51,732 nt of DNA from Candidatus Olsenella pullistercoris (GTDB lineage Bacteria; Actinomycetota; Coriobacteriia; Coriobacteriales; Atopobiaceae): assembly GCA_019116525.1 (NCBI GenBank), contig DXBM01000011.1:1-51732 (forward strand), in the 5' to 3' direction. The position numbers and the translations under genes were made by a program. This document shows, one piece after another, positions 1-51,732 of the stretch. Position 1 is the first letter of the stretch. The number at the start of each line of letters is the position of its first letter. The notes beneath the pieces are model-generated. The model was not told where the DNA came from and did not search any database. It was given only the letters and a program-made list of their open reading frames with translations.

Positions 1-897
1 ATCCTGGCCGGCGGCTCCGGCACCCGGCTCTACCCGCTCACCACCGTGACGAGCAAGCAGCTGCTGCCCGTATACGACAAGCCGATGGTCTACTACCCGC
101 TCTCCACCCTCATGCTGGCGGGCATTCGCGATATCCTGATCATCTCCACCCCGACCGATCTGCCCAACTTCGAGCGCCTGCTCGGGGACGGCTCGGACTT
201 CGGCATCAGCCTCTCCTATGCCGAACAGCCCTCGCCGGACGGTCTCGCCCAGGCCTTCGTCATCGGGCGCGAGTTCTGCGCTGGCGAGCCCTGCGCGCTC
301 GTGCTCGGCGACAACATCTTCTACGGCAACGGCCTCTCCCGCCACCTCAGGCGCGCCGCCGCCGACGCCGAGGCGGGCCGCCGCGCCACGGTCTTCGGCT
401 ACCGCGTGGACGACCCAGAGCGCTTCGGCGTCGTGGAGTTCGACGAGAACTACAACGCGGTCTCCATCGAGGAGAAGCCTGTGCACCCCAAGAGCAACTA
501 CGCCGTCACCGGCCTTTACTTCTACCCCGGTGACGTCTGCGAGCGCGCTGCGCGCGTGGAGCCCTCGGCCCGCGGCGAGTACGAGATTACCGACCTCAAC
601 CGCATGTACCTGGACGACGGCCTGCTCAGCGTGGTGACGCTGGGCCGTGGCTACGCCTGGCTGGACACCGGCACGATGGAGAGCCTCTTCGAGGCCTCCC
701 AGTTCGTGCGCACGGTCGAGACCGCGCAGGACCTGCCCGTCTCCGTGCCCGAGGAGATCGCCTACGAGAACGGCTGGGTCTCCCGCGAGCGCCTGCTCGA
801 GTGCGCGGAGCGCTACGGCAAGAGCAACTACGGCGCCCACCTGCGCGTTGTTGCTGAGGGCAAGATCGCGCCGGACCGCACGTACCCGGAGGAGTAG
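1..897 (+). CDS. rfbA: Glucose-1-phosphate thymidylyltransferase, 5' end cut by window
   Basis: Makes dTDP-glucose from glucose-1-phosphate and dTTP, the first step of dTDP-L-rhamnose synthesis in the cytoplasm. The frame is open from base 1 and begins inside the nucleotide-binding motif [13 protein letters not shown], so only a few N-terminal residues are missing. A GTG at 46 is in frame but falls after this essential motif and cannot be the start. Further family signs are the [16 protein letters not shown] segment, LGDNIFYG, and [19 protein letters not shown], with the usual C-terminal AWLDTGT helix region. The stop is 3 bases before the next gene, so it forms an operon with the epimerase/reductase fusion and rfbB. 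Confidence 0.95.
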
Positions 898-900
898 GGC

Positions 901-2376
901 ATGGAGTTCGAGAGGGACCTGCGCGTTACAGAGACCAACATTCCCGGGCTGCTTGTCGTTGACCTTCCCGTGCACGGCGACGCGCGCGGCTGGTTCAAGG
1001 AGAACTGGCAGCGGGAGAAGATGGTCGCCCTCGGCCTGCCGGACTTCCGCCCCGTGCAGAACAACATCAGCTTCAACGCGAGCCGCGGCGTCACGCGCGG
1101 CGTCCACGCCGAGCCGTGGAACAAGTTCGTCTCCGTCGCCACAGGGCGCATCTTCGGCGCGTGGGTGGACCTGCGCCCCGGGGGGACGTTCGGTGAGGTG
1201 TATACCTGCGAGGTGGGCCCCGACCGTGCGGTCTTCACCCCCCGCGGCGTGGGCAACTCCTTCCAGGCGCTCGAGGACGGCACAGCCTACACCTACCTCG
1301 TGGACGCCCACTGGTCCGCCGAGCTCAAGGGGACCTACACCTTCGTCAGCCTGGCCGACCCGGCGCTCGGCATCGACTGGCCCATCCCGCTCTCCGAGGC
1401 CACGCTCTCCGAGGCCGACAGGGGCCACCCCATGCTCGCCGACGCCCTGCCCATGGCGCCCGAGCGCACGCTCGTCACCGGCTGCAACGGCCAGCTCGGG
1501 CGCGCGGTGCGCCGGCTCGCCGAGGGGCGGGGCCTCCTCGGCAGCTTCGACTTCTGCGACATCGACGAGTTCGACTTCTCGGACCCCGCCCAGTACGGCC
1601 GGGTCGACTGGTCCCTCTACGGGACCGTGATCAACTGCGGAGCCTACACCGCCGTGGACCGCGCGGAGGCGCCCGAGGGTCGCGCCGCCTGCTGGGGGGC
1701 CAACGCGACCGGCCCGGCGCTGCTCGCCCGCGCGTGCGCCGAGCGCGGCGTCACGCTCGTGCACGTCTCCTCCGACTACGTCTTCGACGGCAGCGCCGAT
1801 AACCACGGCGAGGGCGAGCCCCTCTCGCCCCTGTCCGTCTACGGCCAGTCCAAGGCCGCCGGCGACCTGGCCGTGGCGGGCTGCCCGAGGCACTACGTGG
1901 TCCGCTCCTCCTGGGTCATCGGCGAGGGCCGCAACTTCGTCCGCACCATGGCCGCGCTCTCGCGCCGCTGCGCCGACCCGTCGGACCCGCTCGGGCGCGT
2001 GACGGTGGTGGACGACCAGCTGGGGCGGCTCACCTTCGCGGACCAGATGGCCGAGGGCATCCTCTGGCTCCTCGGGTACCGGGACGGGGACCTCGAGCCG
2101 AGCTCCCCGGCCCCGTACGGCACCTACAACCTCACCGGCTCCGGCCGCGTGGCCTCCTGGGCCGACGTCGCCCGCGAGGTCTTCGACGCCACCTGCGGCA
2201 ACGGGGAGGCCGTCGCGCCCGTCTCCACCGAGGAGTACTACGCCTCCGCCTCCGGCCCCGTGGCCCCGCGCCCCGCCCGCTCCGACCTCGACCTCTCCAA
2301 GATCGGGGCGACGGGCTTCTCGCCGCGCGACTGGGAGGACGAGCTCTCCGAGTACCTGGAGGGGCTGGACGAGTGA
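901..2376 (+). CDS. rfbCD: Bifunctional dTDP-4-dehydrorhamnose 3,5-epimerase / reductase (RmlC-RmlD fusion)
   Basis: One 491-residue protein predicted to do the last two steps of dTDP-L-rhamnose synthesis. Residues 1 to about 185 are an RmlC-like cupin (DARGWFKENW, TRGVHAEPWNK, with the His and Lys expected of the epimerase). From about residue 188 an RmlD-like short-chain reductase follows, with the NAD(P)-binding TGCNGQLGRAV motif, the VSSDYVFDG segment and a catalytic YGQSK (Y-x3-K) near residue 312. The cupin half departs from classical RmlC: the usual G-F-A-H-G segment reads GVGNSF, so one commonly conserved histidine is Asn. Such fused enzymes are known in some Actinobacteria. It starts 3 bases after rfbA and overlaps nothing else of the pathway. 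Confidence 0.9.
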   Translation: MEFERDLRVTETNIPGLLVVDLPVHGDARGWFKENWQREKMVALGLPDFRPVQNNISFNASRGVTRGVHAEPWNKFVSVATGRIFGAWVDLRPGGTFGEVYTCEVGPDRAVFTPRGVGNSFQALEDGTAYTYLVDAHWSAELKGTYTFVSLADPALGIDWPIPLSEATLSEADRGHPMLADALPMAPERTLVTGCNGQLGRAVRRLAEGRGLLGSFDFCDIDEFDFSDPAQYGRVDWSLYGTVINCGAYTAVDRAEAPEGRAACWGANATGPALLARACAERGVTLVHVSSDYVFDGSADNHGEGEPLSPLSVYGQSKAAGDLAVAGCPRHYVVRSSWVIGEGRNFVRTMAALSRRCADPSDPLGRVTVVDDQLGRLTFADQMAEGILWLLGYRDGDLEPSSPAPYGTYNLTGSGRVASWADVAREVFDATCGNGEAVAPVSTEEYYASASGPVAPRPARSDLDLSKIGATGFSPRDWEDELSEYLEGLDE

Positions 2377-2542
2377 TGAAGGCAAGCGGGGACGCCGTGT
2401 TCGAGGCACGACTCTCCGAGGCGATAAGTCGCGGCATTGTTGACATCCGGGTTGGAAGGTACGTGACGTCGGTGGACGAGGCCTTCGCTCGCGCGCGGGC
2501 TCTGGCAAAGAAGCGGGCTGTTTCAAAAAGCCTTGAGTTTAG

Positions 2543-2556
2543 CCCTAAATTTAGGG
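2543..2556. promoter_or_regulatory. 14-bp perfect palindrome, probable toxin-antitoxin operator
   Basis: CCCTAAATTTAGGG is a perfect palindrome 29 bases upstream of the antitoxin start, in an AT-rich stretch unlike the flanking rhamnose genes. A possible -35 (TTGAGT, 2533-2538) and a weak -10 (GAAAAT, 2556-2561) with 17-bp spacing bracket it. Antitoxins of this kind usually repress their own promoter by binding such palindromes; the role here is inferred from position. Confidence 0.55.
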
Positions 2557-2585
2557 AAAATTGGGCAGAGAACAAGGAGGTGGCA

Positions 2586-2833
2586 ATGCTTACAGCAACG
2601 ATGGCGGAAGCCAAGACGAATCTGAGCAAGATGGCGCGCGTGGCAAATGAGACGGGCGAGTCGGTCACGGTTATGCGAAACAGCCGTCCCTGGTTCAAGA
2701 TTGTTCCCCTCGCCTATGAGGACGAGTCAGCCGCAAATGCCCGCGCGCGCTCCGAGGCGGACGCTCTTCTCGCTGACCCTGAGCATGAGACATTTGACGA
2801 CCTGCAGGACTTCTTCTCTGCGGTCGGCCTCTG

Positions 2834-2834
<1 letters not shown>
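2586..2834 (+). CDS. Phd/YefM-like antitoxin
   Basis: An 82-residue antitoxin expected to bind and neutralise the toxin encoded next to it and to autoregulate the pair. The N-terminal part (TATMAEAKTNLSKMARVANETGESVTV, quoted in pieces: AEAKTNLSKM, then ETGESVTVMRNSRPWFKIVP) matches the Phd/YefM DNA-binding fold; the acidic C-terminal tail would wrap the toxin. The ATG at 2586 follows a perfect AAGGAGG at 2574-2580. A longer frame opens at 2373, but it would put the palindromic operator and probable promoter inside the gene. Its extra 71 residues resemble a C-terminal fragment of another antitoxin (SEAISRGIVDIRVGRY...) and may be a remnant. The stop overlaps the toxin start by one base (TGATG). 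Confidence 0.8.
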
Positions 2835-4178
<1,344 letters not shown>

Positions 4179-4264
4179 GGGGCGTCCTTCTCGGCGCGTT
4201 TATACCTCCCAAACCTACGGTCCGAGCCTCAAAACGTAGGTCCGGGCGGCATTAAGCTAGTTGA

Positions 4265-4313
4265 ACCCTCCCAAACCCACGCTTCGGCGAGAAGAACGTG
4301 GGTTTGGGAGGGT
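4265..4313 (+). terminator. 17-bp perfect stem, end of rhamnose operon
   Basis: Arms 4265-4281 and 4297-4313 are perfect reverse complements with a 15-base loop, followed by TCTTT. It lies after rfbB and before the gpsA promoter. A weaker, similarly built hairpin (CCTACG at 4214-4219 with CGTAGG at 4235-4240) precedes it, also after a CCTCCCAAACC stretch, as if the element had been duplicated and diverged. Termination is inferred; the U-tract is short. Confidence 0.6.
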
Positions 4314-4391
4314 CTTTGCGCACAACCGTGCACCGTGGCCACATGCGCTCTTTCAGCGAAGTTGTGCACCGGGCGCGGCCCCCTGGCTCCG

Positions 4392-4420
4392 TTGGAATAA
4401 ACTTACGTACGACTTACAAT
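4392..4420 (+). promoter_or_regulatory. Sigma-70 type promoter for gpsA
   Basis: TTGGAA (4392-4397) and TACAAT (4415-4420) are separated by 17 bp, a near-consensus vegetative promoter, 28 bases upstream of the chosen gpsA start. Confidence 0.65.
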
Positions 4421-4447
4421 TCACCGCCACGGCAATCAGGGGGGAAC

Positions 4448-5503
4448 GTGGGGAACTCTTGCAACAACGGCGCGCAGGGCGCCAAGGTCGGCGTCTTCGG
4501 CAGCGGCGCGTGGGGCCTCGCGCTCGCGAGGCTCTTCTCCAACGAGGGCCACGACGTCACCGTGTGGTCCGAGTCCGAGGCAGTCGTTGAGCGGCTGGGC
4601 GCCACCCGTGTCATCCCCCTGCCCGGCGACCCAGAGCTGCCCGCTGAGGTTGCCCTCACTGCCCAGGTCAAGGACGCGGCGGCCGACAAGGACGTGATCG
4701 TGTTTGTCACCTCGTCCCGCTTCGTGCGCTCGATGGCGGCCCAGGCTGCTCCGTTCGTGCGCCCGGGCACGGTCCTCGTCTGTGCCACCAAGGGCCTCGA
4801 GGAGGGCTCGATGGACACGATGACCGAGGTCATCGCGGACGAGCTCGCCAAGGCGCGCCTCGAGCTCTCGCCCTCCGTGGTGGCGCTCTCGGGCCCCAGC
4901 CACGCCGAGGAGGTCGCGTTCGACATGCCGACCGCCATCGTGGCGGCGAGCGAGAGCGAGGAGGCAGCCCTTCTCGTGCAGCGCCTCTTCTCGAACGAGG
5001 TGCTGCGCGTCTACACGAGCGCCGACGCGCGCGGGGTCGAGCTGTGCGGCGCCCTCAAGAACGTGATCGCCCTCGCGTGCGGCATTGCCCGCGGCCTGGG
5101 CTTTGGGGACAACTCCTCCGCCGCGCTCGTGACGCGCGGCCTTGCCGAGATGCGCCGCCTGGGCACGGCGATCGGCTGTGACCAGGAGACCTTCTTCGGC
5201 CTCGCCTGCACGGGCGACCTCGTTGTCACCGCCGGGAGCCTGCACAGCCGCAACCTGCGCTGCGGCAAGCTGATCGGCTCCGGCGTCCCCGTCGAGGAGG
5301 CGGTCTCGCGGGTCGGTGCGGTGGTCGAGGGCCTGAACGCGCTGCCCGCCGTGCTTGAGCTCTCCGAGAAGACCGGCGTTGAGATGCCCATCTGCGAGAT
5401 GGTCGGGAGGGTGGTCTCGGGCGAGGTGATGCCCAAGGACGCGGCGGCCCTGCTCATGGGGCGCGAGCTCAAGTCAGAGGGCCCCGACGCCTACGAGGCG
5501 TAG
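4448..5503 (+). CDS. gpsA: Glycerol-3-phosphate dehydrogenase [NAD(P)+]
   Basis: Makes sn-glycerol-3-phosphate from dihydroxyacetone phosphate for membrane lipid synthesis. The protein has the N-terminal dinucleotide motif GSGAWGLALARLF (about residues 17-29), VLSGPSHAEEV-like text (read as ALSGPSHAEEVA, about 147-158), GALKNVIALACGIARGLG with the catalytic lysine, and a normal family length of 351 residues. The GTG at 4448 is chosen because AGGGGGGAA sits just upstream and a good promoter precedes it. An in-frame GTG further up at 4298 would begin inside the rfbB terminator stem. It is apparently transcribed alone. Confidence 0.92.
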   Translation: MGNSCNNGAQGAKVGVFGSGAWGLALARLFSNEGHDVTVWSESEAVVERLGATRVIPLPGDPELPAEVALTAQVKDAAADKDVIVFVTSSRFVRSMAAQAAPFVRPGTVLVCATKGLEEGSMDTMTEVIADELAKARLELSPSVVALSGPSHAEEVAFDMPTAIVAASESEEAALLVQRLFSNEVLRVYTSADARGVELCGALKNVIALACGIARGLGFGDNSSAALVTRGLAEMRRLGTAIGCDQETFFGLACTGDLVVTAGSLHSRNLRCGKLIGSGVPVEEAVSRVGAVVEGLNALPAVLELSEKTGVEMPICEMVGRVVSGEVMPKDAAALLMGRELKSEGPDAYEA

Positions 5504-5573
5504 CCTCTCGCCGAGAAGGTTCCTCGCTGCGGCAGAGAACGGGCAGAATGGTGGCAGCCAAAGGGAGGCAGCC

Positions 5574-6974
5574 ATGTCTGTTGTCGCAGCGTTCGCCGTT
5601 CCGCATCCGCCGCTGATCGTGCCGGGGGTGGGTCATGGTCGCGAGGCAGAGATCGCTGCGACCGTCACCGCCTACGAAGAGGTCGCGCGGCGCGTGGCAG
5701 AGCTCGCGCCAGAGACGGTTGTGATCTCCAGTCCGCATGCGACCTCCTACCTTGATTACTTTCACATCTCGCCCGGCGCGGGCGCCCGAGGTGACTTCCG
5801 CGACTTCGGGGACCCGTCGGATGGCTCCAGCGTGACCTATGACCAGGAGTTTGTTCGCGAGCTCGCGGATGCCGCGACGGCGGCGGGCATCTCTGCCGGC
5901 ACGAGCGGCGAGCGCGAGCGGGCTCTCGATTGGGGCACGCTCGTGCCGCTCCACTTCATTCAGGGAAGCTGCCCGGCTGTGCGCGTGGTTCGCATGGGGC
6001 TCTCGGGTCTCTCGCCGATCGAGCACTATCGGCTGGGAAGGCTCGTGCAGCAGACCGCCGAGCGTCTGGGTAGGCGCGTGGTGTACGTGGCCTCGGGAGA
6101 CCTTTCGCACAAGCTTGCCGAGGACGGTCCGTATGGGTTCGCGCCGGACGGCCCCCTCTTTGACAAGAGGGTCTGCGAGGCGTTTGCGAGCGGGGACTTT
6201 CTCTCGCTGCTCACGATTGACCAAGGGTTCTGCGATCGGGCGGCGGAGTGCGGGCTGCGCTCGTTCCAGATTATGGCCGGGGCGCTCGACGGCACGCCCG
6301 TGCGATCCGAGCTGCTTTCATACGAGGGCCCCTTTGGCGTGGGATACGGTGTTGCCGCCTTCACGCCTGCGGGTGACGCGGGCTCTGACCCGGAGCGCAG
6401 CCTGGAGGAGGCCTATCGGCAGTTTCATGAGAGGGTGCTGGCGGAGACGCGAGAGCGAGAGGACGCCTACGTGAGGCTTGCTCGCGCGTCGCTTGAGGGC
6501 TACGTGCGGGATGGTGTGCGGGCGGAGCTTCCGAACGACCTTCCAGACGAGCTCGTGAGGCGTCGTGCGGGCGCCTTTGTCTCCCTCAAGCGGGACGGAA
6601 GGCTTCGGGGGTGCATCGGAACCATCTTCCCTGCGCGCGGGAGCCTTGCTGAGGAGATTGCGGAGAACGCAATCTCCGCCGGTTGCCATGACCCGCGCTT
6701 CTCGCCCGTCACAGCCGAGGAGCTGCCCGAGCTGGTCTACGACGTGGATGTGCTCGGAGAGCCTGAGCGGATCGAGGACCGCGCCCAGCTCGACCCAACG
6801 CGCTACGGCGTCATCGTGAGCGCCCCGGACGGTCGTCGCGGACTGCTCCTGCCCAACCTGGACGGGGTGGACACGGTCGATGAGCAGCTGCGCATTGCCG
6901 CGCGCAAGGGAGGGATCTCGCTTGCCGAGAGGGGTGTGCGCCTGGAGCGCTTTGAGGTGGTGCGTCACCTGTGA
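5574..6974 (+). CDS. AmmeMemoRadiSam fusion: Memo-like (AmrB) plus AMMECR1 (AmrA) domains
   Basis: A 466-residue two-domain protein. Residues 1 to about 265 match the Memo/class III extradiol dioxygenase-like family (VPHPPLIVPGVGHG, VISSPHATSYLDYF, YVASGDLSHKL, SYEGPFGVGYG), which keeps metal-ligand-type histidines but has no firmly known bacterial reaction. Residues about 295-466 are an AMMECR1 domain (GAFVSLKRDGRLRGCIGT, YDVDVLGEPE). In many bacteria and archaea these domains occur with a dedicated radical SAM protein, which is exactly the next gene here, overlapping by four bases. The start has AAAGGGAGG upstream. The function of this three-part system is still open; joint action is inferred from fusion and overlap. 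Confidence 0.88.
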   Translation: MSVVAAFAVPHPPLIVPGVGHGREAEIAATVTAYEEVARRVAELAPETVVISSPHATSYLDYFHISPGAGARGDFRDFGDPSDGSSVTYDQEFVRELADAATAAGISAGTSGERERALDWGTLVPLHFIQGSCPAVRVVRMGLSGLSPIEHYRLGRLVQQTAERLGRRVVYVASGDLSHKLAEDGPYGFAPDGPLFDKRVCEAFASGDFLSLLTIDQGFCDRAAECGLRSFQIMAGALDGTPVRSELLSYEGPFGVGYGVAAFTPAGDAGSDPERSLEEAYRQFHERVLAETREREDAYVRLARASLEGYVRDGVRAELPNDLPDELVRRRAGAFVSLKRDGRLRGCIGTIFPARGSLAEEIAENAISAGCHDPRFSPVTAEELPELVYDVDVLGEPERIEDRAQLDPTRYGVIVSAPDGRRGLLLPNLDGVDTVDEQLRIAARKGGISLAERGVRLERFEVVRHL

Positions 6975-7834
6975 GCGCTGCGGTGGAGTGCGCGACGTGC
7001 CCTCGTCACTGCCATCTTGCCCCGGGCGCTCTCGGCGCGTGCCGCGCGCGTCGCAACGTGGGCGGAAAGATGATTGCCGAGAACTACGGGCGCGTGACCT
7101 CGCTCGCGCTCGATCCCGTTGAGAAGAAGCCCCTTGCTCGATTCCGTCCGGGCAGCCTCGTGGTGTCCGTGGGAAGCTACGGCTGCAACCTTGCGTGCCC
7201 GTTCTGCCAGAATCATGAGATCTCGCAGGCAGCGAGCGGAAACATAGCATGGCGGGAGCTCTCGCCCGATGATCTGGTCTCGCTCGCTGCCGCTGCGCGC
7301 GACCGCGACCCGCGCATCGCAGGGGTGGCGTTCACGTACAACGAGCCTCTCGTGGGGTGGGAGTACGTTCGTGACTGCGCCCGTCTTGCTCGCGAGTGCG
7401 GCCTTGCGACGGTGCTTGTCTCGAACGGGCTCGCCGAGCCCGAGGTCATAGACGAGCTGGCTCCGCTTCTTGACGCGGCGAACATCGACCTCAAGTCGTT
7501 CTCGTCCGCGTTCTATGACGCGTGCGGCGGTCCCACGGGTGCGCTCGACGCCGTGCGCGCGACGATTGCACGCCTGGCAGACGAGCCAGGCTGCCACCTT
7601 GAAGTCACGACCCTCGTTGTTCCGGGCATGAATGACTCCGAGGAAGAGATGGGGCAGATTGCCACCTGGCTCGCCTCGCTTGGTGGGGGAGCGGAGGGCA
7701 TTGTGCATCACGTGACGCGGTTCTTTCCCCGTTGGCGCATGAGGGGTGCCGCGCCAACTCCCGTAGAGACCGTTCATCGTCTTGCCGAGGTCTCGCGCGG
7801 GCACCTTCGGCACGTCCTCGTCGGCAACTGCTGA
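6971..7834 (+). CDS. AmmeMemoRadiSam radical SAM protein (AmrS type)
   Basis: A 287-residue radical SAM enzyme. The cluster-binding C-x3-C-x2-C is at C72, C76 and C79 (GCNLACPFCQNHEIS), a form typical of the AmmeMemoRadiSam and pyruvate formate-lyase-activator-like group. Four more cysteines at 7, 10, 14 and 24 (ECATCPRHC...GAC) are characteristic of AmrS and may bind a second metal site. Later family text includes FTYNEPLVGWEY and NIDLKSF. The GTG start overlaps the stop of the AMMECR1/Memo fusion (GTGA), so the two are translationally coupled. It ends 31 bases from the convergent FUSC gene. The substrate is unknown. Confidence 0.87.
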   Translation: MSAAVECATCPRHCHLAPGALGACRARRNVGGKMIAENYGRVTSLALDPVEKKPLARFRPGSLVVSVGSYGCNLACPFCQNHEISQAASGNIAWRELSPDDLVSLAAAARDRDPRIAGVAFTYNEPLVGWEYVRDCARLARECGLATVLVSNGLAEPEVIDELAPLLDAANIDLKSFSSAFYDACGGPTGALDAVRATIARLADEPGCHLEVTTLVVPGMNDSEEEMGQIATWLASLGGGAEGIVHHVTRFFPRWRMRGAAPTPVETVHRLAEVSRGHLRHVLVGNC

Positions 7835-7865
7835 GGCGTTCCTGCGGTTCGGAGCAAGCCCCTCT

Positions 7866-9893
7866 TTACCTGCGGACCTCGTCTAGATACCGGGGACGCT
7901 TCACGAGCGCGCCGCGCGCCTCGTCAACAGCAAGGCGCAGCTCGCCCGCGCGGTCGATGTACTGCTGGAGCACGTAACGCAAATCCTCGTCAGAGAGACC
8001 AAAGACGAGCTCCTCGGCCCTGTCGACGCCCGTTCCAAAGCGCTCTGGGTCGCAGTGCGCCTCGGCGAGGTCGATGATCTTCTCGAACGTGGCCCGCTCT
8101 TCTGGGAGCACGGCACCCATCCTGACCATGAGCTCGAGCTGCTCGAGCTCGCAGCTGATCTCCCAGAGGCAGAAGAGCATCCGGTCGGCAGCGTCTCGGT
8201 AGCGCGTCACCTCCGCGATCTCCGCGGTCCTCTCGCCCGAGGCGGAGATTGAGTCGAGCACCGCGTTGGCCTGCGTGTGCACCATCTGGAAGTGCAGGAG
8301 GCGCTCCGAGGAGACGACCGTGTCAACGCGCTCGTAGAGCGTCGTGCGAACGAGGTCCCAGCTGCTTCGTACCATCGCAAAGAGCTGGCGCACGTCCGCG
8401 GCGAGAAGGCGCCTGTCCGAGGTCGGCAGCACGAGGCGGTTGACGAGCGCCACCGTGACAACGGCGAGCACGAGCGAGCCGAGGCGCATCATCGTGGCAT
8501 AGCCGTCGTCAATGGAGACGGAGGCCATGGTCACCGCATAGGCAGTTGCAAAGAAGGCTGAGGTCACAGTGCCCGGCGTGGCCGCATAGAGTGGAGCCAC
8601 GAGAACCATGCCCAGCACCATGATGCCGGCCCATCCCAGGTTGAGGAGCGCGACCGCGTGCACGAACACGCAGCCGAGCGCGGTGCCTGTCATGCGCGTT
8701 CTCATGCGGCGGGAGCTCTCGTCGGGGAAGGGCTGAAGCAAGAGGTACGCGTGAAGGACGTACCAGTAGAGGTGGTCCACGGGAAGCAGCAGGTTGGCGC
8801 TGCAGCTCACGGCGAGGACAACGCCGCAGCGCACCGAGAAGCGCATCTCAAACGAGTCCAGCGAGGGCCGTTTGCGAAAGAGCGCAGTGCGCGCCACGTC
8901 AGTGGCAGACATGTGCCAGGCACGCTGCTGGGGGTCGTCGGCAACGCGCACGATAAGTGCAAGCATGTTGAGATAGCTGCGACAGAAGATGCGGAAGCGC
9001 GGCTCCTCCACGTGCAGCTCGCGAAGGAGCTCCTGAGAGCGCGCGGCCAGTGCGGCGCGTTGGCTCCCGTCCGCGTCCGCGTCAATCACGAGGTCGAGCT
9101 CGCGCGTGAGTTTGGACAGCTCGGCGAGAAGGGCGGCGTGGTCGGCGCGGTGCCGGTCGCTCCAGTCAAAGTTCCCGGTGAGGTATGCCGTGCGCTGCGC
9201 GAGCGTGGCGAGCATGTCGAGGAGGTTCGTGGTGCGTGGCGGCGCCGTTGAGTCCTCGCGCGCTGAGTAGGCGAGCGCGGCGAACTCTCGTCGCAGGGAG
9301 AGAAGCTCGGCGCGCAGGTCGTCGTCAATCCCGTCTGCTGCCGCGCGCCCGAGGTCGTTCGCGAGCCGGCGGACGCACGCGTGCAGCCTGCCGTGAGCCT
9401 CGTGCTTGCGCCGGCGAAGCGCCCCGGCAGCGAGCAGCCCGACGCTCAGCGTGACGCAGCAGGCGGCGAGCACGGCTGCCTGCGTGGCAAAGGACTCGAC
9501 CAGGTTGCCGGGACGCAGCTGCAAGAAGGCGAACAGCATCGTGTAGGGGAAGTAGCGGCGCGGGTTGAGCTGCGAGGAGCGCATGAACACGAGGGCGAAC
9601 GGCATGGCGAGGTTCACGACGACGCAGAGCGCCACGCTCGTCACCGCCAGGCGCGCGCCCACGAGCGCGAGCGCGCTCACCAGAAAGAAGCGCGCGTACT
9701 GGCCCGGAGGGTTGTACTTCTCGAGGCGCGTCTCAAAGAGGGTGGTGAACGGGGAGACAGCGAGCAGGTACGTGTCACCAAAGCCAAGCTGCACTATCCA
9801 GAAGAGGGCAATGAAGAACACGATGACGGGCAGCGTGCCCACGATCTGGTCACGCCACTTCTCGAGCCAACCGTTGATCTTCTCGCCCCTCAT
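7866..9893 (-). CDS. FUSC/YccS-like inner membrane protein
   Basis: A 675-residue membrane protein built as two sets of hydrophobic helices separated by a long soluble region. The first set follows the N-terminus (TLPVIVFFIALFWIVQLGFG, then several segments up to about residue 160), and the second lies around 370-500 (FSVRCGVVLAVSCSANLLL, YWYVLHAYLLLQP). This is the layout of fusaric acid resistance/YccS-type proteins, a family linked to export or envelope functions but mostly unassigned. The last 170 residues are a cytoplasmic helical domain. The frame stays open upstream to 10469, but that part is antisense to the NRAMP-like gene. The ATG at 9893 directly precedes the first membrane segment. 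It lies 56 bases downstream of the NRAMP-like gene and may be co-transcribed with it. Confidence 0.75.
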   Translation of the reverse strand: MRGEKINGWLEKWRDQIVGTLPVIVFFIALFWIVQLGFGDTYLLAVSPFTTLFETRLEKYNPPGQYARFFLVSALALVGARLAVTSVALCVVVNLAMPFALVFMRSSQLNPRRYFPYTMLFAFLQLRPGNLVESFATQAAVLAACCVTLSVGLLAAGALRRRKHEAHGRLHACVRRLANDLGRAAADGIDDDLRAELLSLRREFAALAYSAREDSTAPPRTTNLLDMLATLAQRTAYLTGNFDWSDRHRADHAALLAELSKLTRELDLVIDADADGSQRAALAARSQELLRELHVEEPRFRIFCRSYLNMLALIVRVADDPQQRAWHMSATDVARTALFRKRPSLDSFEMRFSVRCGVVLAVSCSANLLLPVDHLYWYVLHAYLLLQPFPDESSRRMRTRMTGTALGCVFVHAVALLNLGWAGIMVLGMVLVAPLYAATPGTVTSAFFATAYAVTMASVSIDDGYATMMRLGSLVLAVVTVALVNRLVLPTSDRRLLAADVRQLFAMVRSSWDLVRTTLYERVDTVVSSERLLHFQMVHTQANAVLDSISASGERTAEIAEVTRYRDAADRMLFCLWEISCELEQLELMVRMGAVLPEERATFEKIIDLAEAHCDPERFGTGVDRAEELVFGLSDEDLRYVLQQYIDRAGELRLAVDEARGALVKRPRYLDEVRR

Positions 9894-9949
9894 GCATCCA
9901 TTGTACGGAAAGCCGCCTTGGGCGAAAGCAAGCTGCCGTCCGCGGCGTG

Positions 9950-11236
9950 TCAGACTCCGAGCGCTTGCATGACGAACATGACCACGGTCAGCACAGCCAC
10001 CGCCCCGATGGTGAACCACGTGAGCGCGTTCCAGGCGCGACCGTTGGCGTAGCGGCCCATCACGTGCTTGTCGCTGGCGATGAGCACCATGAACACGAGA
10101 AGGACGGGCAGCAGCACGCCATTGATGACCTGCGCGATCATCATGATGCCGAAGAGGTTGACACTCGGCAGCATGACCACCACGGCAGAGATGGCGATCA
10201 CGCCCGTGATGATGCCGCGGTACGCCGGCGCCTCGGCCCACGTGCGGTCCGCGCCGCGCTCCCAACCGAACGCCTCGCAGACGGCGCTCGAGGTGATTCC
10301 CGGCAGCACGCACGCCGCGAGGAACGACGCGCCGGTGAGGCCGGCGCCGAAGAGTGCTTCGGCGTAGTCGCCCACGAGCGGGGCGAGCGCCGCTGCCGCG
10401 TCCTCGGCGCCGCTCACCGCGATGCCCGCCGGGTGCAGCACCGCTCCGGTCGTGAGGATGATGAACCACGAGATGACGCTTGCCGCAACGGCCCCGGTCA
10501 CGGTGTCGATTCGCTGGTAGGGGAGGTCATCGGCGTGCGCGTTCTTCTCGACCACGTTGGACTGGGCGAGGAAGAGCATCCACGGCGCGATGGCCGTGCC
10601 CACGCTCGCCACCAGGAGCGAGAGGTACTGGGGCGTGGCCTCCAGGTGCGGGACCACGGTGTGCAGCAAGGCCGAGCCCCAGTCGGGGCCGACCATGACG
10701 CCAGCGATGATGTAGGTCACAAAGACGCACGCGACGGCGAGCAGGACCTTCTCGATGCGACGGTACGAGCCGCTCATGGTGAGCAGCCAGATCGCAAGCG
10801 CCGCCACGGGCACGGAGACGTAGACGGGAACGCCGAAGAGCGCCAGCGCGGAGGCTATGCCGGCGAACTCGGAGAGCGTGACGGTAGTGTTGGAGACGAG
10901 AAGTGCAAGCATCGCGACGGCGGAGAGGCGCACGCCGAACTGCTCGCGGATGAGCGACGCGAGGCCCTTTCCGGTGACGCAGCCCATGCGCGCGGCGGTC
11001 TCCTGTGCCACGATGAGCAGGAAGCACATGACGGGCACCGTCCAGAGCTGTGCGAAGCCGAAGAGGGCGCCGGCGTTTGAGTAGGTTGCCACGCCGCCGG
11101 CGTCCGCGCCCGCGAGCGCGGCGACCATGCCGGGCCCCATCGCCGCGAGGATGCGGCGCGGCTCAAGCCGGGTGCGCTCAGGTAGCTCGGCCTCCTCGTC
11201 GCGCGCCTGTGCGCGTTTTGAACCGAATAAGGGCAC
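9950..11236 (-). CDS. NRAMP-related divalent metal transporter, altered metal site
   Basis: A 428-residue polytopic membrane protein of the NRAMP fold. The position of the classical DPGN motif in helix 1 reads GADAGG (43-48), keeping the Asp but not the Pro or Asn. The classical A-x-x-M-P-H of helix 6 reads AIAPWM (215-220), so the soft-metal-binding methionine and the histidine are replaced by Ala and Trp. Loss of that methionine is known in NRAMP-related magnesium transporters, and the neighbour is an MgtE-like protein. Mg2+ rather than Mn2+ transport is therefore inferred. The GTG at 11236 starts one base after the upstream gene's stop, with GGGAG in place as ribosome site; the longer open frame is a shadow. 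Confidence 0.83.
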   Translation of the reverse strand: MPLFGSKRAQARDEEAELPERTRLEPRRILAAMGPGMVAALAGADAGGVATYSNAGALFGFAQLWTVPVMCFLLIVAQETAARMGCVTGKGLASLIREQFGVRLSAVAMLALLVSNTTVTLSEFAGIASALALFGVPVYVSVPVAALAIWLLTMSGSYRRIEKVLLAVACVFVTYIIAGVMVGPDWGSALLHTVVPHLEATPQYLSLLVASVGTAIAPWMLFLAQSNVVEKNAHADDLPYQRIDTVTGAVAASVISWFIILTTGAVLHPAGIAVSGAEDAAAALAPLVGDYAEALFGAGLTGASFLAACVLPGITSSAVCEAFGWERGADRTWAEAPAYRGIITGVIAISAVVVMLPSVNLFGIMMIAQVINGVLLPVLLVFMVLIASDKHVMGRYANGRAWNALTWFTIGAVAVLTVVMFVMQALGV

Positions 11237-11237
11237 G

Positions 11238-13112
11238 CTACCACCCGGCTCCCACGGTGCCGCCGGGGCCGGCGAGCAGCAGCGCGGTGGCCGTGAAGAC
11301 CGCAACGGCAACGACCATCGCAACGATCGTGAGCGTAAAGCCCGAGGTCTCCTTGTTCGCGGCGTCGCGACGGCGAAGCACGCCGAGGTAGACCGGCGTG
11401 AGCGCAAACGACACGAACGTTGAGAACGCTGCGGCAAAACCGCCGGTCACGAGCGCGTCGCCGAGGCTGCCCTCGCCGGGCCCGCTCGTGGGAACCGCCG
11501 GCGAAAGGATCAGGTTCATGAGCGCCACCACGAGAAGCGCCACGAGCGCGCCGGCAGCGACGCCGATTCCCAGGCCGCGGAAGGTGAAGCCGAGCATGGA
11601 GGGCGCGTCCTCATCCTCGGGGTCGTGCTCGAGGAAGAAGTTGGTGACGTAGGAGATGGAGTCATCTGCCAGTACGAGCGCGACGGCGAGCGGGATCGCA
11701 ATTGCGAGCGTCTCCGCCAGCGCGAGGCGGCCGCCCACGGCGAGCGTGAGCGCGAGCACGCCCACCGCCCACAGCGCCACCCACGCGTTGCGGCGCACGA
11801 GCCACAGGAGGGTGCTCGCGTGGCCGGAGTCCTCGCCGTCCGCGGAGCCGCCTGCGATCTGCAGGTCCTCGGCGTGCTCCTCCTCGAGAACGTCGAGCGC
11901 GTCGTCAACGGTGACGATGCCGAGCAGGCGCCCCTCGTCGTTGACGACGGGCATGGCGAGCAGGTCGTACTTGGCGATGTTCTCGGCAACGTCCTCCTGG
12001 TCGTCCTCGGGGCTCGCAGTGATGAGGTCCTGGGTCGCGAGCTCCGAGAGGCGCGTCCCGGGCTCGGCGACGATGAGCGCGTTGAGCGTTACCACGCCGG
12101 AGAGCTTGCCGTCGTCATCCGTGAGGTAGACGTAGCGCACCGCCTCGAAGTCCTCGTCAAGGCCGCGCAGGAGCTCGACGGCGTCCTCCACGGTCGCCGT
12201 CGCGGCGATGGAGGCCACCTCCGAGGTCATGATGCGGCCGGCCGTGTTCTCTCGGTAGCCGAGGAGCTGGCGGATGGCGCGCTGCTCCTGGACGCCCATC
12301 AGGCGCAGGAGCTTCTCGGCCTTGTCGTAGTCCAGCTCGGAGACGAGCTCCGCGGCGTCGTCCGGGTCCATCTCGGAGAGGATGCGCGAGGCGTCCCGCT
12401 CGTTCATGGCGCCCATGAGCTCGGCCGCCATTGCGTCGTCGTCGAACTCCGCCATTGCGCTGGCGCGCTGCTCGTCGTCGAGCTGCGCGAAGACCTGCCC
12501 GCGCAGGCGCGGGTCCAGCCGCTCGATGATGTCGGCGATGTCGGCGGGGTGCATGTCGTCGAGCGTCTTGTGGGACACGGAGAGCTTGACGTTGGACAGG
12601 TCTCGCTCCACGAGGTCCATGTAGCTCCACGCGATGATCTTCTCGGGCATTGGGTGCCCAAAGGTGCGGGCGAGCCTGAGCGCCACGCGCTCGAGGGCGG
12701 GGTGGAGGCTTCGCAGGAGGCCGCGCGCTCCCACCTCCGCGCCGAGCAGGCGGAGCTGCGTGGAGCTTGTGTCCGAGAGCTTGAGGTCGTTCACGCGGAC
12801 GACGCGCATCCCGTGCGTGTCCACGATCTGCTTGTTCAGGATGTCGCGGGCGAGGAGGACCTCGTCCGGCTGCAGGTAGGAGAAGCGCAGGTCGGTGGCG
12901 ATGACCTTGAGGCGGACCTCGCTCTCGTCGTAGGTGTCGACGAACTTGCGCCAGGAGATCATGATGGGCGTGCGGCCGGGGCCCATGAAGGCGAGGCTCG
13001 TAATGCGGGGAAAGACCTCGCCGGTGGCGATTCCGAGGTCAGAGACCGTGCCGACCTTCTCGCCGTCTGCATCGAGTACGGGGTTTCCCAAGAGCTGGGA
13101 CAGGTAGATCAT
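11238..13112 (-). CDS. MgtE-like magnesium transporter/sensor with PRC-barrel and CBS domains
   Basis: A 624-residue protein with, in order: a PRC-barrel-like N-terminus (LGNPVLDADGEKVGTVSDLG, 8-27), a second barrel-like stretch near 90-130, an MgtE N domain of acidic helices (HPADIADIIERLDP..., ~188-285), a CBS pair (~295-415, ITASPEDDQEDVAENIAKYD and LGIVTVDDALDVLEEE) and about five membrane helices (~430-620). In true MgtE the N and CBS domains sense Mg2+ and gate the channel. The membrane part here is divergent, so it may regulate the neighbouring NRAMP-like transporter rather than conduct alone. AAGGAGC precedes the ATG. Stop and next start are one base apart, so this is a two-gene operon, possibly with FUSC as third. 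Confidence 0.82.
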   Translation of the reverse strand: MIYLSQLLGNPVLDADGEKVGTVSDLGIATGEVFPRITSLAFMGPGRTPIMISWRKFVDTYDESEVRLKVIATDLRFSYLQPDEVLLARDILNKQIVDTHGMRVVRVNDLKLSDTSSTQLRLLGAEVGARGLLRSLHPALERVALRLARTFGHPMPEKIIAWSYMDLVERDLSNVKLSVSHKTLDDMHPADIADIIERLDPRLRGQVFAQLDDEQRASAMAEFDDDAMAAELMGAMNERDASRILSEMDPDDAAELVSELDYDKAEKLLRLMGVQEQRAIRQLLGYRENTAGRIMTSEVASIAATATVEDAVELLRGLDEDFEAVRYVYLTDDDGKLSGVVTLNALIVAEPGTRLSELATQDLITASPEDDQEDVAENIAKYDLLAMPVVNDEGRLLGIVTVDDALDVLEEEHAEDLQIAGGSADGEDSGHASTLLWLVRRNAWVALWAVGVLALTLAVGGRLALAETLAIAIPLAVALVLADDSISYVTNFFLEHDPEDEDAPSMLGFTFRGLGIGVAAGALVALLVVALMNLILSPAVPTSGPGEGSLGDALVTGGFAAAFSTFVSFALTPVYLGVLRRRDAANKETSGFTLTIVAMVVAVAVFTATALLLAGPGGTVGAGW

Positions 13113-13227
13113 TCGTGCTCCTTACGTGCGTCGCGCTGGCGCGCCCGCTCGGGAGCACGCCGCAGGTCATCGACTGTGAGGTCGAGGTTTCATGCGGACC
13201 TTTCTCTTGGGTGGATTTTCCGGTGTC

Positions 13228-13254
13228 ATTGTAGCCCATGTTCGGGGTTGTCAA
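13228..13254 (-). promoter_or_regulatory. Promoter for the mgtE-like/NRAMP operon
   Basis: On the minus strand TTGACA (13254-13249) and TACAAT (13233-13228) lie 115 bases upstream of the MgtE-like start. Both hexamers are near-perfect but the spacer is only 15 bp, shorter than the optimum, which could mean regulated or weak use. The transcript would have a leader of about 110 bases. I see no convincing M-box or ykoK riboswitch in it. Confidence 0.5.
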
Positions 13255-13266
13255 AGACCGCGCGGC

Positions 13267-13405
13267 TGGCTCTTTTGGCGGGAAGTGAACGACCAACTTT
13301 GCCGATTGCCGGATTATGGCCTCATTCGAGCCACAAACCCCTGTTGGTTTTTGCCTGGCGGTATAGGGCCCGCGCGGAGTCGTTCACTTCGGCCCATTTG
13401 AGCCA
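13267..13405. repeat. 139-bp inverted-repeat element, copy 1
   Basis: Imperfect 25-bp arms (13267-13291 and 13381-13405) face each other across an 89-bp core. Outer ends read TGGCTC and inner ends GAAGTGAACG. A second element with near-identical arms lies at 50936-51085. It fills most of the gene-free stretch 13113-13499, which also holds the mgtE-like promoter and the lemA terminator. No transposase is encoded; it could be a non-autonomous repeat or a structured RNA element. Confidence 0.7.
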
Positions 13406-13413
13406 GTCGCGAG

Positions 13414-13456
13414 CCAAACAACAGCCCCGAGCGCGCGGGCGGCACGCTCGGGGCTG
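13414..13456 (-). terminator. Rho-independent terminator of lemA
   Basis: Arms 13422-13433 and 13445-13456 form a perfect 12-bp GC-rich stem (CAGCCCCGAGCG) with an 11-base loop. Read on the minus strand it is followed by TTGTTTGG, 44 bases after the lemA stop. Confidence 0.7.
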
Positions 13457-13499
13457 AATCGCTCTGATTTTGCGCGAGGTCTGCGCGGGAGGGAAGCGG

Positions 13500-14057
13500 C
13501 TAGAACTGGACCTTCGGGGCCTCGCGCGCCTCGGGGGAGGTGACCTCGAAGCCGGTGCGCGGCTTGAAGCGGCTGCCGGCAACCACGCTGCCGGGGAAGG
13601 TCTCGATGGCGTTGTTGTACTCGAGGACCATGTCGTTGAAGCTCATGCGAGCGTAGCTGATGCGGTTCTCGGTATCGGTGAGATCGGCCTGGAGCTGCTG
13701 GAAGTTTGTGTTCGCCTTGAGGTCGGGGTAGGACTCGGCCACGGCGAAGAGCGTCTTCAGGGTGTCGGTGAGGGCGTTGGACGCCTCCATCTTGGCCTCG
13801 GGCGTGGGCGCCTCGATCACGGCGGCGCGCGCCTCGGTCACGGCCTCGAGGGTGGCCGACTCGTGCTTGGCGTAGCCGCGCACCGTCTCCACGAGGTTGG
13901 GGATGAGGTCGTTCCTGCGCTGGAGCTGCGCATCGATGGTCTGCCAGGCGTTGTCGCACTTGTTGTCCGCCGTGACGATCCCGTTGTAGATGCTGATGAC
14001 CCACACGACGACGATCGCGATGACGGCAACGATGATGACGGGAATGACCCAGCCCAT
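13500..14057 (-). CDS. LemA family protein
   Basis: A 185-residue membrane-anchored protein. One N-terminal hydrophobic helix (about residues 4-24, VIPVIIVAVIAIVVVWVISI) is followed by the family signature YNGIVTADNKCDNAWQTIDA, then RRNDLIPNLVETVRGYAKHE and the helical bundle ending in RFKPRTGFEV. LemA proteins are widespread envelope proteins with no settled biochemical role. The ATG has GGAGGA upstream. It stands alone, 51 bases downstream of the tRNA-Ser gene on the same strand, with its own terminator. Confidence 0.92.
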   Translation of the reverse strand: MGWVIPVIIVAVIAIVVVWVISIYNGIVTADNKCDNAWQTIDAQLQRRNDLIPNLVETVRGYAKHESATLEAVTEARAAVIEAPTPEAKMEASNALTDTLKTLFAVAESYPDLKANTNFQQLQADLTDTENRISYARMSFNDMVLEYNNAIETFPGSVVAGSRFKPRTGFEVTSPEAREAPKVQF

Positions 14058-14108
14058 GGCTCCTCCTTCGCTGACGCCGGATCAGGCGCCGAGATTGGCG
14101 TGCGCTGG

Positions 14109-14198
14109 CGGAGGAGGAGGGATTCGAACCCTCGGAACGGGGGTTGCCCGCTCGACGGTTTTCAAGACCGCTGCAATCAACCACTCTGCCACTCCTCC
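14109..14198 (-). tRNA. tRNA-Ser (anticodon UGA)
   Basis: Reading the minus strand, the acceptor arm GGAGGAG pairs with CTCCTCC and the anticodon stem-loop is CGGTC-TTGAAAA-type with TGA as anticodon. A long variable arm (GAGCGGGCAACCCCCGTTC) and the T-arm GAGGGTTCGAATCCCTC complete a class II serine tRNA of 90 bases. Discriminator G is followed by an encoded CCA (14108-14106). It decodes UCA and wobble codons, rare in this GC-rich genome. Confidence 0.96.
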
Positions 14199-14257
14199 GA
14201 GTGCGCGAGCACTAGTATCCTACCCCATGTGAGTGAGGAACGTCTCAGGGGGTCGCA

Positions 14258-14734
14258 ATGTGTGCCGACGTCGACCGGCGAGCGGAGGACGAGAAGTACA
14301 TGCGCATGGCGCTCGACGAGGCGGACGCCGCCGCCGCGGAGGGCGAGGTGCCCATCGGGGCGGTGGTGGTCTGTGACGGGAAGGTGGTCGCGCGGGCCCA
14401 CAACCGGCGCGAGGGCGACGCCGACCCGTCGGCGCACGCCGAGTTTCTCGCCATGACCGAGGCGTCGCGCGTCCTGGGGCGCTGGCGGCTCACGGGCTGC
14501 ACGGTCTACGTGACGCTCGAGCCGTGCCTCATGTGCGCCGGCCTCATGGTGAACGCACGCGTCGACCGCTGCGCGTACGGGGCGGCCGACCCCAAGGGCG
14601 GCGCGCTCGGGACCCTCTACGACGTGAGCTGCGACCCACGGCTCAACCACGCCTTTGAGGTCGCCCCCGGCGTGCTCGCGGACGAGGCTGCCGAGCGCCT
14701 GCGCTCCTTCTTTCGCGCGAGGCGTCGCAGGTAG
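14258..14734 (+). CDS. tadA: tRNA-specific adenosine deaminase
   Basis: Deaminates adenosine 34 to inosine in tRNA-Arg(ACG). The 158-residue cytidine/deoxycytidylate deaminase-fold protein has the zinc site HAE in PSAHAEFLAM and PCLMCAG (P-C-x2-C), plus VPIGAVVV upstream, in the spacing of TadA. AGGGGGTC stands ahead of the ATG. It is divergent from the adjacent tRNA-Ser gene and convergent with the DJ-1 gene, separated from it by a perfect palindrome. Confidence 0.93.
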   Translation: MCADVDRRAEDEKYMRMALDEADAAAAEGEVPIGAVVVCDGKVVARAHNRREGDADPSAHAEFLAMTEASRVLGRWRLTGCTVYVTLEPCLMCAGLMVNARVDRCAYGAADPKGGALGTLYDVSCDPRLNHAFEVAPGVLADEAAERLRSFFRARRRR

Positions 14735-14741
14735 CACGCAA

Positions 14742-14774
14742 GTGCCCCACTTGTACCTGGTACAAGTGGGGCAC
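14742..14774. terminator. Perfect 33-bp palindrome between convergent tadA and DJ-1 genes
   Basis: Arms 14742-14757 and 14759-14774 are exact reverse complements around a single T. As RNA, the tip must open into a small loop. It begins 7 bases after the tadA stop and ends 20 bases from the DJ-1 stop, a position suited to a bidirectional terminator, but no T-run follows on either side. Confidence 0.5.
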
Positions 14775-14794
14775 AGGGGCGTTGGGGCGCGGGG

Positions 14795-15352
14795 CTAGGC
14801 GAGCAGCGCGTCCTTGATGCCGGAGACGAACGCGTCGAGGTCGTCGGGGAGCCTGGAGGTGACGAGCTTCCAGCCGTCCTTCTCCTCGACAACGAGCTCC
14901 TGGTCAAGGTAGGTGCCGCCGGCGTTCTTGAGGTCCTCCACGATGAACGGGCAGCTCGTGAGCGTGCGTCCCTCGACGAGCCCGGCGTTGACGAGCAGCC
15001 ACGGTCCGTGGCAGATGGCGGCGATCGTCTTGCCGGCGCGGGCGAAGCCCTGCGCGAGCGCGATCGCGTCCTCGGTGATGCGCAGCCGGTCCATGTTGCA
15101 GGTGCCTCCCGGCACGACGAGCAGGTCGTAGTCCTCGACCTTGGCGCTGCGAATGGCGAGCTCGGGCTCGATGACCTTGCCGGGGTAGCGGTCCTCGGTG
15201 AAGCACTCGACCGGGCTCGCCTCGGTGGCGGCGAAGTCGACCGTGGCGCCCGCCTCGCGCAGCCCCTTCATCGGCGTCAGCAGCTCGACCTGCTCGACGC
15301 CCCAGTTCCCTGCGATGATGAGGACCCTCTTGCCCTCAAGCGGCTTGTCCAT
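14795..15352 (-). CDS. DJ-1/PfpI family protein in the lsrRK operon
   Basis: A 185-residue class I glutamine-amidotransferase-like protein. It has the nucleophile elbow AAICHGPWLL (Cys about 117) and the conserved acidic residue in NWGVEQVELLTP, both typical of PfpI/DJ-1 proteins, which include peptidases and carbonyl-detoxifying (glyoxalase- or deglycase-like) enzymes. It is last in a minus-strand run lsrR-lsrK-cupin-DJ-1, 57 bases after the cupin. AI-2 comes from DPD, a reactive alpha-dicarbonyl, so a role in removing stray DPD or a related carbonyl is plausible but only inferred. A stress protein unrelated to AI-2 is the alternative. Confidence 0.85.
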   Translation of the reverse strand: MDKPLEGKRVLIIAGNWGVEQVELLTPMKGLREAGATVDFAATEASPVECFTEDRYPGKVIEPELAIRSAKVEDYDLLVVPGGTCNMDRLRITEDAIALAQGFARAGKTIAAICHGPWLLVNAGLVEGRTLTSCPFIVEDLKNAGGTYLDQELVVEEKDGWKLVTSRLPDDLDAFVSGIKDALLA

Positions 15353-15409
15353 GCCTCTCCTCCCTGGTTTGCTCGGCCCCCGGACGCCCGGGGGCCGCTC
15401 GCGGACAGA

Positions 15410-15769
15410 CTAGTAGACGGGGTTGTCGACCTCGACCTTGTCGACCTCCTGGAAGGGGGCGAGCGTCGAGACCATCTTCACGGGCGCGTCGTAGGCGTTC
15501 CTCACGTAGTGGACCTCGCCCGGGCCGATGTGGATGAGGTCGCCCTCGCCGAGGGTGTGCACGACGCCGTCAACGACCACGTCGACCTTGCCCTCGAGGA
15601 TGAAGAAGTTCTCCTCCATGACGTTGTGGTAGTGGGCGCGGAAGTCCTGGCCGGGCTGGAACTGCACGAGCGCGAAGTTCATGCGCGGGCCCTTCATGAG
15701 GTACTTGGGGCCCGAGTCTCCAAAGCGGTACTCGAAGTCGTTCTCGTTGACGACGAAGGTCTCTGCCAT
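15410..15769 (-). CDS. Small cupin protein between lsrK and DJ-1
   Basis: A 119-residue single-domain cupin. The first metal motif reads HYHNVMEENFFILEG (H-x-H...E) and the second GEGDLIHIGPGEVHYVRN (ending in the conserved His), so a metal site looks intact. The ATG at 15769 follows AGAGAGG; the longer open frame upstream is antisense-like shadow of lsrK. It begins 58 bases after lsrK. No lsrG, the usual phospho-AI-2 isomerase, is seen in the locus, and a cupin isomerase could substitute for it. This is an inference; cupins have very varied activities. Confidence 0.82.
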   Translation of the reverse strand: MAETFVVNENDFEYRFGDSGPKYLMKGPRMNFALVQFQPGQDFRAHYHNVMEENFFILEGKVDVVVDGVVHTLGEGDLIHIGPGEVHYVRNAYDAPVKMVSTLAPFQEVDKVEVDNPVY

Positions 15770-15827
15770 GATCGTTTCCTCTCTTTCTGGTTGCTGCGGG
15801 GTATGGCGAGAATGGCCGCGGGCCGCC

Positions 15828-17396
15828 CTACAGGCCGGGCGCCCGCCACATGCTCTTGGTGACGCCGGCCTCCGAGAGCTCGAACTGCTTGGCGTAGACC
15901 TTGCGCCAGAGCTGGTAGAGCTCCTCGTAGACGGCCTCGTTCTCAGGGTTGGGCTCGAAGGTGCGGTCCCAGCGCACCACCTGGCGCGCGCCCTCGGAGA
16001 TGCTCGGGTAGATTCCGACGCCGTAGCCGGCGAGCACCGCCGCGCCGAGCGCCGTAGCCTCCTTGACCTCGGGGACCTTGACGCGCTTGCCGGTGACGTC
16101 GGCCACGATCTGGGCCCAGAGGGGGCTCTTGGCCGCGCCGCCCGCAAAGACCAGCTCCTCGGGCTCGTTGCCGGTGGCGTCGCGCACGAGCTCGATGTGC
16201 CCGCGGACGAGCAGGGCGGTGTTCTCGAGGATCGCGCGGTAGAAGGTGTACTTGTCAAAGCGCTCCGGGTCGAGCTCGAAGTTGGTGAAGGTGGGCGAGG
16301 AGTGCGTCCAGTGGATGTAGTTCATGACGTCCGAGAAGCAGCAGATCATGCCGTGGCTGCCGGCGGGGGCCTTCTCGGCGTGCTCGTTCATGATGTCGTA
16401 GGTGTCGCGGCCGGTTGCCTCGGCCTCGGCCTTCTCGGCCTGGCAGAAGCCGTCGCGGAACCAGCGCATGACGAGGCCGGGCTTGAAGGCGAGCGCCTCG
16501 TACTGCCAGGTGCCGGGCGCGGCGGCGCAGTTCACGCGCACGCGGCAGCCGGGGTCGGTGGCGCCGGAGTCGGTGTTGAACTCGTACTGCCAGAAGCTTC
16601 CGCCGAACACGGCGGCCTCGCCGGGGAGCACCGCCCCCACGCCGATCATGCCGAGCTGGCAGTCGCCGCCGCCCACGACCACGGGCGTGCCCACGGCGAG
16701 CCCGGTGTCGGCGGCGCCCTTCTCGTTCACCTCGCCGGCGACCTCGCCGCACTCGCGAACGGGTCCGAAGATGTCGGTGCGCAGGCCGCAGCGCTCCGCG
16801 ATGGACGGGTCCCAGTCGCGCTTCTTGAGGTCCATGATGCCGGTGGTCGAGCCGTTGGAGGGCTCCACGGCGAGCACGCCGGTCAGCTTGTAGATGAGCC
16901 AGTCGTTGAACATGCCGATGCGCGCGGTCCTCTCGTACACCTCGGGCATCTTGTTCTTGACCCACAGCAGGCGGGGAAGGGCGCCCAGGGCGTAGGTCTG
17001 GCCGCTCTCGAGGTAGATCTCGCGCTCGAGCTCGGGATTCATGGCAATGAGCTGGCCGACCTCGTCGTCGGAGCGGGCGTCAACGTTCGCGCAGGCCCAG
17101 ATCTCCTGGCCGTCCTCGTCGTAGAGGAGGATGCCCTCGCGCATGCACGTCGTGGAGACCGCCGCGATCGCGCCCGGCTCGATGCCGGTCTTGGTCAGGA
17201 CCTCGCGCACGCAGCTGCTCGCGAGCTCCCAGTTGTGCGTCCAGTCAAAGTCCATGCTGCCCGGCCAGCGCGGGTCCTCGCGGTGCGTCCACTCCTTCTG
17301 GACCACGCCCACCTGCGTGCCGTCCGTGGAGAAGATCACCGCTCGGACGCTGCCCGTTCCCGCGTCCATCGCGAGAAGGTACTTCTCTTCGCTCAT
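15828..17396 (-). CDS. lsrK: Autoinducer-2 kinase
   Basis: Phosphorylates DPD/AI-2 after import, trapping it in the cytoplasm and making the inducer of LsrR. The 522-residue FGGY-type sugar kinase resembles E. coli LsrK along its whole length: AMDAGTGSVRAVIF, CMREGILLYDEDGQEIWACANVDARS, TPVVVGGGDCQLG, MRWFRDGFC, LVFAGGAAKSPLWAQI, VKEATALGAAVLAG and the C-terminal MWRAPGL. The ATG at 17396 follows AGGAGG; a frame extension to 17438 lacks a site and is Arg/Gln/Asp junk. It lies 38 bases after lsrR in the same operon. Confidence 0.95.
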   Translation of the reverse strand: MSEEKYLLAMDAGTGSVRAVIFSTDGTQVGVVQKEWTHREDPRWPGSMDFDWTHNWELASSCVREVLTKTGIEPGAIAAVSTTCMREGILLYDEDGQEIWACANVDARSDDEVGQLIAMNPELEREIYLESGQTYALGALPRLLWVKNKMPEVYERTARIGMFNDWLIYKLTGVLAVEPSNGSTTGIMDLKKRDWDPSIAERCGLRTDIFGPVRECGEVAGEVNEKGAADTGLAVGTPVVVGGGDCQLGMIGVGAVLPGEAAVFGGSFWQYEFNTDSGATDPGCRVRVNCAAAPGTWQYEALAFKPGLVMRWFRDGFCQAEKAEAEATGRDTYDIMNEHAEKAPAGSHGMICCFSDVMNYIHWTHSSPTFTNFELDPERFDKYTFYRAILENTALLVRGHIELVRDATGNEPEELVFAGGAAKSPLWAQIVADVTGKRVKVPEVKEATALGAAVLAGYGVGIYPSISEGARQVVRWDRTFEPNPENEAVYEELYQLWRKVYAKQFELSEAGVTKSMWRAPGL

Positions 17397-17434
17397 CGTC
17401 TGCCTCCTGCCGTTGTCTGTCTGCCTGTCCGTTG

Positions 17435-18364
17435 TCATGCGCTCTCGCTGGCGTGCGAGAGGAGCTCTCGTGCCGTGTCACCGTCAACGATGAGCACGTT
17501 GAGGAAGCCCGCGCCGAGAACCGCGTGGATGGCGGCGACCTTCTCGGGGCCGGCCGCCACGCCCACGACGTTCTTCATGGCGCGCAGCGCCTCGAGGCTC
17601 GTGCTCACGATGCGGTCCTCGATGGTGGTGTCGATGGGGTTTCCGTTCGCGTCGATGAAGTGCGTGAGGATGTCCCCCACGGCTCCCTGCATCTTGAGCA
17701 GCGCGAGTTCGTTCTTGCTCAGGATGCCGTTCCTCAGGACCGTGGCGTCCTCGTCGATGCCGCCGATGCCCACGACGCTCATGTCGGCGTGCTCGGACAT
17801 GCGGTAGACGTCGCGGATGCTCGGCTCCTCGAGCAGCGAGTCGCGCAGCTCGGAGGAGGAGACCACGAGCGGGGCCGGGGTGAGGAACAGGCGCATCCCA
17901 AAGACCTCCGAGGAGATCTTTGGGAGGTAGTAGCTCACGCCGCCCGTGAGGCTCACGACGTTGAGGCTGCTGCCGCGCCCGGTGGCGAGGTGGTTGAGCA
18001 CAAGGCTCATCGTGTCGCCGTAGCCGATGTTGAGGTAGCCGTCGGAGCGCAGGTGGTCGGAGACGTACATCGCCGCTGCGCTCGCGAGGCTGTTGCGCAG
18101 GTCGGAGCTCGAGGCGGGCGTGGGGATCACGAACGCGTCGTCCAGCCCGAAGCGCGCGATGAGCTCGCGTTCTATGTTCATGCGCTCGGCGTCCTCCTGG
18201 CGGAAGATGAACTGGATGACGCCCTGCTCGCGCGCCTCCTCAAGCAGGCGGATGACCTTCGCGCGCGAGACGCCCAGCAACGAAGAGATCTGCTGCTGGG
18301 TGTAGTCCTCCATGTAGTAGTACCACGCCGCCTTGAGCACAAGGGGATATTCGGTGTCGCTCAA
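17435..18364 (-). CDS. lsrR: LsrR-type SorC family transcriptional regulator
   Basis: A 309-residue regulator of the SorC/DeoR-like sugar-phosphate group. The helix-turn-helix is near residues 20-45 (TQQQISSLLGVSRAKVIRLLEEAREQG), and the rest is the phosphosugar-binding domain (LNIGYGDTMSLVLNHL, LTGGVSYYLPK, GIGGIDEDATVLRNGIL). It should repress the divergent lsrACDB genes until phospho-AI-2 is made. I chose TTG at 18364, with AGGAAGGGGG at the right distance. An in-frame ATG at 18397 gives 11 more residues but has no ribosome site and sits inside a palindrome that looks like the operator. Confidence 0.9.
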   Translation of the reverse strand: MSDTEYPLVLKAAWYYYMEDYTQQQISSLLGVSRAKVIRLLEEAREQGVIQFIFRQEDAERMNIERELIARFGLDDAFVIPTPASSSDLRNSLASAAAMYVSDHLRSDGYLNIGYGDTMSLVLNHLATGRGSSLNVVSLTGGVSYYLPKISSEVFGMRLFLTPAPLVVSSSELRDSLLEEPSIRDVYRMSEHADMSVVGIGGIDEDATVLRNGILSKNELALLKMQGAVGDILTHFIDANGNPIDTTIEDRIVSTSLEALRAMKNVVGVAAGPEKVAAIHAVLGAGFLNVLIVDGDTARELLSHASESA

Positions 18365-18389
18365 CGGTCGCCCCCTTCCTGCGCGATAC

Positions 18390-18411
18390 GTGAACATATG
18401 TCAATAACGCC
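18390..18411. promoter_or_regulatory. Probable LsrR operator in the divergent lsr region
   Basis: TGAACATATGTCA (18391-18403) is a near-perfect palindrome around CATATG, missing one T for full symmetry. TGAACA/TGTTCA half-sites are common for SorC/DeoR-type regulators. It runs into ATAACGC; a related TGTCACAAATAACGC occurs at 18751-18765, nearer lsrA. The 444-bp region between lsrR (TTG) and lsrA (GTG) also holds a TATACT at 18431-18436 without a clear -35. I see no small gene in it. Confidence 0.5.
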
Positions 18412-18808
18412 AACAAAAGTACAACTCGGATATACTGCTCGGCCACCGCCGTGTCAATGCTGGCCGGCAAGAAAACGGCGAAGGGTCGCACGGGGCTGGC
18501 GAGCTGCCGAATCGCAGCCTCCGCGCTGCGAACCGTTGGACTACAAGGGGTGTGGGGGACCTTTTTCTGAGGTCGTGCCGCTCGCGCGGCCGCCGTGTCT
18601 CGCGGGCCCTCCCCGGCGGTGTCCGCCCCGGCCTCCGCCGGGCGACAAATCTGAACAAACGTCCGGCGAATGAGCAAAAATAAACCGTTCGCCGCGCTCT
18701 TGTAACCGCTCGGCAACCGCTCTCTATGGGACGGCGGGGGCAATGGATATTGTCACAAATAACGCATGTGCGCTTTCGTGCGTCGATTGTGTGAGGAGGG
18801 ATGACATA

Positions 18809-20386
18809 GTGCCAAAGGCAACCGAGCGCGACCAGGCGGTCGAAGTTCAGAGCGAGGAGCATCTGCCAACGGTGCTGCGCAAGAAGGACATCCTGCTGTC
18901 TGTTCGCGACATTCACAAGTCGTTCGGCAGCAACGACGTTCTCAAGGGCATCAGCCTGGACCTGCGTCCTGGCGAGGTGCTCGCGCTCATTGGCGGTAAC
19001 GGCGCCGGCAAGTCAACGCTCATGAAGATCATCATGGGCATCTACAGCCCCGACAGCGGCGAGGTCCTGATCGACAACCAGAAGGTCGACGTCTCCAACC
19101 CCAAGGTCGCCCTTGCGCACAGCATCTACATGGTGCCGCAGGAGCCCATGCTCTTCCCCAACATGACGGTCCGGGAGAATGTCACCATCGGCTTCGACGC
19201 CAAGCAGGCCGACCTTGACCGCGAGCTCGAGTCCGTGATGGACGAGATCGGCTGGCATCTCGACCTCGAGCGCAAGGCGTCCACGCTCTCCATCGCGGAG
19301 CAGGGCATGGTCGAGATCCTGCGCGGCATGATGCGCCACTCCGAGATCCTCATCCTTGACGAGCCCACCTCGGCACTCACCTTTGACGAGGTCAGCGCCC
19401 TGTTCAAGGTCATCAACGGCCTTCGCGAGAAGAACATCGGCATCATCTACATCACTCACCGCCTCGCCGAGGTCTTCCAGATCTCCACGAGCGTCTCGAT
19501 CCTGCGCGACGGCATCGTTACCATGCAGGGCCCGACCAAGGACTTCACCCGCGAGGACCTCGTGAAGGGCCTGCTTCCCCCCAATGCCGGCATCGTGAAG
19601 GAGACCGCGGCCAAGGAGGCTCGCGCGATTGACTACAGCGCCGAGCCGGTCCTCGAGCTCCAGAACTTCAGTGGGTACGGCTTCAAGGACGTGAGCCTCA
19701 AGGTCTACCCCGGCGAGATCGTTGGCCTCGCCGGCGTCATCGGCGCCGGCCGCACCGAGATGGCCACCACCATCTTCGGGCGCGACAAGGTCCTCGGCGG
19801 CAAGGTCCTTCTCGACGGCAAGGACATCACGGGCCTCTCCACCCGCGCCGTCATCTCCGCGGGCGTCAACTACGTCCCCGAGGACCGTGCCCGCGACGGC
19901 CTCTTCCGCATTCGCGACGTCGAGGAGAACACCACGAGCGCGCTTCTCGCCGGCAGTGCCCTGGGCAAGGCCTTCCTCAACGTCAAGGAGGCCAACCGCG
20001 TTGCCGACGGCTACGTGAAGAACTTCCGCACCAGGGTGACGGGCCTCGAGCAGGAGGTCGGCGGCCTGTCCGGCGGCAACCAGCAGAAGATCGTCATCGG
20101 CCGCGCCTTTGCGACCGCCCCGCGCCTCGTCATCCTCGACGAGCCCACGCGCGGCATCGACGCCGCCGCCCGCGGCGACGTCTACGCGGTCCTGCAGGAG
20201 CTGCGCGAGACCGGCGTCTCGATCCTGCTCATCTCCTCCGACATGGAGGAGATCGTGGAGCTCGCCGACCGCGCGCTCACCATGTTCCAGGGCCGCATCA
20301 ACGGCGAGTTCGCCAAGGACCAGATTACCCAGGACAACCTCATGTCCGCCTCCTTCGGTGTCACCAAGGAGGCGAGGAGCGCATGA
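18809..20386 (+). CDS. lsrA: AI-2 ABC transporter ATP-binding protein
   Basis: A 525-residue double ATPase energising AI-2 import. The first nucleotide-binding domain has Walker A GGNGAGKST (~61-69) and Walker B ILILDEPTS. Its signature is the degenerate LSIAEQGMVEIL. The second has a degenerate Walker A (GVIGAGRTE, ~309) but a good signature LSGGNQQK and LVILDEPTRGID, the asymmetry usual in sugar-type importers. GTG at 18809 is chosen for the GAGGAGGG eight bases upstream. An ATG at 18743 would add 22 residues rich in Cys with only a poor site. It heads lsrA-C-D-B in the classical order, 56 bases before lsrC. Confidence 0.93.
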   Translation: MPKATERDQAVEVQSEEHLPTVLRKKDILLSVRDIHKSFGSNDVLKGISLDLRPGEVLALIGGNGAGKSTLMKIIMGIYSPDSGEVLIDNQKVDVSNPKVALAHSIYMVPQEPMLFPNMTVRENVTIGFDAKQADLDRELESVMDEIGWHLDLERKASTLSIAEQGMVEILRGMMRHSEILILDEPTSALTFDEVSALFKVINGLREKNIGIIYITHRLAEVFQISTSVSILRDGIVTMQGPTKDFTREDLVKGLLPPNAGIVKETAAKEARAIDYSAEPVLELQNFSGYGFKDVSLKVYPGEIVGLAGVIGAGRTEMATTIFGRDKVLGGKVLLDGKDITGLSTRAVISAGVNYVPEDRARDGLFRIRDVEENTTSALLAGSALGKAFLNVKEANRVADGYVKNFRTRVTGLEQEVGGLSGGNQQKIVIGRAFATAPRLVILDEPTRGIDAAARGDVYAVLQELRETGVSILLISSDMEEIVELADRALTMFQGRINGEFAKDQITQDNLMSASFGVTKEARSA

Positions 20387-20442
20387 GATCGTCCCGTCCC
20401 GTTCGCCTTGTGTCCGCAGCAAATCGAGAGGGGGTGTGAGCC

Positions 20443-21480
20443 GTGCAGTACGTGAAGAAGCTCCTGAAGGCGCGCGGCCTGACGAGCGCGCTGTTCCTCG
20501 TCGCGCTGTTCCTCGTGGTCGGCGCCATCAACCCGTCGTTCCTGACGCCGGGCAACATCTCCGCCTGCTTCAACACCTCCGTCGTGTACACGCTCGTGGC
20601 CGTTGGCATGGCGTTCACGCTGTTCATCGGAGAGATCGACGTCTCGGTCGGCGCCAACATCGGCCTCGTCGCCGCGGTCGTGGGCACGTTGCTGCGCGAC
20701 GGCCAGCCGCTTGTCGTTGCCTGCGGCGCCGGCATCCTGATCGGCGCCGTCATCGGCCTCATCAACGCCTGGGGCGTCGCCATCATGAAGGCCCCGTCGC
20801 TCATCTTCACGCTTGGCGTGAACGGCGTGCTCCGCGGCGTCCTGTACGTCTACACCAACGGCGCTTGGGTTGAGAACCTCCCCAAGGACTTCAAGGACTT
20901 CTCGGCCGTCACCGCCGTCGGCGACCTCACGGTCTATTACTGCGTGACCATCCTCGTGGTCATCTGCATCCACCTGCTGCTGACCCGCACCAAGCGCGGC
21001 CGCTACTTCCACGCGGTGGGCGACAACGCCCAGGGCGCCACACTCGTTGGCCTGCCCACGATGCAGACGAAGGTCCTCGCCTACGTCATCTGCGGCGTCA
21101 TGGCCGCCGTCGCCGGCATCATCTTCGCGAGCCGCATCGGCTTCGTCACCCCGCAGAGCGGCAACGGCTATGAGATGAAGGCCATCGCGGCCTGCGTCCT
21201 CGGCGGCGTCTCGCTGCTCGGCGGCGTCGGCTCGGTCGTCGGCTCCGCGATCGGCGCCGTCATCATGGCGTCGATCAGCTACCTGCTCGTCTTCATGGGC
21301 TTCTCGTCCAACTACGACAACGCCATCACGGGCATCATCCTGATCATCGTCGTCGTGGGCGACGCCCTCATCCAGCACCGCTCGATCGTCAAGAACCGCA
21401 GGGCCCGCCTCATGGCCCGCGTCTCCGACGGGACCACCGCCGCGGACGCCGATGCCGAGAAGGGCGGTGATGCCGCATGA
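20443..21480 (+). CDS. lsrC: AI-2 ABC transporter permease
   Basis: A 345-residue integral membrane permease with about nine to ten hydrophobic segments. The N-terminal helix is SALFLVALFLVVGAINPSFL, and the family signature GIGVDVSVG-like segment reads FIGEIDVSVGANIGL. The cytoplasmic coupling region is followed by SRIGFVTPQSGNGYEMKAIAACVLGG, the conserved EAA-like loop of the sugar permease family. It pairs with LsrD to form the channel. The GTG start has GAGAGGGGG upstream. Its last codons overlap lsrD by four bases. The charged C-terminal tail (ADADAEKGGDAA) is longer than in enteric LsrC. Confidence 0.92.
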   Translation: MQYVKKLLKARGLTSALFLVALFLVVGAINPSFLTPGNISACFNTSVVYTLVAVGMAFTLFIGEIDVSVGANIGLVAAVVGTLLRDGQPLVVACGAGILIGAVIGLINAWGVAIMKAPSLIFTLGVNGVLRGVLYVYTNGAWVENLPKDFKDFSAVTAVGDLTVYYCVTILVVICIHLLLTRTKRGRYFHAVGDNAQGATLVGLPTMQTKVLAYVICGVMAAVAGIIFASRIGFVTPQSGNGYEMKAIAACVLGGVSLLGGVGSVVGSAIGAVIMASISYLLVFMGFSSNYDNAITGIILIIVVVGDALIQHRSIVKNRRARLMARVSDGTTAADADAEKGGDAA

Positions 21481-22526
21481 TGGAGAAGGTCAAGAAGTTC
21501 ATGGCCCGCGGCAACACCAGCTGGAACATGCTCCTCGTTGCCCTGCTCGTCCTCGAGTTCGTTGTCTTTGGCATCGCCAACGACCGCTTCCTGCGCCCGG
21601 CGCTGCTGTTCACGAGCATCAACGACAACCTGCCGACGTTCATGCTCTCGCTCTTCGTGACGCTCGTCATGGTCACGGGCGGCATCGACATCCAGGTCTC
21701 CTCGCTCGTCGGCCTCACGTCGATCACGATCGGCGTTGCCTGGCAGGACTTCGGGCTGCCGATCTGGGGCGCCGTGGGCGTTGCCTTTCTGCTCGTCACC
21801 CTCTGCGGCGCGTTCTCGGGCTTCCTGATCGCGTACTGTAGGGTCCAGGCAATGGTCGTCACGCTCGGCGGCAGCTTCCTGTACTCGGGCATGGCGCTGC
21901 TCGTCTCCACGCTCTCCAAGACCGAGAGCTACCTCGGCATCAGCGGCTTCCCGGAGGACTTCCGCTTCCTGGGGACCTACGACGTGGGCGGGGTCATCCC
22001 CATCCAGATCCTGATCTACGCCCTCATGCTCGTGGTGGCCTTCATCCTGCTCCACAAGACCAAGTACGGCCGCCGAGTGGTGCTCACGGGCGTCAACCAG
22101 AGCGCCGCCGAGTACTCGGGCATCAACACGCGCCGCGTGATTATGTCCACCTACGTGCTCTCCGCGATCGCTGCGGCCATCGCCGGAACCGTCGTGACGT
22201 CGTACCTTGGCACGTCGCGCTCCGACCTCGGCGGCGACCTCACGATGGACGTCATCACCGCGGTCGTCTTGGGTGGCACGCTCAACACGGGCGGCAAGGG
22301 CTCGATCATCGGCACCGCGCTCGCGTCGTTCCTGATCGCCTTCCTGCGCTTTGGCCTGCCGCTGTGCTTCGACGTCAGCACGCAGTACCTCAACATCCCC
22401 GTTGGCATCCTGCTCGTGGCCGTCATCGTGGGCCGCACTGCGACCTCCGGCTCGGGCCTCCTACCATGGCTTCGTTCGCTGCTTCCGGGAAAGAGCAGCG
22501 AGAGGGCAAGTACGTCCGGAAAGTAA
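21477..22526 (+). CDS. lsrD: AI-2 ABC transporter permease
   Basis: A 349-residue second permease subunit of the AI-2 importer. It has the same architecture as LsrC: N-terminal helix LLVALLVLEFVVFGIANDRFL, the signature MVTGGIDIQVSSLVGL, and the loop GTSRSDLGGDLTMDVITAVVLGGTLNTGGKGS. The ATG overlaps the lsrC stop (ATGATGG); a second ATG at 21480 is equally possible. lsrB follows after 35 bases. Confidence 0.92.
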   Translation: MMEKVKKFMARGNTSWNMLLVALLVLEFVVFGIANDRFLRPALLFTSINDNLPTFMLSLFVTLVMVTGGIDIQVSSLVGLTSITIGVAWQDFGLPIWGAVGVAFLLVTLCGAFSGFLIAYCRVQAMVVTLGGSFLYSGMALLVSTLSKTESYLGISGFPEDFRFLGTYDVGGVIPIQILIYALMLVVAFILLHKTKYGRRVVLTGVNQSAAEYSGINTRRVIMSTYVLSAIAAAIAGTVVTSYLGTSRSDLGGDLTMDVITAVVLGGTLNTGGKGSIIGTALASFLIAFLRFGLPLCFDVSTQYLNIPVGILLVAVIVGRTATSGSGLLPWLRSLLPGKSSERASTSGK

Positions 22527-22561
22527 GTAGTCAGTAAGGCAAGTTAGAAGGAGGAAGCACC

Positions 22562-23698
22562 ATGAAAGACATGACTCGTCGCAACTTCCTGAAGGTCGCT
22601 GGCGCCTCTGCGACCGTCGCGGGCCTTGCGCTCGCGGGCTGCGACAACGGCGGCGGCACCGATGCACCTGCCGAGGACGGCGGCGACGACGCTGCCGAGG
22701 GCGGCTCCGTCGAGGGCATGACGGTTGCCTTCATCCCCAAGGTCACGGGCAACGCGTTCTTCGAGTCCGCCAACAACGGCGCCCAGGAGTACGCTGGCAC
22801 GTGGGGCATCACGGTTGACTACCAGGGCAGCCCGCAGGCCGCCGTCGCCGACCAGGTTGAGGTCATCAACCAGGCCGTCGCCAACGGCGCCGACGCCATC
22901 TGCATCTCCACCGTTGACGCCAACGGCGTCTCCGAGGCCCTGAAGGCCGCCACCGAGGCCGGCGTTGTCGTCACCACCTGGGACTCCGACGCCAACCCCG
23001 AGGACCGCACCCTCATGGTCTCCCAGGGCACCCCGGACATCCTCGCCGACATGCTGATCGAGATGGCCGTCGCCGGCCTCGCCGACCGTGGCGTCGACGC
23101 TGCGAACGACCCGGTCAACTACTGCTGGCACTACTCGCAGGCCACCGTCACCGACCAGAACTCCTGGCACGACGCGGCTGAGGTCAAGATCGCGGAGCAG
23201 TACCCGAACTGGACCAACGTCCACCCGGACAACTACTACTCCAACCAGGACGCCGAGCAGGCCATCACCATCGGTGAGGGCGTCCTCGATGCCAACCCCG
23301 ACATCGACCTGATCATCTGCAACGACTCCACCGCTCTCCCGGGCCAGCTCCAGGCCGCCGAGAACAAGGGCCTCACTAAGGACGACGTGACCATCACCGG
23401 CTTCGCGTCCCCGCAGTCCTGCGTCTCCTACTGCGAGAACGGCACCCTCTACAACTGGGGCCTCTGGGACTGCGCCGTCCAGGGCGCCATGGGCTGCTAC
23501 GTTGCCGCCTACCTCGCCGCTGGCAACACCGTCAAGGTCGGCGACACCATCTCCATCCCGGAGATCGGCGACGTCACGATCGAGGAGAACTCCTCCATCG
23601 CCGACGGTGTTGAGACCGCCGCTGAGAACAACGGCGTCGTGCTGCTCCCCGAGCGCCTGATCTTCACCTCGGAGAACATGAACGACTACGACTTCTAA
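22562..23698 (+). CDS. lsrB: AI-2-binding lipoprotein of the Lsr importer
   Basis: A 378-residue substrate-binding protein. The N-terminus TRRNFLKVAG followed by a hydrophobic stretch and lipobox ALAGC (Cys27) indicates a lipoprotein, probably Tat-exported, as fits a Gram-positive without periplasm. Compared with the six AI-2 contacts described for Salmonella LsrB, Lys (K60, IPKVTG), Asp (in TWDSD), Asp198 and Gln199 (VTDQNSW) are kept. The Pro and Ala of the enteric PDANALP segment are Asn254 and Ser256 here (NDSTALP). Variant LsrB sites that still bind AI-2 are known from Clostridia. AAGGAGG precedes the ATG. Confidence 0.92.
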   Translation: MKDMTRRNFLKVAGASATVAGLALAGCDNGGGTDAPAEDGGDDAAEGGSVEGMTVAFIPKVTGNAFFESANNGAQEYAGTWGITVDYQGSPQAAVADQVEVINQAVANGADAICISTVDANGVSEALKAATEAGVVVTTWDSDANPEDRTLMVSQGTPDILADMLIEMAVAGLADRGVDAANDPVNYCWHYSQATVTDQNSWHDAAEVKIAEQYPNWTNVHPDNYYSNQDAEQAITIGEGVLDANPDIDLIICNDSTALPGQLQAAENKGLTKDDVTITGFASPQSCVSYCENGTLYNWGLWDCAVQGAMGCYVAAYLAAGNTVKVGDTISIPEIGDVTIEENSSIADGVETAAENNGVVLLPERLIFTSENMNDYDF

Positions 23699-23716
23699 GT
23701 CGTTTCTCCAGGCCTT

Positions 23717-23750
23717 GCGCCGGCGGTGCGTCCCGTGGCACCGCCGGCGC
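23717..23750 (+). terminator. Hairpin between lsrB and lsrF
   Basis: Arms 23717-23729 and 23738-23750 form a perfect 13-bp GC stem with an 8-base loop, 18 bases after the lsrB stop, with CCCTTCTT shortly after. A TATGAT (23813-23818) further down could be a -10 for lsrF, but no good -35 is visible. The hairpin may terminate or attenuate the operon or protect the upstream mRNA. Confidence 0.55.
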
Positions 23751-23856
23751 GCCGGCCCTTCTTGCGTCGCTGCTGACGGCTGAGGCGGCACAAATCGACG
23801 ATGATCGCGTTGTATGATTTGTCCCACCTCATCTGTCACACGGAGAAAGGAAACAG

Positions 23857-24735
23857 ATGGCTGATCTCGATGGACTCAAGGTCGCGAAGGACTACCACGT
23901 TGACACCCCCTTCGCCAACTGCGAGGGCTTCTACGTCAAGGGGGCCAACAGCCTCGATTGGGGTATGAAGAAGCACCTGTCGAACATCTTTGACCCCAAG
24001 AGCGGCAACACGGTCATGTTCGCGTTCGACCACGGCTACTTCATGGGCTCGACGGCGGGCCTCGAGCGTCTTGACCTGCTGCTTCCTCAGCTCGCCCCGT
24101 ACGTGGACTGCTTCATGGGCACGCGCGGCGCCATCCGCTCCTGCGTCCCGCCCCAGATCACCAAGTCGGTTGCCCTGCGCTGCTCCTCCGGCTCCTCCAT
24201 GCTCCAGGACGACCTCTCCCACGAGGTCATCTCCGTTGACATCGAGGACGCCATCCGCATGAACGCCGACTGCATGGCCGCCCAGGTCTTCATCGGCGCC
24301 GACGGTCAGCTGGAGAGCATCGACAACATCAGCTACCTCGTCAACGCTGGCATGCGCTATTCCATCCCGACCCTTGGCGTCTGCGCCGTGGGCAAGGACA
24401 TGGAGCGCACCGCTCGCTACTTCAAGCTTGCCACCCGCATCATCGCCGAGATGGGCGTCCAGATCGTGAAGACCTACGACTGCGAGGACTTCGAGGAGGT
24501 CGTGGCCGCCTGCCCTGTGCCGATCGTTGTCGCCGGCGGCAAGAAGCTCCCCGAGCGCGACGCGCTCGCAATGGCCTACGACGTCATGCGCAAGGGCGCG
24601 CGCGGCGTTGACATGGGTCGCAACATCTTCCAGAGCACCCACCCGCTCGAGATGGCCCAGGCCGTCCGCAAGATCGTGCACGAGGGCGCCACTGACGCTG
24701 AGGCCTGGGAGTTCTTCCAGGACATGACGCACTAG
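23857..24735 (+). CDS. lsrF: Phospho-AI-2 degrading thiolase (aldolase-like)
   Basis: A 292-residue class I aldolase-type TIM barrel. In enterics LsrF transfers the acetyl group of 3-hydroxy-5-phosphonooxypentane-2,4-dione to CoA, giving acetyl-CoA and dihydroxyacetone phosphate. Recognisable text includes FAFDHGYFMGSTAGLERLD, CFMGTRGAIRSCVPP, SGSSMLQDDLSHEV and the Schiff-base lysine in QIVKTYDC (about K205, K203 in E. coli). Length and end (AWEFFQDM) fit the family. It is 158 bases after lsrB and is the last lsr gene. Its substrate in enterics is made by LsrG, which is missing here. Confidence 0.93.
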   Translation: MADLDGLKVAKDYHVDTPFANCEGFYVKGANSLDWGMKKHLSNIFDPKSGNTVMFAFDHGYFMGSTAGLERLDLLLPQLAPYVDCFMGTRGAIRSCVPPQITKSVALRCSSGSSMLQDDLSHEVISVDIEDAIRMNADCMAAQVFIGADGQLESIDNISYLVNAGMRYSIPTLGVCAVGKDMERTARYFKLATRIIAEMGVQIVKTYDCEDFEEVVAACPVPIVVAGGKKLPERDALAMAYDVMRKGARGVDMGRNIFQSTHPLEMAQAVRKIVHEGATDAEAWEFFQDMTH

Positions 24736-24780
24736 CGCGCGCTCAGAGGCAACCGGGCTTTGCCAAGCCCCCTCCCCCAA

Positions 24781-24820
24781 GCCCGGGTCCGTCCCTCCCG
24801 ACGGGCCCGGGCATCTTTTT
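24781..24820 (+). terminator. Rho-independent terminator after lsrF
   Basis: Arms 24781-24793 and 24800-24812 form a 13-bp GC stem with one G-U type mismatch, followed by ATCTTTTT. It closes the lsr locus 46 bases after lsrF. Confidence 0.85.
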
Positions 24821-24922
24821 GCGGCGCCCGGGTGCCTTGGGATCTTCTCGCCCCAGGTTCTTCTCGCCCACTTGCCGGGCTCCTCTACGACGCGCCTCCT
24901 GCGTCCTTCCTCCCTCACTTCT

Positions 24923-25143
24923 TTCTCACTTCTGCCATCTAGACGTTTCTGAGAGGGCGTGCCGGTCGCATTGCGTGACTCCCCGTACGCACTTCTGCCA
25001 GATAGGCGTTTGTGAAAGGAGAGCGCGCAAGATAACCCGTGCTACGCGCCTCAGATACGTCTACTTGACGGATGTGAGAGGGGGAGGCGGGGCAGTCCGC
25101 GGATCCACTCCTCTCACAAACGCCTATCTGGTGGAAGTGAGAA
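24923..25143. repeat. Four 33-bp repeats at exact ~63-bp spacing, mirror-symmetric
   Basis: Units: A 24923-24955 (+), B 24986-25018 (+), C 25048-25080 (-), D 25111-25143 (-). Start-to-start steps are 63, 62 and 63 bases, and the array is symmetrical about 25033. Units begin TTCTCAC (or close) and end GTGAGAG or CTGAGAG, so each has inverted ends. A and C share TAGACGT; B and D share AGATAGGCGTTTGTGA. The 30-base spacers look unrelated. It lies in the 532-bp gene-free stretch 24736-25267 between lsrF and lldP, which otherwise holds only the lsrF terminator. Confidence 0.8.
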
Positions 25144-25267
25144 GGGGCCCAGTGGGAGAGGGCCGGCGGGCGAAGGGCTCCGGGCAACAGTCCCATGGCC
25201 AGCTACGTGTCGAGAAGGACAAGCTGGGGCAAGACCTGTCTGATTGGGGCGCTACTGCGCAGAGCGC

Positions 25268-26824
25268 TTAGCCAAGCACGGTGGCTCCCGCGAAGACGAG
25301 CACCATCATCGCGAGGACGAAGGCGAAGGCGTACGGGGCCACCTTGCCGAGGAGCTCGCCGTCCTTGCCCGTGAGGCCGCACGCGGCACAGCCGATGGCG
25401 ATGTTCTGGGGCGAGATCATCTTGCCCGCGCTCACGCCGAGCGAGTTGGAGGCAACGAGCCAGGTCGGGTCGGCGCCGATGGACTGCGCGGCCTGGAGCT
25501 GGACGTTGCCAAAGAGCACCTCGCTCGAGGTGCCAGAGCCGGTCACGAAGGTGCCGAGGGCGCCCAGCAGCGGTGCGACGAGCGGATAGGCTCCGCCGAG
25601 CGCCGTCACGAAGAACGCGGAAATGCTCGCGATCATGCCCGAGTAGCCCATGATCTTGGCGCAGGCAAGGACGCCGAGCATGGTGATGACGGTCTTGCTC
25701 ATCTGCTTGCAAGTGGCTCCCAGCACGGCGAGCATCTCGCGCGCGGGGCACCGCTGGATGATGCCGCCGATGATGCCGCAGGCAAAGATCAGCACGCCGG
25801 GCGTGTTGACCCAGGAGAAGGTCAGCGTGGCTGTTGGGTCGCCCGCGTAGATGTTGACCGTGCTCTTGATGGCAGAGAGCGGGCCGTTGATGAAGGGGAA
25901 GAGCTTGCTCGTGAGGAGCAGCACCACGAAGATGAGGGCAAAGGGGACCCAGGCGCGGAGCTTCTCGGCGACGGGGGCGTCGGGCTCCGTCTCAGAGGCG
26001 GAGGCGAGGCGATACTCCTCGGGCACCGTGGCGCCGCTCTTGTGCAGGCGCAGCGCGTAGACGAACGTGAGCGCGAGCGACACGACGGAGGCGACGACGT
26101 CGGGCAGGTCGCCGCCGATGAAGTGCGCGGCGAGGATGAGGCACGCTGCGAACGAGACGCCCGAGACGAGCGCGATGGGCACAGTCCCCTTGAGCGCCTT
26201 GGGGCCGCCGCCCACGATCGCGACCATGAGCAGCGGGCAGGCGACGACGAACGGGAACACCTGGATTGCCTGGACCGTGGCGAGCTCCACTACGTCGATG
26301 CCCGTGATTGAGGCGAGCGTGGTGGTGGGGATGCCGATGGAGCCGAACATCGTGGGCACGCCGTTGGCGACGAGGCACGCGAGGATGGAGGTGACAGGAG
26401 AGATGCCGAGCGCCATGAGCATGCTCGCGGGGATGGCGACCGCCGTGCCGAAGCCGGCCATGCCCTCAAGGAAGCCGCCGAAGCACCAGCCGATGAGCAG
26501 CGTGAGGACGCGCTTGTCGGCAGAGACGGAGCAGAGCATGCCCTTGATCGTCTCCATTGCCCCGGTGTGCACCGTCAGGTTGTAGGTGAAGACGGCGGCG
26601 ATGATGACGATCACGATGGGCCAGAGCGCCATCGCAAAGCCCTCGAGCGCCGCGGTGGCCATGTTGGTTGCGGACATGCCCCAGCCCAGCATGGCGCAGG
26701 CAATGGCAACGAGCAGGGCCCCGAGGCTGGCCTTGTAGGCCTCCATGTGCAGGCCGCACAGGGCGATGACAAGCCAGATGATGGGCGCAAGGGCGAGGAC
26801 GAACATACCAAAGAGCTCGAGCAT
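25268..26824 (-). CDS. lldP: L-lactate permease
   Basis: A 518-residue transporter of the LctP/LldP family, importing lactate (and in some members glycolate) with protons. It has about thirteen hydrophobic segments and family text GMAGFGTAVAIPASMLMALG, NGVPTMFGSIGIPTTTLA, LGTFVTGSGTSSEVLFGNVQ and SNSLGVSAGKMISPQNIAIG. The ATG at 26824 has CTGGAG just upstream and opens MLELFGMFV directly into helix 1; an upstream ATG at 26854 lacks a site. No lactate-utilisation genes lie next to it. A perfect-repeat region separates it from rlmI on the same strand. Confidence 0.92.
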   Translation of the reverse strand: MLELFGMFVLALAPIIWLVIALCGLHMEAYKASLGALLVAIACAMLGWGMSATNMATAALEGFAMALWPIVIVIIAAVFTYNLTVHTGAMETIKGMLCSVSADKRVLTLLIGWCFGGFLEGMAGFGTAVAIPASMLMALGISPVTSILACLVANGVPTMFGSIGIPTTTLASITGIDVVELATVQAIQVFPFVVACPLLMVAIVGGGPKALKGTVPIALVSGVSFAACLILAAHFIGGDLPDVVASVVSLALTFVYALRLHKSGATVPEEYRLASASETEPDAPVAEKLRAWVPFALIFVVLLLTSKLFPFINGPLSAIKSTVNIYAGDPTATLTFSWVNTPGVLIFACGIIGGIIQRCPAREMLAVLGATCKQMSKTVITMLGVLACAKIMGYSGMIASISAFFVTALGGAYPLVAPLLGALGTFVTGSGTSSEVLFGNVQLQAAQSIGADPTWLVASNSLGVSAGKMISPQNIAIGCAACGLTGKDGELLGKVAPYAFAFVLAMMVLVFAGATVLG

Positions 26825-26896
26825 GGTGACTCCAGGGGTCGGGACGGCAATCAAGCTCTTAATGTATCACTCGCGTGGGGCGCAGGGGTTGACGGA

Positions 26897-26962
26897 GGGG
26901 ACGGGGGCCTCTGTCAGGTCTCTGACAGAGGGGACGGGGGCATCTGTCAGGTCTCTGTCCCC
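26897..26962. repeat. Tandem pair of 33-bp GACAGAGGGGAC-type repeats
   Basis: Two 33-bp units (26897-26929, 26930-26962) share GGGGACGGGGGC and TCTGTCAGGTCTCTG. Inside, CCTCTGTCAG (26908-26917) pairs with CTGACAGAGG (26922-26931), and AGGGGAC pairs with GTCCCCT further on. It lies just beyond the rlmI stop, between rlmI and lldP on the minus strand, and is related to the hairpin at 29063-29117. Possible terminator or dispersed palindrome. Confidence 0.7.
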
Positions 26963-26972
26963 TTTGTCATGC

Positions 26973-28256
26973 CTAGACCACCTGGAAGATGAAGAAGTCG
27001 AGGTAGTGGCTCTCGGGGAAGCCCCAAAGGATGGGGTGGTCGGGCGCCTGCTGACGCTCCTCGACCTGCTTGAGCTGGACGTTCGCAACGTGGGCGGCGT
27101 CGGCGACGGCCTTGGCGAGAAGGTCGCGCGTCATGAAGTGGGAGCAGCTGCACGTGGCGAGGTAGCCGCCGCGGGGCAGGAGCCTCAGGGCCTCGCAGTT
27201 GATCTCGCGGTACCCGCGCGCGGCGTGGGCGACGGTTCCGCGGCTCTTGGTGAAGGCGGGCGGATCGAGCACGATAAGGTCGAACGGACCGCCCTCCTCG
27301 CGCAGCCTGCCGCGGTCGCGCCTCAGTTCGGGAAGGTAGTCGAGGACGTTGGCGCACGTGAAGCCCATGCGGTCGGAGAGGCCGTTCAGGCGCGCGTTCT
27401 TCTCGGCGAGGTCAAGGGCGGACTGGCTCACGTCGACGCACCGTACGAAGTCGGCGCCGCCCGCGGCGACGTTCATGCCGAAGGGGCCAACGTGGCAGAA
27501 GCAGTCGAGCACGCGACGCCCGTGCGCGAGGCGCCGCACTGCGCGGCGATTGTACTTCTGGTCGAGGAAGAAGCCGGTCTTCTGGCTATTCTCGATGTCG
27601 ACGGCGAACGAGAGGCCGTTCTCGCGCACGGAGACGACGGGCGAGTTCGGCGCGGGCGCCCCGTCCCACCAGCCCTTGTAGAGCGGAAGCCCCTCCTTGG
27701 CGCGCGACGGCGCGTCGTTGCGCTCGTAGATGGCGCACACGTCCTGCCCGCTGTCTCGAAGCGTCTCGAGCAGGAGCGGGTAGACGGTGTCGCGCAGGCG
27801 CTCCATGCCCACGGTGCCGACCTGTGCCACCAAGACGTGCTCGTAGCGGTCGACTACGAGGCCGGGCATGCCGTCCGCCTCCGAGAAGACCACGCGGCAG
27901 CAGGAGAGGTCGCTCTCGGCGCCCGGGAGCCCGCGCCCTCCCAGGCAGCTGACGCGATGCTGCCACGCCCAGCGCACGCGGCGCTCCCAGAACCGCTCGT
28001 CGACAAGGTCGTTGGCGTTGCGGGTCACCAGGCGGACGCGAATCTTGCTCTGCTCTGACAGCAGGCCGGTGCCCTGCCACGTTCCGTTCTCCTCAAAGAC
28101 GTCGACCACGTCGCCGTTCTCGGCGGGGCGGCCGTCGACGGAGGAGGGCTCGCAGCGCAGGACCTCGCCCTCAAAGACCCAAGGGTGCCCGCCGGAGAGC
28201 GAGCGCGCCGCCTTGCGGGTGACGATGATCCGCGGGTAGGGACGGGTCTGCTTCAT
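26973..28256 (-). CDS. rlmI: RlmI-type 23S rRNA (cytosine-C5) methyltransferase
   Basis: A 427-residue class I SAM methyltransferase. An N-terminal PUA-like domain (SLSGGHPWVFEGEVLRCE) is followed by the RlmI middle domain (LVVDRYEHVLVAQV, GFFLDQKYNRRAVRRL) and a Rossmann core (RVLDCFCHVGPFGMNVAAGGA, CVDVSQSALDLAEKNARLNG, DLIVLDPPAFTKSR). In E. coli RlmI methylates C1962. The PGYREINCEALRLLPRGGYLATCSCSH-like end (CSCS) matches the group. It has GGAGAACCC before the ATG. The gene diverges from deoC. Confidence 0.9.
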   Translation of the reverse strand: MKQTRPYPRIIVTRKAARSLSGGHPWVFEGEVLRCEPSSVDGRPAENGDVVDVFEENGTWQGTGLLSEQSKIRVRLVTRNANDLVDERFWERRVRWAWQHRVSCLGGRGLPGAESDLSCCRVVFSEADGMPGLVVDRYEHVLVAQVGTVGMERLRDTVYPLLLETLRDSGQDVCAIYERNDAPSRAKEGLPLYKGWWDGAPAPNSPVVSVRENGLSFAVDIENSQKTGFFLDQKYNRRAVRRLAHGRRVLDCFCHVGPFGMNVAAGGADFVRCVDVSQSALDLAEKNARLNGLSDRMGFTCANVLDYLPELRRDRGRLREEGGPFDLIVLDPPAFTKSRGTVAHAARGYREINCEALRLLPRGGYLATCSCSHFMTRDLLAKAVADAAHVANVQLKQVEERQQAPDHPILWGFPESHYLDFFIFQVV

Positions 28257-28377
28257 GGGTTCTCCTTGTCACGCTCGGCGCACTTCTCGGGCAGCTCCCT
28301 GTCATTATGTGCCAGACTGGACGGAGGCGGGGCGCACGGTCCCCGCGCGTGCGCCTGTCTGACCGAAGGGAGACACG

Positions 28378-29052
28378 ATGGAGCTCACTCGCGAGCAGCT
28401 CGCTTCCATGATCGACCACACCAACCTCAAGGCGTTCGCGACGCGCGACGACATGCGCAGGCTCTGTGAGGAGGCGCGCGCGTGCGGCTTCAAGTCCGTT
28501 GCCATCAACGGGTGCCAGGTCCCGGTCTGCCGCGAGCTCCTTGCCGACTCGGAGGTGCAGATGGATGCCACCGTTGGCTTCCCTCTTGGCCAGACGAGCG
28601 TTGCCATGAAGGTGGCAGAGGCCCGCGAGATCCTCGAGGGTGGCTGCGGCGAGTTTGACTACGTGCTGAACGTCGGGCGCGTCCGCGAGGGCGACTACGA
28701 CTATATCGAGGACGAGATGCGCCAGCTCGTTGCCGTTGCCCGCGAGGCGGGTGCCGGCTGCAAGGTGATTCTGGAGACGTGCTACCTCACGAACGAGCAG
28801 ATCGAGCGCGTCTGCGAGGTCGCGCGCCGCGTGCGCCCGGACTTCGTCAAGACGTCGACGGGCTTTGGCAGCGGCGGTGCGACCGTCGAGCACGTGCGCC
28901 TCATGAAGCAGACCGTGGGAGACGACGTGCAGGTCAAGGCATCCGGTGGAATCCGTGACCTCGCCGGCGCGCTAGCCATGATCGAGGCGGGGGCCACGCG
29001 CCTCGGCACCTCTGCCGGTGTGAGCATCCTGAGCGAGCTCTCCGCGGAGTAG
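28378..29052 (+). CDS. deoC: Deoxyribose-phosphate aldolase
   Basis: Cleaves 2-deoxyribose-5-phosphate to acetaldehyde and glyceraldehyde-3-phosphate in nucleoside catabolism. The 224-residue TIM barrel starts with IDHTNLKAF. It carries EFDYVLNVG (catalytic Asp region), the Schiff-base lysine in VKTSTGFG and the second lysine in VKASGGIRD. The ATG has GAAGGGAG upstream. It is a single gene here and ends with a long hairpin shared with the convergent helicase. Confidence 0.95.
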   Translation: MELTREQLASMIDHTNLKAFATRDDMRRLCEEARACGFKSVAINGCQVPVCRELLADSEVQMDATVGFPLGQTSVAMKVAEAREILEGGCGEFDYVLNVGRVREGDYDYIEDEMRQLVAVAREAGAGCKVILETCYLTNEQIERVCEVARRVRPDFVKTSTGFGSGGATVEHVRLMKQTVGDDVQVKASGGIRDLAGALAMIEAGATRLGTSAGVSILSELSAE

Positions 29053-29062
29053 CGCGGTCGAA

Positions 29063-29117
29063 AACCTGACAGAGGGGACGGAGGCTTGACAGAGTCCCCC
29101 GTCCCCTCTGTCAGGTT
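29063..29117. terminator. 19-bp perfect stem between deoC and helicase
   Basis: Arms 29063-29081 and 29099-29117 are exact reverse complements (core CTGACAGAGGGGAC) with a 17-base loop. The right arm touches the helicase stop codon (29116-29118). Placed to end both convergent genes, but there is no clear U-tract on the deoC side; on the helicase side GGTTTTCGAC follows. Same sequence family as 26897-26962. Confidence 0.7.
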
Positions 29118-30378
29118 AGTAGTGCCTTCCGTAGCGGCCGCCCCCAAAGCCGCGGCCGCGGGAGCGAGAGCCCGAGAACATCGTCCGCTTCGAGCGGGTG
29201 GTCGACCGGCTCGCTTGTGGCACGATGCGTCCGGCGTCGTAGGGGAAGTCGGGCAGGTCCCACACGGGCACGAGCTTCTTGGTGAAGTACTCGATCTCGC
29301 GCAGCGGGCTGATCTCGTCGGGCGCCACGAAGGTGTAGGCGTGCCCGGTGGCCCCGGCGCGTCCCGTGCGACCGATTCGGTGGACGTAGTCCTCGGGGTC
29401 CATGGGAACGTCGAAGTTGACCACGGCGTCAATGCCCGAGACGTCGATGCCACGGCTCATGACGTCGGTGGCAACGAGCACCTGGACCTTCCCGTCGCGG
29501 AAGCGCTCGAGCGCGCGGGCGCGAGCCTGCTGCGGGCGGTCCGCGTGCATGACGTCAACCTTCACGCCTACGTTCTTGAGGGTCTTCGAGACGTCGTCCA
29601 CGCGGTGCTTGGTCCGGCAGAAGACGAGCACGCGCTCGGGCTTCTCGCCGGCGGCGCCTCCGGTCTCGAGAAGGGCGCGCAGCAGCTCGATCTTCTGGCC
29701 CTGCGTCACAGGGCAGAGGTGCTCCTCAACGGTGTCCGCGGTCTCTCCCACGCGGGAGATCTCCACCGAGGCGGGGTCCGTGAGCAGCGCGTCGATGGTG
29801 GACTTGATCGAGGGCGGGATGGTGGCAGAGAAGAGGAGCGTCTGGTGACGCTTGGGGAGCGCGTGCATGATGCGGCGAACGGAGGGCCAGAAGCCCATGT
29901 CGAGCATGCGGTCTGCCTCGTCGAGGACGAGGACCTTGACCTGGGAGAGGCTCACGTGGTTGTGCTCCATGAGGTCGATGAGCCTGCCGGGGGTGGCAAC
30001 GAGCAGGTCGCAGCCGCGCTCGAGCTCCTTGATCTGGCGGTCGAACTTGGTCCCGCCCATGACGATGACCGCGCGCTGGCCGGTCTGCTCGCACACGACC
30101 CTCACGACGTTGTCGATCTGGGCGGCGAGCTCGCGCGTGGGTGTGACGACGAGGGCGTGCGGCCCCTTGCCCTCGGCGCCAGCGATGAGCTGCAGCGTGG
30201 GCAGCGCGAAGGCAGCCGTCTTGCCCGTGCCGGTCTGGGCGGACGCAACGATGTCGCGCCCGGAGAGCACGACGGGAATTGCCTGTGCCTGAACGGGGGT
30301 CGGCGCGGTGAAGCCGAGGGAATCGACCCCGGCGAGAATCTGCTCGTTTAGCCCGAGCTCGGCAAATGTAGTAGTCAT
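29116..30378 (-). CDS. DEAD-box RNA helicase (RhlE-like)
   Basis: A 420-residue ATP-dependent RNA helicase. All motifs are visible: Q motif GFTAPTPVQAQAIP, motif I SAQTGTGKTAAF, Ia PTRELAAQ, II VLDEADRMLDMG, III FSATIPP, V DVMSRGIDV and VI HRIGRTGRAG. The short Arg/Gly-rich end (GSRSRGRGFGGGRYGR) is an RNA-contact tail as in RhlE. The ATG at 30378 has no Shine-Dalgarno, but a TATACT lies 7 bases upstream (30391-30386), so the mRNA may be leaderless. The frame extends to 30450 but into the promoter. It diverges from metA. Confidence 0.92.
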   Translation of the reverse strand: MTTTFAELGLNEQILAGVDSLGFTAPTPVQAQAIPVVLSGRDIVASAQTGTGKTAAFALPTLQLIAGAEGKGPHALVVTPTRELAAQIDNVVRVVCEQTGQRAVIVMGGTKFDRQIKELERGCDLLVATPGRLIDLMEHNHVSLSQVKVLVLDEADRMLDMGFWPSVRRIMHALPKRHQTLLFSATIPPSIKSTIDALLTDPASVEISRVGETADTVEEHLCPVTQGQKIELLRALLETGGAAGEKPERVLVFCRTKHRVDDVSKTLKNVGVKVDVMHADRPQQARARALERFRDGKVQVLVATDVMSRGIDVSGIDAVVNFDVPMDPEDYVHRIGRTGRAGATGHAYTFVAPDEISPLREIEYFTKKLVPVWDLPDFPYDAGRIVPQASRSTTRSKRTMFSGSRSRGRGFGGGRYGRHY

Positions 30379-30492
30379 GGGTGCAAGTATAGAGCATGGA
30401 ACCTCTTGGCGAGGGCGAGCGCGCCGCACGGTGGATTGCGGCGCGTCCAAGGCCGTATACTATTCGAGGTAACGCGCAGAAACGGAGTCCGC

Positions 30493-31467
30493 ATGCCCAT
30501 CAACATCCCCGACGGCCTGCCCGCCAAGACGATTCTCCAGCAGGAGCGAATCTTCGCGCTCGAGGAGGAGGTCGCGAGCCACCAGGAGATTCGTCCCCTG
30601 CGCGTGGCCATCCTCAACCTCATGCCCACCAAGATCGAGACCGAGACGCAGATCCTGCGACTCATCTCCAAGTCCCCGCTGCAGGTGAGCTGCGACTTCA
30701 TGCGCGTCTCCACTCACGAGTCCACGCACGTCTCCCAGGACCACCTGGTCAAGTTCTACGACACCTTCGACGCCTTCCGCGACAAGAACTACGACGGTCT
30801 CATCATCACCGGCGCCCCCGTCGAGCACCTTGAGTACGATCAGGTCGACTACTGGGACGAGTTCTGCGAGATCGTGGACTGGAGCCAGGAGCATGTCTTC
30901 TCGACGATGTTTCTCTGCTGGGGGGCGCTCGGCGCGCTGTGGCACCTCTACCAGATTCCCAAGCGCCAGCTCGGTGCCAAGCTCTTTGGCGTCTTCAAGC
31001 AGCGCCTCTGCGACGAGTACAGCTTCCTCACGAACGGCTTCGACGAGGTTCACTACATGCCGCACAGCCGGCATGCCGCGATCGACACAGGGGCGCTCTC
31101 GGAGCACCCGGAGCTGTGCGTGCTCTCGGAGGGCTTCACGAGCGGGCCGTCGCTCTTGGCCACGCGCGACTTCCATGAGGTCTACGTGACCGGTCACTTT
31201 GAGTACGGTCGCGACACCCTGGCCGACGAGTTCTGGCGCGACTTCCACAAGGGCCTGCCCATCCGCGTGCCCGAGAACTACTTCCCTGACGACGATCCCG
31301 AGCAGCAACCGCTCTTCACGTGGCGCGCGCATGCGAACCTGCTCTACCGTAACTGGCTCAACTGGGTCTACCAGATGACGCCGTACGACCTGGCGGAGAT
31401 TCCCGCTGCCGTCGCCGAGCTGCGCGAGCGGGCGACGGCCGCCACCGGCCACGTGGACAAGTTCTAG
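30493..31467 (+). CDS. metA: Homoserine O-acetyltransferase (MetA family)
   Basis: First committed step of methionine synthesis. The 324-residue protein opens MPINIPDGLPAK and has LNLMPTKIETETQ, the nucleophile Cys in FLCWGALGAL, MPHSRH and the C-terminal FTWRAHANLLYRNWLNWVYQ. The TGAPVEHLEYDQVDYW segment has Glu where succinyl-specific enzymes have Gly, a residue tied to acetyl-CoA use, so acetyl transfer is favoured. GGAGTCCGC precedes the ATG. TATACT at 30456-30461 may be the -10. I see no S-box riboswitch upstream. Confidence 0.93.
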   Translation: MPINIPDGLPAKTILQQERIFALEEEVASHQEIRPLRVAILNLMPTKIETETQILRLISKSPLQVSCDFMRVSTHESTHVSQDHLVKFYDTFDAFRDKNYDGLIITGAPVEHLEYDQVDYWDEFCEIVDWSQEHVFSTMFLCWGALGALWHLYQIPKRQLGAKLFGVFKQRLCDEYSFLTNGFDEVHYMPHSRHAAIDTGALSEHPELCVLSEGFTSGPSLLATRDFHEVYVTGHFEYGRDTLADEFWRDFHKGLPIRVPENYFPDDDPEQQPLFTWRAHANLLYRNWLNWVYQMTPYDLAEIPAAVAELRERATAATGHVDKF

Positions 31468-31478
31468 GCGAGAAGACC

Positions 31479-31922
31479 GTGGCAGAGGAGCGTCTGACAG
31501 AAGAGCTGCTTGAGCGCCTGCGCGCGTCTGCTCGTCCGGAGGCCTACCTCGACGAGGGTCTCACGATCGATCGCGAGCTGTCTGACTACCTGTACGAGTT
31601 GCGCATCGAGAAGGGCCTCAAGCGCTCTACGATTATCAAGGCCTGCGGCATCAACCAGACCCAGGGTTACGACATCTTTGGCGGAAAGAGCAAGCCCGGA
31701 CGTGACAAGGCCATCATGCTGTCTCTTGGCATGGGCTGCACCCTGCGTGAGACGCAGCGCATCATGCGCCTGGCTGGCGTGTCGGAGCTCTGGCCCAAGA
31801 CGCGCCGCGACGCCATCATCATCTGGTGCATAGAGCACGGCATGTCTTGCCAAGAGACCGACGACGAACTCTTCCGTCTGAACGAGGATACCCTTTTCAA
31901 GAACACCGGCCCGCTCACCTAG
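31479..31922 (+). CDS. Helix-turn-helix protein beside Ser/Thr kinase
   Basis: A 147-residue protein. The middle (about 30-95) looks like an XRE-type helix-turn-helix: LRIEKGLKRSTIIKACGINQTQGYDIFGGKSKPGRDKAIMLSLGMG, read in pieces such as KRSTIIKACGINQTQGYDIF. The rest has no family I recognise. The GTG start has GCGAGAAG four bases before it, 11 bases after metA. The kinase gene follows 95 bases on, across a hairpin region. Such HTH genes next to Ser/Thr kinases occur in Firmicutes and Actinobacteria, so it may be a kinase target or partner; this is inference. Confidence 0.75.
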   Translation: MAEERLTEELLERLRASARPEAYLDEGLTIDRELSDYLYELRIEKGLKRSTIIKACGINQTQGYDIFGGKSKPGRDKAIMLSLGMGCTLRETQRIMRLAGVSELWPKTRRDAIIIWCIEHGMSCQETDDELFRLNEDTLFKNTGPLT

Positions 31923-31973
31923 GTTCGTTGGCAGTTCAGCTGCCAACTGAGGACTCAGTTGGCAACGGAACCT
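31921..31973. repeat. Nested palindromes with alternative hairpins
   Basis: TTGGCAG (31928-31934 area) can pair with CTGCCAA (31940-31946), or the overlapping GCCAACTGAG (31942-31951) with CTCAGTTGGC (31954-31963). The outer ends AGGTTC and GGAACCT also match. The two inner stems exclude each other. Related CAGTTGCCAACTG palindromes occur at 35577-35597 and 36956-36988. Possible terminator or attenuator between the HTH and kinase genes. Confidence 0.6.
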
Positions 31974-32017
31974 AAGCTCTATGGAGAGGGCCAAAGGTCG
32001 AGAAGAACGGGCGGAGA

Positions 32018-33727
32018 GTGGACGACGAGCAAATCATGCATGCCATGGATCTTGATGACGCCTATCGTGTGGAACGCGTGCTCGCCCGTGGGGCGGGCGG
32101 CGTGACCGAGATTGTGACGCTGGGGGAGTCGGGGCCGTTCGTCCGCAAGCGCATACCGTCCAAGCTGGCGCGTCGAGGCGTGTGGGGTACCCTCGCCGAG
32201 TGCGACTCCGCGCGCTTGCCTCATGTGATTGCCACCTACGAGATGCCGGACGAGTTCGTGGCGGTGTGCGACTTCGTTCCCGGCGAGAATCTGGAGCAGC
32301 TCTTGTCCGCGCGAGGGCGCCTTGCCGAGACGGACGCTACGCGCCTGGTGGTTCAGCTCTGCGAGGCTGCCGCCGCGCTCCACGCGCATGGCATCATCCA
32401 TCGGGACATCTCGCCAACCAATGTGATCGTGGCGGCGGACGGTGCGCACCTCATCGATCTGGGCATTGCGCGCTTTAGGGCCGAGGGCGCCACGCACGAC
32501 ACTACGCAGCTCGGCACTCCCGGCTTTGCCGCTCCCGAGCAGCACGGCTTTGCTCAGACCGACGCCCGCACCGATGTCTACTCCCTTGGGCGCGTGTTGG
32601 GCTACCTACTCACAGGCGTTCGCCCCGAGATGCCAGATGCCGCAGAGTACGAACAGGCCCTCGCAGACGAGAAGATCGTGTCGCCGCAGATGCGGGCCAT
32701 CGTGGAGCGTGCGAGCGCCTTCGAGCCCAGCGCGCGCTACCAGAGCGCGGCGGAGCTTGCCCGCGCGCTGGGGGCGGAGGTGGCGGACGCGGCAGCATCA
32801 GCGACCGGCTCTACCGCAACGACTATGTCGGGAACAGAGGACGATGCGGAGTCTGCTGTCAAGGGACCTGCCGTGACGGGGGGCTCGCACCTGCCTGTTG
32901 TCAAGGTCGCTCTCTGCGCTGCCCTGTTGATTGGCCTGGTTGGGGCTATCGCGCTCTTTGTGATTGACGCGGTTTCTGGCAACGGGTCGACGGGTGGGCG
33001 GACCGACGGGTCGGATGGCGGGGAATCCGAGGGCTCGATTTCGGCGCTCTTCCCGGACTTGGACGACTTGGCAGACGGGAATGCAAGCGCCGGCGCGGGG
33101 ACCGGACAAAACGGCTCGCGCGCGGATGGTGCTGGCACCCAAAATGCGGATGAGAACCCGCTGGAGGTCGTAGAGTTTGGCTGGTCCGCGGGCTCAAGCG
33201 GCTACATCAGCTACGCCTTTGGCCTGCGCAACAACGCTAACACGCTCATCGAGTATCCGGCGGTGACCGTCACCGGGCGAGACGCCGACGGCTCCGTGCT
33301 CTTCTCGGACGACTGGGTTGTCTCTGAGGTGGCGGCAGGGGAGACGGGCTACTTTGCCTCTATAGCGGGCAACGGGACCGCTCCGGCAACGGTGGAAATC
33401 ACCCCCATCGCGCCAGATGACTATCAGTACACGTCACTTTCTGAAGCGCGCACGGTCTTCTCGGTCTCGGGTGCGCGTGAGGTGTCAGACGGCTTTGGAG
33501 GCATCCAGTTCGTGGGCGAGGTCACCACCGAGAAGGACGGCGGCTCAACGGGCATGGGCCAGGTCATCTTGAGCGTTGTGCTGCGTGATGAGTCTGGGCA
33601 GATTATCTACGGGGCCAGCGGCTTTGCCGACCGGCCTGCCGTGGGGGAGACAACCTCGTTTGCGATTGACGCCTTCGGTGCGCCCAGGGACTATGCGAGC
33701 TTTGAGGTCTACGCCTGTCCGTGGTAA
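32018..33727 (+). CDS. Transmembrane serine/threonine protein kinase
   Basis: A 569-residue Hanks-type kinase with an outside domain. The kinase domain (about 17-270) has the glycine loop LARGAGG, the ATP lysine K44 (FVRKRIP), HRDISPTN with H128-D130, a DLG (147-149) in place of DFG, and the APE-like AAPEQ. A linker leads to one membrane helix near 291-315 and an extracytoplasmic Ser/Gly/Asp-rich spacer (about 320-375). The end domain is beta-rich (about 385-569) and of FxLxN-like type (YAFGLRNNANTLIEYPAVTVTG). No PASTA repeats are present. The GTG at 32018 is a fair start. It ends 21 bases from the convergent SPFH gene. Confidence 0.88.
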   Translation: MDDEQIMHAMDLDDAYRVERVLARGAGGVTEIVTLGESGPFVRKRIPSKLARRGVWGTLAECDSARLPHVIATYEMPDEFVAVCDFVPGENLEQLLSARGRLAETDATRLVVQLCEAAAALHAHGIIHRDISPTNVIVAADGAHLIDLGIARFRAEGATHDTTQLGTPGFAAPEQHGFAQTDARTDVYSLGRVLGYLLTGVRPEMPDAAEYEQALADEKIVSPQMRAIVERASAFEPSARYQSAAELARALGAEVADAAASATGSTATTMSGTEDDAESAVKGPAVTGGSHLPVVKVALCAALLIGLVGAIALFVIDAVSGNGSTGGRTDGSDGGESEGSISALFPDLDDLADGNASAGAGTGQNGSRADGAGTQNADENPLEVVEFGWSAGSSGYISYAFGLRNNANTLIEYPAVTVTGRDADGSVLFSDDWVVSEVAAGETGYFASIAGNGTAPATVEITPIAPDDYQYTSLSEARTVFSVSGAREVSDGFGGIQFVGEVTTEKDGGSTGMGQVILSVVLRDESGQIIYGASGFADRPAVGETTSFAIDAFGAPRDYASFEVYACPW

Positions 33728-33748
33728 CCAGATCGCGGACGAGAAGCC

Positions 33749-34918
33749 CTACAGTCCAATGATCTCCTGCTTCTTTGCGTCAAACTCCTCTTGCGTGAGG
33801 ATACCCATGTCGAGAAGGTCCTTGAGCTTCTTGAGCATCTCCATCTGCTCGTCCAGGCTTGGCTTCGGTGACGTCGGCGTACCGGACGCCTCCGGTACGG
33901 CGGTACCCTGAACCGAGGCGGCGTTCTGTGGGCTTATCGACTGTGCGAGGTTCATGCCAAAGAGCATGCCTCCACCATCGCCAAGTCCGTTGTCGCGCAC
34001 ACCCTCCGCAATCATCTGCTGTGCCGCCATATTTGCAGCCTGCTGGGAGACGTCCTCGTACGCGCGCACGCCCATGCGACGCTCGGAGAACTGGCGCACC
34101 AGCTCTCGAGACTCGTCGGAGAACTCGATGTTCTCAATGGCCAGCGCGCGCAGGCGCAGGCCAAAGCGCTCCTCCCAGGAGCCCGCGTTGTCCTGCTCGG
34201 ACGAAATCTGCCGCGCGATGGCGTTGGTCTGCGAGGGCAGCTGCGAGACGCGGAATTCCGAGGAAAGCGCGTTGACTGCTGCGACGAACGAGTGAAGCAG
34301 CTCGGAGAGCAGCTGCTCGCGCGCCTGCGGATCGTCAAGCGAGTAGGCGGAGACGTTTGCCGGCACAAAGTTGCGCACAAACAGCTCGGCATCGCTCACC
34401 TGCACCGAGAAGGAGCCGTATGCAAAAACCTCAAGGTCAGTCCCATAGAAGAGGTCGTTGTATGCAAGCGGGCCGCGCGTGCCAAACTTGAGCCCGCGAA
34501 TCTCGCGCAGGTTGACAAAGGCCACGCGCTTCTCCTCTGGGGACATGCCCGAGAAGCGAATGCGCTCTGCCGCCTGGTCCACAAGAATCTTCCCAATGCC
34601 CTTTTCGCGGCGGTCCTGCGCGTCAAAGAGGGTCGCCTCACCGTCGCGGTACTCAAAGCCGCCCGGCGAGGTAATGACCTGCTCAATCCCAGACTGGCTA
34701 AACACAAACGCTGCCGTGTTCTCTGGCACAAAGATTACGGAGCCGTTGGAGATGATGTCATCCGCCCCACGGTTGTTTCCGCGTCCATTCTGCGAGTTCT
34801 TGCGGATTCCGGGGACAACCACCGTGTGCTCGTCAAACGGACCGGCGGTGATGACATCTTGCCATTGATCGGCAAGCACTCCGCCAATGGAGTCAAGCGC
34901 AGCGTCAAGAATGCCCAT
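33749..34918 (-). CDS. SPFH domain protein with C-terminal SHOCT (YdjI-like)
   Basis: A 389-residue protein of the bacterial 'virion core protein-like' SPFH group (YdjI type in B. subtilis, linked there to membrane-stress PspA). The N-terminus carries VIFVPENTAAFVFSQSGIEQV and PGGFEYRDGE. The SPFH body includes GTDLEVFAYGSFSVQV, LRALAIENIEFSDESRELV and QQAANMAAQQMIA. The last about 30 residues (KLKDLLDMGILTQEEFDAKK) are a SHOCT oligomerisation motif. GGAGGTCGC-like purines precede the ATG. It starts 9 bases after the zinc-ribbon gene, so the two are one operon. Confidence 0.85.
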   Translation of the reverse strand: MGILDAALDSIGGVLADQWQDVITAGPFDEHTVVVPGIRKNSQNGRGNNRGADDIISNGSVIFVPENTAAFVFSQSGIEQVITSPGGFEYRDGEATLFDAQDRREKGIGKILVDQAAERIRFSGMSPEEKRVAFVNLREIRGLKFGTRGPLAYNDLFYGTDLEVFAYGSFSVQVSDAELFVRNFVPANVSAYSLDDPQAREQLLSELLHSFVAAVNALSSEFRVSQLPSQTNAIARQISSEQDNAGSWEERFGLRLRALAIENIEFSDESRELVRQFSERRMGVRAYEDVSQQAANMAAQQMIAEGVRDNGLGDGGGMLFGMNLAQSISPQNAASVQGTAVPEASGTPTSPKPSLDEQMEMLKKLKDLLDMGILTQEEFDAKKQEIIGL

Positions 34919-34927
34919 TGCGACCTC

Positions 34928-35521
34928 CTAGAGCGTCTGTGTGGTGTCGCAGTAGCTGCAGGTTACGGTGGAGCCCGCTCGGCCTGAGAGTGGCGCTCGG
35001 CAGCCAACACACTTCTTGGTAACGTTGGCGGGCCGGTCAGCCTGCGCAGCACCCTTAGGCTTCCGCCCGCCTCCAAAGAGGGATCCGACGAGGTCCCTGG
35101 CCCCATCGACAACGTTGGTTATCTCAGGAGGAAGGTCCTCTTCCGCCCCAATGCCAGGCAGGTCTCCGTCGGCTGCCAGCGCAATGGCGCGTGCCCATCG
35201 CTCGGCCAGTCTCCGCGGATTGGTCGGGAAGGACAGCATGATGGTCTCGTCCCTAAAGGCGACCTGCAGACAGTAGCTGGAGCGGTACTTGGTGGCAAAG
35301 GCCTGCGGAACGTCGTTTTGCCGCTGGATTTTTGCGAGGGGGCACCGTTTGAGCATGCGCGCCTTCTTGAATAAACCCTGAGAGGCGCTCGCAACGAGAA
35401 TGAGGTTCTGATTGGTGAGCACAAGCTCGTCGAGGGTCTCGCCGTCCGCGTCGTTGCCCAGCTTGACCGGTTGCTCCTGCATGACAACGAGCTCGCCCGG
35501 AGCGAGATTGTAGTCCTCCAC
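34928..35521 (-). CDS. PH-like domain protein with C-terminal zinc ribbon
   Basis: A 197-residue protein. The first about 110 residues are beta-rich and resemble a GRAM/PH-like fold (ELVLTNQNLILVASAS, LAKIQ, LQVAFRDETIMLSFP, ERWARAI). A linker leads to a zinc ribbon, C-x2-C (KCVGCRAPLSG) and C-x2-C (VTCSYCDTTQTL). It is translated just ahead of the SPFH gene. The ensemble resembles the YdjI-region membrane-stress genes, with the zinc ribbon and SPFH parts split between two proteins; this comparison is tentative. Confidence 0.75.
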   Translation of the reverse strand: MEDYNLAPGELVVMQEQPVKLGNDADGETLDELVLTNQNLILVASASQGLFKKARMLKRCPLAKIQRQNDVPQAFATKYRSSYCLQVAFRDETIMLSFPTNPRRLAERWARAIALAADGDLPGIGAEEDLPPEITNVVDGARDLVGSLFGGGRKPKGAAQADRPANVTKKCVGCRAPLSGRAGSTVTCSYCDTTQTL

Positions 35522-35576
35522 CTTACCCTCCGTTTCTGCGTGTGCCGTTTCATCCTAGGAGGGAAGCCCTGGCGTT

Positions 35577-35597
35577 TCCTCAGTTGCCAACTGAAAT
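35577..35597. repeat. CAGTTGCCAACTG palindrome
   Basis: TCAGTT (35580-35585) and AACTGA (35589-35594) form a small hairpin with loop GCC, flanked by TTTCC and AAATAC. It lies between the DUF4143 ATPase stop and the zinc-ribbon gene start and belongs to the same family as 31921-31973 and 36956-36988. Confidence 0.55.
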
Positions 35598-35638
35598 ACG
35601 AGGTGCGACGGGAAGTGAGGCAGGCTACGGGGACGTCG

Positions 35639-36802
35639 CTACACGATCTGTGCCACGTCCGCGAGGGCGACGACGTTGCCCATCGAGGTGGCAAACGACT
35701 CGTTGCCTGCGTACACTACGTGGCGATGCGTGGTGGGCACGCCCATCAGCTCGCCAAGCTCGCCCAGACTCTTGAAGAAGCGCGGGTTATAGGTTGCTGA
35801 TGACTTGACCTCTATGATGTCAGCGGGTGCAGCACCTCGCTCGATGATGAGGTCAACCTCCTTGTTCGACGAGTCTCGCCAGTAGTACAGCTTTGCACGA
35901 CGTCCCCGCGCGGCAAATGCCTTCGCCATCTCGGTGACCACCGCCGTTTCAAAGAGGGCCCCGTGCTTCTCAGACAGCACGACCTCTTCGCGCTCCTCCA
36001 TGCCCAGCAGGCAGCATGCAAGGCCCGTGTCGCATAGGTAGAGCTTTGCCGTCTTTACGAGCCGTTTGCCGTAACTGCGGTAGTACGGGTGCAGGCGGAG
36101 CGTGATGAAACTCGCTTCGAGCACGGAGAGCCAGCTCTCGATGGTCTTGGGCGAGATGCTGCAGTCGCGTGCCATGTCCTCCTTGTTGAGCATCTGTGCC
36201 GTTCGGTCCGCGCAGAGGCCAAGAAACCGCTCGAACTCAGCAAGCTTGAGGATGCCGGAGCCTGTTCGTACATCGCGCTCTAGGTATGTTTGAACGTGGC
36301 TGGGATAGTAGTCTGCCGGGTCGATCCCCACATCATAGATGCGCGGATACCCTCCCGTCAGAAGCCACTCGTCAACGGATGCGGGCCGTAGCCCTGCCTC
36401 GTTAAGCTCATGCAGAGAGAGGGGCAGCAGGTGGAGAACCGCCGCTCTTCCGGCGAGTGATTGGGATATTGCCTCCATCAGCAGGAAGTTCTGGGACCCG
36501 GATAGTATGAACTGTCCGGGAGCGTTGTTTTTATCGACTACGCCCTGGATATAGGAGAAAAGGGAGGGCGCGCGCTGCGCCTCGTCAAAAATGACCCGGT
36601 CGTCGTAGAGGTCGAGAAACGCGCGGGGGTCGTTCTGCGCGAGGGCGCGAACGTCCTCGTCCTCAAGCGTCACGTAGCGATAGTGGGGAAAGAGGCTCCT
36701 GACGAGGGTCGACTTGCCGCTTTGGCGCGGGCCGGTCACGGTAACGACGGGGAATTTCTCTGCCATGGAGAGAATCTTTGGAGCAAGGTCGCGCCTTATC
36801 AT
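35639..36802 (-). CDS. DUF4143-type P-loop ATPase
   Basis: A 387-residue AAA-type ATPase. Walker A is TGPRQSGKSTLV near residue 25, Walker B VIFDEAQ, followed by LSGSQNFLL (sensor). The C-terminal half carries a winged-helix-like part (MARDCSISPKTIESWLSVLE) and a PD-(D/E)xK-like motif (KEVDLIIERG ... IIEVKSS). These proteins are frequent in anaerobe genomes, often as multiple copies of unclear function. The ATG at 36802 is preferred for the AGGGGGG before it; ATGs at 36817 and 36826 are upstream. Its promoter region holds four 23-bp iterons, suggesting autoregulation. Confidence 0.85.
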   Translation of the reverse strand: MIRRDLAPKILSMAEKFPVVTVTGPRQSGKSTLVRSLFPHYRYVTLEDEDVRALAQNDPRAFLDLYDDRVIFDEAQRAPSLFSYIQGVVDKNNAPGQFILSGSQNFLLMEAISQSLAGRAAVLHLLPLSLHELNEAGLRPASVDEWLLTGGYPRIYDVGIDPADYYPSHVQTYLERDVRTGSGILKLAEFERFLGLCADRTAQMLNKEDMARDCSISPKTIESWLSVLEASFITLRLHPYYRSYGKRLVKTAKLYLCDTGLACCLLGMEEREEVVLSEKHGALFETAVVTEMAKAFAARGRRAKLYYWRDSSNKEVDLIIERGAAPADIIEVKSSATYNPRFFKSLGELGELMGVPTTHRHVVYAGNESFATSMGNVVALADVAQIV

Positions 36803-36846
36803 GTGCCCCCCTCGCATGGTGGTCAATCGGCCGCAATATCTCGGAC

Positions 36847-36938
36847 TACCGGAATTTCAAGAAATAGATTACCGGAATTTTATACCTATGAGTACCTGAA
36901 TTATCAGAGTCAGATTACCGGAATTTCATCACTAGAGA
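36847..36938. repeat. Four iterons with exact 23-bp period
   Basis: TACCGGAATTT-type cores begin at 36847, 36870, 36893 (TACCTGAATTA) and 36916, each exactly 23 bp apart, about two helical turns. The stretch is AT-rich and lies 45 bases upstream of the DUF4143 ATPase start, between it and the divergent anchored-protein gene. The arrangement is that of a multi-site operator. Confidence 0.85.
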
Positions 36939-36955
36939 GCAGTGCCCAAGCATCG

Positions 36956-36988
36956 CCGGTTTCCTCAGTTGCTAACTGAGGAAACCGG
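36956..36988. repeat. 33-bp hairpin with 15-bp perfect arms
   Basis: Arms 36956-36970 and 36974-36988 are exact reverse complements with loop GCT; the core is CTCAGTTGCTAACTGAG. It stands upstream of the anchored-protein gene and 18 bases beyond the iterons. No T-run follows. Third copy of the CAGTTGCCAACTG-type palindromes in this region. Confidence 0.7.
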
Positions 36989-37053
36989 CTACCAGGCAAA
37001 TCACAATGGCCTACAGATTGGATTTCATTCAGGTTCGTCGAATGGAGGGTGGT

Positions 37054-38109
37054 ATGGACTGGGAGCCCGCGGGCAGGAGCGCCGACAAGCCAAAGGGCAA
37101 GAAGCGTCGCGGCTGCCTCGTTGCTATCGTGGTCGTGGTGGCGCTGCTCGTGATTGCTGGCGTCTCTCGCTGTGGCGGCGGAGGAGACGAGCGGCTTGAC
37201 TGGCCCACGAGTGGGCTTGCAACGATGCTGCCGAAGCCGGACTCGGATGCGGGGAGCGTCATCGCTAATAGCGACGAGTCTTTCTCTGCGAGCGTTGATG
37301 ACTACACGCAGGAGAAGTACGACTCCTATGTGGCTCAGTGTCAGGAGATGGGCTTCACTGTTGAGGTCGAGAACGGTACGGGAACATACGCTGCGTATTC
37401 AGAAGAGGGCTATCACCTGAGCCTCACATTCTTCGACTCTTCTGTCGGCAGCATGAACGTAACCCTGGACGCCCCCATTGAGATGAGCACAATCTCTTGG
37501 CCTGCTGTCGGTGCCGGCTCGCTGGTGCCCGCTCCGACCTCGACGACGGGCAGTATCGACTCCGACAGCTCGGGCTTCTTCTTCGCCTACGTGGGCGAGA
37601 CGAGCGCGGAGGACTACGCTGCCTACGTTGACGCGTGCTCTGATGCGGGGTTCAACGTTGACTACGACCGCGGAGATACGTGGTACGGAGCTGATAACGC
37701 AGACGGCGTCTCTCTGCGTGTTGAGTATCACGGTTTCAACACCATGTCGGTCCGCGTGGACGTGCCGGATGGCACGGAGGCCGAGCCCGCGGCAGAGGGC
37801 GAGGCGGTGAGCACGGAGACGACCACGCCCACCACTGATGCGTCGGGGGTCAACCCTGACTTCAAGGCGACCATGGACGGGTACGAGAGCTACATCAACG
37901 AGTACATCGATTTCATAAACACGTACAACAGCGACCCCAATAATGTGGTTGGTATGCTGGCGCAGTACAACGAAATGATGCAGGAGTATGCCAACTGGAC
38001 CGAACAAATTGATGCCATCGACGAGAGCTCTCTGTCGGCAGCAGACCTTGCCTACTATACGGAGGTTATGGGTCGGGTGAACGCCCGCCTGCTGGAGGTT
38101 GGGCAGTAG
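37054..38109 (+). CDS. Membrane-anchored extracytoplasmic protein with two similar domains
   Basis: A 351-residue protein. After a basic N-terminus (KPKGKKRRG) one membrane helix (about 21-38) is followed by Cys and Gly residues, then two repeated beta-domains: LDWPTSGLATMLPKPDSDAGS... and ISWPAVGAGSLVPAPTSTTGS..., each with a YDSYVAQCQEMGF or YAAYVDACSDAGF helix. A Thr/Pro/Glu-rich spacer and a helical end (DFKATMDGYESYINEYIDF) follow. It resembles a DUF6591-type protein from memory; the function is unknown. The ATG at 37054 has GGAGGG upstream; a frame extension to 37006 lacks a site. Confidence 0.78.
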   Translation: MDWEPAGRSADKPKGKKRRGCLVAIVVVVALLVIAGVSRCGGGGDERLDWPTSGLATMLPKPDSDAGSVIANSDESFSASVDDYTQEKYDSYVAQCQEMGFTVEVENGTGTYAAYSEEGYHLSLTFFDSSVGSMNVTLDAPIEMSTISWPAVGAGSLVPAPTSTTGSIDSDSSGFFFAYVGETSAEDYAAYVDACSDAGFNVDYDRGDTWYGADNADGVSLRVEYHGFNTMSVRVDVPDGTEAEPAAEGEAVSTETTTPTTDASGVNPDFKATMDGYESYINEYIDFINTYNSDPNNVVGMLAQYNEMMQEYANWTEQIDAIDESSLSAADLAYYTEVMGRVNARLLEVGQ

Positions 38110-38133
38110 TCGAACAGCACGCTAGAGCCAACC

Positions 38134-38169
38134 AAAGGGCGGCGCGCCGAGGGCGGTGCACCGCCCTTT
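38134..38169 (+). terminator. GC hairpin after the anchored-protein gene
   Basis: AAAGGGCGG (38134-38142) pairs with CCGCCCTTT (38161-38169), with an inner palindrome GGGCGGTGCACCGCCC (38151-38166) as an alternative. It begins 24 bases after the stop. The run after it is CTCGTCT, so U-tract support is weak. Confidence 0.55.
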
Positions 38170-38308
38170 CTCGTCTGCCTTAGGAATCGGCTCGCCTGCG
38201 GCGGCCTTGGCTTTGTTGTCTAGGCGCGCGAGTAGTATGAAAACGGTGCCGGACAAGTATCTGCATTGGGCCCGAGCCATCGGATCCGTGCGTGGGGGAG
38301 GGTCTTCG

Positions 38309-40825
38309 ATGTCAAAGGTCAAAATCGTAAGCAATCCGTATCGTCGCACGACGGTATTCCTTAGCTGGGACGGGAAGACATGGAATCCCGTGGACTCCGC
38401 AAACAACCCCAACAGCCAGCTGCTGAGCAAGCAATTCTCGGAGGGGTTCTTTCCTTTTAAATCGGCCCAGATTGTTGAGGTGATTCTCTCCGAGTACGGT
38501 GGAGAGGAACCCGTTGTGGTTGAGTTCGAGGGGCCTGACGACGAGTGGGCGGAGCTTGTGGGCGCCTGCGACGAGACGGGTCTCAACGGACGGGTCGCAC
38601 TAACCAGGGGGAGTCGAACCCTCGCTAATGCGCGGGACATACTGCCATTTGTCCGGGATGAGTTCGATGGCGTCTACTCCATCATCGCGGGGCAGGCAGA
38701 CGGGCGCCCCAAGACCCGGGAGCTGCTGAGAAAGTTCCGTGACGCGTCGAGCGACGTGGTGCCCGTCTGTGTGGTGGGCAATTACAGCTCAGGCAAGTCG
38801 ACCTTTATTAATGCACTCATTGGTGCCGAGCTGCTTCCAAGTAGCGACAGGCCGCTAACCGCTCGTGTGTTTCGCATAGAACGCTCCGATCAATCCGATC
38901 GGGCAAGCATCACGCTGGACTACTCCGGTGGGTCGCTTCGTTTTTGGTTTGGCGAGAAGGGGATTGACATCGACTCTCCTGCTTCGTCAAGTCAGCTTGC
39001 TGAGGAAGTGGCCGCTTGCGTTCAGCCCGACGACGCCTTGCCTGTCATTGATCGTGTTCGCAAGGCTTTGACCGTCATCAACAAATACAATCCTACTCCG
39101 GAGGAGGGCCTAGGCGATCTTGTTGAGGTTAGGGCCCCTTTTCGGGAGGACTGGTGGATGCGGGGCAAGAAGCTCGTCATCTTTGACACTCCGGGCTCCA
39201 ACTCGAATTCAAACGCCCGGCACCTTGAGGTGCTCAAGGAGGCAATGCGCGGCATGTCGGACGGCCTCCCCATCTACGTGACTGAGTACAGCTCCCTCGA
39301 TAGCAACGACAACGCGGAGCTCTACGATGAGATTCGAGAAATCGAGGCACTTGACGAGCGCTTTGCCATGGTCGTGGTCAACAAGGCGGATACGGCGGAC
39401 CTTCCCGAGGACGATCAATCTCAGGAGATGGCCGAATACGTCCTTAACACTCCGGTGGTTCACAACCTCTATGCGCACGGTGTCTACTACGTCTCTTCTA
39501 TCATGGGTCTTGGCGCCAAGACGGGTGGAGGCTTTGCCGATCGCCACTACGACCGCTGCTTCCGGCAGCTGCTTTCAAGCTATGATGACCCGGAGGACAG
39601 GTACTACACCCGCCTTTATCGCTACGACCTTATGCCGAGGCAGTTGAGAAAGAGGGCGCTCGCGGAGGCGGAGGGAAGCTCAAATCGCGTTCTCGCCAAC
39701 AGCGGATTGTTCTGCGTTCAGCGCGGGATTGAGGACTTTGCTACCAAATACTCGGTCTATAACAAGTGCTCGCAGTCTGACGTCCTGCTCCACGAGCTTA
39801 TTCAGAATACGGATGAGGCCCTTGAGGATGTGGCGGAGCGCGTTGAGGAGAGCCGTCGCCTTGGGCAGGACGATCTTGACGCAAGTAAGGGGGCTTGCCT
39901 AAGCAACCTCAGGGGAGAGTCAGTATCTCTTAGAACGACTGCAGTTGAGGGCTATCTTCCCCATATGAACGAGCAAGACTATCTTGAAGGAGCTGCCCTA
40001 AACTCAGACTTGCTACGTGCTTGGGAGAAAGACTTCTCCGAGACGCGTCAGAATGAGACGGGTGTTGACGAGAAGGGCAGGGCTGCTGCGGCTTCGCGTG
40101 CGGCCATTGGCTCAAAGCTGCGCGAACGTGCCACGAGTATGTTTGACTCCCGCGATTTTCTTGGCTTGGGTAGCCTGGTGGCAAGCTTTGCCAACGATGT
40201 TACCAAGGCGCTCGAGAGCCACTCGGATGAGGTGGACGCTAGAAGGGAGGCGGACAGGGCTGTTTCGGAGGACCTTCTCGAAAGGATACGCGAGCACTTT
40301 GACTCCGAGCTTGATCGAGCGTTTGTTGAGGTGGAACAACGTTCGCGGGAATACTGGGGTCGGTGCTCCGAGGAGGCGAGAGCCGCCCTTCTCGGCCTGA
40401 TTTCCAACGGGGAGGGCATCGATGAGGAAAGACGTGGCATGCTACGCGACATCATCATCGATTTCCATCCGCTGAGTCTGTCGGATTCTGTGCCGGAGAT
40501 CAAGGAGATTAGAAATCCCTTTGATCCCAACAAGCTATGGAAGGCCCCCATCACCATCCAGCACAACCTCGAGCTCTCGAGGAGGGTTTCTCGCTGGCGC
40601 TCTGCAGTTGAGCCTGCTCATGAGGATAGCTATACAACGTGGCTCAACGAGCTGACAGACAAACTCGCTGAGAACATCGTGGACCTCAACCCTGAGCTCA
40701 AGAGAAAACTGGACTTCATCAAGCAGAACGAGAGAGAGCTGGCTGACCTGCAGGTCAAGCGCGATCGCCTGCGCCGTGCCGAAGAGCGTGTCTCCTTGTT
40801 CATGTCTTGGCGTGGGGAGGACTGA
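38309..40825 (+). CDS. Dynamin-like GTPase of the GTPase/HerA/toxin cassette
   Basis: An 838-residue large GTPase. Its first about 140 residues are an unrecognised N-terminal domain. G1 is GNYSSGKSTFIN (157-168), switch/G2 threonine lies in PLTARVF, G3 is FDTPGSNS (about 291-298) and G4 NKAD (about 358-361), the pattern of bacterial dynamin-like proteins. The remaining about 450 residues are mostly helical with a coiled-coil end (KQNERELADLQVKRDRLRRAEERV). No membrane helix is obvious. The ATG at 38309 has GGGGGAGGG upstream; the frame opens earlier at 38156 without a site. The HerA-type gene starts one base after its stop, so both proteins are probably made together. Base composition is more AT-rich than in the flanks. 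Confidence 0.85.
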   Translation: MSKVKIVSNPYRRTTVFLSWDGKTWNPVDSANNPNSQLLSKQFSEGFFPFKSAQIVEVILSEYGGEEPVVVEFEGPDDEWAELVGACDETGLNGRVALTRGSRTLANARDILPFVRDEFDGVYSIIAGQADGRPKTRELLRKFRDASSDVVPVCVVGNYSSGKSTFINALIGAELLPSSDRPLTARVFRIERSDQSDRASITLDYSGGSLRFWFGEKGIDIDSPASSSQLAEEVAACVQPDDALPVIDRVRKALTVINKYNPTPEEGLGDLVEVRAPFREDWWMRGKKLVIFDTPGSNSNSNARHLEVLKEAMRGMSDGLPIYVTEYSSLDSNDNAELYDEIREIEALDERFAMVVVNKADTADLPEDDQSQEMAEYVLNTPVVHNLYAHGVYYVSSIMGLGAKTGGGFADRHYDRCFRQLLSSYDDPEDRYYTRLYRYDLMPRQLRKRALAEAEGSSNRVLANSGLFCVQRGIEDFATKYSVYNKCSQSDVLLHELIQNTDEALEDVAERVEESRRLGQDDLDASKGACLSNLRGESVSLRTTAVEGYLPHMNEQDYLEGAALNSDLLRAWEKDFSETRQNETGVDEKGRAAAASRAAIGSKLRERATSMFDSRDFLGLGSLVASFANDVTKALESHSDEVDARREADRAVSEDLLERIREHFDSELDRAFVEVEQRSREYWGRCSEEARAALLGLISNGEGIDEERRGMLRDIIIDFHPLSLSDSVPEIKEIRNPFDPNKLWKAPITIQHNLELSRRVSRWRSAVEPAHEDSYTTWLNELTDKLAENIVDLNPELKRKLDFIKQNERELADLQVKRDRLRRAEERVSLFMSWRGED

Positions 40826-40826
40826 C

Positions 40827-43800
40827 ATGGGGATTAAGGGCCTCGTCAAGAAGGCTGCCGGTAAGGCGGGAAATGCGGTATCCAAGCTTTCGTCGCTTAG
40901 TCCCGATCAGCTGGAAAAGATCGAGGACGCACGCGAGAAGTACCTAGGGACGATGCCCTCTGCGGATGACCCGGTTGCCAACGAGCTGACGAGCCGTCTT
41001 ATCGCGGCGGCGGGGGTCGAAATCTACGACGCGTACCTACCCCAGATCAGCAAGGTCTACGTCCCCGCTGAGAGCACCGCAGAGTATGGAGGTCCGTTTG
41101 ACTCCGCTCACAACGAGCGCTTCATCAACATCACCAAGTGGGTGAGTGACCCGGAGGAAAACAGCCTCGAGAAGCTTGTTAACGTCTATGACGTGCTCTC
41201 CAACGAGCGCTGCAACATTGCCTTGGTATTTCGCAGGACAAGGGACGCCGCCCGGGTCTACCTTGGTGTGATTGACACGGAGAACTCCGACAACAACGTC
41301 AACGTTGAATCGTACATACGCCGACTTGAGGGCGCGCTGCGGGGAAACTTTCCTGGCTCCGAGTGGTCGGGCGGGGTTGTCTCGGGTAAGATTCCCTGCC
41401 TAGGTAGCTTGCGTGACGTGTCTGTTGCCTCGGTTTCCAACATTCCCACTGAGAAGTCGGAGAGGTTCGTAAGCCAGACTATCGAAAAACTTCTAGATGG
41501 GATTGTTCCACGAAGCCGTCGCGAGGAGTACACGGTTATTCTGCTTGCCACGCCGACGCTTGACGTGGAGGAGCAAAAGCTGCGCCTGCAGCAGCTCTAC
41601 ACCGGGCTGGCCCCGTACGCTTCCTGGCAGACCAATTACACCTATCAAGAGTCTAGGTCGGAGGGGTCATCTGCAACGGTTGGGGTGAATGCCGGTTTGA
41701 GTGTGGGGCGGCAGGCTGGAACCAACCAGTCGCTGAGCGCTGGCGGGTCGGTTGCGGACTCAGAGAATCGGGGCGTAACGGATTCCGAGAGCGATTCTCA
41801 GCAGGTCTCAGTTTCGGAGTCGCAGAGTGATTCGACGTCGCATTCTGATGCGCAGAATGAGTCAGAAACTAGCGCCTGGAATGTTGGCGTGGGGGCGGGG
41901 GTCCCTACCACTCCGATTCAGGTTGGAGGAGGTGTCTCTCAGGGTAAGACCCGAGGAGCCAGTGTTACGGACACAACCACGCAAACGGCGACAAAAGGGC
42001 TAAGCGAAACCGTTGGAACGACTACCGGCCGTGCCGTCTCCAATACGCTCGGCCGGGCGGTCACCAGGTCGCTCACTAACACGGTTGGCAACTTCGCCAG
42101 CACAAACCTTGGTGGAAACTTTGGCGTCAACTTTGCGCGTTCGTCAACGGTGACGGCCACCATTGGCAAGAATGAAGGAATCACTCAGAACCACACTAAC
42201 TACGCTATTAAGCATGCGCTCGAGCTTCTAGAGAAGCAGATGGCGCGCCTTGAGCAGGGCTCAGCCCTGGGTCTGTGGGACTTTGCGGCCTACGTATTGA
42301 GCGAGGACGTGACTACCGCTAGCAACGTTGCGCACTCCTATCTCGCTCTCACGCAGGGCGAGGAGTCGTTCATGTCGCTGGCGTCGGTGAATCTGTGGCG
42401 CGGCGATGTCTCGGGTGAGAGTGCGGCGCAAACCATCTGTGAGTATCTGTGCGATTTGCGCCATCCGCTCTTTGGGCTCAATCCAGATATTACGAAGAAC
42501 CAGCCCAACGTGCTGCCGTATCCGGCTGTCGTTACGGCTACGACCACGTTGACAGGCAAGGAGCTTGCGCGCTCTCTCAACTTCCCTCGTAAGTCGATTG
42601 CTGGGCTTCCGGTCTTTGAGTGCGCGAGCTTTGGAAGGAACGTCGCAACGTTTGACGAGCGCCCACTGGGTCAGGGCGTGCGACTGGGAAACATCTATCA
42701 CATGCACCGGGCGGAGCCGACGCCCGTTCTTCTCGACAAGGATTCTTTGACGTCGCACGTGTTCGTGACGGGTAGTACGGGCTCGGGAAAGAGCAATGCG
42801 GTCTACCGCCTGCTCGAGGGCGCCGTTGCACAGGGCGTGGGCTTCCTTGTTGTTGAGCCCGCCAAGGGCGAGTACAAGGACGTCTTTGGGTGCGATGAGG
42901 GTGTTAGCATATTCGGAACCAACCCGGAGTATGCCCCGCTTCTCAAGCTCGACCCGTTCAGTTTTCCGAAGGGGGTGCACGTCCTCGAGCACCTCGATCG
43001 CCTGATTGAGATATTCAACGTTTGCTGGCCTATGTATGCGGCGATGCCTGCGGTTCTCAAGAACGCGGTTGAGAAGGCATACGAGGACTGTGGGTGGGAA
43101 CTCGCTGCATCGAGGAACCCCTACGGCGATGGCCTGTACCCATGTTTTGCAGACGTTGCCCGTAATGTGCGCGAGATCATCGACTCAAGCGAGTACGACG
43201 CGGAGAACAAAGGGGCGTACAAGGGCTCGCTGCTTACGCGTCTCAACTCGCTGACGACGGGAATCAATGGTACGGTGTTCTCGTCGGATGAGATTGATGC
43301 GGGTGAGCTTTTTGATGGGCGGACGATTGTCGACCTGAGTCGGGTTGGTTCAAGCGAGACGAAGTCCCTGCTCATGGGCATTCTCGTGCTCAAGCTTCAA
43401 GAGCATCGCATGGTGCAGGGGATGGTACACAATTCCGGTCTGCGACATCTGACCGTGCTTGAAGAAGCGCACAATCTGCTTAAGCGTACCTCGACCGAGC
43501 AGCCCGCTGAGGGCGGCAACCTGCTTGGCAAGAGCGTCGAGATGCTTTCAAATGCGATTGCTGAGATGCGCACGTACGGAGAAGGGTTTGTCATTGCCGA
43601 CCAGGCTCCCGGGCTGCTTGACGCATCGGTGATTCGCAACACCAACACGAAGATTGTGCTTCGCCTTCCCGAGGGCGGGGACCGAGAGCTCGCGGGAGGT
43701 TCGGAAGCGCTTACCGATGCCCAGGTTACAGAGCTGGCAAGGCTTCCTCGCGGCGTTGCTGCGGTCTATCAGAACGATTGGATTGAGGCAGTTCTGTGCA

Positions 43801-44297
43801 AGATCGACAAGGCGGAGCACGGGGAGAGGCGGTATGAATATCGCCCGCCGACAGATAGCGTCCTGGAACGAGACGCCATGACAGCTCTGGAAATTGCCTC
43901 GCTGCTCAGCAAGTGCGAGAGCGTTACGGATGAGGCGAAGTTGCGAGATTATCGAGAGAAGATGTCCGGTCTTGGGCTGAGCGCTGCTCGGCAGGTTGCA
44001 GTGCTAGAGACGCTTCGGAATCCGCCTGCAGAGCCGCGTATGACAAAGCTTGCCCCGATTATGGGCGAACTATTTCCTGATACGAAGGCTGCCGTGGTCC
44101 AGGCTGTTAATGCGTCTAGTGAAATGCGCGAATGGACCGAGCGCGCGCGTGACGCCTTGCAGAGAGAGTGCGTGCAGGTTGAGCGTGGGCAGGTTGAGCG
44201 CGACATTATTCAAGCGCTTTTTGTCGGCTACCTGTACGTAGAGCAAAACGATGCCCACAAGTTGGAGAGGTGGGCTCGCGAAGGAGGGTTGTGGTGA
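40827..44297 (+). CDS. HerA/DUF87-type ATPase with Ser/Gly-rich insert
   Basis: An 1156-residue protein. Residues 1-275 are an alpha/beta region without a family I recognise. Residues about 276-450 are extremely rich in Ser, Thr, Gly, Gln and Asn, with repeated S-x-S and T-x-T patterns. From about 640 a HerA/FtsK-like motor follows: Walker A GSTGSGKSNAVY (about 648), VVEPAKGEYKDVF, Walker B LTVLEEAHNLLKR (about 873) and GFVIADQAPGLLD with arginine-rich RLPEGGDREL. HerA-type motors pump DNA or protein; in toxin loci they are linked to export or DNA processing. GGGGAGG precedes the ATG. It overlaps the toxin gene by four bases. Confidence 0.85.
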   Translation: MGIKGLVKKAAGKAGNAVSKLSSLSPDQLEKIEDAREKYLGTMPSADDPVANELTSRLIAAAGVEIYDAYLPQISKVYVPAESTAEYGGPFDSAHNERFINITKWVSDPEENSLEKLVNVYDVLSNERCNIALVFRRTRDAARVYLGVIDTENSDNNVNVESYIRRLEGALRGNFPGSEWSGGVVSGKIPCLGSLRDVSVASVSNIPTEKSERFVSQTIEKLLDGIVPRSRREEYTVILLATPTLDVEEQKLRLQQLYTGLAPYASWQTNYTYQESRSEGSSATVGVNAGLSVGRQAGTNQSLSAGGSVADSENRGVTDSESDSQQVSVSESQSDSTSHSDAQNESETSAWNVGVGAGVPTTPIQVGGGVSQGKTRGASVTDTTTQTATKGLSETVGTTTGRAVSNTLGRAVTRSLTNTVGNFASTNLGGNFGVNFARSSTVTATIGKNEGITQNHTNYAIKHALELLEKQMARLEQGSALGLWDFAAYVLSEDVTTASNVAHSYLALTQGEESFMSLASVNLWRGDVSGESAAQTICEYLCDLRHPLFGLNPDITKNQPNVLPYPAVVTATTTLTGKELARSLNFPRKSIAGLPVFECASFGRNVATFDERPLGQGVRLGNIYHMHRAEPTPVLLDKDSLTSHVFVTGSTGSGKSNAVYRLLEGAVAQGVGFLVVEPAKGEYKDVFGCDEGVSIFGTNPEYAPLLKLDPFSFPKGVHVLEHLDRLIEIFNVCWPMYAAMPAVLKNAVEKAYEDCGWELAASRNPYGDGLYPCFADVARNVREIIDSSEYDAENKGAYKGSLLTRLNSLTTGINGTVFSSDEIDAGELFDGRTIVDLSRVGSSETKSLLMGILVLKLQEHRMVQGMVHNSGLRHLTVLEEAHNLLKRTSTEQPAEGGNLLGKSVEMLSNAIAEMRTYGEGFVIADQAPGLLDASVIRNTNTKIVLRLPEGGDRELAGGSEALTDAQVTELARLPRGVAAVYQNDWIEAVLCKIDKAEHGERRYEYRPPTDSVLERDAMTALEIASLLSKCESVTDEAKLRDYREKMSGLGLSAARQVAVLETLRNPPAEPRMTKLAPIMGELFPDTKAAVVQAVNASSEMREWTERARDALQRECVQVERGQVERDIIQALFVGYLYVEQNDAHKLERWAREGGLW

Positions 44298-44842
44298 GTT
44301 TCAGGCATGGTTCAGAAGTCCGTGGAAGAAATGAGGTTGCTGGAGCGCGCGAGGAATCGGGGTCGTTTAACCCGGACGCGCGTATTGGGCGGTCTAGTGT
44401 AGAGGTGAGTGAGGGTGCGAGTGCGTTCTCGCCCGATAAGCGGGTTGAGGTGTATCACGGAGGTGCTTATCGAGATGTGTTCATTTCCGGTGGAGGGCGA
44501 GAAGCACATCACATTCCCGCCAACGAGGTGAATGGGCTTGAATCGAGAGACGGCCCGTGTATCTCGATGGATGCGAAGGACCATCGAAAGACGGCGAGCT
44601 GCGGTATATCAAAAGAGGCTCGGGAATATCGCAAAATGCAGCGCGAGCTAATTGAGGCCGGCGATTTTAAGGCTGCTCTTAAGATGGATATCGACGATAT
44701 CTTGTTTAGCAACAAGTTTGACGATGCGGAGAAATACAATGCTGGCCTTCATGAGGCCGCCGATTATGCAGAACGCATGGGTTTGATTCCCGATCAGGAA
44801 GGACTGTGGGATGCTCCAACTAACAGCCAATCCCCTAACTAA
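44294..44842 (+). CDS. Putative HNH/EndoVII-like nuclease toxin
   Basis: A 182-residue protein. The N-terminal 60 residues are flexible and hold two related motifs, SFNPDARIG (24-32) and AFSPDKRVE (44-52). The C-terminal part reads like a polymorphic-toxin nuclease: REAHHIPANEVNGL (His72, His73), GPCISMDAKDHRKTASCG (His97), then EYRKMQRELIEAGDFKAAL and MDIDDI, a pattern I associate with HHH/EndoVII-like toxins. GTG at 44294 is chosen for the AAGGAGGG before it; it overlaps the ATPase stop (GTGA). The next gene, in another frame, overlaps its last 32 bases and would be the immunity gene. Nuclease activity is inferred from the motif alone. Confidence 0.7.
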   Translation: MSFRHGSEVRGRNEVAGAREESGSFNPDARIGRSSVEVSEGASAFSPDKRVEVYHGGAYRDVFISGGGREAHHIPANEVNGLESRDGPCISMDAKDHRKTASCGISKEAREYRKMQRELIEAGDFKAALKMDIDDILFSNKFDDAEKYNAGLHEAADYAERMGLIPDQEGLWDAPTNSQSPN

Positions 44843-45200
44843 CGTGGGTCCCATCGAGCTCGGCGCCACCCGCGAGGCCGTCCGCGCTGCTGCGGGTCCC
44901 GAGTTCGAGGAGTTCAGGAAGTCCCCCTCCAGCGAGAACACGACCGACGACTACGGTTCGTTTCACGTCTACTACGACGAGAACGACGCCTGCGTCGCGG
45001 TGGAGGTGTTCCCGGAAAACGAGGTCGTGGTCGATGGGGAGGTCGTCTTCCCAACCACGCTAGAAAAGGCCGCCGCCGCAATCCCGTCCCTTGAGCGCGA
45101 TGACGACGGGCTGATCTCAACCGAGAAGTCGATTGGAATCTACGCGCCCTACGGCGAGATGGAGAGCATCCTGTTCGGTGTGCAGGGCTACTACGACTAG
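44811..45200 (+). CDS. Putative immunity protein to the adjacent toxin
   Basis: A 129-residue, strongly acidic protein with no known motif: NPLTNVGPIELGATREAVRA, DDYGSFHVYYDENDACVAVEVFP and SIGIYAPYGEMESILFGVQGYYD. Small acidic proteins encoded right after a toxin are typical immunity proteins. GGAAGG lies 6 bases before the ATG, inside the toxin gene, and the two coding regions overlap by 32 bases, which would couple their translation. It ends 31 bases from the convergent EamA gene. Confidence 0.7.
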   Translation: MLQLTANPLTNVGPIELGATREAVRAAAGPEFEEFRKSPSSENTTDDYGSFHVYYDENDACVAVEVFPENEVVVDGEVVFPTTLEKAAAAIPSLERDDDGLISTEKSIGIYAPYGEMESILFGVQGYYD

Positions 45201-45231
45201 CGGTTCTTCTCGCCGTCGCCTCTTCCCGCCC

Positions 45232-46095
45232 TCACTCCGCCGCGAGGTACGCCCCCGCTGCCATGATCGCCAGGGCAACCCAAAACGACGGCTCCGGCCA
45301 CTCCCGGAAAAGCGCGAGCGACAGCCCCGCGCCGATAAACGGCGCAATCGCGTAGTAGGCGCTGGTCTTTGCCGCACCCAGCTGCCGCTGGGCGTAGACG
45401 TAGAAGAAGATGCTGAGGCCATAGGCGAGAAAGCCCAGAAGGAGTGACCCGAGCACATAGGGCAGCGCCGGGAGGGACTCGCCCACCGCGAAGGCTATCA
45501 CAAGAGAGCCGAGGCCTGAGCCAAACCCCTTGAGCACCACGATTTCCAACGGGTCGCTCTGCGACATCATGCGTGTGCAGTTGTTCTCGAATCCCCAGCA
45601 GACGCAGGCGGCAAGCACCAGCAGGGAGCCGGAGGAGAAGCTCAGGCTCGACGCGTCCTCGAAGGAGAGGATTAGGCTCGAGAGGGTGATGAGGCCAATG
45701 GCGATCCACAGGCGCCGGCTGATCGCCTCCCTGAACACGAGGAGCGCAATCAGCGAGGTCGCCACGATTTCAAAGTTATTGAGGAGCGAGGCGTTGGCCG
45801 AGGTCGTGGTCGCGAGACCCGCCATGAGGCAGATGGGCGCCGCTATGTCCAGGGCGATCATCCCCACCGTGTAAGGAAGGTCCTTGCGGGTGAGCCGCTG
45901 CTCGGAGGCGCCGAGGCCCGCCTGCCGTCGGATGACGCCCAGAAGCAGCATGCCCAGTCCGGCGCCCAAATAGAGCAGGGCTGCCATCATCGTGGGAGAG
46001 ACATCGCCGAGCAGGACCTTGGAGACGGGGGAGCTGATGGCATAGAGCGCCGCCGCAAGAAGTGCCCAGACGATGGAGACTCGCCTCTCGCTCAC
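45232..46095 (-). CDS. EamA/DMT family transporter
   Basis: A 287-residue drug/metabolite transporter with ten hydrophobic helices in two EamA halves (IVWALLAAALYAISSPVSKVLL and LLVLAACVCWGFENNCTRMM). The DMT signature NFEIVATSLIALLVFREAI ends half one, and the second half ends YYAIAPFIGAGLSLALFREWP. The substrate cannot be told; export of an amino acid or metabolite is usual. The GTG start has AAGGAGG six bases upstream. It appears single and convergent with the toxin cassette. Confidence 0.9.
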   Translation of the reverse strand: MSERRVSIVWALLAAALYAISSPVSKVLLGDVSPTMMAALLYLGAGLGMLLLGVIRRQAGLGASEQRLTRKDLPYTVGMIALDIAAPICLMAGLATTTSANASLLNNFEIVATSLIALLVFREAISRRLWIAIGLITLSSLILSFEDASSLSFSSGSLLVLAACVCWGFENNCTRMMSQSDPLEIVVLKGFGSGLGSLVIAFAVGESLPALPYVLGSLLLGFLAYGLSIFFYVYAQRQLGAAKTSAYYAIAPFIGAGLSLALFREWPEPSFWVALAIMAAGAYLAAE

Positions 46096-46218
46096 ATGAC
46101 CTCCTTGCTCCGGCCGTCGTAACGCGAAAAGGTGGGCGCATGGCGCGAAGGTAGCGTCCTCACATCAGGGCCCGGACGCGAGGCGGCGTCCGGGCCCGTT
46201 GTCCTTCTCGCCAAGCGC

Positions 46219-46251
46219 GATGATACGAAGGGACTGTCCCTTCGTATCATC
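46219..46251 (-). terminator. 15-bp hairpin touching the stop of the reductase fusion
   Basis: Arms 46219-46233 and 46237-46251 (GATGATACGAAGGGA type) are exact reverse complements with loop CTG. The right arm abuts the TAG stop (46253-46251). It closes the large reductase gene on the minus strand, but no U-tract follows. Confidence 0.6.
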
Positions 46252-48830
46252 TAGCAGGTTGCTCCGCCGACCACGGTCTTGTTGAGGATGGCCTCCTTGT
46301 CGATGGGGGTCGTCAGCAGCCTCTCCTGCACGTAGTCAAAGCCGAGGCGCGCCACGGTGTCGGCAAAGCGCTCGCCGCTCTGCCCCTCGTCGCGGAAGAA
46401 GAGGATGGCGCGCTCCACGACGTCCATGACCTCGTCCTCGTTGGTGAAGATCTTCTCGAGCGCGCGTCCGTGCGCGGTCTTCTTGCCCCAGCGTCCGCCG
46501 ATGTAGACCTTGTACCCGGCGAGACCCTCGGTCACGGCCCCGAACGGGCACGCGCCCACGCAGCGTCCGCAGTGGTTGCACGCAGAGCCGTCGATCATGA
46601 CCTTGCCGTCCGGCCCGATCTGCGCGTCGCCCATCGGGCATGCCCTCACGACCTGGCAGACCTTGCACGCGCGGCACTTCTCGAGGTCAACCTGCGGCAC
46701 GCGCTGGCCAACGATGCCCAGGTCGTTGAGGTCGGGCTTGACGCACATGTTGGGGCACCCGCCCACGGCGATCTTGAACTTGTGGGGAAGCTCGACGCCG
46801 TGGTAGCCAACGTAGAAGCGCTCATGGAGCTTCTCGGAGAGGCCAAAGGTGTCGATGAGCCCGTACTGGCACGTGGTTCCCTTGCAGCTCACGACAGGGC
46901 GAACCTTGGATCCGGTGCCGCCCGCGTCGAGGCCGTGCTCCCGCAGGAACGCGATGCACTCCTCGATCCGCTCATAGCGGACCCCCTGGATCTCGAGCGT
47001 GAGACGCGTGGTCATCGTGACCTCGCCGGAGCCAAAGCGCTCGCTCGCCTCGGCCACGACCTTCTGCTCCTCGGCGGCGAGCTTGCCGTTGCGCGTGATG
47101 ACGCGCACGTTGAAGACGTCGTCAAAGCGCTTGTCCTGGAGGCAGCCCAGCCCCTTGAGGCGCTTGATCTCCGCCGCCGGGAGCTTTGCGCCGGCCGGTC
47201 GCGGCACGTGCACCTCGTTGAAGGTGACGCCACCCTCGAGCACACGCGTTGCCGTGTAGCCGGCGGCCTTGAGGCGGTTCTGCGCAAAGTAGCCGCGCTT
47301 GCCCTTGGCACAGACGAGAAGGAGCTTGGCGTTGCGCGGCACCCCGCCGATGCCGTCGGGCCCGATCTTGGTGAGGTCCACCCAGCGGGCGCCGGGAATC
47401 GTGGGCGCGGGCAGCACGTCAACGACCTCGTAGCCCTCGGCGGCGCCGGCGGCGTACTCGGCGGGCGTGAGGCTCTCGAGCTCGCCGTCGAGCTTGTTCT
47501 CAAGGGTGTAGGCGGCGGTGACGAGCGGGTTGATGGCGGTCGAGAAGGGCGGCGCGTAGGAGAAGTCCATCATGTCGAGGTCGTCCACGGAAAGCCCCTG
47601 GCTGAGCGACACGACCATCGCGTCCACGACCTTGTCGACGGCCCCTGCGCCGAGCACCTGAACCCCCAGCAGCCGGCGCGTCTTCCTGCACGCGATGAGC
47701 TTGATGAAGAAGCTCGACGAGCCAGGGTAGTAGTGAGCCTTGTCGTCCACCACGCAGACGACCGAGACGGGGTCCATGCCCGCCTCGCGCGCCGCGGCCT
47801 CGGTGAGGCCCGTGCGGCCCCCGTTCAGGGTGGGCAGCAGACGAACCACGCCCGTGCCGAGCGCGCCCGGGTAGGCGGTTGGCCTGTCGGTGAGCGTGAG
47901 GGCCAGGGCGCGCGCGGCGATGTTCGCGGTCGAGCCCATCGCGCTCCACTGCGGCGCGCCGGTGACGCGATTGCGGACCTCGGCGCAGTCGCCGGCGGCG
48001 TAGACGTTGGGGAGGTTGGTGGCCATGTGCTCGTCGACAAGGACACAGCCCTTGAGCAGCTCAATCCCCGATCCCTCGAGCCAGGCGGTCGCCGGGCGGA
48101 TGCCGATGGCGAGAACGACCACGTCGGCCGGGAGCGTCCCCGCGCTCGTCTCAACGCGCTCGGCGCGCCCTTCTCCTGTGATGCCCGTGAGCGAGGCAGA
48201 GGTAACGACGCGCACCCCAGCGGCCTTGAGCTGGCGCTTGGCGAAGTCGGCCATCTCGGGGTCAAAGACGTTGGGGAGAATCTGCGGCATGGCGTCGACC
48301 ACCGTGACGGAGAGGCCCCGGGCGAGCAGGGCCTCGACGCACTCGAGCCCGATGAAGCCGGCCCCCACCACCACGGCGCGACGACAGCCGTTCTCCTCCA
48401 CGTAGTCCCGCAGCGCGCAGGCATCGTCGGGCGTGCGCAGGCAGAAGACGCCCGGAAGGTCCGTCCCCGGAACGGGCGGCACGAAGGGCGTCGCGCCCGT
48501 TGCGATGACCAGGCGGTCGTACTTCTCGGTGCCCGCGGAGCCGTCCGCCCTGCGCACGCTCACCTCGTGCGCGGCGGCATCGAGCGCGGTGGCCTCCACG
48601 CCCGTCTCGACCTCCACGCCGGTGAGCCCCTCGTACGCCTGGGGCGTGTTGACGATTAGCCCCTCGCGCGAGGGGATGTCACCGCTCACGTAGTATGGCA
48701 GGCCGCAGCCCGCGTAGCTGATGTCCTGACCCTTGGTGATGACCTTGACCTCTGCCGAGCGGTCGCGGCGCTTGATCTTTGCCGCTGCCTTGGTTCCGGC
48801 AGCGACTCCGCCAACAATCAGGTACCTCAT
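46251..48830 (-). CDS. CoA-disulfide reductase-rhodanese-siroheme reductase fusion
   Basis: An 859-residue, four-part protein. Residues 1 to about 440 are an FAD/NAD(P)-linked CoA-disulfide reductase-like part (YLIVGGVAAGTKAAAKIKR, active Cys42 in SYAGCGLPYY, VVVGAGFIGLECVEALL). A rhodanese domain follows with Cys507 in the loop VCAKGKRGY. Then comes a siroheme/4Fe-4S sulfite- or nitrite-reductase-like domain (VVSCKGTTCQYGLID near 648 and GGCPNMCVKPDLND near 690). Two ferredoxin clusters (KCRACKVCQVVRACP, CNHCGRCVGACP) precede the C-terminus. Together these suggest NAD(P)H-driven reduction of sulfite, polysulfide or persulfide in one chain. ATG at 48830 has GAGAGGAA upstream; the frame extends to 49025 into the promoter region. 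Transcribed alone, divergent from the NifX gene. Confidence 0.85.
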   Translation of the reverse strand: MRYLIVGGVAAGTKAAAKIKRRDRSAEVKVITKGQDISYAGCGLPYYVSGDIPSREGLIVNTPQAYEGLTGVEVETGVEATALDAAAHEVSVRRADGSAGTEKYDRLVIATGATPFVPPVPGTDLPGVFCLRTPDDACALRDYVEENGCRRAVVVGAGFIGLECVEALLARGLSVTVVDAMPQILPNVFDPEMADFAKRQLKAAGVRVVTSASLTGITGEGRAERVETSAGTLPADVVVLAIGIRPATAWLEGSGIELLKGCVLVDEHMATNLPNVYAAGDCAEVRNRVTGAPQWSAMGSTANIAARALALTLTDRPTAYPGALGTGVVRLLPTLNGGRTGLTEAAAREAGMDPVSVVCVVDDKAHYYPGSSSFFIKLIACRKTRRLLGVQVLGAGAVDKVVDAMVVSLSQGLSVDDLDMMDFSYAPPFSTAINPLVTAAYTLENKLDGELESLTPAEYAAGAAEGYEVVDVLPAPTIPGARWVDLTKIGPDGIGGVPRNAKLLLVCAKGKRGYFAQNRLKAAGYTATRVLEGGVTFNEVHVPRPAGAKLPAAEIKRLKGLGCLQDKRFDDVFNVRVITRNGKLAAEEQKVVAEASERFGSGEVTMTTRLTLEIQGVRYERIEECIAFLREHGLDAGGTGSKVRPVVSCKGTTCQYGLIDTFGLSEKLHERFYVGYHGVELPHKFKIAVGGCPNMCVKPDLNDLGIVGQRVPQVDLEKCRACKVCQVVRACPMGDAQIGPDGKVMIDGSACNHCGRCVGACPFGAVTEGLAGYKVYIGGRWGKKTAHGRALEKIFTNEDEVMDVVERAILFFRDEGQSGERFADTVARLGFDYVQERLLTTPIDKEAILNKTVVGGATC

Positions 48831-49039
48831 GGCGTTCCTCTCCCTGGGCGCCGCCTTGCGCGACGCGTCTACGGCAACCATCGTATATCCGCCGAGGGTC
48901 GTGGCCTCGCGGTTTTGCGTGGACGGCGCGCGCTGCCCCGCGCCCGGGCGTGCTCGCCGCCAGCATCCGCCCGCGTGCGGTGCCCTGTGGCAGAATGTGA
49001 GCAACCGACACGGGCGTGAGCCCAATGAGAGGAGCTTCC

Positions 49040-49402
49040 ATGAAGGTTGCCATCCCCACCCTTGGCAAGGGCGGACTCGACTGCGAGCGCTCTGGCCACT
49101 TCGGCCACTGCGACTGCTTCACCGTCGTTGACGTGGAGGACGGCGCGGTCGGCGCCGTGAGCGTCATCGACAATCCTCCCCACGTGGAGGGCGGCTGCAT
49201 GCGCCCCGTGGCGCTGCTCGCCGAGAACGGCATCGACGCGATCGTTGCTGCGGGCATGGGCATGCGCCCGATGATGGGCTTCGCGCAGGCGGGCATCACC
49301 GTCTACTTTGAGAACCAGACGCCGGGCGTGGGCGACGTCGCCCAGATGGCGGCCGCTGGCACCCTCCCGGTCATGGGCGAGGAGCACGCCTGCCACCACT
49401 AG
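49040..49402 (+). CDS. NifX/NifB-like dinitrogenase cofactor domain protein
   Basis: A 121-residue protein of the NifX/NifB/VnfX cofactor-binding family. It has KVAIPTLGKGGLDCERSGHFGHCDCF and GGCMRPVALLAENGIDAIVAAGMG, with Cys and His clusters typical of the metal-cluster-binding members, and ends HACHH. Nothing here suggests nitrogen fixation; these small proteins occur widely in anaerobes with metal- or sulfur-related genes. GAGAGGAG precedes the ATG. It diverges from the reductase fusion across a 209-bp region and may carry or deliver a metal cluster for it, which is inference. Confidence 0.9.
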   Translation: MKVAIPTLGKGGLDCERSGHFGHCDCFTVVDVEDGAVGAVSVIDNPPHVEGGCMRPVALLAENGIDAIVAAGMGMRPMMGFAQAGITVYFENQTPGVGDVAQMAAAGTLPVMGEEHACHH

Positions 49403-49466
49403 GCGTTGCGCGCCCTGGCCCTTGGAGCGGGGCGTCTCGCCCTCGGTATGCCCGCCCTCGGACAAG

Positions 49467-49586
49467 TGTTGGGTGGTTTTGAGTGGAGGCCGTGAGTAGC
49501 CAGCTCACTCAGGCGAGCAAAATCGCTGGTGAGAGACTTGGCTGTACAGCGTGCTACTCGGGGACCACTCGCAGAACCACCCAACA
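49467..49586. repeat. 120-bp inverted-repeat structure
   Basis: TGTTGGGTGGTT (49467-49478) is mirrored by AACCACCCAACA (49575-49586), and further in GAGTGG matches CCACTC and GAGTAGCC matches GCTACTC, giving about 40-bp imperfect arms. It fills most of the 235-bp space between the NifX-like gene and the chelatase-like gene. Its RNA would fold as one long hairpin ending 52 bases before the chelatase start. Confidence 0.7.
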
Positions 49587-49637
49587 AATGAATGCAGAAC
49601 GAATGATGGACCATACACGGATGACGGGGGCGTGCTC

Positions 49638-50345
49638 ATGGCCCTGCAAGGCCTGGTCATAGCTGGCTGCCTCTCTGGCGAGAGGGGGAACGCGAGCGCG
49701 GAGACGCTCGTGAGCGAGCTTGCGCTGGCGATAGGAGCCGACGTGACGTTGCGCGCCCGCACAGGAGGGCGCCCCGTGGGCCCGACGGTGATCGAGGCCC
49801 TTGCGGGGCTGCGGTCCCGCGGGGTCGGGCATGCGCTCGTCGTCACCACTCACTTGGCCAATGGCCGTCTTCACCGCGCGTGCGCGAGGGACGTGGCCCG
49901 CGCCGCCCCGGGCTTCGACGAGCTGCGCCTTGCCCCGCCCCTGCTTGCGGCCGAGCAGGACTATGCCGTCGTGGCCGCCGCGCTCGACGCCGCCCTTCCC
50001 GAGCGGCCCGCGCGCGTCATCGCGCTCGCAGGCCATCGTGGCGCGGAGTGCGAGGCGGCGCTGGCCACCCTCGAGCGAGCGCTGCTCGATCTTGGCAGGG
50101 GCGACGTGATCCTGGGCGCGCCTGCCCCCCTTGCCGAGCGCTTGGCGAGGCGGCCCGAGCGAAGGGTCCTTCTCGGTCCGCTTCTGATGGCGCTTGGCCA
50201 TCACGCCCGCCACGACGTCCTGTCCAGCCTTCGCGCCGAGCTCGTGCGTGCCGGCGCGGACGTGACCGTATGGCCGCATGCGCTCGTTGAGCTGATCGCC
50301 GTGCGCGCCCTTATAGTTGACCATGCGAGAAGGGAACTTCCATGA
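49638..50345 (+). CDS. CbiK-like sirohydrochlorin chelatase family protein
   Basis: A 235-residue protein resembling anaerobic sirohydrochlorin cobaltochelatase CbiK: PTVIEALAGLRSRGVGHALVVTTHL, LAGHRGAECEAAL (His of the first active-site motif) and LLGPLLMALGHHARHDVLSSL (His motif two). The N-terminal HGT/SFGT segment of CbiK is degenerate (IAGCLSGERGNASAET). In the family it inserts Co2+ or Fe2+ into sirohydrochlorin. Only two genes away lies a siroheme-type reductase, so ferrochelation for siroheme is a reasonable guess. ATG at 49638 is chosen since the first family residues follow it; the frame opens at 49551 inside the repeat. Its stop overlaps yfcE (ATGA). Confidence 0.72.
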   Translation: MALQGLVIAGCLSGERGNASAETLVSELALAIGADVTLRARTGGRPVGPTVIEALAGLRSRGVGHALVVTTHLANGRLHRACARDVARAAPGFDELRLAPPLLAAEQDYAVVAAALDAALPERPARVIALAGHRGAECEAALATLERALLDLGRGDVILGAPAPLAERLARRPERRVLLGPLLMALGHHARHDVLSSLRAELVRAGADVTVWPHALVELIAVRALIVDHARRELP

Positions 50346-50893
50346 AGCTTGTGATTGCCTCCGACATCCACGGCGCGGCCGACGCCTGTGCCCGACTCAT
50401 GTCCGCCATCGAGGCCGAGAGCCCCGACCGCGTGGTTCTTCTCGGCGACCTGCTCTATCACGGGCCGCGCAACGACCTGCCGGCCGACTACGCCCCCAAG
50501 CGCGTGATCGAGATGCTCAACTCCCTGGCCGACCGCGTGATCGCCGTGCGAGGCAACTGTGAGGCCGAGGTGGACCAGATGGTCCTCTCCTTCCCGTGCA
50601 TGGCCGACCACAACGTCCTGCTTGACCCCACTGCGGAGGGTGGTCCCGTCACGCTCTTCCTCACGCACGGCCATGTGTACGGGCCCGGGTACCACAACAG
50701 CGTTGATCGCTGGCCCGCGCTGCCCGAGCGCGCGGCGATCGTCTACGGGCACACGCACATCAAGGTGAACGAGGGGAGTGCGAAGCACCCCGGCGCGTGG
50801 GTCTTCAACCCCGGATCGGTGGGCATTCCCAAGGACGGGACCGCGAGCTTTGGTATCTACGAGAACGGTCGATTTGAGCATCGCCTGCTGTAG
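50342..50893 (+). CDS. yfcE: YfcE-like phosphodiesterase (MJ0936 family)
   Basis: A 183-residue metallophosphoesterase. The metal ligands are in order SDIHGAA, LLGDLLYHGPRND, RGNCEAE, LTHGHVYG and YGHTHIKV, followed by NPGSVGIPK, the layout of E. coli YfcE. The family hydrolyses phosphodiesters with Mn2+ in vitro; the natural substrate is unknown. It overlaps the chelatase gene by four bases and so is co-translated with it. A 150-bp inverted-repeat element follows 42 bases after the stop and may end the transcript. Confidence 0.92.
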   Translation: MKLVIASDIHGAADACARLMSAIEAESPDRVVLLGDLLYHGPRNDLPADYAPKRVIEMLNSLADRVIAVRGNCEAEVDQMVLSFPCMADHNVLLDPTAEGGPVTLFLTHGHVYGPGYHNSVDRWPALPERAAIVYGHTHIKVNEGSAKHPGAWVFNPGSVGIPKDGTASFGIYENGRFEHRLL

Positions 50894-50935
50894 GAGCCCG
50901 TGCGGGGAGCTCGGGGAGGCTGTTGCCGTCCGCCC

Positions 50936-51085
50936 TGGCTCAAACTGGCCGAAGTGAACGGCTTCGCGCCGGCAGCTCTCCGTGTCGCGTTTTCAGACAA
51001 ACGACATCAGGCCATTTGTTGCCCGGTCAGGAGCCCTGTTCCGACCGGGGCCGATTTGCTCGTTCACTTCGGCCAGTTTGAGCCA
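50936..51085. repeat. 150-bp inverted-repeat element, copy 2
   Basis: Perfect 25-bp arms 50936-50960 and 51061-51085 (inner ends GAAGTGAACG and CGTTCACTTC) enclose 100 bp. The arms match those at 13267-13291 and 13381-13405. The core shares only short words with copy 1 (GGCC-ATT, CCCTGTT). It sits in the 396-bp gene-free stretch between yfcE and dnaK. Confidence 0.8.
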
Positions 51086-51158
51086 GCGGCGCGCGTTTCA
51101 GCCTCCTCGGTGACAGGTCGCCCTATCCTGCAGCGCCCCTCAATTGTGTGCGTCAAAA

Positions 51159-51194
51159 AATCTAATGTGTAGAGACTTAGATTATGTATAGAAT
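51159..51194 (+). promoter_or_regulatory. Palindromic operator and -10 upstream of dnaK
   Basis: AATCTAA (51159-51165) and TTAGATT (51177-51183) are perfect inverted repeats 11 bases apart, and TAGAAT (51189-51194) is a plausible -10. The palindrome is neither CIRCE nor the HspR box HAIR by consensus. It lies 96 bases upstream of the dnaK start. Confidence 0.5.
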
Positions 51195-51289
51195 CATGAC
51201 GCAGCGGGGATAAACTCCACCGTACACAGAAGGAATCACGCGAGAGGGGCGGCGCACGTCCGTCCCGCGCAGGAAAAAGGAGAGCAACC

Positions 51290-51732
51290 ATGGGCAAGAT
51301 TCTCGGCATCGACCTGGGTACCACCAACTCCGCGATGGCGGTCTTCGAGGGCGGCGACCCCTCGATCATCGTCAACGCCGAGGGCGACCGCACCACCCCG
51401 TCCGTCGTCGGCTTCCGCGCTGACGGCGACCGCATCGTCGGCAAGGCTGCCAAGAACCAGGCCGTCACCAACCCCACCAACACCGTCTTCTCGATCAAGC
51501 GCTTCATGGGCCGTCGCTACGACGAGGTCGGCTCCGAGCTCAAGACCGTCCCGTACAAGGTCAAGGCGGGCGTGGGCGGCCGCGCCGTCGTTGAGATCGA
51601 CGGCGAGGACTTCACCCCCGAGCAGATCAGCGCCATGATTCTCTCCAAGATGAAGGCCGACGCCGAGAAGTACCTTGGCGAGACCGTGACCGACGCTGTC
51701 ATCACCGTCCCCGCCTACTTCAACGACGCCCA
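51290..51732 (+). CDS. dnaK: Chaperone DnaK, 3' end cut by window
   Basis: First 147 codons of Hsp70. The N-terminus [22 protein letters not shown] holds the phosphate-1 loop; [18 protein letters not shown] and [12 protein letters not shown] are standard Hsp70 segments. The ATG at 51290 has AAAAAGGAG upstream. grpE and dnaJ usually follow dnaK in Actinobacteria but lie beyond the window. Expression is probably heat-controlled through the palindrome at 51159-51183. Confidence 0.97.

Follow-up and report, generated by a model that had tools for sequence, protein, structure and literature searches.

Dynamin-like GTPase and HerA/FtsK-family ATPase genes beside many toxin-immunity pairs suggest an undescribed machine deploying toxins between bacteria

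The window analyzed here, a 51,732-nucleotide stretch of DNA from Candidatus Olsenella pullistercoris (contig DXBM01000011.1), carries a cassette of four plus-strand genes that encode, in order, a dynamin-like GTPase, a HerA/FtsK-superfamily ATPase, a putative toxin and a putative immunity protein. The open reading frame coordinates bore out the spacing given in a first-pass annotation, namely a 1-base gap, a 4-base overlap and a 32-base overlap, the 4-base overlap lying between ATPase and toxin, with the GTG start of the toxin at 44294. The cassette had also been described as more AT-rich than its flanks, and this held for the GTPase (GC 0.567), the ATPase (0.579) and the toxin up to the immunity start (0.533) when set against the right-hand flank (EamA 0.645, CoADR 0.686). 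The exception was the immunity gene (GC 0.615), which has a GC3 (0.815) like that of its right-hand neighbor (0.844), and the AT-rich zone begins before the cassette, near 36 kb. Upstream lies a plus-strand gene for a DUF6591 protein (37006..38109; Pfam 8.5e-89), a recurrent but not constant neighbor with its sequence cluster found upstream in 6 of the 81 loci surveyed below, window included. The chromosomal hotspot that contains the cassette is flanked by CoADR (46251-49025) and by a plus-strand kinase-type gene (32018..33727), a label that comes from the Pkinase assignment on the homologue L002:723-2345; the vicinity of 17 of the 81 loci has a member of this kinase-bearing cluster, 15 of the 18 instances being upstream.

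The first gene of the cassette (38309..40825, plus strand) encodes an 838-aa dynamin-like GTPase (Pfam Dynamin_N, 5e-18) made up of an N-terminal stretch from SNPY (about residues 1-130), a GTPase domain and a long C-terminal part, and its best PDB sequence match was the bacterial dynamin-like protein 2j68 (6.6e-13). Within the GTPase domain are GNYSSGKST, DTPG and NKAD, which we take to be the GTPase motifs. These motifs (G1, G3 and G4) are intact and are invariant or nearly so across 35 aligned sequences, with single homologues deviating (e.g., L029). As a dynamin-like GTPase it would be expected to bind and remodel membranes.

The second gene (40827..44297, plus strand) encodes a HerA/FtsK-superfamily ATPase of 1156 aa (Pfam DUF87/HerA, 3.6e-11) with an N-terminal region (about 1-275), a variable region rich in Ser, Thr and Gly (about 275-450) and a core (about 630-1000). 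The core contains GSTGSGK and TVLEEAH, presumably Walker A and Walker B, and both of these, together with a conserved arginine, are invariant across 39 aligned sequences. The best PDB match was HerA 4d2i (1.4e-10), and solved HerA proteins cover parts of the core only. Comparison with family models placed the ATPase as related to, and a member of neither, the NCBIfam serine-rich protein family NF033849 (2e-27 over residues 285-993, scoring 95 bits where the cut-off is 650) and CedD (NF053655; part of the core, 67.6 bits where it is 600). Among models for defense HerA proteins, NF042943 scored 35.6 bits, its cut-off being 800. Segment scoring revealed no clear trans-membrane helix in either the GTPase or the ATPase; one C-terminal stretch of the relative L005 scored 2.2. 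Two stretches of alternating small and hydrophobic residues bracket the Ser-rich region of the ATPase (about 285-297 and 429-440) and might form an amphipathic hairpin; they have a high moment, but higher values occur elsewhere.

The third gene (44294..44842, plus strand) encodes a putative polymorphic toxin of 182 aa that, in an alignment of 7 members of its class, shows a leader (about 1-52) bearing FNPDAR / FSPDKR and a C-terminal domain with the pattern HH.P...GP.I.M...DH. Residues 55-145 share 46% identity with a near-C-terminal stretch of a Streptomyces protein annotated as "polymorphic toxin-type HINT domain", and searches of Pfam, NCBIfam and PADLOC at thresholds as loose as E = 1 gave no match for this gene or the fourth. 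The first-pass annotation had called the protein a nuclease-like toxin, which is supported at the level of class, given the Streptomyces polymorphic toxin domain and the many relatives at the same gene position that match nuclease families. Its structural model was weak (pLDDT < 50 at residues 1-26 and 29-69 and poor outside about 90-170, the leader being unstructured in this single model), and the toxin profile, run against PDB sequences, gave no credible match. By the company of its relatives, the window toxin is a putative nuclease.

The fourth gene (44811..45200, plus strand) encodes a putative immunity protein of 129 aa with a net charge of -18, and its family is linked to the toxin class in that it also follows the toxin in 6 of 6 other loci of the same class. 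The two genes meet at an apparent recombination junction (44790..44842, plus strand). Here, the window toxin ends in a tail, APTNSQSPN, that is missing from six aligned homologues and arises because the toxin frame reads into the immunity gene. In a toxin-free relative (G436), DNA similarity to the window starts at the immunity start codon, and in another (G074) a comparable tail is added at this position to a different upstream gene. The 32-base overlap falls just where similarity to the toxin-free G436 sets in, and so reads more as the product of recombination than as translational design.

A single pattern scan returned 334 relatives, and the best 80 of these 334 were analyzed together with the window. 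These neighborhoods revealed a GTPase homologue directly 5' of the HerA gene in 80 of 81 loci, with a 138-aa frame between the two in the exception (L080). Downstream of HerA, a toxin-like small gene was present in all 80 readable loci (in L021 after an extra 157-aa gene), and the idea that the toxin is unlinked to the GTPase-HerA pair was rejected on this basis. A small gene held the immunity position in 78 of the 80 loci (73 as frames and 5 by translated search), and the other two, L055 and L057, had no recognizable immunity gene. The tabulated downstream genes vary as toxin/immunity pairs do, which strongly supports the earlier suggestion that the GTPase and ATPase are a conserved carrier. 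Among looser HerA relatives, the short loci L094, L112 and L116 had no same-strand toxin-like candidate and L113 had only a 68-aa frame downstream. Relatives occur in Actinomycetota, Bacillota and Bacteroidota (the last as one metagenome contig), and the wider family, found in monoderms and diderms, includes two-dynamin relatives in Lactococcus, Treponema and E. coli plasmids. Non-pathogenic natural carriers include Bifidobacterium ruminantium and the dairy Lactococcus plasmid pB26B.

Evaluating the variable genes, we found toxins that are short (median 220 aa) and that matched 12 Pfam families over the 80 toxins at E <= 0.01, with overlapping counts for Colicin-DNase (34/80), WHH (33), Endonuclea_NS_2 (18), LHH (6) and others. 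The C-terminal domains comprise several nuclease families and also metallopeptidase-type proteins, and the immunity proteins matched DUF6985 (23 of 71), YezG-like (18), SMI1_KNR4/SUKH (13) and PoNi (1). Single linkage on the last 110 residues gave 8 toxin classes, which are therefore broad, and at this breadth the immunity class sufficed to tell the toxin class for every one of the 73 pairs. Clustering with the leaders included was rejected, as it merged 70 of the 80 toxins into one class chained by common leaders.

Those N-terminal leaders, of an FDPDKR or an IKP..FW type, are common to toxins with unrelated C-terminal domains. Cross-class leader matches numbered 323 at E <= 0.01 (77 toxins under 400 aa), and leader similarity follows HerA identity (Spearman 0.47 vs a permutation maximum of 0.22; 1,907 cross-class pairs). 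A crude leader pattern was present in 63 of the 80 toxins; 17, the window's included, miss it, several of these having close variants. No signal-peptide-like segment was found in the 80 toxins. Comparing two loci with 94% identical HerA proteins (L032 and L040), we saw that the DNA is collinear to about toxin codon 40, beyond which the toxin domain and immunity gene are replaced before similarity resumes, so that at the sequence level this pair shows exchange of toxin domain and immunity gene as a block.

Across the order, the GTPase (E <= 1e-40) was found in 14 of 347 genomes, all 14 of which have HerA (E <= 1e-50) and, by their listed coordinates, carry the two genes side by side, so that the pairing is more than chance. 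One of the GTPase frames contains a stop (G516) and another GTPase matches as two pieces (G606). The window immunity family occurred in 7 genomes, 4 of them without a toxin match, and these toxin-free copies were strong in G436, G074 and G513 (89-91% identity) and weak in G596 (31%). Searches of G436, G074 and G513 for HerA, GTPase and toxin found none of the three, and their immunity genes sit at the same hotspot as in the window, with pairwise dN/dS of 0.145-0.172. Low dN/dS in immunity genes of genomes where neither toxin nor motors were found is as expected if the toxin arrives from other cells, though such genes could also guard against an incoming mobile cassette, and the low values may partly predate toxin loss.

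Taken with the known polymorphic toxin systems (2012, PMC3482391), the cassette shares an N-terminal part carried on unrelated toxin domains, adjacent class-specific immunity genes, exchange of toxin-immunity modules, overlapping families and immunity genes without toxin. It differs in that its toxins are short with a short leader, and in that a dynamin GTPase and HerA pair is not among the trafficking modes named in the sections of that account drawn on here (Sec, T1SS, T3SS-T7SS, PVC, TcdB/TcaC and PrsW). No description of a GTPase-HerA toxin system was found among the open-licence papers searched. We lean, with some reserve, toward a polymorphic toxin-immunity system with the dynamin-like GTPase and HerA/FtsK-family ATPase as its constant part, and finding these motors beside many toxin-antidote pairs suggests an undescribed machine that deploys toxins between bacteria. 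A constant NTPase pair that travels with many toxins, mostly without type VII secretion (T7SS) markers in the 23 genomes checked, points to a delivery module that has apparently been overlooked.

In such a system, the toxin would consist of a leader and a swappable C-terminal domain, the window's domain class being otherwise found close to the C-terminus of a polymorphic toxin of the classical type. The leader would serve the ATPase and/or the GTPase as an address tag, the ATPase ring could unfold or thread the toxin, and the GTPase could open, bud or tether at the membrane, such that the pair may load or export a toxin that would then reach neighboring cells. The immunity protein is predicted to neutralize this presumed toxicity in the producer, in siblings and in relatives with the immunity gene alone. 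More specifically, and more tentatively, these parts could form a delivery machine outside the numbered secretion types, with an ATPase ring that reads the leader and threads or loads the toxin and a GTPase that deforms the membrane. This machine would span Actinomycetota, Bacillota and Bacteroidota, with a two-dynamin form in Lactococcus, Treponema and E. coli plasmids. Counting against the overall reading, the cassette has no channel gene and the motors have no clear trans-membrane helix, so the export route is not visible, and a family in both monoderms and diderms is awkward for one simple export machine. As polymorphic toxins are a main currency of bacterial competition and the route to the target defines a system, a module whose genes are this common (334 relatives) would matter; it also gives bacterial dynamin-like proteins a concrete, testable cargo, with the short leader as a ready handle.

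A variant of this reading, which we regard as possible though doubtful, dispenses with a channel by having the GTPase bud toxin-carrying vesicles with HerA as the loading motor. It would accommodate the missing channel gene and trans-membrane helices, it is possible in principle for monoderms and diderms alike, and the small partner of the two-dynamin relatives has, as judged by eye, a C-terminal hydrophobic stretch. Its basis is purely analogy with E. coli LeoA, a dynamin-like GTPase tied to vesicle-associated toxin release (PMC4159319), and LeoA matches are weak, both for the two-dynamin relatives (5e-6 and 4e-9) and, through the LeoA/LeoBC PADLOC models, for the window GTPase (about 0.001). 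LeoABC resembles the cassette in associating dynamin-like GTPases with toxin output, and differs in that the portions of that paper cited here name no counterpart of the cassette's HerA, toxin or immunity genes.

The main rival, an intracellular anti-phage or anti-plasmid unit whose GTPase and HerA would detect or capture foreign DNA or membrane damage and whose nuclease effector would be restrained by the fourth protein until triggered, appears unlikely but draws on several observations. Anti-phage systems that pair a HerA ATPase with a nuclease are known (PMC11291478), and the window ATPase is matched by PADLOC models for HerA (1.9e-14, over parts of the core) and mad8 (6.2e-14) alongside the weak GTPase matches above. 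The cassette DNA is AT-rich and mobile-looking, and WYL regulators beside three plasmid relatives recall defense loci. A rough comparison of flanks (80 loci, <= 2 proteins per locus) with controls from 20 carrier genomes gave 251 PADLOC families from 147 flank proteins vs 39 from 137 control proteins at E <= 1e-10, which raises the odds of phage defense and lowers those of the polymorphic toxin reading. However, the 25 commonest flank matches are kinase-type models (PD-T4-6, mad6, MkoA) in 4-5 proteins, and control DNA likewise held defense genes (e.g., cas1, AbiLi-like). Anti-phage HerA systems such as HerA-DUF4297 also place a HerA ATPase beside a nuclease gene, whereas the cassette adds a swappable toxin family, immunity genes, a leader, a GTPase and a HerA with long N-terminal and Ser-rich regions. 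Moreover, an effector triggered inside the cell needs no leader common to unrelated toxins, the effectors include metallopeptidase-type proteins, and the immunity proteins fall into families typical of polymorphic toxins. Of the functions offered by the first-pass annotation, export or loading is the best fit, and phage defense has less support, given that genomes in which neither toxin nor motors were found still carry intact immunity genes.

It is improbable that the cassette is a toxin-antitoxin or addiction module that stabilizes mobile DNA, with toxin-free immunity genes as anti-addiction genes. Such a module would suit these genes, the sporadic distribution of HerA (E <= 1e-50 in 22 of the 347 genomes from the order and in 5 of 296 from the phylum) and the carriage of some relatives on plasmids, but it would have no need of the GTPase, HerA or leader, whereas in these loci it is the motors that stay constant, and the toxin domains belong to the polymorphic class.

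Type VIIb secretion with LXG toxins likewise pairs an FtsK/HerA-superfamily motor with effectors defined by their N-terminal part, and Endonuclea_NS_2 with YezG-like pairs are common to T7SSb, as in EsaD/EsaG, and to the cassette relatives. It is nevertheless very improbable that these are type VII (LXG-like) effectors of the usual kind with the GTPase-HerA pair as an accessory, as the 12 Pfam families that the 80 toxins matched (E <= 0.01) do not include LXG, neither EssC nor WXG100 was found in the window genome (81.5% complete), a GTPase is present and some relatives are diderm. Across 23 carrier genomes, WXG100 was found in 7, while EssC exceeded its cut-off in 2 and gave long matches in 4, and T7SS export as a general route was rejected on these counts. 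A T7SS is probably present in some carriers, with G628 and G629 above the EssC cut-off, G405 and G621 having long EssC matches and G624 having a weaker match next to two WXG100 genes.

Four plus-strand genes of the window make up the cassette, whose coordinates in the first-pass annotation matched exactly: a dynamin-like GTPase (38309-40825), with a bacterial dynamin-like protein as its best PDB sequence match, a HerA/FtsK-superfamily ATPase (HerA; 40827-44297) that has an extended N-terminal region and a stretch rich in Ser, Thr and Gly, a toxin gene (44294-44842) and an immunity gene (44811-45200). For the last two proteins, searches up to E = 1 gave no match in Pfam, NCBIfam or PADLOC. Within HerA, the Ser/Thr/Gly-rich region (residues 275-450; window 41649-42176) is variable and is flanked on each side by a conserved run in which small and hydrophobic residues alternate.

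Scanning contigs with the window's ATPase yielded 334 relatives, of which the best 80 were retained and joined with the window to give 81 loci, so that the locus figures lean to near relatives. The relatives came from Olsenella, Collinsella, other Coriobacteriia (our grouping), Bifidobacterium and many Clostridia-type bins, as well as from Streptococcus, Carnobacterium, Floccifex and one Bacteroidales bin. A same-strand GTPase homologue lay directly 5' of HerA in 80/81 loci, with contigs starting inside the GTPase in four of these 80 (L032, L034, L049 and L053) and the GTPase reading as two frames in L020 and L077 or as a shorter frame in L030, L067 and L071; in L080 a 138-aa frame separates the two genes. 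We also searched 347 genomes of the window's order with each protein, a sample chosen independently of the pattern scan, several of whose genomes coincide with loci from that scan. HerA (E <= 1e-50) was found in 22 and the GTPase (E <= 1e-40) in 14, all 14 of which also carried HerA, with the two genes adjoining by coordinates in each. Eight HerA genomes fell outside the GTPase cut-off; G526 has a weaker GTPase homologue (~20% identity), and in the remaining seven the similarity lies mainly over the ATPase core. Across the phylum, HerA occurred in 5 of 296 genomes. Among looser relatives, HerA is followed by long frames of no recognised kind in L108, L109 and L111, and by only a 68-aa frame in L113; the short sequence available for L112 and L116 shows no gene after it on that strand.

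Downstream of the pair, a toxin-like gene followed on the same strand in all 80 readable loci (L036 reaches a contig edge), preceded in L021 by a 157-aa gene, and the first downstream gene had the window's 4-base overlap in 41 of the 80. The toxins (median 220 aa) are, by their Pfam matches, of nuclease families known from polymorphic toxins and colicins: Colicin-DNase (34), WHH (33), Endonuclea_NS_2 (18), LHH (6) and HNH (3), counted over overlapping models, with one match each to Ntox15, NERD and the metallopeptidase DUF6782 and none for the window's toxin class. The protein after the toxin has a median length of 125 aa, and an open frame occupied the immunity position in 73/80 loci; translated search added a homologue in five of the other seven, and in L055 and L057 neither approach found a recognisable immunity gene beside the toxin. 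The 71 of 73 immunity proteins scanned matched DUF6985 (23), YezG-like (18), SMI1_KNR4/SUKH (13), PoNi (1) and Tdi1_C (1), several of which are named immunity families. By clustering, at least 18 of 81 loci (e.g. L060, L047 and L046) carry a second pair further downstream, made up of a leader-bearing protein of ~219-233 aa with a metallopeptidase motif and a ~98-aa partner, the motif reading HELRHA or HEMRHA in 17 loci under our filter. Two toxins are very long (L028 7904-9799, 631 aa; L042 6629-8467, 612 aa), and in both a strongly hydrophobic segment separates the leader from the C-terminal domain. In L100 (genome G516), where a stop interrupts the GTPase frame, HerA is followed by a 324-aa frame with leader-like motifs, one stretch of which recalls a cysteine peptidase by eye, after which a further frame with a leader begins.

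The downstream genes had been expected to vary like toxin/immunity pairs, and they do. Grouping toxins on their last 110 residues gave 8 classes and grouping the immunity proteins gave 10, both broad because of single linkage; toxin domains differ between classes, and immunity class matched in 73/73 pairs, fully fixing toxin class (mutual information 1.38, equal to the toxin-class entropy; best of 2,000 shuffles 0.47). Leaders cross these classes: among 77 toxins under 400 aa, the first 70 residues gave 323 cross-class and 309 same-class matches (E <= 0.01). A crude leader pattern (DPDKR-like or IKP-like) was found in 63/80 toxins and missed 17, including the window's, several of which have close variants such as FSPDKR. 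Across 1,907 cross-class pairs, leader similarity tracked ATPase identity despite unrelated toxin domains (Spearman 0.47; highest value in 999 within-class permutations 0.22). These pairs came from 76 loci, with L021 and the three toxins at least 400 aa long omitted. Mean ATPase identity hardly differed between pairs of one toxin class (0.584) and pairs of different classes (0.567). Such co-variation would be expected of a leader read by its carrier, and common ancestry of whole loci contributes to it too. The clearest swap was between L032 and L040, whose ATPases are 94% identical and whose DNA is 95-97% identical across the available GTPase part, the ATPase and the first 40 toxin codons, except for ~150 bases in the Ser-rich region of the ATPase. 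Past codon 40, toxin and partner are of Endonuclea_NS_2 and YezG type in one locus and of WHH and DUF6985 type in the other (types assigned by sequence class), and 86-89% similarity returns ~0.3 kb beyond the immunity gene. L002 and L004, both from the window's chromosomal site, likewise differ in toxin class with ATPases 84% identical. We therefore regard a polymorphic toxin-immunity system, with the GTPase-HerA pair as its constant part, as a modestly probable account of the cassette.

The window's toxin class has seven members among the loci, with a matching immunity gene in all seven, six as called frames and one (L003) by translated search. Over 91 residues, the window's toxin domain shares 46% identity with a near-C-terminal stretch of a Streptomyces protein annotated as a polymorphic toxin with a HINT domain. 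An AlphaFold model built on seven sequences had a mean pLDDT of 60.6, was fairly confident at residues ~90-170 only and left the leader disordered. A histidine-bearing motif and the counterparts in other loci suggest that this toxin is a nuclease.

Immunity genes also occur without toxins. Within the order, the immunity family was found in 7/347 genomes and the toxin in 3/347. The immunity gene is present in G436 (a single contig), G074 and G513 at 91, 91 and 89% identity; none of the three gave a match to HerA at E <= 1e-50, to the GTPase at E <= 1e-40 or to the toxin at E <= 1e-6. G596 has a weak immunity match (31%), likewise with no toxin match. The three close copies are bounded by the kinase and CoADR genes that also enclose the window's cassette, and are accompanied in G513 by SPFH, zinc-ribbon and DUF6591 genes. 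Pairwise dN/dS among them was 0.145-0.172 (neighbouring transporter, window versus G436, 0.105); pairwise values do not tell whether the constraint postdates the loss of the toxin. This site (window 32018-49025; also L162, L173, L174, L002, L004 and L005) has variable content between kinase-type and CoA-disulfide-reductase-like genes, including cassettes with differing toxins and immunity genes without toxin; an SPFH-SHOCT protein adjoining a zinc-ribbon-like protein (window 33749-35521) also stands there in L004 and L174. The 32-base toxin/immunity overlap seems to mark where an incoming cassette recombined with an immunity gene already resident at the site, because the immunity gene's GC3 (0.815) resembles that of its right-hand neighbour EamA (0.844; toxin 0.529, motor genes 0.67), similarity to G436 sets in at the immunity start codon (for G513 about 20 bases sooner, by eye), and six aligned relatives lack the tail seen on the window's toxin. 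In G074 another gene runs into the immunity gene in like manner.

Immunity genes kept without a toxin, a known mark of bacterial competition (e.g. PMC12247911, PMC10539506), are the main point against the cassette being an intracellular anti-phage or anti-plasmid defence unit with the nuclease as effector. That reading, which we consider unlikely, draws on moderate PADLOC matches of the ATPase and weak ones of the GTPase, and on the flanks, where 147 proteins matched 251 PADLOC families against 39 for 137 control proteins. The 25 commonest of these flank families are kinase-type models, a type that comes as many overlapping models. In Pfam, the 147 sampled flank proteins most often matched kinases (5), DUF6782 of the second toxins (4), ABC transporters (3) and integrases (3), with kinases and integrases absent from the 25 commonest families of the controls; recurrent flank clusters over the 81 loci were Ser/Thr kinase (17 loci), macro-domain-like by eye (10 loci) and DUF6591 (8 loci). 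The PADLOC excess goes against our toxin-immunity reading, so we slightly lowered both that reading and the proposal of an undescribed delivery machine, and slightly raised defence.

Within the toxin-immunity system, we favour reading the two NTPases as a putative delivery module, following the statement in PMC7159879 that constant components of polymorphic toxin systems are tied to effector trafficking. The ATPase would engage the toxin leader and the GTPase would act on a membrane, and LeoA (PMC4159319) offers a precedent for a vesicle variant. That the pair forms a delivery machine of undescribed kind we put forward tentatively, as somewhat short of probable; we found no description of a dynamin-HerA-toxin-immunity system in open-licence literature, and one may exist elsewhere. 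No signal-peptide-like segment was seen in the 80 toxins and no clear trans-membrane helix in GTPase or HerA. A type VII secretion system (T7SS) is probably present in some carriers and was rejected as the general route, WXG100 occurring in 7 of 23 carrier genomes and EssC exceeding its cut-off in 2 of 23. Long EssC matches occurred in two more, G624 has an intermediate one beside WXG100 genes, and most of the rest of the 22/23 carriers with any EssC match have shorter, FtsK-level matches; in the window's genome, 81.5% complete, neither of the two markers was found.

Plasmid loci with other partners indicate that the link between ATPase and toxin extends beyond loci of the single-GTPase form, though not to every distant relative. 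On E. coli pTW10590_133 (L082 3773-12172) and Treponema (L083 326-10244) and Lactococcus (L084 1-10184) plasmids, the genes preceding the ATPase are two annotated as dynamin family and one or two for small proteins whose C-terminal stretch is, by eye, hydrophobic; the ATPase is followed by an annotated HNH nuclease and then SMI1/KNR4 or, in Lactococcus, a hypothetical protein; WYL regulator genes lie upstream in the latter two loci. Near-identity search placed the pTW10590_133 locus in 1 of 5,426 E. coli genomes. On Streptomyces, Planktothrix and Acinetobacter plasmids, other neighbours stand beside a more distant ATPase. On Exiguobacterium and Ruminococcus albus plasmids (L085 4380-10342 and L089 4370-10557), the upstream partner is annotated hypothetical and, by eye, has an NPY-type start like that of the window's GTPase. 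The downstream protein of L089 appears by eye to have glycine-rich repeats.
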